From: Pelagomonas calceolata
Lineage: Eukaryota > Sar > Pelagophyceae > Pelagomonadales > Pelagomonadaceae
Direction: 5' to 3'
Assembly (NCBI GenBank): GCA_918797485.1
Contig: CAKKNE010000003.1
Span: 3,410,001-3,474,000, forward strand
DNA length: 64,000 nucleotides
Position numbers and translations under genes: made by a program. The notes beneath the pieces are model-generated. The model did not search any database and had not been told where the DNA came from. It was given only the letters and a program-made list of their open reading frames with translations. This document shows positions 1-64,000 of this stretch, piece after piece (within the stretch, counting starts at the first letter, position 1; each line of letters opens with the position of its first letter).

Positions 1-1362
1 ATCGAAAGCACCATCCCAAGATATGCGTGCACGATCGAGGACCGAGCATGATCTTGCAACGAGGGATACGGTAGGCGGAAGCGGTGATAATAGAACGAGA
101 GCGGCTTTTCCGATGTGCGCTAGAAGTCTGCACGGCACTGAAGCAGATGGTACACGTAGAAGCCGAACAGTTCTACAAGTCCCTGGGAGTGTGCAATAGG
201 AAACACCACTTTCAAAGCCAACGGCACAAAGGTCTAGCGCTGGGGCAAATGTAGTGAATGTAGTCAGGTATGTGTCTGTTTGGCATGAGTAAATTTGGAT
301 TTGGTAAGCAGGAGGTTCCTGTTGCTTGATACCCAGAGCGCATGACCAAGATAGTTTGAGACATGGTGGCTGCGACACGCGATTACTGGCCATGCCACGG
401 ATTATTGGAGGATTTGGCAAAGTTGCTACTTCAAGGACATTTGACGTGTCCCAGTAAAAATGACTGGCGCCAAGCGCACGAAGGTCGATGCTACAGTGCA
501 TCCTTATACCGCACCTTGTATCTGCCGGAATTCCAAGCACTGCAACAGTATCACCAATGGGTAGAGTTTGCTCACTGGCCCGTCGTTGTAATCTTTGAAA
601 TGATGCCACTCCCTCACAACGTCCTTCTACATACTTTCGAGACTTGAGCTTTAGTGATGCAAGCACACTGCATGCATCCGTCTCATTGGGAAGGCTGAGA
701 GTCACTTCATTGCTTCCCGCTATGCACGAAAGCAGAGTTGGTGGTTCTAAACCAGTAAACCAACGCACAGGTGACGATTTGGCTGATTTGACAGTCTCAT
801 TTCCAGAGAGACCTTCGCCTGCACCAAAGGATTCTGTCTGAAGTGTGATCAGGTATTCTGTGTTCATCAAGAATTGTGGGAATGCCGCCAGGAGTGCCCG
901 TGTGCCGTTTTCACTTGTGAAATTGCACCACTTCAGAGTGGTCCTGCTTTCCGGCTCAGTTTCTACGTTGCCAGTTCGCGATATACGTTGCCAGCTCGCG
1001 ATATACCGGATGTCTGATTGCTGATCTGGTGCTGTCACATCAGTTGAGACACTTGGGAAAGCTTCGCAATCCCACAGTATGCAAACATTTCGACCCATGC
1101 CCAGAACCGATGGAGCTGGCGGTGGCGTTAATATTATAATTGATGTTTTGGCATAAGGTACTTGCCCCAACTTATCGGCCAATCGAAACATATACTGAGC
1201 GCCTCGCACGGGTAAGCATACCTCCCAGCCTTCTTTCAAGGAGTGCACATTCTCCCATTGCGCCTCGCCGGGCAGCCGCGTCTGCAGCATGGGCTCCTCC
1301 GGAGTATCTTGAGCCTGAAAAAACACGGTGCCGGCCGCTAATCGTTCCACAATCAATCGCAT
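1..1362 (-). CDS. FN3-repeat-like protein, N-terminal part; runs off the left edge
   Basis: The minus strand is open without a stop from 1398 to base 1. The first ATG in this frame is at 1362, giving 454 codons with no end in the window. The product reads as tandem immunoglobulin-like beta-sandwich units. A region near residues 45-80 has the fibronectin type III pattern of a Trp, a Gly turn and then QYMFRLADKLGQ, followed by the linker LTPPPAPSVLG. Further FN3-like linkers occur downstream (for example ATLPNPPIIRGMASN). Many Cys residues are scattered through the last 150 residues. No signal peptide is obvious at this ATG, so an upstream exon may exist; a possible acceptor lies near 1375-1385. 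The gene is divergent from the dynein-2 gene and has similar base composition. FN3 proteins can be flagellar or extracellular; I cannot choose. The call of a real gene is firm from the long open frame and its composition; the family call is moderate. Confidence 0.65.
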   Translation of the reverse strand, partial: MRLIVERLAAGTVFFQAQDTPEEPMLQTRLPGEAQWENVHSLKEGWEVCLPVRGAQYMFRLADKLGQVPYAKTSIIILTPPPAPSVLGMGRNVCILWDCEAFPSVSTDVTAPDQQSDIRYIASWQRISRTGNVETEPESRTTLKWCNFTSENGTRALLAAFPQFLMNTEYLITLQTESFGAGEGLSGNETVKSAKSSPVRWFTGLEPPTLLSCIAGSNEVTLSLPNETDACSVLASLKLKSRKYVEGRCEGVASFQRLQRRASEQTLPIGDTVAVLGIPADTRCGIRMHCSIDLRALGASHFYWDTSNVLEVATLPNPPIIRGMASNRVSQPPCLKLSWSCALGIKQQEPPAYQIQIYSCQTDTYLTTFTTFAPALDLCAVGFESGVSYCTLPGTCRTVRLLRVPSASVPCRLLAHIGKAALVLLSPLPPTVSLVARSCSVLDRARISWDGAFD

Positions 1363-1521
1363 GATTGAACAGGCGCTGTGGATACGATACACGCGCGGTC
1401 ATATCCGTCGCAAGTTGTACTATGTCCAGCGAAGGGTCCAACTAATGCAACTTATCCCCGCCACTGGTGTGTATAAGTGCCAGTGTATATAGGAAGCCTC
1501 AGTTAAAGGGTATAGGATACC

Positions 1522-1544
1522 GGGGGGGGGGGGGGGGGGGGGGG
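1522..1544. repeat. 23-nt poly-G run
   Basis: An uninterrupted run of 23 G lies in the spacer between the FN3-like gene and the dynein-2 gene. It could form a G-quadruplex on the plus strand or mark a replication or sequencing trouble spot. Similar runs occur at 18599-18612 (G) and 19014-19028 (C), only in the first 22 kb. Confidence 0.9.
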
Positions 1545-1607
1545 TAATTTCCGAGTCATCCTTTCAAAGTTCCGAGTCAAGTCAACTTGCCAGTGAAATT
1601 GAATCGC

Positions 1608-1647
1608 ACCGTCACCGTCACCGTCACCGTCACCGTCACCGTCACCG
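1608..1647. repeat. CCGTCA hexamer microsatellite
   Basis: About six and a half tandem copies of the hexamer ACCGTC/CCGTCA, followed by dispersed GTCACGGTG words up to about 1720. The rest of the 1363-2249 spacer holds repeated TTCAAG words (near 1743, 1848 and 1879) and no gene that I can support. It must hold the promoters of the two divergent genes. Confidence 0.9.
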
Positions 1648-2249
1648 GCGTCCGAGTCACGGTGTCAGTGACTCTCGGCGGGCCCAATCGCACCATTGGC
1701 CGTCACCGTGACCGGCGGGCCCCGGGCCCGGCCCGGGGTCCTTGAACTTGAAGTTTTTATGAGCCTGATCATGATAGAAACATTGGAGGTAGAGACTAGT
1801 CGCCCATTCTAATCCTTCGAGCACGTCACGGTCTTATATATGCGTGATTCAAGTTCAAGTTGGATCATGATGTATGAAGTTTCAAGTTCAAGTTCAGACT
1901 GCAGTCACGGTGGCCGCTGCGGGCCCGATCCCACTGCAGGATGTGGCGGCCGCGGTGCGCTCGAAACCTCGGGTGCCCGGGGCCCGAATAGTCACGGTCT
2001 CCCGGGACTTGTAGCCTGCACTGGCAACCCCCGCAGCGGCCCATCCCTATGCTTGGTTTTGGAGGGTTAATAGCCAGTTTCTTGGGAGGAAGTGAATCCC
2101 CGAGCGCCAACTATAGCTATTGATATAAATGATTATGCCCGTGTACTCATCAGGAAGCCGCCGGCCTGGTCGGTTTTACAACTACAACTACCCCACATTT
2201 AATCTATCTTACTAACCGGCAGCATTCCCGCGGTAGCATTTGAACTGCG

Positions 2250-5200
2250 ATGACAGACAATCGTCACGCGTACTTCATCCGCTGCATATCCGCAATCTCA
2301 GGAATAGGTCCTAATCCCGTATTTGACAGCCTTGATCCACTTGCAGCTTTTTTGGATGATCCCTCATGTACTGTACTTCGAGCCTGGGTGCGCGAAAATG
2401 GAACGGTCCTTTTGTCGACGCTCTTAACAACAGAGGAAGCAGTAGCATCAACGACGGCTTATCTACAAAACGTTTTATATTGTTCAGTGAATTTTTAATA
2501 AACAAAGATCCCGAATGAGAAAGCATGCCTAGGTTGCATTCGTTAAGCGTCTAGCTGTGTCTCTAAACGCGAACAACTTGACTTCAGCCGTATTGCCGTG
2601 CGTGTCGGTGTTTGAGTAGCTAAAAAACCATTTTTAAATTTCAAAGCCTCGTTTCAGACTCTCACTTGGACGTTTTGGAGCAGCAGTCTCACTGCATGAG
2701 GTACTAAAAGAACTGTATTGCCCGATTCTCTTGTGCGCCGAGGACCCGGAATGCATTCCTCAAAGCGCAAAAGGTCTACTTTTTAGACTTGAGCACTCTT
2801 TGGGCTCCTTCACTGGCCTTCAGAATGACAACCCAGAGGCGCCGAACTGTGTGTGAATATCGTTTTTAGAAAAAACGTCAACATTCTACTAACTAGATGT
2901 CTCCCTCCCTTGAGTCCTTTGTCAACATCAAGTCGGTGATTGACGAAATTGACCTTTGGAACAATACGCGATCATCAATGGGCTTCGATGGTGATCTTAT
3001 TCATAGCGTTGCTAGTGCGCTTGAGCCATTGCGGAAGTGGTTCGACACTTTGGAAATGCCCCCGTGGTCGCAAGCAGGTGAGTTTATAGACCAGGTTATG
3101 GACAGCCTAGATCGCATCTGGAAAGCGGAGGGTCGTGGATCACAAGTGTAATGCCCCAGTCCCTAATCATGAGTTTACCATATGCACCAACAGGTACCCC
3201 GAAAGCCGCATGCGCCATCTCCTGGATATCATGAGCAGTACCGTGGGTCAAAGTGTGCAGCGTGAGCTTAGGGCCATCGGCATCTGGGAAGAAGGATTTG
3301 CAAAGGTCCGGCCAGAACTAATTTCAGGTCTTCGTCTGTGCGAGAGCTGGTGCAAGGCATGCGAAGAGTTGATATTCCTCTGGAAGGACAATACCGAAGG
3401 GCGCTCTTGGGTTGGCTTTGACTATAAAGATGAATTTGTGTTGCTATTAGGACACCGGCTACAAGAAATACTCACACTCCGTCAAACGCGCGAAGAGTTA
3501 AGTCGTCTACTTAGTGGAGATTTTGACACGGAGAATGATCAGAAGCAGATGCAAAATGCTCGCAGTGCAACTTTGGTAGGCTCGCTGGGCAAGTATTTTG
3601 CTGGGATAGACCCTCTGCTGTGCAGTCACCACACCGACTCTGCCTGGTCTTCATTTCAGAGCGACGATGCAGTCAAAGAACTTTTGAAGTTCAAGTATGA
3701 TGTACTTAGGCATAGAGCTGTGGAGAAATATGAAAAATCGCTAGCTCCATTGGATTTCCAGATTGCAGCTAATTTTAGGCAGATGATCTCGCCATTGCAT
3801 GAGACCCCACTCCCTCTCCTGCACGAACTTCGGCAATTTAAACATTTGCTTTCGAGATGCAACATTCGCAGAGCACTTGTCAGTGAACGGGAAGCCCTGC
3901 TTCACCAGCTGGTCGATATGATCGAAAATATGGGAGAAAACTTTCATGTATTAATTCATGACGCAATTTGGCTGTGCGTTTTACATGTCCAGATCTAATG
4001 TTGTTACATTAGGCGACCAGTGGGCTGGAAAAATATTCTTGCCTATTGGGCAAGCATGTCAGTGGGATTTTACGTGCCAGGCAAATTTCCTTCCACATTC
4101 AAGATCTTTCTGAGGGGAATGCGCAACTCTTTGGAGACCTTGAGCACGCCAAAGTGCTACTGAGTCTAGGTAGCGAGTTGCAATCTAGATGTCGGAAGAC
4201 AGAGCATGAGCTCTTGGGCGAATGGATTGCAGAGGTCAAGAATGAATTGACAAGTAGCGAGGCTGGCATGTGCACGAAGGGCAAGCTGATGGAAATTTCT
4301 CAGGAGGGCTTACTTATTGTCAACTACTCTTCACGTCTCGTCCAACTACTCCGAGAAGTCAGGCAGTTGACTGAACTAGGTGTGACTGTCCCAGATAGCA
4401 TTAAACAAGCCGCCAAAGATGGTGAGCAATACTATCGATTTGGAGTCGTGCTAAAAAAAGTGGCTTCTTTTTTCAATAGTATGGATACACAGATACTTAA
4501 GACTCAACGCCCAATGCTGTTGAATGCCCTCATGGCATTTGAGGAAATTGTCGAGAAACGCAACACTCATGGAGGGGTCATCGAGTGGAGGACACCAACA
4601 GAGTATGAACGCTACGTTGAGCGGCTCCAGCAAGCAGCAACTAAGCTCGCACATGAAAACCGCCAGCTTCGGCACATTCATCATGAGCTTTCTACCAGTG
4701 TGGTGCTGCTCATGGACATTGACATGCTTAAGCACCGGAGCAAATGGAAGCAGCATTGGCTAGAGATTGTGGGCAGGATAAATGTTCTTTCAGACCGATA
4801 CCCTCAGGATCGAATGCGCAAGTGGGTGATACACTGGGACCATCAGGTCTACAAAGTGCTGGAGGCTGCATATTGTACTGGCTTGGAAACCCTCAATGAA
4901 TCCCTTCAGCTCCCAGAGAGTTTAAAAGTTGAGCTTGGCTTCTTCTCTAGTTCAGAGCAGATGCCCCTTCAACTTAAGCCTAGTGTTGAGGAGATCCGCT
5001 CAATCTATTACCATGAGCTAAAGAAGTTTGTATCAGCTCCCAGTGCATTTAAAGGGCTTAATGGTAGCAACGAAGTCCCTATACGGTGCCTTGATATCGA
5101 ATTCCTGCCCCCAGATTACAAAATAAAAAAATAGGTTTACACCAAAATGGCAGGATCGAATACTCAATCACTAGTTCGCGTCTACATCAAGGCGGAGTTG

Positions 5201-8200
5201 TTGTTTGTTGAACTTTGTAATCTGCTGGAGCAATATGAGTCTTGGAGTAGTCTATGTGCCACGGCGGACCTCGATGCTGTGGTTGAGCTATGTTGCAGCT
5301 CACCAACTTTGTTCGAAACAAACTTCAGAGCGCTCCGGGACAAGCGCCGAGCAGCAGAGAGACTACCTGACTTCATAAAGGTTGATTGTATATGTGTGAG
5401 CCTGGGACCTCTGAAACTAAGTCTTGAAGACAATTTTCAACGTGCCTACGAGACCCTGCTGCTGGTCCTTAAGAGAACCATGACCAATGATATAAACGAG
5501 GTAACACATTTGATTACTGATTTCGCTCCATTGTATATTACCAATAGGTCAAAGCATACCTAACAGAGTCCACAGAAATGCTTTCCTCACGACCCCAGTC
5601 TGTTGAAGACATCACCATCGCTCAAAAGAACTGGCGAGAGATTGATGGTCGTCGAGATAACATGCAAGCAAAGAGCAAGGGGCTCTTGGACCTTGGATCA
5701 ATTCTCGGTCTGCATGCAACTGGGACTCACACTGACACTGCCAGCCTTTCTGGTAAAGCAAGCAGTCTTTCAGCTCGCTGGACCGCATTCACTGATCAAA
5801 TGGAAGCCTTCAATGAGATGATTGAGATCCAAAAGGGCACACTCAAAGCTCGACTTGAGGAAAACGTGATCGAACAAAATCAAGCCATAGATAAATTCGC
5901 GGAGCGGTGGCGGGCACTTAAACCTTCAGGTCTTGAACTTTGGGATCTTGATAATGTCCGTAAAACCTTTGATGACCTCAACGAGCCAACTTGCCGCGTC
6001 CTCAAGAGACAGATTGATTACTTTTGATAACTTTTTGTTTGGTACTAGGTGGAAAGCCCAATTGCAAGATTTCAAAGATCGAGCTGATGAGCTAGTAGAG
6101 CATTTTGTCAGCTTCAATATGCCGGTGCCGCCACGATTTGATGGGCTTTCGGTGATTGAATTAGAGATCACAATGTCATCAACTTCTTGGTCCCTGCTAA
6201 GGGATTACCTCAGTGAACTTGATTTGCTTGAAAAACAGGACTGGATCAGTTTCCGGGGCAATATGCATCTGCTACATGACTTGGCAATGAGTTGGAGCGA
6301 CAAGGTCAAAGAGAGAATTGTTGCTGGGCAGGCGGATGCTGTCATGTTGCACCTCTCATCACAATTAGAACGCATTAAGGCTGCAGCAACCACTCTAAAG
6401 TACTGTCACGGGAAAGATTTTAAGGATGAGCACTGGAGTGCCTTGCTTCAGGGTAAGCTTGGTCTCGGGAAGGAAATTAGGCTGGAGTCACTGACCGTTG
6501 GCCACTTTGTGGCTGCCTTGGACAAAGTTTTAGAACCAGCTCTTCTTGTATTTGTCAAGGAGCTTCAGGCTCAAGCACAAGGTGAAGTCCTGGTCCGTGA
6601 CGCACTCCAAGAGCTCTCCGTGTGGTCGCAGACCGCTGAATTAAGTCTTGTGGAGTACAAGGAGCAGGGCAGGAAGACTATGCTCGTCAAAGACTGGGGA
6701 AGAATGTTCTTGGATTTGGGCGACAAGCAATCTCTACTCTCTTCTCTGAAAGAGTCCCAATTCTATCGTGCTTTTGAAAGCATCGGTAAGTGGAGCAACA
6801 TAGCATATGCCATACCCCACACTATTGCTAATTCAGGCGCAAGTTACGAGACTAAAATGTCCAATCTTGACTTCGTTCTCCATGCGCTTAACACGGTACA
6901 GAGGAAATGGGTTTACCTTGAGCCTATATTTGCCCGAGGAGGCCTTCCAAATGAGAGTAAGCGTTTTCGGGGCGTGGATGAGGACTTCCGAGAGATAATG
7001 TGCCTTGTAGAAGTAGATCAAAAATTGTTTTCAACTGCGTTTCTTGAATGGGCTTTGTGGTTTCATGCGTCCATCATTCGTGCCTCTCAGGTTCAATCTG
7101 GTTGACCCACACGTGCATCATGACATCAAAAGAACCTTGCAGACAATGCTGGAACAGCTTGAATGGTGTCAAAAGGCACTGTGCAATTTCTTGGAAGAAA
7201 AAAGGGCTAAATTCCCACGATTTTACTTTATCGGGGATGATGATCTCCTGGAGATTCTGGGACAGGCCCAGAATCCGGCAGTGATTCAAGCGCATTTAAA
7301 AAAACTGTTCCAGGGTACAACTACAGTACGGTTCAATAAAACAATGACAAAAATCCAGAGCATGGTCTCGGCAGCCGGTGAGGTAGTTGACCTGGATCAT
7401 GCTGTGGCAACCTCTGACCGGGTCGAGGACTGGCTCTCGGCCTTTGCCGACGAGATGAAATCCACTCTTGCTTCGCTACTGGCTTCCTACTTACTATCAT
7501 TGACGAAGACAGGCGAAGTAAACTTTGAAATGTACCCTTCGCAAGTCATGTGCATCGGAGAATTGGTGCAGTTTACCGACAGTGTTGAGTCATCTATTGG
7601 GAACGGTTTCACTGATTTGCTTATCAAGGTCAAGTCTCAACTTGCAGCTCTTACAAATCAGGACTTATCGGCAATGCCAGTGGTGCAGATTAAAGTCAAA
7701 GCCCTTGTTATGGATCTAGTACATAACTTGGGTATTTTAGAACATCTGGATTCCGCCAGATGCTGTCACGTGCACGACTGGGCTTGGCGCAAGCAGCTGC
7801 GATATTACGTGAGAAATATGAAATATATTGCAGCAAATGTCTGTATGTCAGATGGCGCCTTTTTGTACACCTATGAATATCAAGGAAATGCAGCGAAACT
7901 TGTTCACACACCATTGACAGATAGATGCTACCTAACATTAGTACAGGGAATGCACATGGGTTTTGGCGGCAACCCGTACGGTCCAGCTGGCACCGGAAAG
8001 ACCGAATCTGTTAAGGCTCTTGGTAATGCCTTTGGTAGGCAGGTCTTGGTGTTCAATTGTTTCGATGAGTCACACCAACTTCTGACAAATAGAGGCTTTA
8101 TGTTTCTCAATGAGATTGAGGCACTTCATAGCTCGGGCTTGCTCTTTGCAACCTACGAATGGTCATCCAAGAAGCTGCTATATGCGGGTTTGACCCACCT

Positions 8201-11200
8201 CGTAAAGACAAGGGACACAAATAGGGAGATGGTTGAGTTCATATGTCCCAACGAGGCCAGTAGCTCCTCTGGCGAGGAATGGTGGGGAAATGGCATATCT
8301 CTTGTGGTTACCCCGGATCACAACATGGTAGTGCAAGATAGTTTGCTGGAGAGGGAGACTCTTCGTGCAGAGCCCTTTGCTTCAAGAATGCAGCAGCCAG
8401 AATGGTACATGAAGAAAAGTGCTGTTGAATTGTCCAGAAGTCACACTCGCCTTCAATTTCTGACTTGCGCGCGGGAGGGCATCGATGTGCCAAAGAACTC
8501 ATCATTGGCACAGTATATTGATGCAAAACTTAAGTCACTTCGCATCGACCCTAGAAAGGAAAACCGGGTGGTGGCATTCCTGGAGTTCTATGGCTTCTGG
8601 CACGATAATAGTTTCGTCATTTTCCGTGAGAACAAAAAGGCATGTGCTCTCTGTAGCTACGCATGTAAGCAGACCGAAATGGAATTCCTAAAAAAACGGT
8701 TAACGCTTCTGGGGGTAGCATTTCATATCATTGTGATTGGCAGAGGATGGCACATATATATTGATGACTTGCACTATTTGTCCTGCTTTGTCGTCAAGCT
8801 TGGGCGATGTTGCCAGCAAAACCAAATTGTTGGGCACTGTCAAGTGACCGACTCGGGCGAACTTTCCCAGGTCGAGCAAAATAAGACATTAAGAACTTTT
8901 AGCAAATACACTGATATGAAAGCCTGCGCATGCAGAACCTCTGATGGAGATGACGCGCGATGTATTGGTGTATATTTTAGCCTTTTTGTTGGTGATGTCC
9001 ACTGCAGTCAAGTGCGTCTGATATTCTCCCGATGCCAACTGCCAAGCGACCTGGAAGGCCAGATGTTGGGCCTGGTAGGACAGTCACTACAAGATCTAAT
9101 GCCTAAATACATTTCAATGCCTTTGGTATGCTACCCTTTTGCTATTCGAACTCGGGGGTGGAATAACTTCTCTAGGATGGCCTCATTTTTATCAAACGAG
9201 GATGCGGAGCCGTCACAACGGCTATTAATCAATGTGAACAATACCCAGACCTGTGCTTATAACAGAGAAAGATTTGTAGAAAAAACAACCAATAAGCCTG
9301 GCGAAATTCGCCCTGGACTGTTGTTAAGGCAGCTGCCCTGCTGGGTCTTTCACCTCACAAGATCAAAAGCAAGAGCAGTCCTGACCGGCATCTGCGTCGC
9401 CTACGGCCATCATTGTGGGACTCAAAGTAGTATCCAAGTCGTCGGAGATAGGATTCGTGATCAACTCGTGTGTCTTGCCTTGCATGCCGGGTGGTCAACG
9501 CATTTCACTTATGATGGCTGCAACAGCCGTGAGTCCCACCCACCAAGTTCAGATACCTGGTGTGTCGTTTATCTCACAGATATGTGTTGTTTGGATGCAA
9601 CAATTCACACCAGAAGTAGTGAACACTCACTTACAACAATTGATCACGCACGCAGGAACGGATTGGCAATTCCATCAAAGGTACGAACCATCAAATATAC
9701 AGGGCAAACGTGGTGTGTTAATGTTCCAAAATATCATTTTGTAGTTGTGCGTCGAGCACGAAGAGATGCCCAAGGACGAGTAGTTCTGGCCTCAGTGCCA
9801 ACGATTCAAGGAAACTGCGATGAAGGCATCGACTTTCATAGCATGGGGCGCATCTTCATAGGCTTGGTGAAATGTGGTGCCTGGGGATGCTTTGATGAAT
9901 TCAACCGGCTGAAGGAAGACCAACTCAGCGCAATTTCACAGCAGATCCAAGTAATCCAGGACGCGATTAAGGCACGCGCGCCCGTCTTGAGTCTGGTGGG
10001 CAGAGAAATAAATGTCGATTTCAATGCTGGCATATTTGTGACTTTGAATCCTGCCGGTAAGGACTATGGGGGACGATCCCAGATTCCTGATAACCTTAAG
10101 GCCCTTTTTCGTCCCGTTGCCATGGGTCGACCGGACAATGAATTGATCGCCGAAGTTTATTTACAGACAGAGGGATTCACTCAGGCACGTGGCCTTTCAA
10201 AAAAAATAGTGTCCCTATTTATGCTAAGCAAGCAATTATTGAGCCGGCAGCGCCATTATGACTGGGGCCTGAGAGCATTAAAAGCTGTTTTGAATACTGG
10301 AGGCAAACTTCTGGTACAAGCACGAGGAGAAGCGCAGGTGAGTGTCGGGATGGAAGCAGAGCTGCTCATCAAAGCAGTGCGCATAAATACACTTTCGAAG
10401 CTTACATTCAGCGACACATCTTGCTTTCTAGCATTGATTGGGGACATATTTCCTGGTGCGGAATCAAGCGATGTGGCTGGTGGGGAGTTGGAAGTAGCAA
10501 TCCGGAAGGTTATGCAGAGCAAGCCTTTTTCCTTGACTCTAGACGAAACACAGATTTGCAAGATGCTGCAGCTCAAGGAGGCCCTGGACCAGCGAATGGG
10601 TTGTGTTGTGGTTGGTCCTTCTGGATGCGGCAAGTCAACAGTCTGGCGTGTCCTCAAGGCGGCCTTGATTGAAGGTGGTCAGGCTGTTCAAGTACATGTG
10701 ATGAATCCCAAAAGTATGCCAAGACAGCAACTTCTTGGCGAGATGGACATGGACACCCGTGAGTGGACTGATGGCGTACTGACAGACGCAGCGCGCAATG
10801 TAGTCAAGGCACCAGCTGAGGTGCGTTCCTGGATTGTCTGCGACGGAGATGTTGACCCAGAATGGATCGAGTCTCTAAACTCGGTTCTCGATGACAACCA
10901 CTTGCTGACACTGCCCAGTGGCGAAAGAATTTCCTTCGGTGGCAATGTAAATTTCCTCTTCGAGACACATGACCTTCGTTTTGCGTCTCCTGCAACAATA
11001 AGTAGGATGGGAATGATATTCCTCGCCGATGAAGACACCAATAAAAAACGACTCGTTTCAAAGTGGCTGTTGAGTCAAGATAATGCCAACCGTAGTCATC
11101 TTGCAGGTTGGCTTGAAGACATCTTTTACAAAGCGCTGGACTATCTTGTACGCATGCGCTCTTTTGTTGTAGAAACAACACTTGTAGGCACGATTTTGAA

Positions 11201-14200
11201 TGGGCTGTCGTCCATCTCAGGAGTATCCACCAAGCTTTCATTTGTAGTCGGACTCATCCGGGGTCTCGGCGGCAATCTCTCAGCCTCAGATCGATCTTGT
11301 TTTGCAAAAGAAGTGTTTGCCTGGGCCAGAGAACGCCCACCTGACCACAGCGCTCCACTAGACTGTGATGTTGACATTTCAGGTGAGAAGTTATTTAGTT
11401 ACAGTTCACAATTTGGAGATGTTTCCGAGGATGCGGGTAAGGAGCCGAATTCGAAGGAGCAGACTCTGAAAAGTGTAATTGAGACGCCTTTAACCCAACG
11501 AACCATGGCTCAACTGAAGCCATGGATTGAGGCTGCTGAGCCATTTATCATAGTGGGGAATGAAGGCTGCGGCAAGGAACTTATGATTCGACACGCTTTT
11601 GCGCAGCGGCGCAAATTTGTTGTCACAATAATCAATTGCTCTGCTCAGACCAAGGTCGCGCATATAATTGCTAAGATTCAGCAGTGCTGTAGCTTGTTCT
11701 CTGCCTCAGATGGGCGTGTGTACCGTCCACGTGATTGCGAACGACTCATTCTTTATCTGAAAAATCTCAATCTACCCAAACCGGATATATACGGTACCTG
11801 TATGCTGGTTGCTTTCCTTCAACAACTTGTAACCTTCGGGGGGTTTTACGATGCAAACCTGGAGTTTCTCCGCATAGAGGGGGTCCAAATTGTTGCATCA
11901 ATAAACCCAGCAACGACAATTGGCAGACACCCGCTCAGCACGAGATTCACGGCAATAGTCCGGATATACTACCTTGACTACCCTGAGACACACGAACTTT
12001 CGACTATCTATGAGAAGTTATTAGTGATAGCATTCAGGCGAGTCATTGCTGAGGGAGGAGCAGAAGTTGCTTCAAATTTGGCAAAGTTTATGAAGCTGGA
12101 GGAACGCACTAAGCTAGCGACGACTCTTGTTGAGATATATGAAAAGATCAAGGCAACATTTCTGGTCGACGATGCAAGGCATTACCTATTTACGCCACGG
12201 GATTTGTCTGCGTGGGTAAAGAATCTCTCCCAGTACGACCTTGGCGGTGAGGACCTCCTTGATGTAATTTCGTATGAGGGATCCAGGATATTCAGAGACC
12301 GCATGGTTGACGAGGAGAGTGAAACAAAACTGGATAGTATTGTACGCACTATCCTTCGGTCTAAATTTCATTTTGTTCCCTCGCTGACCGATATACATTT
12401 TACAACAATGGGCTTGGCAGCCATTGGTGGTCACACTAAATACTCCAAGCAGCAGCGGTCTGAATCTAGTGGCACTGATAGTCTGAACACGCCATTGCTT
12501 GTGCGCACCACTCGAACGGAATTTCAGTCCTATGTGCAAAAAGGAATTGAACACTACGAGCGCGAGACTGCTGAGCTTAACATGCTTTTATTTCCCCAGA
12601 TTCTCGAGCATATATCTCGAGTAGATCGCGTCATCTCTAGTCCTGGCGGCAACCTGCTGCTCATTGGACGAAGCGGAGTTGGGCGTCGAACGGCAGTCAA
12701 GATCGTATCACATATGCATGGTTTTGGTTTCCACAACCCATCGCTGACCCGCTCCGCTGGTGAGGATGCTATAAGGCATTTCCGATCTGAGCTGAAACCA
12801 GTGTTTCATAGCGTTGCAACAGAAAGGGGTCACTCTATTCTATATTTAGAAGACCACCACTTTACCTGTGAGGCTGTTCTCGAAATTGTCAATTCTATGC
12901 TCTCATCTGGCGAAGTCCCAGGACTATTCAGCAATGAGGAGCTCGAGACCCTTTATGCTTCCATGCGCGAAGCAATGATGGACGAGGGGACAGAAGTAAA
13001 TCCTTACGACTATTTCATTCAACAAATACGCCAATCTATCCATCTTTGCGTGGCAATGGACCCGACTAGCAAAAATTTTGACATTCGCTGTGAATCTAAT
13101 CCCGCCCTTTTCACGAGATGTACAATTCTCTGGATGGGCAAATGGAGCAGATCTAGTATGCGATCCGTGCCAGCTATGATTGATGGAGTTAAATCACTCC
13201 TCTTGGCGGGCAGTTCACCTGATGCCACAGCAGTCCAAAGACTCGACTCAAAAATGAGCATGCAAGGTGGTAAAACAGCAAGCAAGGATGACGACGAGGA
13301 TGTGGCCATGGAAGAACGGCCTGGCGCAAAAAATGACAGAGATGAAAATCTTCTGGAGGCATTGATAAGAATCCACGAATCTGCGGATCTAGCATCTCCA
13401 CGTGAATTTATGGTTTTCCTTGAGAACTGGAAAGTACTTTACAGCCAAATGCAAGTCGGCATTCAGACCAAGTTGAAGCACCTGCAGGCAGGATTGAAAA
13501 AACTTGGCGAAGCATCGATGACCGTGGACTCACTCTCGAATGATGCAGAACTGGAACAGGAAAAGCTCCAAGATGCCCAAAGAGGTGCGGATGAGGCCAT
13601 GGAGATGATAACAAAAACGCTTTCTGAAGCAACAAGCCGTCGTGCTGAGGTGCATGAGCTGCAAAGGGAAGTCAAGGAGAAAGAGGAACATACTATGAAT
13701 CGTCAGGGAGAAATAAAAAATGAATTAAGCTCAATTCAACCTGTGTTAGAAACAGCCAAGGCGGCAGTTGGACAGATAAAGGCTGAGCATCTGAATGAGA
13801 TACGATCACTAAAAATGCCGCCAGAACCGATTGCAGATGTACTTGGCGCGGTACTGAAACTCTTGGGTATATCAGATGTTTCTTGGACTTCAATGAAAAA
13901 GTTTCTTGGAAATCGTGGCGTCAAAGATGAAATATTAAACTACGACGCACGTCGCATAGGAGGTGAGATGCGGAAAGATGTAGCTCGCCTGCTGAAGCAA
14001 AAGGCATCATCCTTCGATCAGGCAGCTATTACTCGTGTGAGTGTGGCAGCAGCTCCGCTAGCAGCATGGGTTAAGGCAAATATTCGTTACAGTGTAGTGC
14101 TAGAAAAAATCCGGCCGCTTGAGAGTGAGTTGTCACAAGCCGAAGATTCTCTGGCAAAGTGCAATCATCGTCTACAGAGATGTGAGGAGGAAATTTTGTC

Positions 14201-17200
14201 GATAGATAATCGAGTGACAGCTTTGAAATCCAAGTTTGGAGAACACACCCGCGAAGCTGAGAAACTCCGGGCACGATTAATGATGGCAGAGGGGACACTG
14301 GCCAAAGCGCAAAATCTCTTAGCCAAGCTTTCCGATGAACACGCACGATGGCAGGACCAGGTCAAAGAATTGAGGCTAGAGTTGGCGGCTCTTCCGCGTC
14401 AGCTGCTTTTGGCTGCAGGTTTTCTTACATATCTGCCACGTTGCCCCGAGGACGCGCGTGAGGCGGCGACAGATGCCTGGAAATTGCATGTTGAAGTTGC
14501 AAACTTTTCATTCAAGCATCTCCTATCAACAGAGTCGCAACTCCTTGCCTGGAAGCAGCTAGGGCTTCCAGATGACCCTCTTTCTCAAGAGAATGCACTT
14601 GTCATTGCGCATAATCCCCACAGCCGCGTGCCTTTTGTGATTGACCCAGCTGATGCGGCCAGAGGTTGGCTTCAGGCACACTATGGTACGGATCCAGCTA
14701 GACCATTAGAATCCATCCAATCAGCCGACACACGATTCACAAATCAGGTGGAACTGGCGGTACGTTTTGGCAAAACCCTCCTTGTCTTTGATGTTGACAC
14801 GCTGGAACCCATGCTCTACCCCATTGTACGGAAAGACATTTTTATGCAAGGTCCTCGCTCTGTTATTTGTCTTGGTGGTAAAATGCTCGACTACAACAAG
14901 AATTTTCGTCTCGTCTTAGCAACGCGCAACCCACAACCAGATCTTCCCCCTGACGCTACTGCTCTTTGTACTTTAATCAACTTCACAGTAACTCGGTCTG
15001 GCCTTAGAGGTCAGCTCCTCGGCATGTCTATCCACCACGAACAGCCCGAACTGGAGATCAAGAAATCGCAGATGCTCAAACAGGAGGAAGATTACAAGAT
15101 CAGACTCGCGGCACTCGAAAAGACTCTGCTTGAAGCTCTTGCTACTGCGGAGGGTGATCTTCTCGAAAATTCACTGTTGATTGAATCTCTATCGCAGACA
15201 AAGGAAGCGTCATGGGAAATTAAAAATGCGCTCTCCGCATCGGCACAGGCGTCGGTAGAACTGGACAAGCAACGCGAAGCATATAAAGGTCTGAGCAGTG
15301 ACTGCTGTCAGCTCTTCTTCCTAGTGCGCAGCCTAGCTGCAATCAATAGCATGTATCATTTTTCTCTTGCATCATTCCTGAGACTCTTTAGGAAAGGGCT
15401 CCTCCAGGGTAAATCCATCGACACAGACGCAACACTCGCGGAGCGCCTGCAGCAACTTACACCTCTCATTGAGCGGCTTGTTTTCTTTTATGTGAGTCGT
15501 GGCCTTTTCAAAGCTGACAGATGTATGTTTGCACTTCATGTTGTTCACGGAATGCACAAGAAACATTTTCAGGCAGGAGAATGGGAGCTGTTTGCCGGTC
15601 TCACTCCCACAAAAGAGGGAGTATGTGACGGTCGTCCACTTGATCTTCCTTGTTGGGCAGGGCACGATCGAATGGCAGCTTTCTCCAACATGAGTACGCA
15701 ACTTGGCGCGCTTGTCAGCGAGCTGGACCTTAAAAACACTACAAGGTGGAGCCACTGGGCAAAATCCCCAGAGTGTGAGAGGGAATTTCCAGCTGAAATA
15801 ATGCGCAAATGCACGCCGTTCCAGCGAGTTTTAATTACACAATGCTTCCGTCCGGATAGGCTCACAACTGTTTTGCATGCTTTTGCTTGTGAAATCCTGC
15901 AGATCTCCGCACTTGCGCCTCCATCATTGAATTTTGACCAGCTCCACAAGCAGGAAACCGAGGCCAATCTGCCAATTCTTCTCATCACAACAGCCGGTGC
16001 CGATCCGAGCAAAGAACTGGCTGATTTTTCAGCCACTGTCGTTGGCAGGAATCGATTCAAATCCTTAGCAATGGGTGGAGGTACGCATGATTTGGCAATG
16101 TCACTTTTGAGAGAGACGAGCTCTGAAGGGGATTGGCTTTGCCTGCAGAACTTGCACCTAGTTGTTGCTTGGCTTCCTTTACTGGAAAAGGCACTTGCCG
16201 TAATCAGTGCGCATGAAGACTTTCGACTGTGGCTCACAACAGAACCCCATACAGCCTTTCCGCACGTATTACTTCAAAAATCGCTCAAAGTGACTTTTGA
16301 GTCTCCTCCAGGAACCAAGAGAAATATGCAGAGGACACTGTCAATCTGGGGTCGTGACTTTTTTGATACTGGTGAATGTCGACACCGCCCTCAGCTTTTA
16401 TTTTGCCTTGCATGGTTACATGCCATCCTACAAGAGCGACGCACATACGTCCCTCAGGGTTGGAGTAAGTTCTACGAGTTCTCAGTAGGAGATCTTCGAG
16501 CTGGAGCCTTCGTTATGGATGCTGCGGCGGCAGCTGCTACCAAATCCGGTGAACTCGACCTTGATGTCGTCCATGGTCTCATAGAAGACGCGATATACGG
16601 TGGACGTATTGACAACCTGCATGATGCACGTGTCCTAAAAGCATACCTTCGCAGAATATTCACTCGAGATGTTATTGAGGGCCGGCTACCCCTTACCCCA
16701 GACTTGTTGGTTCCTATTCCCTGCACATACTCGGCCGCTGTTTCCGCGGTGTCTACTTTAAGCCCTCAGGACACCCCAGCATTATTTGGGCTTCCAAACA
16801 ACATCGAAAAATCGTTACAGCGCACAGCATCTTCACGCGTGAGTGACCAGCTTCGTCAGCTTTATGTGGTTGGTAGTGAGTCCTTGCTGTTTGACCGTGA
16901 GATTTGGCGCTCAAAGCTGGGGCCACTACTGGAACACTGGCAGCACTTGACAGCCAAGTATCCAGCACTCAATGCGAAAGCTTCTCTCGGGGCCTTGAAC
17001 ACTGTCGAACTGAAAAATCCAATTGCTGGCTTTGTTGCCACGGAGATTCTAGCTGCAGAAAGCATTCTCTTGCATGTTTCATCTCAGATGGCTACTCTGA
17101 AAAAGGTAATTTACGGCACAGCTCTCCTAACTCCATTCATCAAGACCACTGCGACATGTCTGTTAATGGGAAATATCCCAAGTACCTGGAGCAACCTGTG

Positions 17201-17770
17201 GGATGGTCCAGATAAGCCCACCACTTGGCTTGCGCTGCTCGTTCACAAGGCGTTTGGCATCAAATCCTGGTCACCAAAGGTACGCCTTAAGATTCCTTTG
17301 TGCGGATACTAATAGATTGCATCTAGGTTCGTGATGGCTCCCTGTTGAAGGACGAGCTGGACCTGAATGACCTGTTTAGACCACTAACGTTCCTGAATTC
17401 TTTGTGCCAACTGACTGCTCGCCAAGCACACTGTCCTATGGATGTTCTCAATTTGGTGTCCGCTTGGTCAAAGAGCTCCATTGTTTCATCCACTTTGGTG
17501 ATCATAAAAAGTCTCATTATGCAAGGTGCAGAAATGAACGGCACGCAGCTTAAAGAGACTTCTAGAGATGCTCCTGAGATCGTTCCGTTGCCTCCTCTTG
17601 TCATTGGGTATTCTAAAGTGGCATTGTCTGACAAAATAAATAGTCTCCAGTTGCCGGTCTACCATGATGCCACTCGCAGGCAATTTCTTTTTGAAATCCA
17701 GCTACCGATCAAGGAAGATGCCGACACGTGGATCCTTTCTGGTGTTGCGATTTTCCTCTCACAAGCTTGA
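2250..17770 (+). CDS. DYNC2H1: Cytoplasmic dynein-2 (IFT) heavy chain carrying an intein
   Basis: Retrograde intraflagellar transport motor; about 4,980 residues as read, about 4,395 without the intein, against about 4,300 in human. ATG at 2250. The tail is in short exons; seven introns are clear: 2851-2896, 3148-3193, 3948-4012, 5075-5134, 5501-5547, 7039-7090 and 17280-17326. The junctions after exon 1 and near 5930-6048 are unresolved. One 10.2-kb exon (7091-17279) holds the motor: linker, AAA1 with GPAGTGKT (about 7980), AAA2 with GPSGCGKST (about 10617), AAA3 GNEGCGKE (about 11558), AAA4 GRSGVGRRT (about 12667, no canonical Lys), then stalk coiled coils around the microtubule-binding domain (about 13440-14400), AAA5, AAA6 and the C-terminal domain. 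Close agreement with dynein-2 rather than axonemal or dynein-1 chains (e.g. YPESRMRHLLDI, FYFIGDDDLLEILGQ, GDVDPEWIESLNSVLDDN). No motor motif is missing once the intein at 8058-9815 is removed. Confidence 0.95.
7039..7090 (+). other. Dynein-2 intron preceding the giant motor exon
   Basis: A 52-bp GT-AG intron in phase 2. Joining GC to G rebuilds an Ala codon and runs the DEDFREIM segment into FNLVDPHVHHDIK in the dynein-2 linker. It is the last intron before 10.2 kb of uninterrupted coding sequence. Confidence 0.75.
8058..9815 (+). mobile_element. Intein with degenerate LAGLIDADG endonuclease in dynein-2 AAA1
   Basis: 586 codons in frame within AAA1, without stop or intron. Residue 1 is Cys and block A reads CFDESHQLLTNRGFMFLNEI. 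Block B is SLVVTPDHNMVV (T85, H88). Block F is WCVNVPKYHFVVVRR (residues 552-566). Block G ends IQGN, with Asn586 followed by extein Cys+1. Removing it restores VLVFN-CDEGIDFHSMGRIF, the invariant dynein AAA1 sequence, so both boundaries are fixed to the residue. Residues 150-490 resemble the two-motif LAGLIDADG endonuclease of PolB inteins of algal giant viruses: VVAFLEFYGFW (173-181), then LTRSKARAVLTGICVAYG (433-450) and LALHAGWS (473-480). The expected GDG/ADG acidic residues read HDNS and AYGH, so homing activity is probably lost. The penultimate residue is Gly instead of the usual His, which occurs in some inteins. Splicing is expected but not proven. Confidence 0.93.
17280..17326 (+). 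other. Last dynein-2 intron with TACTAAT branch site
   Basis: A 47-bp phase-0 GT-AG intron with a branch-point-like TACTAAT at 17307-17313. Removing it joins SWSPK to VRDGSLLKDELDL, as expected for the dynein-2 C-terminal domain. It shows what introns in this half of the window look like: 46-65 bp with a near-consensus branch site. Confidence 0.9.
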
Positions 17771-19164
17771 CGCCGACCATACCTAAATTCGCAGAACTCG
17801 GAGACCCACATCTGGAGGCGTACAGCTCGTCCGATGCTCGTTGCATCAAAGCAATTCGGACATGGTCGTGAACCGCTGGGGCTGAGCTCCCTTGGACATG
17901 GGAAGTGAGCGAGACTTGGTGCGTGTAAAAAGTACTTCTAGCCTGAGTGCCTCATGAATAAATAGGCGTTCGGTCAAAACGGACCCGGCTTTGGAGCGGT
18001 AGCTTACCTTGCTAGACGACCTTGCTCCAAGCAAAGGCAGAAGATTACTAGAAGTAATCACTAATCGAGGACGGGGGATGCGATGGATCGGATGCCATTT
18101 GCAAACTCAAGGGATATAAGTCTGGGCCCGGGAGCAACGGCAGTTTCAACCCGGGCCCGCCAGTTCCCTCCCTTGATATACTAAGTTGTTTGGGATTTTG
18201 TTCAAGTTACTGGTACGGGAATCATGATATTTGTCACCACGGTTACACCGGCGGAATAAGGGAAGGTAAGGAGACCGTGACTGCCACTGGCCCGGGCACT
18301 GATTTTTTAAGTTCAAGTTAATAATAAGATAATACTAACTATATCAACTAGAAACATTAACCACAACTGCAATCTCGAGCTTCAAGTTAGCTTAGCCTCA
18401 GCCTCAGCCTTAATAAAAACCTGAACTATGCCAGTGCAATGAAAAAAATACACGTCTAGCGCCGTGCGATTAACAGGGCGAAATACCTCCCTTTACCCTA
18501 TACCCTATATCCTTATTAACAGGGCGAAATTCGCAATGGAAATAAACGTCTAGTATCCTATCCTATGGACCTACGCAACCGCAGGAGCAATGCCTGGTGG
18601 GGGGGGGGGGGGATACTACCTAGGGTTCTTCCGCGGGGTGCGATTCCAATGTTCAACTGAAACGTATCCAAGGAGTCACTTTCGTGTTGGGACGCAGACG
18701 CGAAGTACCATAGTGTGGCCAACCAAATAAACTTCGCCCTACGCTTGGTGATATAGTCTCCCGATGGCCCTTAGGTACCTGTTCCAAACATGATCATCTA
18801 GCTCGATGGTGTGCCAAAAGTATCGCCCGGCGCGGCACGAAACGCCACCGTGACTGACGGTCACGGTCCACTAAGTGGACACTAAAATCGTCAGATCCTA
18901 ACCGTCCCGTCTCCCCCCCTGTCAACAGGTGGGAATAGACGCAAAGGACCTTAGTTTATGAAAATCCTGCGGTTGGACTACGTATGTAACGCAATATGGC
19001 CTGTCAAAATCTGCCCCCCCCCCCCCCCTTAGGGCTATTTCCCCTACCTAGGCTATAGTATATATTCACATACACCGGCGTCCAGTCACGGTGCAACGCG
19101 TATTAAAACACCGCACTGCCAGTGAGACTAGATAGTTTATTCTTAAGGATAACTCCCAGGCGGA
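17771..19164. other. Gene-free spacer with homopolymer runs and short repeats
   Basis: I see no credible gene. The spacer holds a 14-nt G run (18599-18612), a 15-nt C run (19014-19028), a repeated 15-nt word TTAACAGGGCGAAAT (near 18470 and 18517) with CCCTATACCCTATAT between, TTCAAG words and GTCACGGT words. The same words recur at 1.5-2.0 kb and 21.5-21.9 kb, so they look like an intergenic repeat vocabulary of this half of the window. Confidence 0.6.
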
Positions 19165-19464
19165 ATGTCTCAGCCGTCCCAGCCAAGTACGATTGCTAGT
19201 AAAACACTTCAAGTTCCCTCCGAGTTGGACTCCTCGCCAGACCTGCGGCCTCAAGTCATAAAAGAAAAGGAAGCTAATACGCCGCTACGCTACTTGCTCC
19301 TTCAAATAGGGCCGCCCATTCCGGCGGGTGGTGCCATAGAGTCTCTTTTACCTGTTCTACTCTCTTCGACGATGGTAGTGGTCTCACAAGTTCCAAAGTG
19401 GCGAGTGCAAATCCTGGCCTCCGGCTCGGCTACTCAGTTTTTTCTATATAGCCTTTGCTCGTGA
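19165..19464 (+). CDS. Possible small gene of unknown function
   Basis: An ATG-started open frame of 99 codons of ordinary composition, including a hydrophobic stretch (SLLPVLLSSTMVVVSQV). I recognise no family. Open sequence continues in another frame to about 19650, so a short intron near 19440-19470 may extend it, over the 3' end of the opposite-strand PP2A gene. It may be chance; the adjoining region has neither clear codon bias nor homology that I can recall. Confidence 0.25.
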   Translation: MSQPSQPSTIASKTLQVPSELDSSPDLRPQVIKEKEANTPLRYLLLQIGPPIPAGGAIESLLPVLLSSTMVVVSQVPKWRVQILASGSATQFFLYSLCS

Positions 19465-19619
19465 GGCAGGTAGGGTCCAAAAGCAAGCATGGTCAAAAGA
19501 CGGCCGACTTTCTGTGTGATCGCCGTAGGAGCAGGTCATTGGATGGCAAATTTGTTAGGCTTTATGCTCACAGCAGCATCTCGAAGGTTGCGAGGTACAT
19601 ACGTCTGCTAGTCTGGATT

Positions 19620-21343
19620 TCAAGGCTCCATCTTTCCAGCAAGAGCATAAATCTGTTCCCAGCGCGCTTGTGTCATTGCCTCTGTTTGGATTTTCGTAGC
19701 TGCCTGGTCTTCTGCTCGTTCTCTGCAAGCATTGTATGTCTTCATGTCAAAGTCTTGATATACTTTCAGTACATTGGTGGCCTGTAGTATACTTCTGTGA
19801 CAGACCTAGTGTTTGTTTGCACTGGTACTGACAAGTCCTTCAACAGTGGCGTTCCAGTGTTTCTCTGCCTTGTCAACTAGAGCAGTGTAGATGATCGGCA
19901 GAAGAGTGGGTGCATGCTGCTTGGAGAGACAACCGTGATTGATCAGTTGATCATTGTTCCATAAGAACAGCGTTCGTTCCGTTACCTACAATCTCTTGAC
20001 TCCATAAGGCGAGACGAGGTGACGTGTTGGAGGACACTAGCCCCACTTGGAAATGCTCTGATGATAAACATTTGCGAATCTACAAGTTATGTTGTTTACT
20101 ACTAGATATGCTTGACACAGAAACCAACGAGTTCAAAGAGCGTGTCGCGGACAACCAGGAGAGGTTCGTGGCCAAGTAATTCTAAGATTTCTTCAAGCTC
20201 GTTCATCACAAGGACTTGCTTGGCTGATGAGGACCACGGCCAATACCGGATAAGCCCATTGAGTATAGGAACCGCGGTATCTGGGTCTTTTTCAACAAAT
20301 TGGATAACACAATATGAAAGCTGCTGATGGTATAGAGTCACGCATTTAGGAATGTGAAGAGGTATCAAAGCGTATTGTAGGAACTGAAGGTGTTCACGTT
20401 TCAGTGGAATTGCAAATCCATTAATGATGGACCCTAAGATCTCAAGGAGTTCACCAACACCGTTGTGTCGCTCCGTCTCATATACAAAGCGGTAGAACAC
20501 ATTAGATATTGTCTTTCGGATGAATGATCGGTGACTCATGAACTTGCCATATATTCGATGCAAAATTGTTTTGAGGTAATCTCGCTCTCTGGGGTCTTCC
20601 GAGTCAAACAATTCGATGAGACCTACCACCGTTGATAACATGTATTATAACAGATACAATGACAACGGCCAGCGCTGTAACAGAAATTTGCATCAACATA
20701 CTTTTTGGCTACTTTTGCGTTTACTTCAGAGGAGACGACGAAGCGCAAGAAAAATTCGTAAACTACTTGAAGGTGGGGCCACGATGGCTCAAGTATAGGT
20801 TCGTCTTCTTCTGGATCATAGTCTTCGGTTTGTGGTGGCAACGAGCGGCATATGTTTGCGCGAACGCAATTCATAATTGCCTAGACACAGGGGGAGTATC
20901 CACGGTTGATATCCTGCATCAGAACATGGCTACAAACTGGCATAGATGCTTCAGTAAATATTTTTTGCCCGGCAGAAGTATTTACATAGTCCACAAGTTC
21001 GAGAAGCGTTTGCCTCTTGACTTCTTTTTCTTTCTTATTGGAAGCTGCCTGCGTGCAATTGAGTCAAGAGTTGTTTAATGGAGAGTAATGCCCACATCTT
21101 CAAAGCTGAATACGTGCGAACACAATTCCAACTTCTGGTCAAAGAGAGCCTCTCGCCTGTGCAGGACTGTAATAATAATGAAATATATCAAAATAGCTCA
21201 TACTTCGCAGATGGGTAGTCGCGTAACTGAGGTAGCTCTTCGTTTCGAGGCGAGATAACTCCGTGGAGAGAGTTCGGCGTGTGCCCGCGACCAGTTTCAT
21301 CCTCTTGCTGTCTGATTTGTTTTGTGAAAATGTTTACGACCAT
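19620..21343 (-). CDS. PP2A B56-type regulatory subunit, multi-exon
   Basis: Targets the protein phosphatase 2A core to substrates. The ATG at 21343 opens an N-terminal exon ([18 protein letters not shown]... [12 protein letters not shown]). Later exons carry the HEAT-like core: [15 protein letters not shown] (about 21030), [20 protein letters not shown] and YEFFLRFV (about 20750-20830), [20 protein letters not shown] and [27 protein letters not shown] (about 20500-20640), [21 protein letters not shown] and ELEEILELL (about 20160-20460). Then come LFLWNND and [18 protein letters not shown] (about 19850-19970) and a last exon ending KMEP at stop 19620. These are the diagnostic B56 blocks in order. 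There are at least six short introns whose exact borders I did not fix. No block seems missing, so the gene looks functional. Several ATG-less extensions exist upstream of 21343. Confidence 0.88.
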
Positions 21344-21791
21344 TTTTTTTTTTGCCTCGACAGCGTTTACATCCGCAGTAGGGGCCGGGGAGTACTGCAG
21401 TATGGGACCGGGGGTCACCGCCCACGTCCTCTGGGCTCACTAGAGAGCCAGAGGGCGAGTAAATAGAACTCAGTTTTTCCACGGGAAGAAAGCAAAGTAA
21501 AAAAAATTAAAACCGTGACTTCAAGTCACAACGGTTAAAAAAAATAACTGTGCTCTGGAGCTGCTGCCGCCGTCACGGTGGAGCAGCCGCGGCAGTCAGC
21601 CTCAAGAACGATCGGGCTAGACGAGCATGTCGGGGTAGTTTAGTCGACCCCTAGGCTACTTCAAGTTCAAGTTCCTAGCCCAAGGGTACTCCGATATCCC
21701 CTTGATAGGGGAACTCGCCTCCTACTCAGGCCCGGCGGCTCAGGCTCGGGCTACTCAGGCTAACTACACTAGTAACTTATATTCCATCCGA

Positions 21792-21839
21792 GTCACGGTC
21801 CGGAGTCACCGTGACCGTCACGGTGACTCGGACCGTGAC
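21792..21839. repeat. Near-perfect 24-bp palindrome built of GTCACGGTGAC words
   Basis: Left arm 21792-21815 and right arm 21817-21839 are inverted copies differing by a single missing base, with a 1-nt centre. The transcript would fold into a long hairpin. Both arms consist of GTCACGGT and GTCACCGTGAC, the words that recur in the other spacers of the first 22 kb. The stretch 21480-21950 holds no gene that I can support. Confidence 0.85.
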
Positions 21840-21954
21840 TTTTATTCACGGGAGCTCCTCCCGTCGCAAGACTACTACGCTGCCGGGCCGGGGTCCGAAT
21901 TACACACCTGTTTCCCCTGCATCGCCCAGATGCCTCCGTGTCGGATATACGAGC

Positions 21955-22035
21955 TAGTACCTACGGTACGAGCTTGGAATCGTAGGACCTACCGTAGGTA
22001 CGGTACCGTAGGTACTGGTAGATACCGTAGGTCCA
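21955..22035. repeat. Cluster of TACCGTAGGTAC palindromic words
   Basis: Overlapping copies of CCTACCGTAGGTAC, ACGGTACCGTAGG and TACCTACGGTAC in both orientations, exactly where the balanced-composition DNA passes into extreme GC. It is either a real repeat at a compositional boundary or a place where assembly may have joined unrelated sequence. Confidence 0.7.
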
Positions 22036-24868
22036 GCTTGTACGCGCTCGCGCGGGCCTTCCTGCCCCCGGCGGCGCCTCGCCCGCCCTGGCGCGGCCCG
22101 GCCGCGGGCGTGGGCTGCGCGCCGCGCTCGCGCTCGCGGCGTGTGCCGCCGCGCGCGCGGGCGGGGCGTGCGTCCGCGCCGCGCCGAACGAGGAGTTCCG
22201 GGCCAGCCCGGGCAACTTCGCGCACTGGCTCCTCGCGGCCGCGTACCCGCGGGCCGCGGCGCGCGGCGCGGCGGCGGCACCGCCGCGCGCCGCACGCGCG
22301 CCGCTCGCGCGCGGGGACTCAGATCGGCTCGCCGCGTGGCGGCCGCACGGCGCCGCGCTGCTCTGGCCCGCGGCCGCGGCGTCCGCGGCGCCCGCGGCGT
22401 CCGCGGCGCCCGCGGGGCCGTGCGCCGGCGCCGGCGCGCGCGTGCGCGCGCCGCACCTCGCGTTTTGCGCGGCCGCGCACTGGCGGGCGCTGCCCGCGTT
22501 CGCGCGCGGGGTGCGCGCGCGCGCGCGCGCGCCCCGCGCGGGGGTCCACGCGCGGCTCCGCGCACCGCGCGTCGTCGTGCTGCTGCGTCGCGGCGGCGCC
22601 GGCGCGCGCGCCTGGGACGTCCGCGGCCTCGGCGCGTCGTGCCGCCGCGGCGCGCTGCGCCGCGCGGCGCGCGCAGGGGGCGGCGCCGTCGACTGCGTCG
22701 CCGCCGACGCGGCGGCGCCGCTCGGCGCCGTCGCGCGTCGCCTCGGCGCGGCGACGGCGGTCGTCGGCGCGCACGGCGCGGCGCTCGCGAACCTGGCCTT
22801 CGCGCCGCGCGGCGCGGCGCTCGTCGAGCTCGACGCCGCCGCGCACGCGGCGCGCGGCCGGCAGCTCTACCAGGCGGCAGCGCGCGCGCTCGGGCTGTAC
22901 GCGGCGCGCGTCTGGCTCGGCGCCGATGGCCGCGCGCGCGCCGCCACGCGCGTCGGCGCCTGCGCGGCGGCGCGGCCCGACGGGTCGCGCGTCGCCGGCG
23001 CGGCGCGCAAGGACCTCGCCGCCGCCGGCGTCGCCGCGTACGACGCGCCGGCGGCGCTCGGCCCCGCAGCGGCGCGCGCGGTCGCGACGGCGGCGGCGGC
23101 GCGCGGCGGTGGCGCGGCGGCGCGGCGGCGCCCCCGGGCGCCGCGGGCGCGGCGGAAGCGCGCCGGCGGCGGCGGGGCCTGGGGCCCCGCCGCGTGGCCG
23201 GCGGCGGCCGCGGCGCGCGGCGCCGCCGTCGGCGAGCCGGCGGCGCGCGGCGGCGGCGGCCCCGCCGCCGCCGAGCGCGCCTGGCTCGCGCGCGCGCTGC
23301 CGGTCGCCGCGGTTCGCGGCGGCGGCGGCGGTGCGCGCGCGCTCCTCGTCGCCCACGCGCCCGCGGCCGCGGACCAGGCCGCACTGCGCGCGCTCGGCCG
23401 CGCGCTGCGCCGCGCGGGCCGGCCCGCGGCCCTCGCGCACCTGAGCGACGAGTCCGCGGCGCGCGACGGCGCCTACGAGGCCTGGCCGCTCGTGCTGCGC
23501 CAGTACGCGGCGCCCGCGCTCGCGGCTCGCTGGGGCCCGCGGCGGCTCGCGTGGCTGCCGCTCGGGCCGGTCGCGCCGCCGCCGCGCGCGGCGGCGGCGG
23601 CGGCGCGGCGCGTGGCGTGGGCCTTCGCCGGTGACGCGCGGCCCGGCCGGCGCGCGGCGCGGCGCGCGGCGCGCGGCGCGCGCCACGCGACGGCGCGGTC
23701 GACGACGGGCCGGCCGTGGCGGCGCGACGTCTGGCGCGCGGCGACGCACGCGCTCCTGCTCGCGGCCGCCGCCGACTGCCCGGCGCCGCGGGGCTTCCGG
23801 CACGCCGAGACGTTCCGGTGGTGGGACGCGGCGGCGGCGGGCTGCGCGCCGCGGCTCGGGGCGCGCGCGGGCGGCGGCTACTTCGCGTGGCTGGCGCGCG
23901 AGCTCGGGGGCGCGGCGGGCGTGCGCACGGCCGGCGCGCTCTCGCGGGGCGGGCCGCGCGCCGCGCGCGCGGTCCGCGAGGTCGCGGCGGGCGTGCGGCG
24001 CGACGCGGCCGCGCGCCTCGCGTACCTGGACGCGGCGCGCGCGCGGCCGGCGGCCGTGTTCGTGGCCGTGCCCCGCACGGGCACGCGCAGCGTGCTGGCG
24101 GCGCTGCGCGCGGCGCCGCGCGCGCGCGCGCGCGAGGGCCGGCCGCTGCCCGCCGCCTGCCGCCTCGACGAGTGGGCGCGGCGCCTGCGGGCGGGCGGCG
24201 CCGTGCGCTTCGGGGGGCGGATCTACCGGGGCCGCGCGGGGTGCTGGCGGCGGCTCGCGCGCGCCTGCGCGGCGGCGCAGGCGGCGGCGGCGCGCGCGGC
24301 CTTCGACTGCGGCGCCGGCGCCGCCGCGGCCGGCGCGCGCGTCTTCTACGACCACGTCCCGTATTTGCCGACGCTCGGCGACCGCGCCGCGCACGTGATC
24401 GTCCTGCGGCGGCCGCTCGCCTGGGCGGCCTCGCACTACTACTTCACGCGGCGCGCGGGCGCCGCGCCGGCGCTCGCGGACGCGCTCGCCGGCGGCGGGG
24501 CCGCGGCGCTCGGCGCGCGCGCGCCGCAGGCCCGGTACGCGTGCGGCGCGGCGCCGGCCTGCGCGGCGCCCTGGGGCCAGGCCGCGCCGGCGCTGCTCGC
24601 GCGCTTCGCCGCGGTCGGCGTGCACGAGGACCTGGCGGCGTCGTTCGCCGCCCTCGAGCGCGCGCTGCCGCGGGTCTTCGGCGGCGCGGGGGCGGCGTTC
24701 CGCGCGCACGTGGGCGCGCGGCGCGCGGCCGCGCAGCCGGCGGACGCGGCGCGGCCGCGCGCGGAGGTCCTGCCCGACGCGGCCGCGCTGGCGCTGCGGC
24801 GCGCGCTCGCCGAGGACGCGGCGCTGTACCGCGCCGCGCGCGCGCGGCTGCGCGGCGGGGGCGACTAG
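22031..24868 (+). CDS. GT61-like + exostosin-like + sulfotransferase fusion
   Basis: The frame is open from a TAG at 22028 to stop 24866-24868 (945 codons) with no clear ATG, so the 5' end is undefined and may be in an upstream exon. Near the N-terminus is a signal-anchor-like stretch LRAALALAACAAA. The first third contains VVGAHGAALANLAF and GAALVEL, the signature end of GT61/DUF563 glycosyltransferases. The middle reads like a GT47/exostosin domain: AHLSDE, VLRQYAA, WLPLGP, RRVAWAFAGD, then HAETFRWWDAAAAGCAPRLG. The last third looks like a PAPS sulfotransferase: VFVAVPRTGTRSVLAAL (5'-phosphosulfate loop), FYDHVPYLPTLGD, and HVIVLRRPLAWAASHYYF (3'-phosphate region). A Golgi enzyme making a sulfated glycan is the natural inference. 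Codons are almost all G/C-ending and Ala and Arg are inflated, so exact domain limits are unsure. Confidence 0.7.
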   Translation, partial: VQLVRARAGLPAPGGASPALARPGRGRGLRAALALAACAAARAGGACVRAAPNEEFRASPGNFAHWLLAAAYPRAAARGAAAAPPRAARAPLARGDSDRLAAWRPHGAALLWPAAAASAAPAASAAPAGPCAGAGARVRAPHLAFCAAAHWRALPAFARGVRARARAPRAGVHARLRAPRVVVLLRRGGAGARAWDVRGLGASCRRGALRRAARAGGGAVDCVAADAAAPLGAVARRLGAATAVVGAHGAALANLAFAPRGAALVELDAAAHAARGRQLYQAAARALGLYAARVWLGADGRARAATRVGACAAARPDGSRVAGAARKDLAAAGVAAYDAPAALGPAAARAVATAAAARGGGAAARRRPRAPRARRKRAGGGGAWGPAAWPAAAAARGAAVGEPAARGGGGPAAAERAWLARALPVAAVRGGGGGARALLVAHAPAAADQAALRALGRALRRAGRPAALAHLSDESAARDGAYEAWPLVLRQYAAPALAARWGPRRLAWLPLGPVAPPPRAAAAAARRVAWAFAGDARPGRRAARRAARGARHATARSTTGRPWRRDVWRAATHALLLAAAADCPAPRGFRHAETFRWWDAAAAGCAPRLGARAGGGYFAWLARELGGAAGVRTAGALSRGGPRAARAVREVAAGVRRDAAARLAYLDAARARPAAVFVAVPRTGTRSVLAALRAAPRARAREGRPLPAACRLDEWARRLRAGGAVRFGGRIYRGRAGCWRRLARACAAAQAAAARAAFDCGAGAAAAGARVFYDHVPYLPTLGDRAAHVIVLRRPLAWAASHYYFTRRAGAAPALADALAGGGAAALGARAPQARYACGAAPACAAPWGQAAPALLARFAAVGVHEDLAASFAALERALPRVFGGAGAAFRAHVGARRAAAQPADAARPRAEVLPDAAALALRRALAEDAALYRAARARLRGGGD

Positions 24869-24933
24869 GCGACGCGTAGCCACGTGACGACCGCTCCTAG
24901 GGAGCGAAGCCGGGGCTTCGCGGGCGACTCGGA

Positions 24934-24957
24934 GGGGTGGTTTTGAAGAAATCGGGC
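24934..24957 (-). other. Degenerate histone-type 3' stem-loop
   Basis: Read on the minus strand the site is GATTTCTTCAAAACCACCCC, the same element as the intact stem-loops beside H2A, H3 and H4 but with one mismatch and one missing stem base. No histone sequence precedes it, so it may be a relic of a lost minus-strand histone gene or a duplicated tail. Confidence 0.5.
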
Positions 24958-25148
24958 GTGACGCCCCCCGGGCCCCTTCTGATTACGGGCTGTGTCCGTC
25001 CTGGGGCGATCGTAGACATCTCTGCTACAGAGGCGTCGGCGTCGCCGATGCTTATAATAATTATATATTGTAGCCGAACATTACGATACGAAAGGACCCA
25101 GATTTCTGAAACAGAGCCTCGGGACAAAAACGGGACTTCTCACTTGAG

Positions 25149-25170
25149 GGTGGTTTTTGAAAAAACCGGG
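25149..25170 (-). other. Histone 3' stem-loop belonging to the H2B relic
   Basis: On the minus strand GGTTTTTTCAAAAACC forms a perfect 6-bp stem with a TTCA loop, followed by ACCACCC. It lies 50 bp past the stop codon of the H2B relic at 25221, in the position and orientation found for the other histone genes. Confidence 0.8.
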
Positions 25171-25220
25171 TGTGAAATGGGTGAGCCAGAAGCGCCAGCG
25201 CCGCGGGATGCGGCGGACGT

Positions 25221-25268
25221 TTACTTCTTGTTCGTGGCGGCCTCGAACTTGGTCACGGCCTTGGTGCC
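25221..25268 (-). pseudogene. Relic of histone H2B: last 15 codons only
   Basis: The minus strand reads [15 protein letters not shown] and stop. This matches the conserved H2B C-terminus (EGTKAVTKF plus a variable tail). An in-frame TAG sits directly upstream and nothing else of H2B is recognisable before the H2A start codon, 47 bp away. A divergent H2B/H2A pair is the usual arrangement. Here the H2B body and most of a shared promoter appear deleted, or lost in assembly of GC-rich sequence. The intact stem-loop downstream suggests a recent event. Confidence 0.75.
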
Positions 25269-25315
25269 CTACGCCGGGCGCAAACCCCTCGCAGTCTACA
25301 CACTTCACCCAAAAC

Positions 25316-25702
25316 ATGTCTGGCAAAGGAAAGGGCGGCCGCGGCAAGGGCAAGGCCAAGGGCTCCGGCGGCGGCACGTCGACGGCGGCCAAGGCGGGCC
25401 TCCAGTTCCCGTGCGCGCGCCTCACGCGCTACTTGCGCGGCCGCGCGCCGCGCACCTCCATGTCCTCGGGCGTCTACATGGGCGCCGTCCTCGAGTACCT
25501 CTGCGCCGAGGTCCTCGAGCTCGCCGGCAACGCCGCGCGCGACAACAAGAAGACGCGCATCATCCCGCGCCACATCCAGCTCGCCGTCCGCAACGACGAG
25601 GAGCTGAACAAGCTCCTGGGCTCCGTCGCCATCGCCGGCGGCGGCGTCCTGCCGAACATCCACGCGAACCTTCTCCCCAAGAAGTCGCAGTCGAAGAAGT
25701 AG
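25316..25702 (+). CDS. Histone H2A
   Basis: 128 residues starting [17 protein letters not shown]. It contains the H2A fold: [15 protein letters not shown], the [25 protein letters not shown] helix region, [17 protein letters not shown] (acidic patch) and the docking sequence [13 protein letters not shown]. The tail ends KKSQSKK: an SQ dipeptide is present but not in the terminal SQ-acidic-hydrophobic form of H2A.X. ATG 25316 is chosen because it starts the canonical SGKGK N-terminus; the open frame upstream is not conserved. Transcription terminates near the stem-loop at 25737-25760. The upstream region is very short because it abuts the H2B relic. Confidence 0.97.
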
Positions 25703-25736
25703 ATCTCTTCTCAGTCGTTCGCGCACCACTCACTTT

Positions 25737-25760
25737 ACCCGGTTTCTCCAGAAACCACCC
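25737..25760 (+). other. Histone mRNA 3' stem-loop of H2A
   Basis: GGTTTCTCCAGAAACC at 25741-25756 forms a perfect 6-bp stem and 4-nt loop, preceded by ACCC and followed by ACCACCC. It lies 38 bp past the H2A stop. Layout and flank match the metazoan histone element bound by SLBP. Confidence 0.88.
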
Positions 25761-26760
25761 TCACACGAGAAGTCCTGTTTGTTTTCTGGAGCCGCGCTGG
25801 AGCTTAAAATTAATATTTGCGCGAGTAGGCCTAGCTCTCCACTGGACCAGAGTCTCCAGGACCCTGAGCAGGAGGTCAGCGCGCGTCCACAGGCCTCCTC
25901 GTTCTCTACTACACCGTTCTTCTTTAGCTATCCGCTCGCGTAGCTCCCCCTCTCGCTCGCTCGCGCTGAACGCATGAGCGCGCGCATCACTAGTTTACAG
26001 TGCAACCTCGGACGAACCAATCTCCACGTCGACTCGTCGATAGCGCGCCGGTAAGCTCTAGAGGAGTACTCTCGGCGACGACGCGCGCCGAGAACTCGAA
26101 TCGAGTCGCGAGCGTCTCAAGCTCGCGTCTCAACAAAGACGCGCCGGAGCCGCGCGCCCGAGGCCGGGACGCCGGACGGCTAATCTAATAAGCTCCCCGG
26201 GGGACCGACGCAGTGGCCAGCTTCGAAGGCGAGCGCCGGAGTGATACCGACGCAGTGATCGCCAGAAAGCCGCGGCTCGTGGCGCAGCGTCCGTCGCGGC
26301 GTCGCGGCACTCGGAGCCAAGGCATCAAACTCGAACTCCCCATCGTCCCCAGCCCGTTGTGATCGCTCTTTCGCGATCAACTAAGACGCCTAGCCGCACC
26401 CCTAGCGATTCCCTAGCGGGCATGCTGACGGTCGCGGTACCCATGGGCGCTAGGTCATGAGTAAGGAAGGAAGGTAGCGCAGTTCAGGCGGCGATTGCAG
26501 ATATTCCCGCAACGCAGGGAGCTACGCAATTGACCTTCCCAAAGTAACTCAGAGATAGGCGGCTGCCGCCCGGAACTCGTTCACTAGTCTAAATCTACTG
26601 TACTAGTTGAAGAGGAAAGAAACGAGCGCAAGCTTAGCCTAGAACGCGCGCAACCACGACGCCGTCGACGACGCGGCGAGGAAATCTCTATGAAAGGCGA
26701 GTGGGACGCGCGAGCGAGGCGGGAAACAACAGAGCCACGTCGGACGTCTCTTCGTTGGCA
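25761..26760. other. Spacer between H2A and H3 without recognisable gene
   Basis: About 1 kb of GC-rich sequence between convergent histone genes. Open frames on both strands are short and lack conserved motifs. I see no tRNA or snRNA. Confidence 0.5.
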
Positions 26761-26763
26761 AAA

Positions 26764-26787
26764 GGGTGGTTTCTGAAGAAACCGGGT
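26764..26787 (-). other. Histone mRNA 3' stem-loop of H3
   Basis: On the minus strand GGTTTCTTCAGAAACC (26783-26768) is a perfect 6-bp stem with loop TTCA, flanked by ACCC upstream and ACCC downstream. It lies 53 bp past the H3 stop. Confidence 0.9.
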
Positions 26788-26836
26788 AAGTTGTGAGAGG
26801 ACGGAAGACGCCACGGACCGAGAGAGGTCGAGACGC

Positions 26837-27895
<1,059 letters not shown>

Positions 27896-27972
27896 ATCTA
27901 CCCCCGAGCCCGGGCCGCCGCGCCGCCGCTGACCAAGACCAGTGGTGGTTGCCGACGGCCCATCTCATTCAC

Positions 27973-27997
27973 ACCCGGTTTCTTCTGAAACCACCCT
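27973..27997 (+). other. Histone mRNA 3' stem-loop of H4
   Basis: GGTTTCTTCTGAAACC at 27977-27992 forms a perfect 6-bp stem with loop TTCT, preceded by ACCC and followed by ACCCT. It lies about 80 bp past the H4 stop. Confidence 0.9.
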
Positions 27998-28333
27998 TTT
28001 TCTACGAAGACTGCTCTACGCCTTGTGCCGCTCTCTCCCCCGTCGCACCGCCTTCCTTCCCTTCTTCTCCCTTTTTCGACACGTGGTAATGAGTCAGGTC
28101 CAGTACTAGCCGTACCCGCGCCCCACGTTGTTGTGTTTTACGGAGCACGAGCACTACCGTCGTCCGTCGTCTGTCACGGGCATCGACACGCCGCAAGCGC
28201 CGCGATCACACAACGCACCGACCTCCGCCGGGCATCGCGGCGACGGCGTAGCACGGCGCACGGCGCCATGCTAGAAGTAATAAATAAAATAAATAAATAA
28301 ATTAAGGAAGACCTAAAAAAGAGGAACAAGCTC

Positions 28334-28765
28334 CTAAGAGCCTTCTCCCTGCTCGGTCAGGATACCCAACCGGAGCTTCGAAATAGCAATAAGATAACGA
28401 TACAACGGATTTTCAATCTCCCGGGGCAACTTATCCCCCATGACCAGCCGACAACGGTACTCATCATTCAATTGCCGTGCGAGGGGGCAAACCGAGTATA
28501 GTCTCGAGAGAAATACCTTGCGTTCTTCCTCAAAGGCCTCGCACTCAAACAACGTGTGTTGGATTGTTTCCGACTCGCGAGATTCACAACAAGGACATTG
28601 CGCGTTCGGCACGGGCACGCATCGCGCGGCGATGCTCGCGGCTCCGAATCTTCGGATCGCGGGCGGGGCAGGCACCCTCGGGCACGGCCGCGACATCCTC
28701 GAGGGCAGACCAGTCGATAGACGCACTGCGTCCGGTCTCCTCTTTGTAACGACGCCTGGAGGCAC
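28334..28765 (-). mobile_element. 3' fragment of a non-LTR (LINE-like) retrotransposon
   Basis: The minus strand encodes the kind of zinc-binding segment found C-terminal to non-LTR reverse transcriptases: CPCCESRESETIQHTLFECE, followed by AFEEERKVFLSRL. No reverse transcriptase palm motif occurs in the window, so this is a 5'-truncated copy or a fragment. The open frame has no convincing start and overlaps another open minus frame. The downstream flank (28277-28302) is a TAAA/AAAT microsatellite. Confidence 0.55.
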
Positions 28766-28965
28766 TGACGTGGCGCTTGCGCCGCCTGGAACGCGGGCGC
28801 GGAATTTCCGATTGGCTCTGGCTCATCGTGCGGGTTTCGTCAGGGCTCTGGGCAAAACCGGCCGACAATCCAGACGCGGCCCGGCGACGGGCGTATAGGC
28901 TCCCATGCGTCGCAATACGGCCTTCCAAGGCACTCTGAACAGGCCCGGGCCGACTCCGGCGTCCG

Positions 28966-29300
28966 CGTCCCACGACAACCCAAGAAGCTTCTTCCAAGAC
29001 GCGAAGTTTTTTGACCGGCCAAAACCCATCGGACGTAACGACACGACGCCGAAGGACGTCGCGAACACGGTTCACGTACGCAGTTCCTTCCGGTACGAGG
29101 CTCAGGCCCGGGCCGTGACCACCAATCAATGGGGCCTCTTTCGAGACGCGGGGTCTTTTGACCGGCCAAGACCGATCGAACGCAACGACACGACGCCGAA
29201 GGACGTCGCAAACGCTATTCGCGTACGTAGGTCCCGTGGGGCCGAGACTCTGGCGGCCGCGTCCCACGACAACCCAAGAAGCTTCTTCCGGGATAAATTC
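28966..29300. repeat. 147-bp tandem repeat, about 2.3 copies
   Basis: The words CGTCCCACGACAACCCAAG (28966 and 29260) and ACACGACGCCGAAGGACGTC (29041 and 29188) recur at 147 bp and twice 147 bp. The period is a multiple of three. The minus strand is open through all copies and gives a 49-residue repeat of the form EASWVVVGRGR ... YVNRVRDVLRRRVV ... WPVKKLRV. No ATG-started gene around it is convincing. It could be an internal array of the neighbouring retrotransposon or a fragment of a repeat protein. Confidence 0.75.
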
Positions 29301-29325
29301 ATAATATTCTGAAACCACCCTGTTC
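29301..29325 (+). other. 3' half of a histone stem-loop (relic)
   Basis: TTCTGAAACCACCC (29307-29320) is identical to the loop, 3' stem and flank of the H4 element, and the next bases (TGTTCTGCGAAGG) resemble those after the H4 element (TTTTCTACGAAGA). The 5' half of the stem is replaced by the edge of the 147-bp repeat, so a histone 3' end seems to have been cut here. Confidence 0.55.
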
Positions 29326-29410
29326 TGCGAAGGGGCACTTTTACCCCCCCGGCGGCGGCGGCGGCCGCCGCGGGCGCGGAGGAGGGACGGGCGGGGGGCG
29401 CCGTCCGGGG

Positions 29411-30604
29411 TCAGACGGCGTAGTCGTAGGACGCCGTGCGGACCCAGTTGTAGTCGGGGAGCTCGTGCACCGGGCCGCGCGCGGCGAGCGCGTGGTCGCA
29501 GTCGTGGACGTGCGCGTAGAGGAGCTCGCGGACGTCGGCCGCCGCGACGGCGACCACGCCGGCGCCGCCGCGGGGCGCGCCGCGCGCCGCGGCGGCGCGG
29601 CCGAGCGCCGCGGCCGCGGCCGCCGGCCGCGCGCGCGCCGCGGCGCGCGCCGCGGCGAAGGCGCGCTGCGCCGCTTCGATCTCGGCGTCGGAGACGCGGT
29701 GCGCGAGGCGCGCGAGGTTCGCCGTGACGTAGTAGGCCGCGTCTTCGCACCGTACGTCGGGGCACGTCCAGTGGATCGAGAAGAGCGCGTGGCTCTTCGT
29801 GGGGGCGTAGGCGGCGTCGCAGGCGGTCGCGATGCCCTGCTCCGCGAGGTCCCGCTGCAACTTGCCGAGGGCGTGGAGCGGTTCCCTTCTCGTTTGTGGA
29901 GTTGGCGTCTGCGTTCCTAATATGAAGGGTAATAGTGTCGCCGCGTCCTCTCCCTTCTCACCTATCTTCGGGAAGGCGTAGGCCAGGCAGACGCGCGCGA
30001 GGGGCTCGCCGTCGTTCACAATTCTCATATCGCTCCCGGTGAAGACCGCTTCCTGCACGTCCTTCTCCTCGAAGGGGGGCAAGGCGGCGAAGACGTCGTC
30101 GGCACAGCCGACGCCCGCGCCGGCCCAGTTTTCCGTCGTCATGGTCGCTCCCTCTAGGGCCGCGACCTCGGCCGCGGTGCCGAGCACGGGCCGGCCGTGC
30201 GGCGTGTCGAGGTACGCGCACCCATAGACCAGCTCGCGGACGTCCGGCGCCGTCGTCGTGAGTTCGCGTACCTGTTCGTGTTTCGCCGCCTCCATCGTTG
30301 CATCGTCAATCGGTTTTGACACGGTATCTAATAATAGGGAGACGGCTTCTGCTGCTTTTGCTTTGGGACACACCGCTCCGAGCACCGTCGTGTCGCGGTC
30401 GACGTCAAAAAAGGCCGCGCCGCCGAGCGCGGCGAGGCGCGGCCGGACCTTAGCCGCGCGCGCGCGCGCGACGGCCGCGGCGCGGCCGCCCTCGCCGGCG
30501 GGGTCCGCGGCGGCGCCGACGTTGCCCACGAGGGCGACGGCGGCGCAGGGGCCGCGCAGCGGCTGGGTCGCGAAGCGCGCGCCGGCGCGCGCGAGGGCCG
30601 TCAT
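29411..30604 (-). CDS. M16-family bc1 core/MPP-like protein without zinc site
   Basis: 397 residues from ATG 30604. The fold is that of mitochondrial processing peptidase and cytochrome bc1 core subunits: AAFFDVDRDTTVLGAVCPK, a paired-helix region ending DTPHGRPVLGTAAEVAALEG, the second half (VCLAYAFPKIG ... ALGKLQRDLAEQGI), and the C-terminus ELPDYNWVRTASYDYAV, close to the PDYN-R ending of core 1/MPP-beta. The HxxEH zinc motif is absent from the N-terminal third, so it should be a non-catalytic core subunit of complex III or MPP. It is shorter than usual (about 450-480) because the first part is trimmed. The N-terminus (ALARAGARFATQPLRG) fits a mitochondrial targeting peptide. Confidence 0.75.
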   Translation of the reverse strand: MTALARAGARFATQPLRGPCAAVALVGNVGAAADPAGEGGRAAAVARARAAKVRPRLAALGGAAFFDVDRDTTVLGAVCPKAKAAEAVSLLLDTVSKPIDDATMEAAKHEQVRELTTTAPDVRELVYGCAYLDTPHGRPVLGTAAEVAALEGATMTTENWAGAGVGCADDVFAALPPFEEKDVQEAVFTGSDMRIVNDGEPLARVCLAYAFPKIGEKGEDAATLLPFILGTQTPTPQTRREPLHALGKLQRDLAEQGIATACDAAYAPTKSHALFSIHWTCPDVRCEDAAYYVTANLARLAHRVSDAEIEAAQRAFAAARAAARARPAAAAAALGRAAAARGAPRGGAGVVAVAAADVRELLYAHVHDCDHALAARGPVHELPDYNWVRTASYDYAV

Positions 30605-31302
30605 TTTAATATATGGGGCGCTTGAGCTGTGTCCTATATTTTTCTAGTACGTTGCACCGCTAGGACCCGGTTCCTTTACACGTTCCCGCCGGCCGTTCAG
30701 CTCTACCTGCTCTTGCCTTCGATTGTTGAGAGATTTCACACAACGTGCGGGTTCTATAACGCCGCTCCAGCTCGAGGTGCTCTGCTGCTCCACCGTGACA
30801 CACACACACGCAGAGATTACCATACTGGTCACGGACATTAACAAGGAATCTTGCCAGTACATGAACGGTTGCAGTCTGGATCCCGAGACCATCCGCAGTA
30901 CTCGCCTGGCCCCTCGCAGGTCCAGCCAGAACGTGAAGCGAAAACGGAGGTTCTGATAGCCGGACCGTGATGGCGCCGCAAGCCGCGAGTACCGGCAGTG
31001 CTGGTCGCTGACATTTACGATGGTACCATTCCCTGCGTCGTAAATGTTCCCCGTCACAATCAGTCTGCGTGGTGACAATTTTCTTGAGGCCTCTAGGTCG
31101 CCGACGGGTCTTCGTACGTGTTTTGATACTTCTGCCTGGTACCAATCGGTTCTGGCTCCGCGGGCCTGCAGGGCATGAGTGGTCACGCGAGGGGGTACCA
31201 TTCCTGGCACCAAACTGTGGAACGCGCACGCGTGCGCTTTGGCCTGTGCGTGATTAAGCAGTCGCGTCGCGTAGTCGCTGCTTGGATACGGGCACTGAAC
31301 CT
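30605..31302. other. Spacer of lower GC, no gene assigned
   Basis: Between the divergent M16 and CDIN1 genes lies about 700 bp of more balanced composition. Two overlapping minus-strand frames of 189 codons are open here, neither with a recognisable motif. They may be chance, or traces of an inserted sequence. Confidence 0.4.
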
Positions 31303-32085
31303 ATGCCGCCCGGGTGGGACGCAGGCACATGCGCAGCGGCAGGCGCGGCCTGCGCCGCCGTGGCGCCGCCGCCGCCGGCCGCGGCGCGCGCGCTCGGCGT
31401 CGGCGCCGAGGGCCTCGCGTCGCTCTGGCACCAGCGGCGCGGCGCGGCGGCGCGGGCCCGCGCGGCGGCCGCGCGGCGGCGCGCCCCGGAGCTCGCGGCC
31501 GCGTGGCGCGGCGGCGATTCATTGGCAAGTGTCGCCGCGCGGTTCGACGTCGACGACGACGCGGCCGCGCGCGTGATTCACGACGCCGTCGAGGGCCGGA
31601 AATTAGTGAAGGTGTCGGATGTTCGTGACGCGCGGCTGCGGAACGAAGTGAAGGCGCTCGGATGTTTTGGCGAGGCGGCGCGCGGCGCGGCGGCGCGGCG
31701 CGAGATTGGACTCGAGTACGAGCGGCTTTTACGAAGGGCCCTCGAGCGCTCTGGGGTGCCCTTCGAGGACGAGGACGCGTTGAGGGCGCGGGGCTTCGCG
31801 CGGACGCCGGATGTACTGTTGACCGTGCCGCTCGGCGTTCTCGCGGATGGTGCCACTGTCTGTGTGAATTGGATTGATTCCAAAGCGATGTTTGGCGGTA
31901 GCGAGGTTTATGAAAGGGACCACCGTTCTCAACTGCGGTCGTACGTGAACCGGTTGGGTGCCGGTTGCGTGGTCTATTGGTTCGGCTACGATCGGAGTAT
32001 TTGTCGCGATTCTGACATTTTGGTGCTGGACGGCTGGCCGCCTCCCTACGAGTTGCTCTGGCCCGACGGTACTAATATATCTTAA
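31303..32085 (+). CDS. CDIN1: CDIN1 (C15orf41)-like predicted nuclease
   Basis: 260 residues from ATG 31303. The N-terminal half is helical with a WHQRR/helix-turn-helix-like part (SLASVAARFDVDDDAAARVI). The C-terminal half carries the restriction-like nuclease core: GFARTPDVLLTVPLGV, VCVNWIDSKAMFG, then QLRSYVNRLGAGCVVYWFGYD. TPD and D-SK are the family's conserved acidic and Lys residues. In human the partner is codanin-1 and loss causes dyserythropoietic anaemia; in an alga the role is presumably in chromatin assembly or DNA metabolism, unknown in detail. Its stop codon overlaps that of the opposite gene. Confidence 0.9.
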   Translation: MPPGWDAGTCAAAGAACAAVAPPPPAAARALGVGAEGLASLWHQRRGAAARARAAAARRRAPELAAAWRGGDSLASVAARFDVDDDAAARVIHDAVEGRKLVKVSDVRDARLRNEVKALGCFGEAARGAAARREIGLEYERLLRRALERSGVPFEDEDALRARGFARTPDVLLTVPLGVLADGATVCVNWIDSKAMFGGSEVYERDHRSQLRSYVNRLGAGCVVYWFGYDRSICRDSDILVLDGWPPPYELLWPDGTNIS

Positions 32086-33266
32086 GTACATAGGTGGCAT
32101 TTTGGTGAAGCCTTCTTCGCGCGCTGGCACGTCCTGCACACGAGCACCTCCATGCTACAGGACGGGCACTTGGCGCCGGCCTGGTAGCGGTCCCATGGAA
32201 TTGAACATATGCCACACCTCGAAACGACGTCGTGCTTCGCAGCGCCATGGGCAAACCTCCTATCGAACACGTAATTCTTGCCGACCCAGTGCCCTCCTTC
32301 GTCCGGATACTGCTCCAGGTAGCGGTGGATGCCGCCCTCGAGCTGGCCGTGCGGCCGGATGCCTTCCCTGGCGAGGAAGGCCGACGCCCTTTCACAACGA
32401 ACCCCTCCGGTACAGTACATGAGCACCTTCTTGCCCTCTAGCTTAGCCTTGTTTCGCCTAACCCACTCCGGAAATTCCGTCGACCGGCGCATCTGGGGAT
32501 CTATATATTCTGCGCCTCCCGGGGGAGCGAAGCGCCCGATCAGCGTTTCATTGGCGTTGCGCACGTCAATAACCACGGCACTCGGGTCCTCGAGCGCCTC
32601 GTGGAACTCCGAGGGCGATAAGTGGTTCGCGCCCTTGTGTAAAGGGGCATCCTTCTCCGTAATGCCGTAGGTCACGATCTCCTCGACTTTCCAACATTTG
32701 GCACCCTTCATGAGGTGACTCTGTGGCAAGTGGTCCACAAATTTAAAATCGACAGAACCGTCAAAAGTCTCAGCATCAATTCTGGAGAGGTCTTCGCAAA
32801 AAGCTCTAGAACCTTCATACGTGGACGTCAGCGTCGCGTTGTAGCCCTCTCGCGCGACGCGGAGGCGCCCCGTCACGCCGTGCTTCTGCATCGCGGCGTG
32901 GCAGGCGGCTACCGCTTTCGTCGTCTCGCGGTCCGACGCTTTTGTCGGCCGGTAGGCGTAGAAGAGGACGAGCGTCGTCGGGCCGGCTTCTGTTGGTCGG
33001 GGCGGCGGCGGCGGCGGCGGCGCGGCCGCGGTCGGGCCCCGGTCGGCGTCGGCCGCGGGGGGCGGCGGCGGCGGCGCGGCCGCGGGCGGCGGCGCCGGCT
33101 CAGGCGCGGGCGCGGGCGCGGGCGCCGGCTCGGGCGCGGGCGCGGGCGCCGGCCGCCGCCGTTTCGCGCGCGGCTCGCCGTTCGACTTGCGCGCGGCGCG
33201 CGTCGCGCGGTAGGCGGCCGCCTCCCCGTCCGTCGGCGGTCGGCCCAGCCGGGCCGCGAGGTCCAT
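32082..33266 (-). CDS. TSTD2: TrhO/TSTD2-type rhodanese protein
   Basis: 394 residues from ATG 33266. After a Pro/Ala-rich N-terminus (about 90 residues) comes an acylphosphatase-like domain (TTLVLFYAYRP ... GVTGRLRVAREGYNATL). A rhodanese domain follows: VVIDVRNANE, active loop MYCTGGVRCERASAFL with the catalytic Cys, and QLEGGIHRYLEQYP. The C-terminus has a Cys-rich zinc-type tail: CGICSIPW, CPSCSMEVLVCRTC, CHLC. This order is that of bacterial TrhO (tRNA U34 5-hydroxylation) and eukaryotic TSTD2. tRNA modification is inferred from TrhO. It is convergent with CDIN1, sharing four bases. Confidence 0.9.
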   Translation of the reverse strand: MDLAARLGRPPTDGEAAAYRATRAARKSNGEPRAKRRRPAPAPAPEPAPAPAPAPEPAPPPAAAPPPPPPAADADRGPTAAAPPPPPPPRPTEAGPTTLVLFYAYRPTKASDRETTKAVAACHAAMQKHGVTGRLRVAREGYNATLTSTYEGSRAFCEDLSRIDAETFDGSVDFKFVDHLPQSHLMKGAKCWKVEEIVTYGITEKDAPLHKGANHLSPSEFHEALEDPSAVVIDVRNANETLIGRFAPPGGAEYIDPQMRRSTEFPEWVRRNKAKLEGKKVLMYCTGGVRCERASAFLAREGIRPHGQLEGGIHRYLEQYPDEGGHWVGKNYVFDRRFAHGAAKHDVVSRCGICSIPWDRYQAGAKCPSCSMEVLVCRTCQRAKKASPKCHLCT

Positions 33267-33572
33267 GTTGCGTTGCACAGGCTGCTGCCGTGCGGCGGCG
33301 CGCAGGCGTCACGTTCTACGAATGCGCGTGGTCCCGGAGCCGTCCGCTCGCGTCACACGGCGACGGAACCCAACCAATACGTATGCGCAATGCCACTGCA
33401 TGCAGCAGCAAGAGCTCGAGTCCTTGCAGCGGTGCGCAAGCCGCACAACTGGACCCGCAGCTCTGATCGCATCCGTGACGCCGCGCCGCCGGCGCCGGGC
33501 ATCCGTAGCCCGTCCGCCGTCGTCCCCTCAGCCGGCGCCGGCCGCAGCCGTCGTCCCTGCGGAGCACACAGC

Positions 33573-36209
33573 ATGGACGCCCGCGCCTTCGCGCGGCGCA
33601 CGCGGCGCGGCGTTGTACGACGCGAGGTGCGCGAGGCCCACGGCGGCGAGGCGACGTTCCGCCGGCGGGGCGCGCCCGTGGCGAAGGAGGCGCTGCGCGA
33701 CGAACAGGCGACGTACGTCGTCCCCGACGCGAACGTCGTCCTGCACCAGCTCGACGTCCTGGAGCACCGCGACGTAAACTGCGCGCAGCTGGACCGGCTC
33801 GTGATCTGCCGCACCGTCGCCGAGGAGGTCCGCGCGCGGGACCGGCGATGTTATAGACGACTCCTGGCTTTAGTAAGAGACCCGGCTCGTCGAATTCTGA
33901 CGCTGCACCACGCGTCACCGACACCTCTGCCGCGAGAGTCGACGAACGACGCGAACGACCGGGCCATCCGGGACGCGGCGGCGCTGGTTAAAGAAGTCTG
34001 CGGCGATTGTATTTTGGCGACGGACGACGCCGACAACCGCAGGAAAGCGAAACAAGCGCATCTGCGCGCCCTCTCGACCTTGGAGCTTTGCGCACTCGTA
34101 GAACCGTCTCTCTCCGACCGCGTCTGCCGACATGACGACGACGGGGCCTCGTCGGACCAAGTCTACGCGCCGCATCTGCCGCCTCAAGAATTAAGGAAGG
34201 GCGTCGCGGCCGGTACGTTTACGCGGGGCGTCTTCCGGGCTACATCAGCATTTCGGGGCAGCGTCGGCGACGTGAGCATCGAAGGGTCCAATTGCAACCG
34301 CGCGCTCGACGGTGACGAGGTTGTTGTCGAGAGAGTGAAGGAGGCCGAAGCTTTGAATGAGGAGGAGGACGACGTCCGACTCAACGTGGGGGAAGACCTC
34401 AGAACATCGATGGGGAGAGTCGTCGGCATTCTGAAGAGGCGACCGGTCGAAGTATGTGGCTCCTTCGAGAGGTCGGGGCGGTTCCGGCCGCTGGACCGGC
34501 GCCTCCCCCGCGTCGTCGTCGAGAAGCGCGTTAAAGATACGGATACGAGAGTTGTTGTTAAGATTGACGGGTGGGACGCGTCTTCCAAGCTCCCGCGCGG
34601 TCATTTCGTGGCCGAGCTCGGGAAGCGAGGCGACCAGGCGACGGAGACGACGTGCATCCTGCGGGAGCAGGGCGTGGCCTCCGGGCCCTTCTCGGCCGGG
34701 GCGATGGGGTGTCTGCCTTCGCCGGATTTCGACGTGGAGGCGGACGCGCTCCGGTCGTCGAGGGAGGACCTCCGGGCCTCGGTGATCTGCTCGATCGACC
34801 CGCCGGGGTGTCGGGACATCGACGACGCGCTGTCTTGTACTTTTTCAGATGGTGTCTACCATGTTGGTATACATATAGCCGACGTGACGCGCTTCGTGGA
34901 AAGCGACTCCGCGTTGGACGCCGAGGCGAAATCGAGGGGCACGTCGACCTATCTCGTGGATAGGCGGCTGGACATGCTGCCCGTGCTGCTGACGGCGGAT
35001 CTGTGTTCCCTCCGGGCGAACGTGGATCGCCTCGCCTTCTCCGCGTTCGTCGACGTCGACGAGGAAGGCACGATTCTCGAGACGCGCTACGCGCGGACGG
35101 TCATCCGAAGTAGGGCCGCGTTGACCTACGAGCAGGCGCAGCGCATGATCGATTCCCAAGATGATTCCGGCGTCGGCGCTTCGGTGAGGCGGCTCTGTGC
35201 GCTCGCGAGGGTCCTGCGACGAAAACGCGTCGACGCCGGAGCGTTGGCGCTCGCGTCGCCCGAGGTCAAGTTCAAGTTGGACCGCGAGGACCAGCCCACG
35301 GACGTGTCCTCCTATCAATTGTACGAAGCGAACAAAGTCGTCGAGGAGTTCATGCTCCTGGCGAACGTCTGCGTCGCGTCTACGCTGGCCGAAAGGTTCC
35401 CGGCTTTAGCCTTATTAAGACGGCATCCCGCGCCGCCGCTCGAGAGGTTTTCCGACTTCCTGGAACATGCGTCCCGAAAAGGTTTTTCCATTGACGCGTC
35501 TACTTCCAAATCATTGGCGGACTCGTTAGATGCCGCGACCGATCCATCGGATCCGGAGTTGAACACTTTATTGAGGATCGCGGCCACGCGATGCATGGCG
35601 CCGGCCGCATACTTCTGTTGTCGCGACGAGCAGGGCGAACAACGACGGCACTACGGCCTGGCGGCTCCACTATATACGCACTTCACGTCGCCCATCAGAC
35701 GCTACGCGGACGTCGTCGTGCATCGATTACTAGCGGCAGCTATAAACGATAAACCGCTGCCTCCTGCCTACGCGGCGCGCGACGCGTCGACGCAACTGGG
35801 TAGATTGGCCACGGATTTAAATAGGTTGGCCACGAACGCGCAAAGGGCGTCGCGCCGAAGCGTCGCGCTGCACACGCTGTTGTTCTTCGCGAAGAAGCCG
35901 ATGGATCGGTGCGATGGGCGGGTGTTGGCCGTGCGCGACGGGCGTTTAGATGTCTTATTGCCGCAGTTCGGCGTCGAGGCCTCGATAAAGGTAGACGGCG
36001 TTGTCAAGGAGGGCGGCCTGGCCTGGGACGACGTCGTCGTGCGGGTCTTCGATCGCGTGGTCGTTCGGGTCGCGGTCGCGAAGCGCGATGAAGACGCCGA
36101 CGACGCCGTCGTGCTGGGCCTCGTGGAGCCCGCGCCGCCGCGGTCGTCGGGGGAGTCGGTGCCGCCTCGGTCGTCGGGGGAGCCGGTGGCGAAGAAGCGG
36201 CGGACGTAA
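33573..36209 (+). CDS. DIS3: DIS3/Rrp44 exosome ribonuclease
   Basis: 878 residues; ATG 33573 is chosen because MDARAFARRTRRG aligns with the DIS3 N-terminus, while the open frame upstream belongs to the TSTD2 region. PIN endonuclease domain at about residues 48-175 with acidic residues in VVPDANVVLHQLDVLE, TVAEEV, NDRAIRDAA and LATDDADN, so it looks active. Two cold-shock domains (about 200-390) precede the RNB exonuclease. Its site IDPPGCRDIDDALSC (about residue 408) keeps all the Asp, and HFTSPIRRYADVVVHRL ends the domain. A C-terminal S1 domain follows (VLAVRDGRLDVLLPQFGVEASI), with a basic tail. It is the catalytic subunit of the RNA exosome; length is near the family's 950-1,000. Spacing to the divergent TSTD2 gene is 306 bp. 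Confidence 0.96.
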   Translation: MDARAFARRTRRGVVRREVREAHGGEATFRRRGAPVAKEALRDEQATYVVPDANVVLHQLDVLEHRDVNCAQLDRLVICRTVAEEVRARDRRCYRRLLALVRDPARRILTLHHASPTPLPRESTNDANDRAIRDAAALVKEVCGDCILATDDADNRRKAKQAHLRALSTLELCALVEPSLSDRVCRHDDDGASSDQVYAPHLPPQELRKGVAAGTFTRGVFRATSAFRGSVGDVSIEGSNCNRALDGDEVVVERVKEAEALNEEEDDVRLNVGEDLRTSMGRVVGILKRRPVEVCGSFERSGRFRPLDRRLPRVVVEKRVKDTDTRVVVKIDGWDASSKLPRGHFVAELGKRGDQATETTCILREQGVASGPFSAGAMGCLPSPDFDVEADALRSSREDLRASVICSIDPPGCRDIDDALSCTFSDGVYHVGIHIADVTRFVESDSALDAEAKSRGTSTYLVDRRLDMLPVLLTADLCSLRANVDRLAFSAFVDVDEEGTILETRYARTVIRSRAALTYEQAQRMIDSQDDSGVGASVRRLCALARVLRRKRVDAGALALASPEVKFKLDREDQPTDVSSYQLYEANKVVEEFMLLANVCVASTLAERFPALALLRRHPAPPLERFSDFLEHASRKGFSIDASTSKSLADSLDAATDPSDPELNTLLRIAATRCMAPAAYFCCRDEQGEQRRHYGLAAPLYTHFTSPIRRYADVVVHRLLAAAINDKPLPPAYAARDASTQLGRLATDLNRLATNAQRASRRSVALHTLLFFAKKPMDRCDGRVLAVRDGRLDVLLPQFGVEASIKVDGVVKEGGLAWDDVVVRVFDRVVVRVAVAKRDEDADDAVVLGLVEPAPPRSSGESVPPRSSGEPVAKKRRT

Positions 36210-36435
36210 GAGTTGTGTTTCTACTACGGCTCGCCGTCGTCTCGCGCGCGGGTCTGCTGCCGGGACTTTTTCGTGGATCAAGCGTCCTAGGACGTACCGA
36301 TACGTCTCGGAGAGACGCGATTCGTCCCCGACGACGGGCGTTGAAGCCCCGTTGCTCCGCTGACTTGCGGGATGGTCCGGATTCCTGAGAGCGAAATTGG
36401 GGCTGCCCAAAAAGACAGGCGAGCCGCCCAGAACG

Positions 36436-37851
36436 ATGGCGGAGACGAAATACTGCAGCTCCTGCAGCAAGACGAAGCCCGCGGACGAATTCATCCACCC
36501 GCGCACTGGCAAGGATGGGGCAACCTGTGCGGAATGCATCATAAAGCGCAGCGCCGCCGCCAAGCGGACGGCCCCGGTCGACACGGCGGCGACGCTCCAG
36601 CTCCACACGTCACGCCTCGACGACCACGAGGGGCGCATCGCCTGCGTCGAGGACGCGGTGTTTGAGGACGCGCCGCTGGGCGCGCCGGCCGCACCCGACG
36701 CCGGCACGTTCACCAAGTCCCAGCTCCGACGCCAGCGGCGCAGAAACAAGAAGGCGGGCCGCGCGGCCGCGCGAGTTCTAGACTTTGTGCTGGTCGGCAA
36801 CGACGCGGCGAGCGATTCGACGACGGACCTCGACTCGCTCGCGTCGACGCACTCGTGCGTGCGCGCGCTCGTCGAGGAAAACAGGCAGCTCTCGGCGGGC
36901 CTGCGCGGCATGCGGCTCCTGCTCCGCGATCCGTCGGCGCGGCTCTTGCAACGCGTCGGCCGCGGAATGATGGGGCGCCGCCGGGCCAAGTCGAGGTTTG
37001 CGGCTGTTCGGAAGATTCAGGCCATGGTGCGCCGTCGGGCGAAGCGCAAGTTCGCGGCGGCCGTTGAGATCCAAAAGATCGTGCGCGGGCTGCCCTGTGT
37101 CGCTCTCCGGCTCAAGTGCCTCCGCGCTTCCGTCGTCATCGCCGCTGCGTTGCGCCGCTACCACGTGCTCTCGGCGACGCCACTTGGAAGACTACTCTCG
37201 AAGACGCGGCGCCTGGCAAAGGAGTTAACTGAGACGAAAGTAGCCCTCGTGGCCGAGGAGAAGAAGAAAGAGGAGTTGCTGCGCCTACGAGCTTTGGCGC
37301 TACAGAGGTTGAATAGTGAGGTCACGATCGTGAAAAGGGAGAAGGACGAGGCGCAGGCCAAGCTGACCAAGGCGAACGAGCAGCTCGCCGCAAACGAGCG
37401 CGAGCTGAAGAACGCCGTGCACGCGACGCTCTGCGACCCCGGTTACCACGCTTCCGCTGCACGGCCTGTTCGCGACAAAAACGCGGGCCCTATCACGAAA
37501 GTGTGTTCGACGATCCTGCGCGCTCTCCAGAATCCGAAGGATAGTTATGGACATAGCTTGAAGCCTGCTGTTGCCCAGATAATCACGAGGGATCTCACGG
37601 TCGAGGTCACCGGGGCCACCCTCTTCGCGACAAGCCCGCAGTATTGGAAGAACTCACCAGCAGGCAAGCAGTGGTTATCAGCGAATCGTGACAAAAAAAT
37701 CCCCGGGATTGTCCGATACCACGAAAAATCTGGTTACGATTACTGCAGGCCAGGATACAAGTTTTTCCAAACGCAGGCCAATGGGGAAGTCACTACTTTC
37801 AATGGTGAGTATCCTATACTTTCAGCGGACCAGTTTGAAATCGTCTACTAG
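36436..37851 (+). CDS. IQ-motif coiled-coil protein with zinc-ribbon-like N-terminus
   Basis: 471 residues from ATG 36436 (an in-frame ATG at 36397 is also possible). N-terminus KYCSSCSKTKPADEFIHP ... CAEC is a CxxC-x-CxxC ribbon common in algal proteins. A middle basic region has IQ-like repeats (AVRKIQAMVRRRAKRKF and AVEIQKIVRGL) that would bind calmodulin. A coiled coil follows (ETKVALVAEEKKKEELLRLRALAL ... ANERELKN). The C-terminal 110 residues form a globular part with YWKNSPAGKQWLSANRDKKIPG that I do not recognise. Function unknown; calcium-linked scaffolding is a guess. The nearest gene upstream is DIS3, same strand. Confidence 0.7.
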   Translation: MAETKYCSSCSKTKPADEFIHPRTGKDGATCAECIIKRSAAAKRTAPVDTAATLQLHTSRLDDHEGRIACVEDAVFEDAPLGAPAAPDAGTFTKSQLRRQRRRNKKAGRAAARVLDFVLVGNDAASDSTTDLDSLASTHSCVRALVEENRQLSAGLRGMRLLLRDPSARLLQRVGRGMMGRRRAKSRFAAVRKIQAMVRRRAKRKFAAAVEIQKIVRGLPCVALRLKCLRASVVIAAALRRYHVLSATPLGRLLSKTRRLAKELTETKVALVAEEKKKEELLRLRALALQRLNSEVTIVKREKDEAQAKLTKANEQLAANERELKNAVHATLCDPGYHASAARPVRDKNAGPITKVCSTILRALQNPKDSYGHSLKPAVAQIITRDLTVEVTGATLFATSPQYWKNSPAGKQWLSANRDKKIPGIVRYHEKSGYDYCRPGYKFFQTQANGEVTTFNGEYPILSADQFEIVY

Positions 37852-38187
37852 TAGACCAGCCCAAAGACGATCTCGATCGCCGCCGCGCAAGCCACTCTCC
37901 CCCTAGTTCCCGCGCGCATAGCTAGCCCGTGTAAGTCATCGGCAGCACAATGATAGAAGGCGAATTCCTTACCCGCGCGCCGCTCCCGGACGACGTCGCC
38001 GGCTGCTCTACGAGCGCCGGCGCCACGCCGTCGTCGCGCCCGCCTCAATCGTCGTCGCCCATCTTGCAGTCGAGGGCTGCTGCGCCCGTCCACTACCCCA
38101 TCATCTTACAAATGAGCATACGAGTAACCCGGGAGAAAATTAGTACGCGCGCCGCCGCCGCGCCCCTCGATCCATAGCCTGAGGAAC
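37852..38187. other. Convergent spacer, nothing recognised
   Basis: About 335 bp between the convergent IQ-protein and RRM-protein genes. No conserved open frame, RNA gene or repeat is visible. Confidence 0.5.
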
Positions 38188-39452
38188 TCAGTTGGCGACG
38201 CCCTCGATCTCCTCGAGCTTCATGCCCTCCGTGTCCTTGAGGTACGTCTCCGGCACGAGGCCCAGGTTCGACGAGCCGCCGTAGACCGTGGGCTTGCCGA
38301 AGGGGTCGTAGCCGCCGGCGCCGCCGCCGGCCGGGGCCGGCGGTGGCCGGCGCGGCGCGGCGGGCCGCGCGGCGCGCGGCCGCGGGGCCGGCCGGTCGCG
38401 GCGCGGGCGCGGCGGCGCCTTGTCGGCGGCGGCGGCGGGCGCGGCGGCGGACGCGGCGGGCGCGCGCGGCGCGCGCGGCGCGCGGGGCGCGCGCGGGGGC
38501 CGCGCCGCCGGCGCGGGCGGCGCGGGGGCCGGCGGCGGCGGCGGCGCGGGCGGCGGCGCCTGCTTGACGGAGGCGATGGACGCCCACGTCGCCTTGGCGG
38601 GCGGCGCGGGCGGCGGCGCGGGCGCCGGGGCCGGGGCCTTGGCGGGCGCCGGCCGCGCCGCCTTGGCGGGCTTGGCGGCGGCGGCCCGCGCGGGCGCGGC
38701 GGTAGGCGCGGCGGCGGGCGCGGCCGCCGGCTCGGGCGCCGGCTCGGGCGCCGGCGCGGGCGCCGGCGGCGGCGCCTTGCGCCCGGTGAGCCCGCCGCCG
38801 CCGTCGACGGGGCCCCCGCTGAAGCTGCCCGTCGACGGCGCCGGCCGGGCCGCGGGCGCGCGCGGCGGCGGCCGCGCGGCGCGCGGCGCGGCGGGCTTGC
38901 CGGCGGGCGCCGCGGGCGCGGCGGGCGCCGCGGCGCCCTTGCCCGCGGGCGCGGGCGCGCCCTTGCCCGCGGGGCGCTCGCGCCGCGGCGGCGCCACGCG
39001 CGCGCTCAGGTTCCGGCCGTCGAGCTCGCTGCCGTCGAGCGCCTTCGCCGCGGCCTCGGCGTCCTTCAGGAAGCGGAAGCCGACGCGCGCGCGGCCCGTC
39101 GACGTGCCGTCGGGCTTCGTCTGCAGGTCGACGCGGCCGAAGCCGCCGTCGAGCACCGTCTTGACGTGCTCCTTGAGGTCGTAGCGCTTCGTGTCGTAGC
39201 TCAGGTTGTGGAGCGTCACGCAGTGGCCGTCCTCGCCGCCCTTGCCCTCGGAAGGGCCCTTGCCGCGGCCGGCGCCGCGGCCGCGGCCCTCGCCGCGGCC
39301 CTCGCCCGCGCGCGCGCGTCGCTGCCCTTGCCCTTGCCCTTGCCGCGGCCGCGGCCGCGGCCGCCGCGGCCGCGGCCCTCGCCGGCGCCGCGGCCGCGGC
39401 CCTCGGCGGCCGGCGTCGTCGTCTTCGGGGGGGCGGTCTCGGTCTCGGACAT
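38188..39452 (-). CDS. RRM protein with RGG-like start and Ala/Pro-rich tail; frame break
   Basis: The likely start is ATG 39452 (MSETETAPPKTTTPAAEGRG), leading into Gly/Arg/Lys repeats. The RRM lies at about 39219-38990: VTLHNLSYDTKRYDLKEHVK (RNP2-like), TGRARVGFRFLKDAEAAAKAL (RNP1-like) and DGRNLSARVA. A 220-residue Ala/Pro-rich linker follows, then a conserved-looking C-terminus GGYDPFGKPTVYGGSSNLG. The RGG part and the RRM are in different frames; the shift falls in a (CG)n run at about 39307-39318. Either a small intron or a sequencing error in this dinucleotide run explains it. The RRM frame itself has no ATG at its start. RNA binding is the inferred role; partner unknown. Confidence 0.65.
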
Positions 39453-39886
39453 TGTTGGTTTTTTGTGTGCGCGAGCGGGGACCTGCGAGGGCGGGTTCGG
39501 TCGCGGTCCTGCGGTTTCGCGCGCGCGCTCATTGCCGCAGCGTCTCCGTCCTCTCCGCTCGGACCTCGGCAGCGCTCCGGCGGCGTCGCGGCAGCGTCGG
39601 AGCCGTTCGGGAGGCCTCATTTTGCTAGCGAGCGGTGCTATTTTGTGTGATGGATAGCCAAGCGTTGCGCCGGCGGCGCGTTGCGCTCGAGCACGAATAC
39701 GGCCTTGCAAGCCATGCTATTTTTTGCGCTGCCTTGGCACGAGGGCGTAGCGTGAGACGACGGCGGAGGACGGCGACGATGGTATGGGAGGATGGAGTAG
39801 GGGTAGTCTGGAAGACGGCTCCAAAAGGAGGATCCGTGCAGGTTGCAGTCCGTGCGATGGTGGCAGAGGCTTGTCGCGGGCTAGCG

Positions 39887-39922
39887 TAGTTACCCACTAG
39901 AATCTAGTTACCCACTAGAATC
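39887..39922. repeat. 18-bp tandem duplication
   Basis: TAGTTACCCACTAGAATC occurs twice head to tail, in the spacer between the divergent RRM and EDRF1 genes. The spacer 39453-40144 holds no gene that I can support. Confidence 0.9.
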
Positions 39923-40144
39923 AGCCCTCGTCGTCTTTGGAGATCAAAACGAACGTCGGCGCAAACAGCTCCTCTGTTGATCGGAAGGATCCCCAGTGCT
40001 GCTCGCACGGCTGCGTCGTCGACGGGCATCCGTCGACACTGGAGGACGCCCTCTCCAGCCGGGGCCACCCCACCGTCCAGCGGCGGTCGTGATCCGCAGG
40101 AGCCGACGTCCCTTCGATCGAGCAAGACCGCCCAGCATCCAAAC

Positions 40145-42706
40145 ATGGCGGCCGTCGCCCCGCTCATCGAGTACCACCGCCGCGACCTCCTCCACAGCCG
40201 CGGCGTCGTGCCCTTCGAGCGCCACCTCGTGACACAGACCCAGAAGCCGCCTCCGTTAATTGTCGCCGACCAACGAGCGCTCGCGACGCTTTTCGCGCTG
40301 CCGTGGGGCCCCGCGACGCTCGTCGTGCAGAACGTCGGGGGGGCTTTGGTCCTCGAGAGCGGCGGTGTTCTTGAGGAGGCGGCCCCGCCGGCCAAGAAGG
40401 CGCTGCCCACGACGCCCGCCGAACGGACCAAGGCGGCATTATTAGCGTGCACGGCGTTAGCCAAGGAGAGCCAGACGTCTTTAACTGAAAGACGGAGAGA
40501 AGAAGCTCAATACGCCGAGCGCTGCGCGCGCCAGCTCGCGCCGTCCAATGATGATGACGATAGTTACGATTTGAAGCCGCACGAGCCCTACGTTCGGGTC
40601 AGGAGGTGGCGGCTCGGCGACCTGCAACTGTTGTCGGGGAGCGACTGCGCCCTGCTGGGGGGCGGCTGCGCGCTCCGGTTATCTACGATAAGCTCGCTAC
40701 AGTCCTCGTCCCAAAAGCGGCTCGCGGCGTTGGACTGCTGGCTGGACGCGATCTTGACGGGCGCACCTCGAGTAGCTTTGTGCCTGTCGAACGACGAGGG
40801 CCTGGTGGTTGGTGGGAGAATTGTGGACGTCTGCGAGGTGCCGCACACGCTCGCGGGGCGCGGCGAGCAGGCGCTGTTCGACATAAGAACGATCAACGAG
40901 GACGCGATTCAACTCCTAAGGTTCCTCGCGAAGCATTGTAACAAAGAGGGCGCCACGTATGTGTTAACGACGCGGGGCCAAGGAGCTCATATCGAATTGT
41001 ACGACGTCAACCGGCTCGCGGATACGAGTAAGCGGCACTGGAAGTGGCTCCTAGCTACATTAGCTGCGAGGATCGCGCGGCGGTTGGGCGCGCACCTGCG
41101 GTCGTCCGAGGACGTCTCAGATGAGTTGAGGGAGAGACATGGTGCCCTGATCGACTCGGCGCTTGATCTATTAAGTGAGGTGCGCGACCTCGGCGGCGCG
41201 TCGCACGACGCTTTACGAAGGTCGCTGCACGAGGCCGGGGCCCTGGCTTTGTTACCCGGTTTCGTGCCTTCCAGTCTATCAAAGAGTGCGAGGCGCTTCT
41301 TCGGGTGCGCCTCGACCGCTTCGGACGCGGCGGGCTTCGAGCGCCTCGATTATGACGTGGCGACGCTAGAAAGAGCAAGGAGGCGCTTCGAAAGCGCGGA
41401 CATCCGGGACGTCGCAATCGACTGCGCCCTGGCCCTCGCGAAGCGCCACCTCGAGGCGCAGCGGCCCGCGGAGCTCATGCATGAAATTAGGAGGTGCCTG
41501 TCTTCTGAATTAACGAAGGCGCGCGAGGCGGCTTTAAGGCATGTGGCCTGCGCGTTTGCCCACGAGGCAGCTAGAGACCCGCACGGCTGGTGCGCGCGCG
41601 GTGTCGTGCCCGGAGACGCGCGCAAGCTCCTGGAAGACGTCGGCGAGCGCTTCGGGGATCCCGGCGGCGACGCGGCCCGCGCCGCGCGGAACGCGGCGCT
41701 CGACGCGCACGAGGACGGCGTCGCGCCACGATTTAAGAATGACGCCGTGTCGCTACGAGCTGCGGCTTCAGAGGCCGATCGTAGCGACGAGGCGACGCCT
41801 TCATCGTTGGCGCACGCCGTCCAGCTCGCGGCGTCGCTCGAGGCGGCGCTGTCGGCGACGCGCTTAGCCTTCGGGCCGTCATCTCCGGAAGCTCTGGTGG
41901 TTGCGGCGCGCCTCGGGGCGAGCCAGGCCGCCGTCGGCGCGCGGATCGCTTCACAAAATCACGCCACTTCTAGATCTTGGCTCCACGCGGCGCTCTGCCG
42001 CCTCCACGCGTGCGGCGACGTCGACAACGAAGCGCGGGTGCGCCTCGAGGTCGCCCTCGCCCAAAAGCGCGAGGCCGCTCATCTCCTAGACCGCCAGGAC
42101 TCGGGAAAAGCCGTCGCCGTGGCCCAAGACGCGCAGCGCGCGGGCGAGGCGGCCCTCGCGATCGCTTGTGATGCTAACTTAAAGCTCCAGGCCGCGGCCG
42201 AAATTGCGTCGTGCGCGTTGCTCGAGGCGCTCGCCACTTCAAAGGTCGGCAAGGGCGCCGAGCGGGCGTTCGACCGCGCCGTGGCCGTCGCGGCGACGCC
42301 CCGCGGCGCGGCCTGCGCGCGGCTCCAGCGGGGCCGCTTCCTGGGGTCCCTAGCATCAACGCAGAAGAGGCGAGAGATGCGCGTGCGGGACCTCGCGACG
42401 GCGGCCAGTGGCTTGCGGGCGAGCGATCCCCAGGTCGCGGCGGCGGCGGCGCGCGAGCTCGCGGCCTTCGTGGACGCGCCGGGCGATTTGCTGCTGGCGG
42501 TCCGCGCGCTCGCGCTTACTGACAACGACGGGGCGCTGCTGACGGCGACAGCTAAACGTCTGCTGGCCTGCACGCGGCACGGTGCTGATGAGAACGCGGC
42601 GGCCGCGCGGGCGGCCTGCAAGGCCTGCTACGGCGCGGCGCTCCGCGGCGACGCGGCGGGCGCGGCGGCCGCGCTCGAGCCGCTCTTTTCCCGGGGCGGC
42701 GTGTAG
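40145..42706 (+). CDS. EDRF1: EDRF1-like protein
   Basis: 853 residues from ATG 40145 (MAAVAPLIEYHRRDLL). The EDRF1 core is visible: WRLGDLQLLSGSDCALLG, then LAALDCWLDAILTGAPRVAL, and LLRFLAKHCNKEGATYVL with HIELYDVNRLAD. The C-terminal half is helical and Ala-rich with TPR-like repeats (AVQLAASLEAALSATRLAFG; VALAQKREAAHLL). Human EDRF1 (about 1,200 residues) is a factor in erythroid gene expression; homologues in algae are of unknown role. It is shorter than the animal protein. No intron is needed. Confidence 0.8.
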   Translation: MAAVAPLIEYHRRDLLHSRGVVPFERHLVTQTQKPPPLIVADQRALATLFALPWGPATLVVQNVGGALVLESGGVLEEAAPPAKKALPTTPAERTKAALLACTALAKESQTSLTERRREEAQYAERCARQLAPSNDDDDSYDLKPHEPYVRVRRWRLGDLQLLSGSDCALLGGGCALRLSTISSLQSSSQKRLAALDCWLDAILTGAPRVALCLSNDEGLVVGGRIVDVCEVPHTLAGRGEQALFDIRTINEDAIQLLRFLAKHCNKEGATYVLTTRGQGAHIELYDVNRLADTSKRHWKWLLATLAARIARRLGAHLRSSEDVSDELRERHGALIDSALDLLSEVRDLGGASHDALRRSLHEAGALALLPGFVPSSLSKSARRFFGCASTASDAAGFERLDYDVATLERARRRFESADIRDVAIDCALALAKRHLEAQRPAELMHEIRRCLSSELTKAREAALRHVACAFAHEAARDPHGWCARGVVPGDARKLLEDVGERFGDPGGDAARAARNAALDAHEDGVAPRFKNDAVSLRAAASEADRSDEATPSSLAHAVQLAASLEAALSATRLAFGPSSPEALVVAARLGASQAAVGARIASQNHATSRSWLHAALCRLHACGDVDNEARVRLEVALAQKREAAHLLDRQDSGKAVAVAQDAQRAGEAALAIACDANLKLQAAAEIASCALLEALATSKVGKGAERAFDRAVAVAATPRGAACARLQRGRFLGSLASTQKRREMRVRDLATAASGLRASDPQVAAAAARELAAFVDAPGDLLLAVRALALTDNDGALLTATAKRLLACTRHGADENAAAARAACKACYGAALRGDAAGAAAALEPLFSRGGV

Positions 42707-42964
42707 TGGTGGTAATCGTGTGGTTTGTGATCAAGTTAGATCGCAGGGGCAAGTTGCTGGGTGGTTCGGTATTGTTGTTTAGGCTAGCAGTAGAGATACT
42801 AGCATCACAAGAGGCGCACTCGAGAGGCGTGCAGGGCAGCGTGCTTGCTAAGGACTAAGCTCGAGGCGCGTTCCATCTTACGCCCAGCGACTGCACGGTG
42901 TAGTGTGCGCATCACTACATCCCTCGAGCGCTGACCCGCCCTGTGCAGTGATCAGTGATCACGC

Positions 42965-43612
42965 ATGACCACGAGGGAGGGCCGCCTGCGCGGCCGCGAC
43001 CTGGCCCTGGCCGTGGGCGCCGCGGCGCTCTTATTAGTTGTCGTATTGGCGGCGTCGATCCGCCACGACGCGCATTGTGAAAGGGGCGGCGAGGAGGACG
43101 CGGAAACCGCCGCGAGCCTCGCGCGCCAGGCGCTGGCCGCGCGGCTGCTGAGCGCGGAGCAGGAAGCTTTGGAGAACCAGCTCCTCGTGAAGCGCGTCGC
43201 GGGCTTGGTGGTGGAGGAACGAGCGGAGGCGGCGTCGTTTTCGGAACTGTACGGGGACGCGGACCTCCTCGCGCGGGCCGTCGACGCGGCGTTTTCGGAG
43301 GACCTCGCGGCCGCCTCGGCCCCGGGCTGGGCCGCGGCGGAGAGCTGGGCCGCGGCGCCGGAGGAGAACTGGGCCGCGCCGGAGCGGGACTGGGCCGCGG
43401 CGGAGCCCGAGGCGGAGGTCGACGACTTCGCGCGGCAACGCGACGCGGGCCGCGCCGTCGACGACGCGCGCGAGGCCGACGACGCCGCGGACCGCGCGCG
43501 CTGCGCCGCGCTGCGGGCCGCCTACGCCGTCGTGCCCGGCGTGTCCTGGGGGACCGCGCCCGCGGAGGCCCAGACCGAGTGGCGGACGCGCGGCTGCGAC
43601 GGGATGGGGTAA
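42965..43612 (+). CDS. Single-pass membrane protein with WAAA repeats
   Basis: 215 residues. One membrane segment, LALAVGAAALLLVVVLAASI, at about residues 13-32 follows a basic N-terminus, as in a type II or signal-anchor protein. A coiled-coil-like acidic region is followed by four imperfect repeats (GWAAAESWAAAPEENWAAPERDWAAAE). The C-terminus C-aaLRAAYAVVPGVSWGTAP ... EWRTRGCDG is a pattern that I have the impression recurs in algal proteins, with two Cys that may pair. Function unknown. It converges on the next gene with 15 bp between stops. Confidence 0.65.
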   Translation: MTTREGRLRGRDLALAVGAAALLLVVVLAASIRHDAHCERGGEEDAETAASLARQALAARLLSAEQEALENQLLVKRVAGLVVEERAEAASFSELYGDADLLARAVDAAFSEDLAAASAPGWAAAESWAAAPEENWAAPERDWAAAEPEAEVDDFARQRDAGRAVDDAREADDAADRARCAALRAAYAVVPGVSWGTAPAEAQTEWRTRGCDGMG

Positions 43613-43627
43613 GACGACAAATGTGAC

Positions 43628-44575
43628 TTATTCGGCGGCGCGGACGTAGGCCAACAAAAGCTCGTAGCACCGCAGATCCAGAAGCTTCCGCTGCGCCTCG
43701 TCGCGGTTCAGCCGGAGGCCCCGATTTCGATCGTGGCAGCGAACCAGTAACGCCGCGCGCCACAGACTCGCCTCGAGGTCCGCCTGCGTGAAATCGGGCG
43801 CCGGCCGCGCGACGGCGGCCCACAACTCCCGCGGGCCCGCCTCGTCGTTCACGCCGAGTTCCTTCTGGAGCAGGGCGTTGTCCTCACACCGCCTCCGGCA
43901 GACGACGCAGCCGGTGCGCGAGCACGGCGCGTGCGCGTGGAGGCGCTCGCTGAGGCGCTTCTCGGGCGAGCCGCGCGGCGGGTCGCGGCGGTCGCGGCGG
44001 TGGCGCGTCCAGCAGGCCTGGAGCGCGGCGTAGCTCGCGCGCCCGGCCGCGCGGCCGCCGGCGTCATCATCATCATCTGACGTGGACGCGTCGGCGGCGG
44101 CGTCGAGCGCGTCGAGGCACCGCCGGACGCGGCCGCCCGCGACGGCCCCCAGCACGCGCCGGAAGCGCGCGAGCGCCGCGGCGTCGAGGGGCGACGCCGC
44201 GCGTCTTGCGGGCGCCTCGCGATAGTCCGCGTCGACGACGCCGAAGAGCCGTTCCAGGGCGCGGTAGGCGGCCTCGGCGAGGCGGCCCGCGGCCGCGGCG
44301 ACGGCGTCCGGCGCCTCCGCGGCGGGCGGCGCGGGCGGCTTGGCCGGCGCCGCGGCCGGCGCGTTGTGGGGTCGCAGCGGGTCCGGCGGGCGCCGTTCGC
44401 GGCGCGGCGGCGGCGGCGGCGCGTCGGCGGCGAGGGCCCGCGCGACGGTGAGCACGCGCGCCCGGAGCTCCGCGAGGCGGCGCCTCAGTGCTGCCCCGTC
44501 TGATCCAGCCGGAGCCTCGGCCTCCTCGGCGATCTCGCGCAGGTCGCGGACCGCTCTTCGGCGGGCCGCCTCCAT
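43628..44575 (-). CDS. Unknown protein with Cys-pair region
   Basis: 315 residues from ATG 44575 (MEAARRRAVRDLREIAEEAE). Helical N-terminus, Pro/Ala-rich linker, then a helical part (AYRALERLFGVVDADYREAP ... FRRVLGAVAGGRVRRCLD). A short Cys/His group (HAHAPCSRTGCVVCRRRCEDN) may bind zinc. It ends with helices (QADLEASLWRAALLVRCHDR ... LDLRCYELLLAYVRAAE). No family recognised. Confidence 0.55.
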   Translation of the reverse strand: MEAARRRAVRDLREIAEEAEAPAGSDGAALRRRLAELRARVLTVARALAADAPPPPPRRERRPPDPLRPHNAPAAAPAKPPAPPAAEAPDAVAAAAGRLAEAAYRALERLFGVVDADYREAPARRAASPLDAAALARFRRVLGAVAGGRVRRCLDALDAAADASTSDDDDDAGGRAAGRASYAALQACWTRHRRDRRDPPRGSPEKRLSERLHAHAPCSRTGCVVCRRRCEDNALLQKELGVNDEAGPRELWAAVARPAPDFTQADLEASLWRAALLVRCHDRNRGLRLNRDEAQRKLLDLRCYELLLAYVRAAE

Positions 44576-44705
44576 GGTTTTTGTGTTGCGGCAGCCCGAT
44601 GGCGTCGCACCAGCAGCCAACGATCGAGAAAAAGCGCCACGAAACCCGATTAAATTTGATTCACTCGCACAAACACCAGACGACGAATGACACGTACAAC
44701 AACAC

Positions 44706-45035
44706 TTACGCCGGCCCGCGCGCCTCACGCGCCGCGCGCCGCTTTGAACGCGCGGCCTCGAAGCGCCGCAACTCGTCCGTCACGTCCGCGTCGCTCCGCC
44801 GCATGTCCGCCCTCGCTGCCGCCTCGCGCAGCTCGCCGAGCAGCCGCAGCAGCTGGTCCGCCGCCCTCGCGATCTCCCCCGCGTGCAACTCGACCGCGTG
44901 CCCTAAATGCGTCGACTCGTCGACCGGGTCGCCGACGCGCGCCGCGCCCACAAGCCGTCGCAGGGCGCCGCGCATCTGCCGTAAGTGGGTGGCGGCCTCC
45001 TCGGCGGGGACGCGTGCGGGCTGGGTCGTGGCCAT
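44706..45035 (-). CDS. MED22: Mediator subunit 22-like protein
   Basis: 109 residues. The region ESTHLGHAVELHAGEIARAADQLLRLLGELREA corresponds to the conserved Med22 (Surf5) helix, in which an H-x3-A-x2-I-x2-A pattern is followed by the L-x-L coiled coil. A preceding helix (RQMRGALRRLVGAARVG) and a final coiled coil (RRSDADVTDELRRFEAARSK) also fit. Med22 sits in the Mediator head and contacts Med11. The protein is short but within the family range; confidence is limited by the small size. Confidence 0.6.
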   Translation of the reverse strand: MATTQPARVPAEEAATHLRQMRGALRRLVGAARVGDPVDESTHLGHAVELHAGEIARAADQLLRLLGELREAAARADMRRSDADVTDELRRFEAARSKRRAAREARGPA

Positions 45036-45354
45036 GGCGCGCGTCTGCCTCCGGGATGCCTGCTGCGCGGTAGCTCCTTCGGCGATGTATCTGCGCGCGC
45101 TAGCGGCCGTCGGCGGGCGATGTATGCTGCTCGCTATGGGTCCTATAGCAGCTCTGGCAGGCCTGTACAGCGTCTGTTTGTTTCAGCCAAGCGGGCTAGT
45201 AAGTCACGCCGCTAGCCCAGGTCGCCTTCATTTAGTCTCACATTTGCCCACATTATCGCAGTTGCTGTCCTGGGCATTGCTTTAAGCACTGCACTACTGC
45301 TGCGAGCCTGCTGCATGCACACCGGATAGAGGATAGCGCAAAATCGCTTCTCAA

Positions 45355-46854
45355 ATGGCCAGCAAGAAGAGGAAAGCGATTGACCTGACGGCGGACGACT
45401 CCGACGAGGCCGCGCCGGACCTCGCACAATTGCACCGCGAAAGGGAGGAACGCAACGGCTACCGCCTGCGGCGGCCGGGTGCGTCGTGGATCGGCGAGGC
45501 CAAGTATGACGACGACGAGGTCCGGGAGCTGCGGGAGCGCCTCACAAGGACGAACCACGGATCGCCCGGGCTCGAGGTGCTGCGCCCGGGCGAGGACGGC
45601 GGCTACGACGTCCAGCGCGCGGCGAGCCTGTTTCGGCGGGACGGCTCCGTCGTCCTGCTCGACGCGCTCGACCCGGCGCGACTGGAGGCGCTCCGCCGCG
45701 GCGTCGAGCGGGCAGCGGCGGTGGTCCCCTACGCCGTGCCCGCGGGCAACCGCGGCGCGCAGCGCTGGTCGCTCGGGGTGGCGTCGCTCACGCGGCAGCT
45801 GAGCCACGTGAAGGCCTGGGCGGACTGCGTGCACGTGCCGCGGATCGCGCCCGTCCTCGCGGAGATCATGGGCCCGGGCCACGTCTGCACGGGCATGGGC
45901 GGCGAGCTGACCGCGCCCGGCGCCGTCGAGTACCAGGAGCTGCACTCGGACCTGGGCGACGGCGACGTCGTCTACAACGGCGTGCGGATGAAGAACTGGG
46001 ACGCGCCGTCGGCGCCGGCCGTCGTCGTGAACTTCGCCGTCTCCGACCTGCACGGCCTCAACGGGCCCACGGCCCAGGTCACGGCGGCCGTCGCCGGCTT
46101 CTCGACGCAGACGCGGCGCTGCCCCGGCGACGCCGACCCGCGCCGGGACGAGTTCCGCCTCTCGACGGTCCTCGTCGGGGGCCGCCTGCCCGCCGGCTCC
46201 GTCGTCGTCCGCGACCCCCGCGCGTGGCACGCGGGCACGGTGAACGTCACGGCCGACGAGCTCCGGCCGCTGCCGAACGTGGAGTACGCGCCGGCCTGGA
46301 ACGCGGGCTGGTGCGCGCCGTCGATGCCGCCGCACGTCCACGCGGGCCTCGACGCCGAGGGCCGGCGCCTCTGCGCGCGCATCGTCGACGCGCCCGGCCG
46401 GGCCTACGGCTGGCGCGCGGAGCATCCGCGCGTCGACGGCTGGGCGCTCGGCAACCGCGACGCGCAGCGCGAGTACCGCGTCTACGCGGCCGCCCCGGCC
46501 GCTGTCGCCGTCCTCGAGCAGGACGACTACGGCGTCGTCGACGTCGGCCTGCGCGGCGCCCCGGGCGCGGCGGCGGACCTCGCCACGAAGAACGCCGACG
46601 CCGAGCCCCCGGTCTATCTCCCGGCGCCGGCGACGATCACCGCGCTCGATGTCTTCGAGCAAGGCGGCCGCGGCGTCGTCGACGTCCGGCTCGTCGGCGT
46701 CGACGCGGCCGGCGCCGCGGTGACCACGGCCCGCGCGTTCCCGGAGGGCTCCTACACCGCCCGGCGCACCGTCTCCGCGCCGGCGACGGGCTTCGCGGGC
46801 CTCGCCGTCCGCGAGCAGGACGGCTACGGCGTCGTCGACCTCAAGATCGTCTAG
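45355..46854 (+). CDS. PhyH-like Fe(II)/2-oxoglutarate dioxygenase with C-terminal repeats
   Basis: 499 residues from ATG 45355. The N-terminus is Lys-rich with an acidic patch (nuclear signal possible). The dioxygenase core runs at about residues 90-310: YDVQRAASLFRRDGSVVLLD, then QELHSDLGDGDVVYNG (H-x-D iron ligands) and GSVVVRDPRAWHAGTVN (distal His, with Arg for oxoglutarate in the surrounding strand). Three copies of a 30-60-residue repeat follow, each with the pattern EQ-(D/G)-x-(Y/R)-GVVDV: EQDDYGVVDVGLR, EQGGRGVVDVRLV, EQDGYGVVDLKIV. The substrate is unknown; algal PhyH-like proteins hydroxylate small molecules or proteins. No intron. Confidence 0.7.
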   Translation: MASKKRKAIDLTADDSDEAAPDLAQLHREREERNGYRLRRPGASWIGEAKYDDDEVRELRERLTRTNHGSPGLEVLRPGEDGGYDVQRAASLFRRDGSVVLLDALDPARLEALRRGVERAAAVVPYAVPAGNRGAQRWSLGVASLTRQLSHVKAWADCVHVPRIAPVLAEIMGPGHVCTGMGGELTAPGAVEYQELHSDLGDGDVVYNGVRMKNWDAPSAPAVVVNFAVSDLHGLNGPTAQVTAAVAGFSTQTRRCPGDADPRRDEFRLSTVLVGGRLPAGSVVVRDPRAWHAGTVNVTADELRPLPNVEYAPAWNAGWCAPSMPPHVHAGLDAEGRRLCARIVDAPGRAYGWRAEHPRVDGWALGNRDAQREYRVYAAAPAAVAVLEQDDYGVVDVGLRGAPGAAADLATKNADAEPPVYLPAPATITALDVFEQGGRGVVDVRLVGVDAAGAAVTTARAFPEGSYTARRTVSAPATGFAGLAVREQDGYGVVDLKIV

Positions 46855-46919
46855 CTATGTGATAAGTACCAAACAACAAGCGTCGTCGACCTCAAGATTA
46901 TATAAGTACCAAACAACAA
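46830..46919. repeat. Partial duplication of the dioxygenase gene 3' end
   Basis: CGTCGTCGACCTCAAGAT, encoding the last VVDLKI codons, and the downstream word TAAGTACCAAACAACA occur twice within 90 bp, the second copy with 11 bp less between them. The stop codon lies in the first copy. Confidence 0.8.
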
Positions 46920-46937
46920 CCGTTAAATAATAACTAA

Positions 46938-47936
46938 TCAGAGGTAGTCCCGCCACCCGAACATCGCGCCGACCGCCGCCTTCTTCCCGAGCAGCTCCCG
47001 GTCCGCTTTCCGTGCCTCCGTGAACCGCCGCCCGTGCATCGTGATCGGCGAGCTATAGGGCCACATCCAGGACCAGTCCTCGCCTATATCTGTGTACCAA
47101 CCTTGCTCCCGGTCGTCGAACCGCACGCGAGCAAAGCCATGAGTGGTAGCTATATCATCCTCGTGGACCTCGCGGTCCCGCATACCTCTTCTCAAATCCT
47201 CGCAGTTCTCCGGTTCCATAAACGCATAATTCTTGTCGAACAACTCATAGCCAAGAGGGAACGCTGCGCCCACGAAGGACGTCTGGAAGTCGGGACCGCA
47301 GACCCGCACCCTATGATCATGCCCGAGCGCGACGAGGCGACACCGTAAACCATAGCGAGGATCACCAAAAAAATGCGACAGGTGCGACGACGTCAGGCGG
47401 GGAATGTTCCTGAGGTCCTCGAGTTCAGCTTGGCGCTCCTCCTCCCTCAACTTTTTCAGTTCCTCGTCGTTCTCGAGCCGTAGCATCTCGAGGTAGTGCC
47501 AGGCGTCGGCGGCCACGGCCGCCGCGACGGCGTCCGCCACGACGTCTCCGACGGGTTCCTCCTCCTCTTCGCTCGAGTAGTCCTCGTCCTCGTCCTCCTC
47601 TTCTACCTCTGGCGCAGAAGGACCGCCGCGGTCGTCGTACCGCAACCGGCGCTTCGCCGTCGCTTCCGTAGCTTTCCGCGGTACCCAGACGCCGCGCCAA
47701 GCCAGCTCATCTACCGTCTCATCTCGCTTACTCCTGTACTGGTAGTCGTTGACGCAGCGCCAGTCGACGCGCCGATCCGCCCTATCTCGTAGATCTCGGT
47801 CCGTAAGCGGCTCATCAAATCTCGCGCCGACCGCCACGCATTCGTCCACGCGCCTGCGCGGAGCATCAAAATCGAAAAATAAACCACCCACGCCATCGTG
47901 AGATGGACACGAGTCGTTTGAATGAAGTGAAGGCAC
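46938..47936 (-). CDS. Acidic protein without ATG; probable last exon of the SAP/WW gene
   Basis: The frame is open from 47936 to stop 46938, but has no ATG near its start and overlaps the 3' end of the SAP/WW frame by 71 bp. A short GT-AG intron ending in CGCGCAG at about 47857 would join the SAP/WW frame to RVDECVAVGARFDEPL in phase. I therefore think this is the 3' exon of the same gene, though a separate gene is possible. The product has an acidic run (EEEDEDEDYSSEEEEEP), a coiled coil (LENDEELKKLREEERQAELE) and a globular C-terminus with many Trp (GEDWSWMWPYSSPITMHG). No known domain. Confidence 0.5.
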   Translation of the reverse strand: MPSLHSNDSCPSHDGVGGLFFDFDAPRRRVDECVAVGARFDEPLTDRDLRDRADRRVDWRCVNDYQYRSKRDETVDELAWRGVWVPRKATEATAKRRLRYDDRGGPSAPEVEEEDEDEDYSSEEEEEPVGDVVADAVAAAVAADAWHYLEMLRLENDEELKKLREEERQAELEDLRNIPRLTSSHLSHFFGDPRYGLRCRLVALGHDHRVRVCGPDFQTSFVGAAFPLGYELFDKNYAFMEPENCEDLRRGMRDREVHEDDIATTHGFARVRFDDREQGWYTDIGEDWSWMWPYSSPITMHGRRFTEARKADRELLGKKAAVGAMFGWRDYL

Positions 47937-49107
47937 CGCAGCACCGCGGGACGCCGCGAGCGCACTTCATGTGGTACGCGAAGTCGTCTTCTTCGCTCCG
48001 CGACGCCCACCTACTGACAGCACAAGCCATGGCCGCGCCCAACGACGCCACGTCCTGGTCGTGCGCCCCGTCCGCATCGTCCAAGGCCCAGTCCCTGGCG
48101 CGACGAGAGGGAAACTTCGGGTTTCCTCCAAAACGCTTCGGCAGGCGATTCCCATCCACCTCTGGGGGCTCGTCTTCATCTTCTGAGGAAGACGCCGCCT
48201 CCTCCTCCTCGTAGGCCTCTTTCAATAAAGCGCGCCTTCTTTGTAGCGTGACGTCGTCGTCGGAGACGTCTTCGCCGAGATAGGCGAGTTCGCAGCGGAC
48301 GTCTCTTGCCGCTCGTGATATGGTCGACGCGACGGGCGCCGCCTCCGGCACGGCTGCATGCCGTGTCCGCGCGTACAGCTCGACGAGCGCCGCTTTGTCC
48401 AAATTCCCGCGGCCCAGCGTCTCCCGTAGGTCGCCGACGCTCATGCGCCGCGCGTCGCGCGCCGCGTCCTCGTCGACACCGTGGCCGTTGCCGTGGCCGT
48501 TGCCGTGGCCATTACTCATATCCAGGTCGTCGTCGGACATGTCACAGCCGCCGCCGCCGCGCTCGTGGAGCACCGTGTTGGGCGGCGCCTTCCGCAGTCT
48601 ATTCTTCACGCGCTCGAGGGCGTCCTTGGGGCTATAAGGCACGCCCGCCCGGGCGCACATTTCCTTGAGCTTGCCCCGGTCGTCGGGCAGGTCCAGCACC
48701 GGGGGCTCCTCGTCGACTGGAGTCTCGTAGCCGCTCGCGGCGCGGCGCGCGGCGACGAGGCGCTCTACTAAGATAGGTTTCGTGCCGTCCGTCGCCTGGC
48801 CCAGGGCCTCGAGGGCCGCGCGGAGGTCCTCGACCTTCCAGCGCTTCAGCTTTTTAGGATCGATCTCCGCGTCCGCGGCGGCCGGCGCCGGCGCCGCGGT
48901 CGCGGCCGGCGCGGGCTCGGGCTCGGGCGCGGGCTCGGCCGCCGCCGCGGGCTCGGGCGCGCCGCTCGCCGCCGCGCGCCGCGCCTCGATGAGCCGCTCG
49001 ACGAGCGCCGGTTTATTCCCTTCGGTCGAGCGGCCCAGGGACTCGAGCGCGGCGCGCAGCTCCTCTACCTTAAGACGCTTGAGCTTCTTCGGGTCGAGCT
49101 CCGGCGT

Positions 49108-49152
<45 letters not shown>

Positions 49153-52100
49153 TTCGGTCTCGGCGTCGGCCGCCGGCGCGGGCGCGGGCGCCGCCGGCGC
49201 GGCGGCCGGCGCGGCGCCGTCGTCCTCCATGGCGTCGCCGCGGCGCGCGGCGACGAGCCGCTCGACGAGCGCCGGCTTGTGCCCGTCCGTCGCCTGGCCA
49301 AGCGCCTCGAGCGCGGCCCTCAGCTCCTCGACGCGCCAGCGCTTGAGCTTTTTAGGATCAATCTCGGCGTCCGCATTCGCGGCCGGCTCGGCCGGCGCCG
49401 GCGCCGGCGCGTCGGCCGGCGAGGGCTCGGCCTCCATCTCCACGGGCTCGGGCGCCGCCGACGCCGCGCGCGCCTCGATGAGCCGCTCCACCAACGTCGG
49501 CTTGGTGCCCTCCGTATCACATCCAAGACCTTCGAGGGCGGCCCTTAACTCCTCTACTTTAAGACGCTTGAGCTTCTTCGGGTCGAGGGCCGGGTCCACA
49601 TCGTCTACTCTCACCTTCTTCGCCGGCGCCGCATCGCCGTCGTCGTCCGACAGCGGGCGCTTCGCCGACGGCGCCTCCTCCGCCTCCGCCGCCTCCGCGG
49701 CCGCCGTCGCCGCCGCGAGCCCGGGCCGGACGTCCTCCGAGACCGGCGCGGCGGCGGCCGGCGGCGAGGGCGCGCGCCGCACCGGCTCCCGTCCAGCTAA
49801 TAGGGCCTCGCGCTCGAACCACGGCAAAGCGGCCAAACGCGCCGCCTCCGCCGCTGTTTTTGCGGCATCGCGATCCGCGGCCTCGACCCGCAAGACTGAT
49901 GAAGGGCGCGTCTCGTCCACTTTGACACCCTGCGGTATGTCCCGCAGTAACCGCCGCCGTGACAACGGCGCCTTCTTCTTGGGCCGCCTTCTATAAAGAG
50001 CGCGGCGGCGCCGCTTCGTCACTTCGTGGACGGCTCCGCTATCAACTATCTCTCTGACGTCTTCTGTGGTAGTAGTACTATCAACAACGAGGCCGTGCTT
50101 CGCGCACCATTCGGTACGAGAAGGTTCGTCGCCCTCCAGGAATACCGTAGCATCTAGCTCGTAATCATCATCAATCTTCTCTCCGTCGGGATCACTCGAG
50201 GCGTTCCTCAACAACACAGAATAGCTGGTTTTTGCCGTGAAGGCACTACCTCTTTCGACACATCGTTTGATGAGGTCCGCATCCGTATCGTTATCGATAC
50301 GACGGGACGGATAGATCACCGCCTCCTCGCTAACATCTTCCTCGGCATAGCCCTCCCGCAACGCATCGTCGTCATCATAATACGTCGAAGGCGCCTCGAC
50401 GTGGACGAACCCCGCAGATCTCCCGCACGACGCGACGCCCCATTCTTCCGGCGTCTTCGGCGTCGCAGGCTTAGCCTTTTCAAACTCCCGATCAAACTCG
50501 TCCCGCCAGGCCGGCCTCGCGCTCGATTCGTCGGATTCCGACGACTCATCATCTTCGTCGTCGTGCGACTCGTGGCCTTCCGGGTAGTCCTCGTCGTCGT
50601 CGTCTCTTTTCTCGCGCGAGGCCAGCCAGACGTCGTCCTCGAAAAGTTCTTTATCGGTCAGGACGACGCGCTTCTTCTTGGGGACGATGCCCAGCCGCTC
50701 CACCTCACTTTGGTCGGCATCAAAAACATAAGCGGCGCCGTCATTATAACCCTCACCACTGGCATCTAACACGACCGAGATCTTGTTGTGCGTGCAGCCG
50801 ACGTTCGTGATCCTCCAGGGTCTTTTCTCCTCTGCGCGTTTCTCTTCCAGAAAAGTTCGGTGCTCCTTAAGGAACGCTCCTGTTGTCGCATCTAACACCA
50901 CGACGCTATCCCCGTCGGAACACGCGATCCTATGTTCATCGACGGCACAACAAAGAGGCGCGCGAGGATATAAATCCTCGCCAAAAACAACGCGCCGCTC
51001 CCGGACCCATTGTTGCTCACCGTTGAAAATCACGCATGCATTCGTACAAGGCATCGCTACCAACGAACTCCCGGCGAAAGCGAGGGCCCACCTGGCATCT
51101 CTATCGTCGCCCTCCGCCGAATCTAACCTTAATAGCTTGAACTGCTTCGTACCGACGCCGTCGACCAAGTAGAGAGCCGATACCGATTCGCCATCCACGA
51201 GCCCCTCGCCCCCAATAACGGCAGCCGCCACGTCCTTGCAGGACACCGCAATAGCATGAGTCTCCGTAAAAGGAAATTTCCGCGACATTCTAGGCCAGCG
51301 GGCCCCTTTGATACCTTCCCTCACTCTCCAACAGGAAAAAACAACTCCATGCCTCTCGCAGTGGTAGGCCGCAACCACACAATCCGGCGCCTCGGCGGCT
51401 GCGACGGGTCCTCTTCTTCCGCATACGGAGGTGTCCTCCGCAATGACTCTTCCAGGCCGCATCCTGATGTGCGTCGCCTCGAAGTCCCGCGGCAGTAATT
51501 GGACCTGCTCGTCCGAATCGTCATCCGATGAATCGGAGTCGTCGTAGGTCCTCGAGCGTACGATATGTGCCGGCGCGTCCTTCGCGACGCGCGCCACCAG
51601 ACCGTCCACGAGGGATTTAATGGGGTCCGCGTAGTCCACCGTCGCGTACGTTTTTGAGTCTTCGACGTCCGTGCTTTCCAGACCTTCGAAGCGCAGGCAC
51701 CGCCTCACGACGTACGTCGCCTCCAGGAGGCCCCCGAACACCAGATCTCCGAACCACGCCCAGAGCTCCACCCGCCCGTCGTCGAAGGCCAACCCAATAT
51801 ACGCGCCGCACACGTCGATCTGCGTGATGACGGCTCGCGCGCGCGACGACTTCGGCTGGGCGAGCGTGACCCAGTTCCGCGGCGGCCCGCAGCCGAGCAT
51901 GGACGGTGTTTCGGCCTCAATAACATCTGGTTCTATTATAGCGCAGGGCGGCCCCGGCAATCCGGTAGTGTCCATGTGTTCCGGTTCGACCCACGACACG
52001 TCCCGCGTCAATAGATCGTAATAATACGTCCTATTCGACGTGTGGCACCAGGCCTTGTGCCATAGTCTAGGTTGGCCCTTGTATGGGTCGTCGTCGTCCT

Positions 52101-53076
52101 CATCACTTGAAGGTTCGACGTACCGCAGCGGCTCCGGCAACTCTCTCTCCTCGCGCTCTTCGATCTCGCGCGGTATCAATTTGGATTCCGTGCGCGGGAC
52201 GTCGTAACTCAGCGTCCGCGGGTCCAATTCTAAGGCTCTTCTGTCTAAATCTTGATCAATGGGCCAGCGCGGCCCGGGCGTCGGTCGCGGCCGCGTCGCG
52301 ACGCGCGGCGCTTGCGGCCGCGGCGCGAGTAGGCTGAGGGCGCCCGTCAACGGCACTCGGGGCTTCGGCTTCGGCTTCGGCTCGGGCTTCTTTTCTACCA
52401 CTTTAGGTAGCGGCGCCGCTACTACTTTGAGATGTTCCGGGGCGATGGCTTTTCTGCCCATGTTGTAGACGCCGATCACTAACTGCCCGCGCGCCGCGCA
52501 GCGCGCGACGGCGCCCACGCTGAACTGGTCGTCCGTCTTCTCCACTAGGCCCCGCTTGCCATGGCAATCGACATGGGGGCCGCCCACTACTCGAACTTCC
52601 GCTCCTTCCGGCGTGTCCATCGTCGCCAGCGGCGCATCTGCTTCGCCGTCCGTCTGGAGGCGGACGCGCTTCGGCGGCGCTGGCGGCGCCGGTGCCGGCG
52701 CCGCGGGCACTGGCGCGTCGGTGTCCATGGCCGCGGCGGCGGGCGCCGCGGGTGCTGGCGCCGGCGCCGCGGGTGCTGGCGCCGGCGCCGCGGGCACCGG
52801 CGCGTCCGTGTCCATGGCCGTGGGCTGCTCGGCGGCCGCGGCCGGCTCGGGCCCCGGCGCGGCCGGCGCGGCGTCCGGCGCCGCCGGCGCGTCCGTGTCC
52901 ATGGCCGTGGGCGCGGGCGCCGGCCGCGGCGCGTCCTGCGCGTCTTGCGGCGGCGCCGCCGCGCTGCTCGCCGCGGCCGCCGCGACGGGCGCCGCGCTGC
53001 TCTCTTCGGCCGCGGGCGGCGCGCTTGTCGCTGGCGCCGGCGGCAGGGCTGCTGCCGCGCCAGCGTCGTTCTGCAT
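47866..53076 (-). CDS. Large nuclear SAP-repeat/WW protein
   Basis: 1,736 residues from ATG 53076. The order is as follows. An N-terminal Ala/Pro-rich tract has four AMDTDAP repeats. A KOW/SH3-like unit follows (EGAEVRVVGGPHVDCHGKRG ... GQLVIGVYNMGRKAI). Next is a WW domain (LWHKAWCHTSNRTYYYDLLT ... SWVEPE). A beta-propeller-like middle has blades such as CGAYIGLAFDDGRVELW and HRIACSDGDSVVVLDATTG. An acidic Asp/Glu/Ser stretch comes next. Then come four SAP domains at 48745-49600 and two degenerate ones (RGKLKEMCARAG; MSVGDLRETLGRGNL). A His-Gly-Asn run lies at about 48485-48515. SAP domains bind AT-rich or scaffold DNA, WW domains bind Pro-rich ligands, and KOW-like units occur in transcription elongation factors, so a chromatin or RNA-processing role is inferred. 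See 46938-47936 for a probable further exon. Confidence 0.75.
48745..49600 (-). repeat. Four SAP-domain repeats in ABAB order
   Basis: Coding repeats of about 240 bp, each with a 40-residue SAP domain: DPKKLKR(L/W)(K/R)VE(E/D)LRAALE-x-LG ... VERL(I/V)-AR. In coding order, units 1 (near 49470-49590) and 3 (near 48985-49105) have RLKVEELRAALE and TEG; units 2 (near 49250-49365) and 4 (near 48750-48870) have RW(R/K)VE and GQATDG. The alternation shows that a two-domain block was duplicated. Confidence 0.85.
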
Positions 53077-53601
53077 CGTTTTGCTGTTCTTTGGACTTGT
53101 GCTCACACGTGTAAGCGCGCCACAATTCGTATTCTCCGACGCGATTGCGCGACCTGCGATTTTGAGCCGCACGACCCGGGTTTTACAATTTTTGCACGCA
53201 GAGCTTGCTTTTTGCGTTGCTGCCGGCTGCAATATCGGCCAATCGCGGTTTCGTCAAGGCAGAGCAGCGTAGCTGCCTCGCGTCAGCGATTCAAGGATTC
53301 AAACCTCAGAGATGACCGCGAGACGCGGGAGACGCGGGACAGCTACGGATGGCGTCGGACGCATAGAAACCAGCCTTCCGACGGGTAGTCGCCCAAGGGA
53401 GAGGCCTCGCGCGGACTTTTCTGGCTTGCTAGTGTCTTTACAGACGCTAGCTAGCTCGAGCTGCGCGCGCGCGCTGCGTTACGGGGCACATCGCTGCAAT
53501 ATCGCGAGCTCCGAGCACAGCTGCGACCCCGCCGCGGCAGCCACGCTCGCTGCACGCGCTGCGGCCACGCAACCGAGCCCACTGGGCGCGCAAGGGCCAC
53601 T

Positions 53602-54984
53602 ATGGCGGACACGCCCGAGCCCCTCTCCGAGTACGAGCAGGCTAGGAATGAAAAGATCGCGCGCAATCGAGCGTTCTTGGCTGCGTTAGGTTTAGGTGAC
53701 GCCCAGTCTCCGCAACAAGCGCGACCGGTCGTGCGACGGCCCGATACGCCTGAAGTGGTAGAGAGGCCAAAGGCGTCCCAAGACGTCGTCGACGCCCTCG
53801 CGAAGCGCTACCCGTCGCGCCGGAAGGAGGCGTCTTTATTGGTTTCTGCTTTGAGAGCGCCGGGAGACGCCCCTATGATCGTGACTGGACAAGAGAGTGG
53901 TCCCGTCACGTGCGAAGCGGCGTCGCAATGCGGTCTGGCGGTGGCGCGCGTGAAGTGTTCGTCGGACGAGACGGGCTCCAAGTTACTTGAGAGATGCGCA
54001 GTTGCCGCGGACGGGAAAAGTGACAGAGTGTCCGCGGAGAGTCTGGCGCGTCGATTAGATGCTGCTGCTTTAGCTGCACCGTTGTCGCGGGGTGTTGTTA
54101 TTTTAGAAGACGGCGATCGGTTGCTCTCGAGGCGAGCGGGTGACGAGGGCGCTACTGCGCTACGCAGATTATGTGCTGCTTGTAGGCTCGCAGATACCGC
54201 ACCGCGACTGTGCATCACCGGAGACGACCGCGCCTTGTCGCAAGTGTCGCAGCGACTCCGGGATCCCGTGCGGATTCATTTACGAGACAACGCGACGACG
54301 ACGTCATTAACGCAAGCGCTATGCGACTCCGAAGAACCTTTATTTAGAGACTTTTGTAGGGCCGTCGCGACGGCCGCGAAGCGGGAGACGTCGGATATCG
54401 GACATCTCGCGAAACTCACGCGGTCGGCGCCTTTGTTCGACCTCTACAAAACGCAGCAAGGTGGCGCCGCCGGCTACGATGCCATCCGGCCAGTACTAAC
54501 AACAGCGATCCCCCGCTTGCGGGACCCCGAGCTCGACGTGGATGCGTTATGTCGCGGTGATGTTCCTACGAGTGTCGAGGAGCCGGCACCGGAAACTTTA
54601 TTACTCTTAGCGGCCTACGTGTCGTCACGAACGCGGCCCGAGGACGACCAACAGTTGTTCGGCCACGACCCCCAGAAGAAGAAGAGAAGGAAGAAGCGGG
54701 ACGTGACCAAAGTGCGGGTCGATGCCCCAAAAGCAGTCCAGTTGGATCGGCTGCTCGCGGTCTACGCGAGGTTGCGGGAGGAGCACGGGTCGTCGCTGCC
54801 CGACGTGCGCGACGACGACGTGTTGCGAACGTTATCCGATCTCGTGGATCAGAACGCTTTGGAAAGAGCTTCTGGTCTGGACGACTTGGCGAACCCTCGC
54901 TTCCTCTGTCTGCTGGACGCGGGGCAGGCCTACGACCTCGCGTCTCTCTTAGGACTGCCGCTGGGGCGGTACCTGCCGGGGTGA
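53602..54984 (+). CDS. ORC5: Origin recognition complex subunit 5, degenerate Walker A
   Basis: 460 residues from ATG 53602. The N-terminal motif SEYEQARNEKIARNRAFLAALG resembles one I have the impression recurs in algal nuclear proteins. The AAA+ part starts RYPSRRKEASLLVSALRAPG. The P-loop position reads PMIVTGQESGPVTCEA with no GK(T/S), so ATP binding is probably lost, although a Walker-B-like VVILEDGDRLL remains. The C-terminal winged-helix region matches ORC5: LLLLAAYVSSRTRPEDDQQL, then KKKRRKKR and AVQLDRLLAVYARL. It binds origins as part of ORC. It converges with the next gene with 17 bp between stops. Confidence 0.75.
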   Translation: MADTPEPLSEYEQARNEKIARNRAFLAALGLGDAQSPQQARPVVRRPDTPEVVERPKASQDVVDALAKRYPSRRKEASLLVSALRAPGDAPMIVTGQESGPVTCEAASQCGLAVARVKCSSDETGSKLLERCAVAADGKSDRVSAESLARRLDAAALAAPLSRGVVILEDGDRLLSRRAGDEGATALRRLCAACRLADTAPRLCITGDDRALSQVSQRLRDPVRIHLRDNATTTSLTQALCDSEEPLFRDFCRAVATAAKRETSDIGHLAKLTRSAPLFDLYKTQQGGAAGYDAIRPVLTTAIPRLRDPELDVDALCRGDVPTSVEEPAPETLLLLAAYVSSRTRPEDDQQLFGHDPQKKKRRKKRDVTKVRVDAPKAVQLDRLLAVYARLREEHGSSLPDVRDDDVLRTLSDLVDQNALERASGLDDLANPRFLCLLDAGQAYDLASLLGLPLGRYLPG

Positions 54985-55001
54985 CTAATAGTACAAATGC
55001 C

Positions 55002-56255
55002 TTAACAACCCCCACGAGACTTCCTGCGAGCGATCTGGCGATTCCGGAGCACTTCAATTTTGTTCCAGATCATGTAAACGTCGATTTGATCGATCCCCGC
55101 GGCCACCAGCATGGGATGCGTGAGATCGCAGAGGTCCTCGACGGTCACCTCCTGGCGCCGGAGGATATCCAGCGCGTGCTGGCTCGGCCTGACCCTGACC
55201 TCCGCGAGCTCGGCGACGAGCCGCTCGTAGCTCGCCTCCGTGTAGGCCGGTCTTGGGGGCGACGGCGGCGCAACCGGTACGTCCCACTGGACCTTGCCCG
55301 TCCGCGGGCTGCCGAAGTAGTACCGCTTGCTCCCCGCGTCCCAGAAGGCCTTCCACGGGTGCGGCACGGTGGGCGGCGGCGGCGGCGGCTCGGGGGCGGC
55401 GGGGGCCGGTTCGGCGGCCTCGCAGGCGGTGTTGCGCGCCTCGTTCGCCGAGAAGTCCTCCGAGGACGGCGCCGGGCCCTGCCAGACCGCGCCGTTGAGG
55501 GCGGGAAAATCGGCAAGCGACGGCACGTGCGCCACCGAGCCGCTGTTCTTCTTCGTGCGCGGAGGCGCGGGCGGCGGCGCCGCGTCCCGCTTCTCCTCCG
55601 CGTCGCGCGGACCCGCCGCCTGGACTCGCGGGCCGCGCGCATCTTCGAGCTCGGACTCGAGAGCGTCCAACCGTTCCTCGAGCCGACGTTCTTCCTCGCG
55701 ATGCTCAATAAGCAGCATGGCGACGGCAGTCTCGAGTCGATTTGTTGCCTCCCTTCGCTCAGCCGACAGCTCGCGGACCTGCCGCACCAGCTCCCGGACC
55801 CGGGCGTCCTTCGCTTCGGGCTCCTCTGGGCTTTGATGATACGTCGTGATGACCAGCTTCTGAGTCCGGTCCGTGATGTAGACGATGCCGTTGTGTTCGA
55901 TCTTCCAGCGCACCGCGCCGTCCCTGCCATTGCGCGCGCGCGTGACTGTTCCGTATTTCTTCGCCGTCTGGAGCTCTTTCACCGAGACCGCGCGCTCTCC
56001 CATGCGCGCCCGGCCGTGGGGCGTCGGAATCACCGTGTGCGCGCTCGTGGCGCGCGACGCGAGGCTCGCCTCGTCCGCCTCAGGCTGGCGCGCGCCGCCA
56101 GAAGCGGCGATCCCGCGCAGGACGTCGTCGTTCAGGGGCGCGTCGTCGGAGGCGTCCTCGTCGAGGGGCGCGTCCTCCTGGATGGTCGCAGTCGCACCCC
56201 AGCACTGGGCAGGTGGAGGGGCACCATACTTAAGCAGGGCCAAGTTGTTGGGCAT
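55002..56255 (-). CDS. WW-domain protein with coiled coil
   Basis: 417 residues from ATG 56255. Ordered parts: an N-terminal segment with SVKELQTAKKYGTVTRARNG, then KIEHNGIVYITDRTQKLVITTY (a small beta unit); a coiled coil (about 145-215, ARVRELVRQVRELSAERREA ... RRLEERLDALESELED); a Pro-rich stretch; a WW domain (HPWKAFWDAGSKRYYFGSPR ... VQWDVP); and a C-terminal SAM-like helical part (VTVEDLCDLTHPMLVAAGID). Function unknown; the architecture suggests a scaffold. Confidence 0.7.
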   Translation of the reverse strand: MPNNLALLKYGAPPPAQCWGATATIQEDAPLDEDASDDAPLNDDVLRGIAASGGARQPEADEASLASRATSAHTVIPTPHGRARMGERAVSVKELQTAKKYGTVTRARNGRDGAVRWKIEHNGIVYITDRTQKLVITTYHQSPEEPEAKDARVRELVRQVRELSAERREATNRLETAVAMLLIEHREEERRLEERLDALESELEDARGPRVQAAGPRDAEEKRDAAPPPAPPRTKKNSGSVAHVPSLADFPALNGAVWQGPAPSSEDFSANEARNTACEAAEPAPAAPEPPPPPPTVPHPWKAFWDAGSKRYYFGSPRTGKVQWDVPVAPPSPPRPAYTEASYERLVAELAEVRVRPSQHALDILRRQEVTVEDLCDLTHPMLVAAGIDQIDVYMIWNKIEVLRNRQIARRKSRGGC

Positions 56256-56545
56256 GGTCAAATCTCTGGCGAGGGCTCGAGCAGTACTCGTGCGAAGGAG
56301 ATCGAGGATTCGTTATGGGACGTATTAAAGACCAGGGTCGCTCTGTTGGCTCCCCGACTCCTACTCACGACCGGATACCAAAAAATCGGCAAGTCGCAGC
56401 TAGTGGGAGAGACATACTAGGATACGGTCTTGGCCCGGCATCGGCATCGCCTTATACGAGCCCTATAACTCATAAATCCAGCAAGGTCGGACCCGCAGCG
56501 CTGGCGCGCCGCCGCCGCCTCACCCTCAGACGCCTCCGGCGCGCC

Positions 56546-57502
56546 ATGCTGGCCTGGCTCCAGGCATGCATCAATTGGCTCTGTAAACAGTGGGCCTGGC
56601 TCTTCGCAAAACGTGTCAGATTGAACAACAGCTCGGTCGACGTCGGCCCCGTGCTCGCCGAGGGCGGCTTCGCGACGGTCTATGAAGCTGTGGATGTGAG
56701 GACGAAGCGATCGATAGCAATAAAACAAATTAGGTGCCCCGACGCCGACCACGCCCAGCGCGCCGACGCGGAGATTGAAGCGCATGGCAAGTTAAGGCAT
56801 GCTACGATTGCCGAGTTATTGGACTACGGCATCGAGAGAAATGTCTACCGACTGGCCTTCCCGTTGTATGGCGTTTCCGTCCGAAAGCTTTTAGACGACG
56901 CCTTGGCCACGAGGACGTGCCTGACGCCCCAGATGGCGGCGTCCATCCTCGTCGCAGTCGGAGAGGCCCTCGCCGAGTGCCACGCTTCACAAATATGTCA
57001 CGGTGACCTGAAACCGGATAATGTCCTCCAGCACAACTCGTCGTGGGTCCTCGTGGACCTCGGGTCTTGTTCGGGGTTTGGGGCACCTCTACAGGATAGA
57101 AGGGACTGTCTAGCTTTACAAGATTTCGCGGCAGAACATTCTACGTTGACATATAGGGCTCCCGAACTCTGGCAGCCCCAAATTGGCGACGCGCGACGCG
57201 GCGCTTCCGATATCTTTGCGCTGGGGGCGTTGTGCTGGGCGCTGGCCTTCGGGTACTCGCCGTTTGAGAGCGAGTTACGCGCACGAGGACCCGTGATCGT
57301 CGAGTCGAGCCATTCCCGCGCTTTGAGTGCGCCGGCGGCGCCGCCGCGGTCGTCCATATGCCTGAGGCGCTACCCGGGCTTCTACTCTCCGTTGATCGAG
57401 GTGGCGCGGCGGCTCTTCGTCGCGGAGGCTTCTTCCAGGCCCGACGCGCGGGACGCGCTTGAACTGTTGAGGGGCCTCGCGGCGGGGGGCGAGGCGGTCT
57501 AA
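56546..57502 (+). CDS. STK16/NAK-family protein kinase
   Basis: 318 residues from ATG 56546. Glycine loop LAEGGFATVYEAV, catalytic Lys in IAIKQI, catalytic loop CHGDLKPDN (HGD for HRD), metal-binding DLGS (DLG for DFG) and TLTYRAPELW in the activation segment. DLGS and the LQDFAAEHSTLTYRAPEL segment match STK16/MPSK1 (LQDWAAQRCTISYRAPEL), a small Golgi-associated kinase of the NAK group. It starts with a hydrophobic/Trp-rich stretch (MLAWLQACINWLCKQWAWLF) that could anchor it to membrane, where STK16 is acylated. The length (305 in human) fits. It converges with the sulfatase gene. Confidence 0.85.
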   Translation: MLAWLQACINWLCKQWAWLFAKRVRLNNSSVDVGPVLAEGGFATVYEAVDVRTKRSIAIKQIRCPDADHAQRADAEIEAHGKLRHATIAELLDYGIERNVYRLAFPLYGVSVRKLLDDALATRTCLTPQMAASILVAVGEALAECHASQICHGDLKPDNVLQHNSSWVLVDLGSCSGFGAPLQDRRDCLALQDFAAEHSTLTYRAPELWQPQIGDARRGASDIFALGALCWALAFGYSPFESELRARGPVIVESSHSRALSAPAAPPRSSICLRRYPGFYSPLIEVARRLFVAEASSRPDARDALELLRGLAAGGEAV

Positions 57503-57536
57503 GAAGCGTCGTTGTAATATAGAACATCACACACCC

Positions 57537-59420
57537 TTACACGCGTCCCCACTCCTGGCGCCGCCGCGCGCGCCCGCCTTCGAAAGCCCCGCGCATGGAG
57601 AACCGCGGCTTCTTGCGCGGCGCCCTCCCAGCATCCACGGGAGGGTCCCGCGGCGGCAGCGCCGCAGGTCTACTATGCGACGGCAGGAACTCTTTGACCG
57701 TATCGGACTGGTCATGCAGTCTCGTATGGTACTCGCCGAACGCCCGAAAGAACCGGTCCCGCGCACTCTGCCGCAGCCACCGCAAATGCCCGTCGGCCTT
57801 GTCGCGCACGTCGGCCCACTCGACGCCACTTAACTGCGCGGCCGCCGACAGCAAGTTGATCGCATCAGAAGAATCTAGATCTTTTTCGTCCATCTTCGAA
57901 TTGTCGTAGAGCTCCTCGGCGACCGGCGCGCGCGCCCAGTCCACGGCATCGAGCGACTCGTTGTGGTCCATCCAGGCGACGTACCTGTATCGGTGACTTC
58001 GCGCCGCGAAGCCCACCAGCGCGGCTTTGGTCCCGCCCTCCATGCGGTGCCACTCGTAGCTTCTCCCGCCGCAGTTGTGCGGCGGCGCGTCGCCATATTT
58101 CTTCCCGTGGCACTTCGGCACGATGGTCAAAGCGTGGGAGTTGCCGCCCTGGCCGGTTTCCACGATCGACCGCCAGCTGCGACCTTCCAACCACTGGTAC
58201 ATGTGTCTCCCGAACGGCAAATGTGCGAGATCGATGACGGACTTGTACAGGTCCACTAACTCCACTAAAGCGTTCGTCGAGCGACCCCACATGTGTCGAT
58301 GGTGCGGATCGCGCACGATGAGAGGTACTCTAGCGTCGATCTCGTACAAACTGCCTTTGCCCCAGTGCCCGCGTTCCCCGATGCCATACCCATGATCCGA
58401 CGTGAAGATAATCACCGTGTCGTTCGCTAGATGCAAATTGTCGACTTGGTCCAGGACGCGGCCGACTTGGACGTCCAGAAACGCGACGGACGCGAGGTAG
58501 CCCCGGCGCAATTCGCGGACGACGTGTTCCGGCAATTCTTTGCCCTCTTTATAGGGTTTGGCGGGCACTCGATGACGCGTACCATCTATCGTGATGGCCG
58601 TCGGGGCGATGTTGTTGTCCCCAAAAGCATAAAAGGGCGCGCCCGTCGTCTTTCGTTGGATGTCGGGCATGGCGATTCTCCTATCTTGATACTGAGACCA
58701 CGTTTGAACGGGAATGCGCCACTTCGTGTGCGGGTGGTGGAAGCCCACTCCCAAAAAGAAGGGCCGTCTCCTCATCGACCACTGCTTCGCACCTAGGGCC
58801 AGCTTCTTGTTCGCGTCACTGGCGACGCGGTAGTCGAATAATGATTCAGCGGGATCCTGCGTCGGGTAGACGCGCCCCATCACTATGTCGCCGTCCGGCA
58901 CCTCCTCCTTTCGTGGAGAACATCTACCACCAGAATCCTCGTCGCCGCAGCCCCACTCTTGGGAGTACGTGCCCCATTTCGGGAAGTGCGCCCCGGTGCC
59001 CCGCGTGAACGGCTCGCCGATGGGCTCCCAGTGCCAGAGCTTGCCCACGCCCATGGTGATGTAGCCGTGGGACCGCATGTGCGTAAAGACGTCGAGTTCT
59101 CCTCGTTTTCCTAACGTCAAGTGAGTTACTCCCTCGAAATAGAACACCTTGCTCACGTCTGGATACATGCCCGTCAAAAAAGAATTTCTCGACGGATTAC
59201 AAGCGGGAGCTTGGCAGTAGGCCCGTCGGAAGGAGACTCCCGTTTTCGCGAGTCGATCGATTTGGGGCGTGTCTACATCAGAATGTCCGAGATGGCCGAG
59301 TTGCGGGCGCAGGTCGTCGGCGATCATAAATAATACATTTCTTTTCCCGCGGGGCTTGTTGTCGTCTCGTTGCTGCTTGAACGCATGAGTGGTTGCTAGG
59401 AGGGCTATGAGGAGGCGCAT
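57537..59420 (-). CDS. Iduronate-2-sulfatase-like secreted sulfatase
   Basis: 627 residues from ATG 59420. Signal peptide MRLLIALLATTHA. The alkaline-phosphatase-superfamily core begins NVLFMIADDLRPQLGHLGHS. The formylglycine motif is CNPSRNSFLTG, with the Cys to be oxidised by a formylglycine-generating enzyme. Further sites are GVGKLWHWEPIGEP, then FFLGVGFHHPHTKWRIP and VIIFTSDHGYGIGERGHWGK (metal ligands D-H). The pattern is of the iduronate-2-sulfatase/choline-sulfatase branch. The likely substrate is a sulfated polysaccharide, acting outside the cell or in vacuoles. The C-terminal 60 residues are basic and not conserved. Confidence 0.88.
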   Translation of the reverse strand: MRLLIALLATTHAFKQQRDDNKPRGKRNVLFMIADDLRPQLGHLGHSDVDTPQIDRLAKTGVSFRRAYCQAPACNPSRNSFLTGMYPDVSKVFYFEGVTHLTLGKRGELDVFTHMRSHGYITMGVGKLWHWEPIGEPFTRGTGAHFPKWGTYSQEWGCGDEDSGGRCSPRKEEVPDGDIVMGRVYPTQDPAESLFDYRVASDANKKLALGAKQWSMRRRPFFLGVGFHHPHTKWRIPVQTWSQYQDRRIAMPDIQRKTTGAPFYAFGDNNIAPTAITIDGTRHRVPAKPYKEGKELPEHVVRELRRGYLASVAFLDVQVGRVLDQVDNLHLANDTVIIFTSDHGYGIGERGHWGKGSLYEIDARVPLIVRDPHHRHMWGRSTNALVELVDLYKSVIDLAHLPFGRHMYQWLEGRSWRSIVETGQGGNSHALTIVPKCHGKKYGDAPPHNCGGRSYEWHRMEGGTKAALVGFAARSHRYRYVAWMDHNESLDAVDWARAPVAEELYDNSKMDEKDLDSSDAINLLSAAAQLSGVEWADVRDKADGHLRWLRQSARDRFFRAFGEYHTRLHDQSDTVKEFLPSHSRPAALPPRDPPVDAGRAPRKKPRFSMRGAFEGGRARRRQEWGRV

Positions 59421-59485
59421 GGTGCCGCGCTGCAAGGTGTGGCTCCTGGGGTTCGGGTGCTGCGCGCGTCGGGGTGCGCCGCAGC

Positions 59486-59535
59486 GATGGCGTGCCGCGG
59501 CTGCGCAGGGGATGGCGTGCCGCGGCTGCGCAGGG
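59486..59535. repeat. 25-bp tandem duplication
   Basis: Two exact head-to-tail copies of a 25-bp unit beginning GATGGCGTGCCGCGGCTGCG (59486-59510 and 59511-59535), in the spacer between the divergent sulfatase and MYND-protein genes. Confidence 0.9.
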
Positions 59536-59684
59536 GTGGCCAGAACTAGCGCACGGATTGCGTTGCACGGTGCAAAATGGGAGACAAAAACCGGAGCTAG
59601 CGGCGTGTAAGGCACTAGCCTTAGCCCTAAGATCAGGCTTTTGGTATCGTAGGGCTGCCCCCGAGCGACTTGTCCATATAAGAG

Positions 59685-60842
59685 ATGATCCTCACGCAGT
59701 GCGCCGTCTGCGCCACCGAGCTTGGGCGAACCTTGGGCAAGAAATGCGGCCGCTGCAGCACGCGCTACTGCGGCGCCGAGTGCCAGGTGCAGCACTGGAA
59801 AGACGGCGGCCACGACACGCTCTGCAAGAAGATTAAAAAGGCTGGTGGCGCCGAACAATACAACGCAAATAAGAAGTACGCGGCGGCCGTCGCGGTCGCG
59901 GCCGAGAAATGCGCCGAGGACACGAAGGGCCAGACGTGCTACATCTGCACGCAGGCGTTGCATTGGAAGACGAAGGAGGGCCTCGTGCGCGGGTGCTCGT
60001 GCCGCGGGACGGCGGGGTTTGCGCACGTGTCGTGCTTGGCGGAGCAGGCGAAGATTTTGATGGACGAGGCCGAGTATAACAATTTGGACTCGAAGGTGAA
60101 GAGGTGGATGCGGTGGCACACGTGCGGCCTGTGCGAGCAAGACTACCACGGCGTCGTGTATTGCGCGCTCGGATGGGCGTGCTGGAAGACATACCTGGGG
60201 CGGCCGGAGACGGACCAAGCTCGGTGCCTGGCGATGAACGTGCTTGGGAACGGTTTAAGTGAAGCACGCCACGACGAGGAGGCGTTGTCCGTGTACGAGG
60301 CCGATTTGGCTACGAAGCGGCGCCTTGGCGCATCGGAAGACAGCATTCTCGTCACGCAGACATGTATTGCGAACTTGCATGCGAGGCTTGGACGAAACGA
60401 ACAGGCCTCAAACATGCTTCGAGATGTATACTCTGGACGGGTGAGGCTCAATGGCGAGGAACATGAAGAGACCGTCATAGCAGCCCTCAACTACGCATCG
60501 TCCCTTGGTGGTCTAAAGCGCTTCGAAGAAGCCAGGTCACTGCTGCGCCGAATAATTCCCGTGGCGCGGCGCGGTCTCGGAGAGAATAATGACATCACGC
60601 TCAGGGTGAAGTTTACTTACGCGCTGGCGCTCTACAACGACACCGGCGCGACGCTCGACGATCTCCGCGAGAGCGTGGCGACGCTTGAAGAGACGGAACG
60701 GACCGCGCGGCGCGTTCTGGGCGGCGCGCACCCGATTGTACAGGCGAGTGAGCGCAGCTTGGAAAACGCGCGTGCCGCGCTCCGCGCCCGCGAAGGCGAC
60801 GTCGACGCCCTCCGCGACGCCGTGGCGGCGCTGGGTAAATAA
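59685..60842 (+). CDS. MYND + RING-CH + TPR protein (pelagophyte-type family)
   Basis: 385 residues. MYND zinc finger at the N-terminus: CAVCATELGRTLGKKCGRCS, then YCGAECQVQHWKDGGHDTLC. A RING-CH domain follows at about 85-145: CYICTQAL, GCSCRGTAGFAHVSCLAEQA and CGLCEQDYHGVVYCAL. From about residue 165 come tetratricopeptide repeats of kinesin-light-chain type (ARCLAMNVLGNGLSEARHDE; NEQASNMLRDVYSGRVRLNG; RFEEARSLLRRIIPVARRGL). MYND reads Pro-rich ligands, RING-CH is an E2-binding ubiquitin ligase fold, TPRs bind partners; a ubiquitin ligase adaptor is inferred. The combination is, from memory, highly expanded in Aureococcus, which supports the taxonomic guess. Confidence 0.85.
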   Translation: MILTQCAVCATELGRTLGKKCGRCSTRYCGAECQVQHWKDGGHDTLCKKIKKAGGAEQYNANKKYAAAVAVAAEKCAEDTKGQTCYICTQALHWKTKEGLVRGCSCRGTAGFAHVSCLAEQAKILMDEAEYNNLDSKVKRWMRWHTCGLCEQDYHGVVYCALGWACWKTYLGRPETDQARCLAMNVLGNGLSEARHDEEALSVYEADLATKRRLGASEDSILVTQTCIANLHARLGRNEQASNMLRDVYSGRVRLNGEEHEETVIAALNYASSLGGLKRFEEARSLLRRIIPVARRGLGENNDITLRVKFTYALALYNDTGATLDDLRESVATLEETERTARRVLGGAHPIVQASERSLENARAALRAREGDVDALRDAVAALGK

Positions 60843-60867
60843 AAATGATTCGTCTTAGTACCACCTA

Positions 60868-61680
60868 TCACGGCAGCACGCGCATGACGATCAGCACGTC
60901 GAGGACGATGCAGACGCATAGTAAGGTCACGAAGCAGTGGAAGGCGCCCATGTTCCTCTGACCGATGCCCGTCCCCGTCCACGGGCAGACATGATCAAAA
61001 CCCTCGACGACCAACCCGAGATCCTCGTCGTAGCACGCGCCGGGCGGCCGGAAGGTCCTGGCTTGGTCGTTCCAGCGCCAATTGGCTTCCGGTTTTTCCG
61101 GATGGCGCCTCAGAATCCCTGGATCTCGGAAGGCCACACACGACAACGCCGTGACCAGGCACAACACTGATAAAGCCCAGACTATTTTGGTGACCAGAGC
61201 TCTGTCCGGTAACACAGCAATCCCAATCGCGCCGCTGATCAGAAAGATGAGCGGGAACGTCACACAGCAAGTGAAGGGCCAAAAGGGACCAACAATACAC
61301 AAAAGTTTCGTCCTGCGAACGGCCCCGCCGGGCATGGGCGCCGGCTTGCCCTTGACGTTCTTCCAGCGCAGCACGGCCATGTAGCCCAACCTTCGGGCAC
61401 CAAGGCATTTACAAAACCTCGCGACGTTCCTTCTTCCATATTTCACGCAGGGCCCGTCCGGCCCGCAGTCGTCGGGGCAGCCCTCGTGGGGGTCGTCCCA
61501 GGTCCTCGGGACACCTGCCCCGACCGCGAACTCTCCCGCCAAGCCCTCGTCTGGCGTCGGCGTCTGGGTCCCGGGCGCGCCGGGCTCGCCGGCCTCCTCG
61601 TCCTTGGCGTCTTCTCCGGGTGCGACGACGGGCGTCATCTCGAGCATGGGGGCCTCTTCCTCGACGGCGGTGCGGCGCAT
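60868..61680 (-). CDS. DHHC-family membrane protein with altered DHVC motif
   Basis: 270 residues from ATG 61680. Acidic N-terminus, a Cys-containing segment (DDCGPDGPCVKYGRRN), then membrane spans LLCIVGPFWPFTCCVTFPLIFL and IVWALSVLCLVTALSCVAF. The signature region follows: FRPPGACYDEDLGLVVEGFD, with FDHVCPWTGTGIGQRNMGAF, then a last membrane span (FVTLLCVCIVLDVLIVM). It is the stramenopile form of the DHHC palmitoyltransferase domain, but the second His is Val and the upstream zinc Cys cluster is mostly lost; the catalytic Cys is kept. Reduced or absent S-acylation activity is expected. It ends 25 bp from the convergent MYND-protein gene. Confidence 0.75.
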   Translation of the reverse strand: MRRTAVEEEAPMLEMTPVVAPGEDAKDEEAGEPGAPGTQTPTPDEGLAGEFAVGAGVPRTWDDPHEGCPDDCGPDGPCVKYGRRNVARFCKCLGARRLGYMAVLRWKNVKGKPAPMPGGAVRRTKLLCIVGPFWPFTCCVTFPLIFLISGAIGIAVLPDRALVTKIVWALSVLCLVTALSCVAFRDPGILRRHPEKPEANWRWNDQARTFRPPGACYDEDLGLVVEGFDHVCPWTGTGIGQRNMGAFHCFVTLLCVCIVLDVLIVMRVLP

Positions 61681-61937
61681 GCGCGCGGCGCGTGCTCGGG
61701 TGGGCCAACTCTTTTTTTAAGCGCCGGGGCTCTAGCCGCTGCTGCGTCACGCGTTGTCTAGGGCGTCGCGCGCTGTCTAACGGACGCAATCGCAGCTCTG
61801 TCACGGCGGTGGCGTGGCTGATAATTTGGATTTTTGCTAGATTAACGCGCGAGCTAGCTAGACACAGTAAGACACTAGCAATCAGCTCTGGCTCCCCACT
61901 AGTCCTAGCACCGCAACAACAGGCTACGAACGCGACC

Positions 61938-62798
61938 TTACCGGACCCCGAGCGCCGCCTCGCACCGCCGCGCCCGCTCGCCGCGCGCGTCGCACCAATC
62001 GTGCTTCGCCCCCCGCCCATTGTAGGGCACCGCGTAGCCGCCCCGGAGCAATTTCCCACCAACATCCTCCCCGTCGACAGACACGTCGCAGAGGAGCCGG
62101 AAGTACTTGTCCGGCGCGCAATTGTCGAGGGTCGTGTTCCTGCCTACTACCATCGATACAAGCTTATCACGAGCATCCAAGGCCAGGCACTTCTCCAGGG
62201 GACATTGAGCACCTCGCAGTTCCGCGGCGTCGATGCCCCGGAGGCGCACGCCCATCGTCGCGAAGACGTCGGGCAGACCGGGCAGCGCCACTCGGCACGT
62301 GTCCCCGTCGTGGCACCTTTCCACGACGGCGTGGAAGCGGCGGCCGTCCCACGACTTTGAAGCCGGTCTTTGCGCTGGGAACTTCAGGCGCAGGCCCAGC
62401 GCTATCACAAGCGCCCAGCACGCTCGTCTCAAGTTCCGCGACGGGAAGGTCACGTCGAGGGCGAGCGCGTGGAGCCACACCGGGAGGGCCCAAGCTCTAC
62501 GCTTCGGCACGCGCAGCCACGCCAGTGCCCGATCGAGGCCGTAGGCCACCGGGACGTAGACAACGGAGAGCCACGCCGCAAGTTTTGCGAACCGCGCGAC
62601 GGCCGCGAGGACCAAGATTACCATGGACAGTCTGCCCAGGCGGCCCGTCCGCGCTTTGTGTGTCGCGTGCACCGCGCGCCACAGCCAGTCGACGGGCAGG
62701 AACCGCGTGAGGATGATAATCACAGATGGGGCTGAGGCAATCGCAACGTTCCGCAGGCCGCGCGCCGTGAGGCAGCCCTCGCCGCCTCCGTATGGCAT
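61938..62798 (-). CDS. Membrane-anchored TNase (SNc)-like nuclease
   Basis: 286 residues from ATG 62798. Two or three N-terminal hydrophobic segments (NVAIASAPSVIIILTRFLPV; LSMVILVLAAVARFAKLAAW) anchor it. A C-terminal thermonuclease fold runs at about 140-280: HAVVERCHDGDTCRVALP (the first acidic site), MGVRLRGIDAAELRGAQCPL (the R-L-x-G-I-D-x-x-E pattern), then DKLVSMVVGRNTTLDNC, DKYFRLLCDVSVDGEDVGGK and LLRGGYAVPYNG. Key Asp, Arg and Glu are present, so nuclease activity is plausible. The substrate and compartment (plastid or secretory membrane) are not clear. Confidence 0.75.
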   Translation of the reverse strand: MPYGGGEGCLTARGLRNVAIASAPSVIIILTRFLPVDWLWRAVHATHKARTGRLGRLSMVILVLAAVARFAKLAAWLSVVYVPVAYGLDRALAWLRVPKRRAWALPVWLHALALDVTFPSRNLRRACWALVIALGLRLKFPAQRPASKSWDGRRFHAVVERCHDGDTCRVALPGLPDVFATMGVRLRGIDAAELRGAQCPLEKCLALDARDKLVSMVVGRNTTLDNCAPDKYFRLLCDVSVDGEDVGGKLLRGGYAVPYNGRGAKHDWCDARGERARRCEAALGVR

Positions 62799-63081
62799 GG
62801 CGGCTTCCGTGCGCACCGCGCGCGTGGCCGCAAGTGATTTATGCGGGCACACGGGGAGCCGTAGCCTGATGAGAGCGGGAACATGTTGTGAGCTCGGCGG
62901 ATTCGGGCCTCGGCCGAGCAGAGGACGGCGTAGCTCCGAGCCTTCCCGGGACGTCTTCCCGACCGGTCGCCCGCGAGGGTTGCGAAAGGATTTTCATATT
63001 CAAATCATGTTTGGCGCTCTCACTGTTCCAAAAAGAGCGGGCTGCCCCAGCGCATATACTCGCTGCCGAGACGCAGACCGG

Positions 63082-64000
63082 ATGTCGGGCAGCAGCAAGA
63101 AGTCACTCAAGGCCGCCCTGGCCCTCGGCGGCGGCCTCGTGACCGTGGGCCTCATGGCCGCCATGCTGACCGATGATGATGGGCCGCCGGAGGATGTGGT
63201 CGACGGCGTCCAGTCGACGATGAACGGTCTGGTGGACAAGGCCGGCGGCGCGGTTGCGGCCATGGCGGCTTCGGTGGGGGAGGCGGTCAAATCGTCGCTC
63301 GGTGGGGTGCTCAAGACCTCGGCACCGGCGCCTTCGAAGACGAAGAAGGCCAAGAAGCGCAAGACGAAGACGAAGGCGGCGGCGAAGGCGCGGAAGGCGC
63401 GCAAGCGCGAGGCCAAGGCGGCGAGGGCGACGGTGCCCGTCACGCCGCCGAAGAAGACCCCGGCCGCGCGCGAGGAGCCCGTCGTGCCCGAGGCCGCGCC
63501 GCCCGTCGTGGATGCGCCGGTGCCATACGCCGTCGGCGCGCGCGTCGAGGCGCGCTGGGCCGGGACGTGGTACGGGGCCGTCGTAGAAGAGCTGCACGCC
63601 GACGGGAGCTACGAGGTCGAGTGGACCGACACGCCCAACGTCTTCAACACGGTCGCGGCGGCCGACGTGCGCGCCGCCGAGGACGAGCCAGTGCCGCCGC
63701 CGCCGCCGGAGGCCGAGGAGGAGGCGGCGCCCGCGGCCGAGCCGCCCGCGCCCGCTCCGCCCGCCGCCGCGGACGACGAGGCCGGCGAGGAGGAGCCCGA
63801 GGAGGAGCAGGAGCCCGAGGCCGCGGACGGCGAGGCGCCCGCGGCGGAAGAGGCGCCCGAGGCCGCGGCCGCGGACGACGAGGTCCAGGGCCTCCTCGAC
63901 GGCGCCGCGCCGCGCGTCGTCGTCGACATGCTCCTGGCCAACGAGAGCTTCAAGATCGCCTTCGACCAGGAAAATCCCAAGCGCCCGGACTCGGCGTCCT
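63082..64000 (+). CDS. Tudor/Agenet-type domain protein, open at the right edge
   Basis: The frame is open from ATG 63082 to the window end (306 codons, no stop). A hydrophobic stretch near the N-terminus (AALALGGGLVTVGLMAAML) could be a membrane anchor. Basic KTKKAKKRKTKTKAAAKARK follows. A Tudor/Agenet-like barrel lies at about 150-195: YAVGARVEARWAGTWYGAVV, then DGSYEVEWTDTPNVFNTVAA. Next is a long Glu/Ala/Pro-rich acidic stretch, and the C-terminal part begins VVVDMLLANESFKIAFDQEN. Role unknown. Confidence 0.7.
   Translation, partial: MSGSSKKSLKAALALGGGLVTVGLMAAMLTDDDGPPEDVVDGVQSTMNGLVDKAGGAVAAMAASVGEAVKSSLGGVLKTSAPAPSKTKKAKKRKTKTKAAAKARKARKREAKAARATVPVTPPKKTPAAREEPVVPEAAPPVVDAPVPYAVGARVEARWAGTWYGAVVEELHADGSYEVEWTDTPNVFNTVAAADVRAAEDEPVPPPPPEAEEEAAPAAEPPAPAPPAAADDEAGEEEPEEEQEPEAADGEAPAAEEAPEAAAADDEVQGLLDGAAPRVVVDMLLANESFKIAFDQENPKRPDSAS

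Follow-up and report, generated by a model that had tools for sequence, protein, structure and literature searches.

A 1758-base insertion in the dynein-2 heavy chain gene of Pelagomonas calceolata is very probably a full-length LAGLIDADG-type intein, lying in the AAA1 module of the motor, 16 residues past the Walker A motif. It was found in a stretch of 64,000 nucleotides (contig CAKKNE010000003.1, positions 3,410,001 to 3,474,000), hereafter the window, whose relevant features are collected in Table 1. The first-pass annotation had read the insertion as an intein, and our results agree with it: a profile of related inteins matches far above shuffled sequences and the class 1 splicing residues are in place. 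Judged from its sequence, the insert is a genuine intein, and it is probably competent for splicing.

Table 1. Features of the dynein-2 heavy chain gene and of its insert (positions in the window; residues numbered from the start of the insert).
Feature	Positions	Strand	Basis
Upstream exons of the same dynein-2 gene: tail (DHC_N1, coiled coil, DHC_N2)	3111..7105	+	Pfam matches on four ORFs; first exon not delimited
Probable ordinary GT-AG intron, 65 nt, same gene, in contrast to the insert	3948..4012	+	Predicted: stop-free frame join, in-frame stop within
Probable ordinary GT-AG intron, 47 nt, same gene	5501..5547	+	Predicted: stop-free frame join
Long open frame with dynein-2 motor half, intein-interrupted	7017..17312	+	Pfam AAA_6 1.6e-118, DYNC2H1_AAA_dom 3.7e-32, stalk and C-terminal domains
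AAA1 Walker A motif (GPAGTGKTES), in the N-extein	7980..8009	+	Sequence
Intein, 586 residues	8058..9815	+	Profile match, 85.8 bits against 6.1 for the best of 2000 shuffles
Block A, CFDESHQLLTNRGFMF, including nucleophile Cys1	8058..8105	+	Profile match, residue comparison with relatives
Block B, ISLVVTPDHNMVVQ, residues 80-93, with T85xxH88	8295..8336	+	Profile match, residue comparison with relatives
Degenerate first LAGLIDADG motif, FYGFWHDNS, residues 170-190; Ser185 for the family glycine	8565..8627	+	Profile match, residue comparison with relatives
About 184 residues (240-423) outside both family-profile stretches, without Pfam match; model mostly low-confidence	8775..9326	+	Pfam, profile, structure model
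Second LAGLIDADG region, LTGICVAYGHH ... LALHAGWS, residues 424-486; Tyr449 for the catalytic Asp	9327..9515	+	BLASTP, profile match, residue comparison
Block F, KYTGQTWCVNVPKYHFVVVRR, residues 546-566	9693..9755	+	Profile match, residue comparison with relatives
Block G, residues 580-586, Gly585-Asn586 at its end	9795..9815	+	Residue comparison with relatives
C-extein Cys +1 (CDEGIDF), usable as splicing nucleophile	9816..9818	+	Common to the three dynein-2 alignments listed

The host gene and its empty site

On its domain content and best matches, the host gene is a dynein-2 heavy chain (DYNC2H1). The motor lies in an open frame of 3431 codons containing the DYNC2H1-specific Pfam domain PF21264. 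When the insert was removed and the flanks joined (330 aa), the four top matches among the best 60 of 88 in the PDB were dynein-2 heavy chains, including 4rh7 (E = 9.9e-136), 6rla (1.2e-135) and 6sc2 (1.4e-135), with 455 bits for dynein-2 against 296 for the next dynein. The motif GPAGTGKTES, which we take to be the Walker A of AAA1, precedes the insert, which presumably sits in the AAA1 core.

The insert consists of 586 codons in frame with the motor and free of stops, exactly within the limits first given for it, while its remaining five frames hold 21 to 41 stops each; given the base composition, the chance of such a stop-free stretch is about 6e-15. Its exact excision yields VLVFN|CDEGIDF, a junction that aligns without gaps to DYNC2H1 chains in the three dynein-2 alignments listed, so that the earlier claim that removal restores the dynein sequence at VFN-CDEGID holds, and the insert behaves as expected of an intein in a conserved host protein. 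Its codon use (-1.201) falls within the range of four held-out windows of the surrounding exon (-1.191 to -1.222) and above 200 shuffles (mean -1.298, best -1.248), although this measure is weak, since one wrong frame of the insert reaches -1.224.

These features also bear on the reading of the insert as a spliceosomal intron that keeps an open frame and is removed from the RNA. The same gene does contain two likely introns, of 65 and 47 nt. The insert, however, holds 586 stop-free codons, begins and ends like an intein, and could be excised with restoration of the dynein only at ends TG..AC, GT..CT or TT..TG, none of them GT-AG. The intron reading thus fails the tests of both splice sites and reading frame, and we reject it as extremely improbable.

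Around the gene, the window holds no tRNAs and no Rfam families at the gathering score. It also shows a sharp change in GC content, reminiscent of the low-GC mating-type block of Mamiellophyceae, as described in the portion of PMC11106453 consulted; a literature search for a low-GC pelagophyte genome found no paper.

Homology of the insert to viral inteins

Relatives of the insert were first fished with LALHAGWS, a motif from its middle, together with an extension of it, and in a second round with the viral LHAGW and N-terminal motifs. The LALHAGWS stretch is therefore circular evidence, since the fishing motif came from the insert itself. Of 80 loci, 2 were removed because of a stop or frame and 18 as near-duplicates, leaving 60 inteins and, with the insert, a 61-row alignment. 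A profile of the 60 matches the insert from its first residue (Table 1) and does not match the reversed sequence. Partial profiles match the N-terminal (31.2 bits; best shuffle 6.9), C-terminal (21.2; 6.5) and middle (30.4; 6.3) parts separately, and homology thus extends over both splicing parts. When all six frames of the window were scanned, the frame of the insert was the sole significant match with the whole (2.4e-23), N-terminal (1.4e-07) and C-terminal (1.1e-05) profiles, the next best E-values being 3.1, 4.2 and 1, respectively. Pairwise BLASTP aligned 62 residues with a viral RPB2 intein at an E-value of 9e-06 and further, weaker segments in conserved order, and hhalign with five viral inteins gave 2.1e-06 (probability 89.4), covering residues 424-563 only. 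A profile of these five inteins, with the insert left out, matches solved PDB inteins (2cw7, 4.6e-06; 6zgq, 3.2e-05); therefore, the viral family is an intein family.

Searched alone, the insert has no match in Pfam, NCBIfam, PHROGs (E <= 1), PDB sequences (E <= 10) or phage records. Pfam is, however, insensitive to inteins of this kind, because its Intein_splicing model detects just 14 of the 60 viral relatives at E <= 0.01. The first-pass annotation had held that a lack of matches to intein models would make the insert some other insertion; taken at face value, the empty Pfam and NCBIfam searches count against an intein on this ground, while the viral-intein profile is positive. The lack of a Pfam intein match would also suit a dynein loop that is retained in the motor, yet the profile recognizes both ends and the middle of the insert, which splits a stretch where the three dynein-2 alignments listed show no gap; such a loop has next to no likelihood. 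Further searches added no relatives: none of 1 candidate passed when viral contigs were searched directly with the insert, 1 of 257 when the 61-row alignment was the query (on a contig already in the set), none of 29 in prokaryote genomes, and none of 6 when viral contigs were searched for a dynein as an intein-free relative, while one viral RPB2 intein (L001) used as a query retrieved only itself.

A structure model built from the 61-row alignment has 10-residue mean pLDDT values of 88-96 for residues 1-60 and 85-94 for residues 541-586. All 13 of its PDB matches at E <= 0.001 are chains of endonuclease-bearing inteins, with a moderate whole-chain fit (best TMq 0.38, rmsd 11.5). The model thus resembles solved inteins, but its putative Hint fold is not independent evidence, because the input alignment consisted of inteins and biases it; the AlphaFold2 single-sequence model was uninformative (pLDDT 32).

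Splicing residues and the endonuclease

Class 1 inteins are defined by a known set of features, including the residues needed for splicing, and the insert possesses these: Cys1, at a position that takes Cys or Ser, the block B TxxH (T85, H88), the C-terminal Asn586 and a Cys at +1, where Ser or Thr would also serve. Blocks A, B, F and G all lie where the first-pass annotation had placed them. The usual, dispensable penultimate His is replaced by Gly585. This does not disqualify the insert, since Gly occupies this position in 60 of 60 viral relatives and in the RPB2 intein of Chlamydomonas reinhardtii (Cre RPB2); a terminal Gly-Asn is reported for the Chlamydomonas RPB2 and Phaeosphaeria RPA2 inteins in the part of PMC1635734 consulted.

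Other positions are more divergent. Block A has Ser5-His6 instead of the Asp-Thr of most relatives (His6 occurs in 5 of 60), the spacing between blocks F and G exceeds that of the five relatives first aligned, and the insert deviates at 8 of the 23 family columns with at least 90% conservation. Together with the apparently decayed endonuclease, these differences would fit an intein no longer able to splice, its dynein-2 gene being dead or altered, or one capable of cleavage alone. We regard this as quite unlikely: Cys1, T85, H88, Gly585, Asn586 and Cys+1 are retained, and the motor stays open for 2498 codons downstream of the insert, which a dead gene would hardly maintain for long.

In addition to what the first-pass annotation reported, the insert carries a degenerate LAGLIDADG domain and the unmatched residues 240-423. 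An active LAGLIDADG endonuclease has two motifs with a catalytic acid in each. In the second motif, Tyr449 replaces the Asp of 55 of 60 relatives, and in the first, Asn184-Ser185 stands where relatives have Glu or Asp (51 of 60) followed by Gly (60 of 60), although Asp183 might act as a stand-in acid given a one-position shift in the alignment. The endonuclease therefore looks decayed and is probably dead.

Relationships with known inteins

The nearest relatives found are viral RPB2-type inteins (L001/L009, L010, L011, L012 and L005/L013) on contigs that look like those of giant viruses; the host gene was named through Pfam for L001, and through a flanking motif only for the others. They share with the insert the order of the blocks, the initial Cys, TxxH, a VYC-type block F, Arg565, the Gly-Asn end and the LAGLIDADG pair, but differ in their host protein, in length (316-351 against 586 residues) and in the catalytic Asp that the insert has lost. 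In our tree (363 of 745 columns, bootstrap unsettled) the insert branches beside them with weak support (87/60) and the longest branch (2.97), which hints at such a placement. To our knowledge, no virus carries a dynein-2 heavy chain gene.

Among solved structures, the best fold match of the model is the yeast VMA1 intein PI-SceI (1vde, E = 1.6e-09), which combines a Hint fold with a LAGLIDADG endonuclease, as the insert may, and is also located in an ATPase, though only 10% identical; PI-SceI presumably differs in its active endonuclease and His-Asn end. The Cre RPB2 intein, compared by its description in part of PMC1635734, is also eukaryotic and nuclear, with a first Cys, a Gly-Asn end, Cys at +1 and LAGLIDADG, in another host protein. 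Known nuclear intein hosts comprise Prp8, VMA1, RNA polymerases, ThrRS, glutamate synthase, chitin synthase and eIF5B, according to the portion of PMC5784728 consulted; the inteins in its table are nuclear and in-frame, as is the insert, with no dynein among their hosts, and the word dynein is absent from its main text as consulted. The open-licence PMC literature yielded no report of an intein in a dynein, consistent with the first-pass statement that none is described, and relative to this literature the host protein is new.

Proposed splicing and implications

Class 1 splicing proceeds by a known mechanism, which we propose for the insert. The whole precursor would be translated first; Cys1 would then undergo an N-to-S acyl shift, aided by T85xxH88, the chain would be handed to Cys+1 of CDEGID, and cyclisation of Asn586 would free the intein, the exteins being ligated as VLVFN-CDEGIDF into an ordinary motor. 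Dynein-2 would thus be expected to work only after the intein has removed itself and the flanks are rejoined, and retrograde ciliary transport may rely on protein splicing. Since the second Asp has become Tyr and the glycine of the first motif is gone, homing is probably over, and we propose that the element is retained because loss of splicing would destroy the motor.

In other inteins, cysteines of the Cys1/Cys+1 type are redox- and metal-sensitive. It is conceivable, though rather doubtful, that a fixed, endonuclease-dead intein makes the retrograde intraflagellar transport of this flagellate need splicing, which would switch the supply of dynein-2 through Cys1/Cys+1, and that low recombination, should the GC change in the window mark a block like that of Mamiellophyceae, explains why it was not purged.

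If the reading as an intein is true, a cytoskeletal motor joins the short list of nuclear intein hosts, with the intein near the Walker A of its main ATPase site. It would also link inteins of the virus-polymerase type to a eukaryotic gene, which bears on how inteins spread to new, non-homologous sites, and would offer a simple test of a cell's reliance on protein splicing for building its cilium.

An in-frame insertion in the dynein-2 heavy chain

The dynein-2 motor is encoded by a single open frame of 3431 codons with the insert lying inside it, and the dynein tail is encoded by four frames upstream. Among the matches listed for this frame (25 of 37 families), Pfam recovered AAA_6 (1.6e-118), the dynein-2-specific DYNC2H1_AAA_dom (3.7e-32) and further motor domains; the AAA_6 match is split into two stretches, the stronger of which begins at residue 931, the end of the insert. 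When the flanks were joined (330 aa) and compared with the PDB, the dynein-2 heavy chain was retrieved with an E-value of 9.9e-136, and the VLVFN/CDEGID junction was gapless in all three alignments printed. Among the best 60 of 88 matches, the top four were dynein-2 (455 bits), followed by dynein-1 and axonemal dyneins (no more than 296 bits). The frame of the insert contains no stop in 586 codons (chance from base composition, about 6e-15), versus 21-41 stops in each of the five other frames. Its codon use resembles that of the surrounding exon, a weak measure since one wrong frame scores nearly as well. The gapless junction and the absence of stops thus bear out the first-pass annotation, which had claimed a 586-residue insert whose removal restores dynein.

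Excisions restoring the product could only have the ends TG..AC, GT..CT or TT..TG, and therefore a GT-AG intron is excluded. Elsewhere in the gene, two likely GT-AG introns, 65 and 47 nt long, were placed on the basis of the reading frame only.

Genomic surroundings

GC content per kilobase shows a sharp step, from 44-55% over the first 22 kb of the window to 57-89% beyond (22000-64000). Among Micromonas, Ostreococcus and Bathycoccus, the flagellum is present in Micromonas alone. Low-GC blocks flanked by normal GC and carrying the mating-type locus are described for these three genera in parts of PMC11106453. The step resembles the border of such a block, as in the outlier chromosome of Mamiellophyceae, a likeness that we regard only as a lead.

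Features of the window
Feature	Position	Strand	Remarks
Dynein-2 motor open frame	7017-17312	+	
Insert	8058-9815	+	
Insert residues 240-423	8775-9326	+	
Overlapping long open frames	22001-25000	both	83-89% GC
Inverted repeat	27259-27559		134-nt arms, 83% complementary, 33 nt spacing
RNB/Dis3-like exoribonuclease	32643-36206	+	Pfam, GC-rich part
EDRF1-like	39908-42703	+	Pfam, GC-rich part
SAP/WW-domain protein	47869-53253	-	Pfam, GC-rich part
Sulfatase	57540-60254	-	Pfam, GC-rich part

Viral relatives and profile searches

Searched alone, the insert had no match in Pfam, NCBIfam, PHROGs (E <= 1), PDB sequences (E <= 10) or 50,697 phage records. A nucleotide pattern encoding an extended form of its LALHAGWS motif retrieved one viral contig, L001, whose intein-bearing gene is an RPB2-type RNA polymerase (six RNA_pol_Rpb2 domains in Pfam) adjoined by a TFIIB-like gene; we call this contig giant-virus-like from these two genes rather than from any tool's classification. 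The L001 intein has 338 residues and the terminus GN/S, and BLASTP aligned the insert to it across the second LAGLIDADG region (E 9e-06); block B and the first LAGLIDADG motif were represented by weaker collinear pieces, and there were short chance pieces as well. A second bait, LHAGW plus the viral N-terminal motif, retrieved seven contigs, L001 included, four of them with further inteins (L003, L004, L005 and L007, that of L004 being cut off) and two, L006 and L008, with no intein frame. As a profile against the PDB, these five aligned inteins recovered solved inteins (2cw7, 4.6e-06; 6zgq, 3.2e-05; 1dq3, 0.014; the remaining two matches had E > 0.6). In viral contigs, the alignment yielded 222 relatives among 248 candidates, 80 of which were kept (L001 among them), giving 78 clean translations and 60 inteins once near-duplicates were removed.

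The inteins of L003, L007, L016-L019, L029, L034, L055, L072 and L081 are flanked by GDK(L/I/M-like) on one side and S(G/S)R(Y/F)G(N/D)KG on the other; judged by this motif, the host genes look like putative bacterial-type RNA polymerase beta subunits.

The 60-intein profile gave the insert 85.8 bits, divided between two collinear stretches that span residues 1-239 and residues 424-567, versus 6.1 bits for the best of 2000 shuffles (1035 reported at all) and no match for the reversed insert. Taken separately, the N-terminal (104 positions, from residue 1), middle and C-terminal (39 positions) parts scored 31.2, 30.4 and 21.2 bits, with best shuffles of 6.9, 6.3 and 6.5, respectively. When all six frames of the window were scanned, the frame of the insert was the sole significant match. 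Some circularity is involved, as the first relatives were chosen by a middle-part motif and the second bait included a viral N-terminal one, and conservation counts at bait positions are inflated; neither bait was derived from the N- or C-terminal sequence of the insert itself. This profile match, together with the splicing residues, upholds the earlier identification as an intein. The proposed check against Pfam intein models left the insert unmatched, yet at E <= 0.01 Intein_splicing matches just 14 of the 60 related viral inteins (LAGLIDADG_3, 51/60), and therefore Pfam-based surveys could overlook many of this family.

Splicing and endonuclease residues

The insert carries Cys1, T85xxH88, Arg565, Gly585 and Asn586, followed by Cys+1. 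Its penultimate Gly is found in all 60 viral relatives and likewise, according to part of PMC1635734, in the Chlamydomonas RPB2 intein. At columns at least 90% conserved, the family residue is kept at 11/15 in the splicing parts versus 4/8 in the endonuclease part, a gap too small for proof by itself; the specific endonuclease losses weigh more. The second catalytic Asp (55/60 relatives) is Tyr449, and the first LAGLIDADG motif has Asn184-Ser185 in place of Glu/Asp (51/60) and Gly (60/60), although Asp183 could replace the missing acid given a one-position alignment shift. From these residues, the endonuclease is predicted to be dead. Residues 240-423 (about 184 residues), outside the family profile match, poorly modelled and with no Pfam match, are possibly an extra insertion within the endonuclease domain.

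AlphaFold2 failed on the insert without an alignment (pLDDT 32) and, with a 61-row intein alignment, reached a mean pLDDT of 64 and a pTM of 0.68, with 10-residue means of 88-96 at residues 1-60 and 85-94 at 541-586. Among the best 50 of 144 PDB matches to this model, all 13 at E <= 0.001 were endonuclease-bearing intein chains, led by PI-SceI (1vde; E 1.6e-09, TMq 0.38, rmsd 11.5, a moderate whole-chain fit). The first three viral models matched were a Pandoravirus DNA polymerase, a phage phosphoesterase and an Emiliania huxleyi virus RNA polymerase fragment. Because the underlying alignment consists of inteins, the model supports an intein fold but is no proof of it.

Reported inteins, affinities and proposed working

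Judged by title and abstract start, none of the open PMC papers listed for inteins and dynein or dynein heavy chain reports an intein in dynein. The literature linking inteins and protein splicing with cilia and flagella yielded a Hedgehog review, and that on newer protist surveys a virus paper; that on inteins and Micromonas concerns mostly viruses. In the 2018 survey of eukaryotic inteins, dynein is absent from the tabulated nuclear host proteins and the word from the main text (PMC5784728, in part), while sections of PMC5405695 deal with other algal inteins. The claim that none had been described in dynein is consistent with this open-access literature.

Relatives other than L001 were assigned gene names by flanking motif, and the comparison covered viral inteins. 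In the tree, the insert groups with RPB2-type inteins L009-L013 (support 87/60), on by far the longest branch and with the bootstrap unsettled; L011, L010 and L012 also ranked first in BLASTP. The insert and the virus polymerase inteins likely derive from a common stock. The insert would most likely remove itself by class 1 protein splicing. With its endonuclease predicted dead, the element would persist because AAA1 would no longer be intact if splicing were lost or if the deletion were imprecise.
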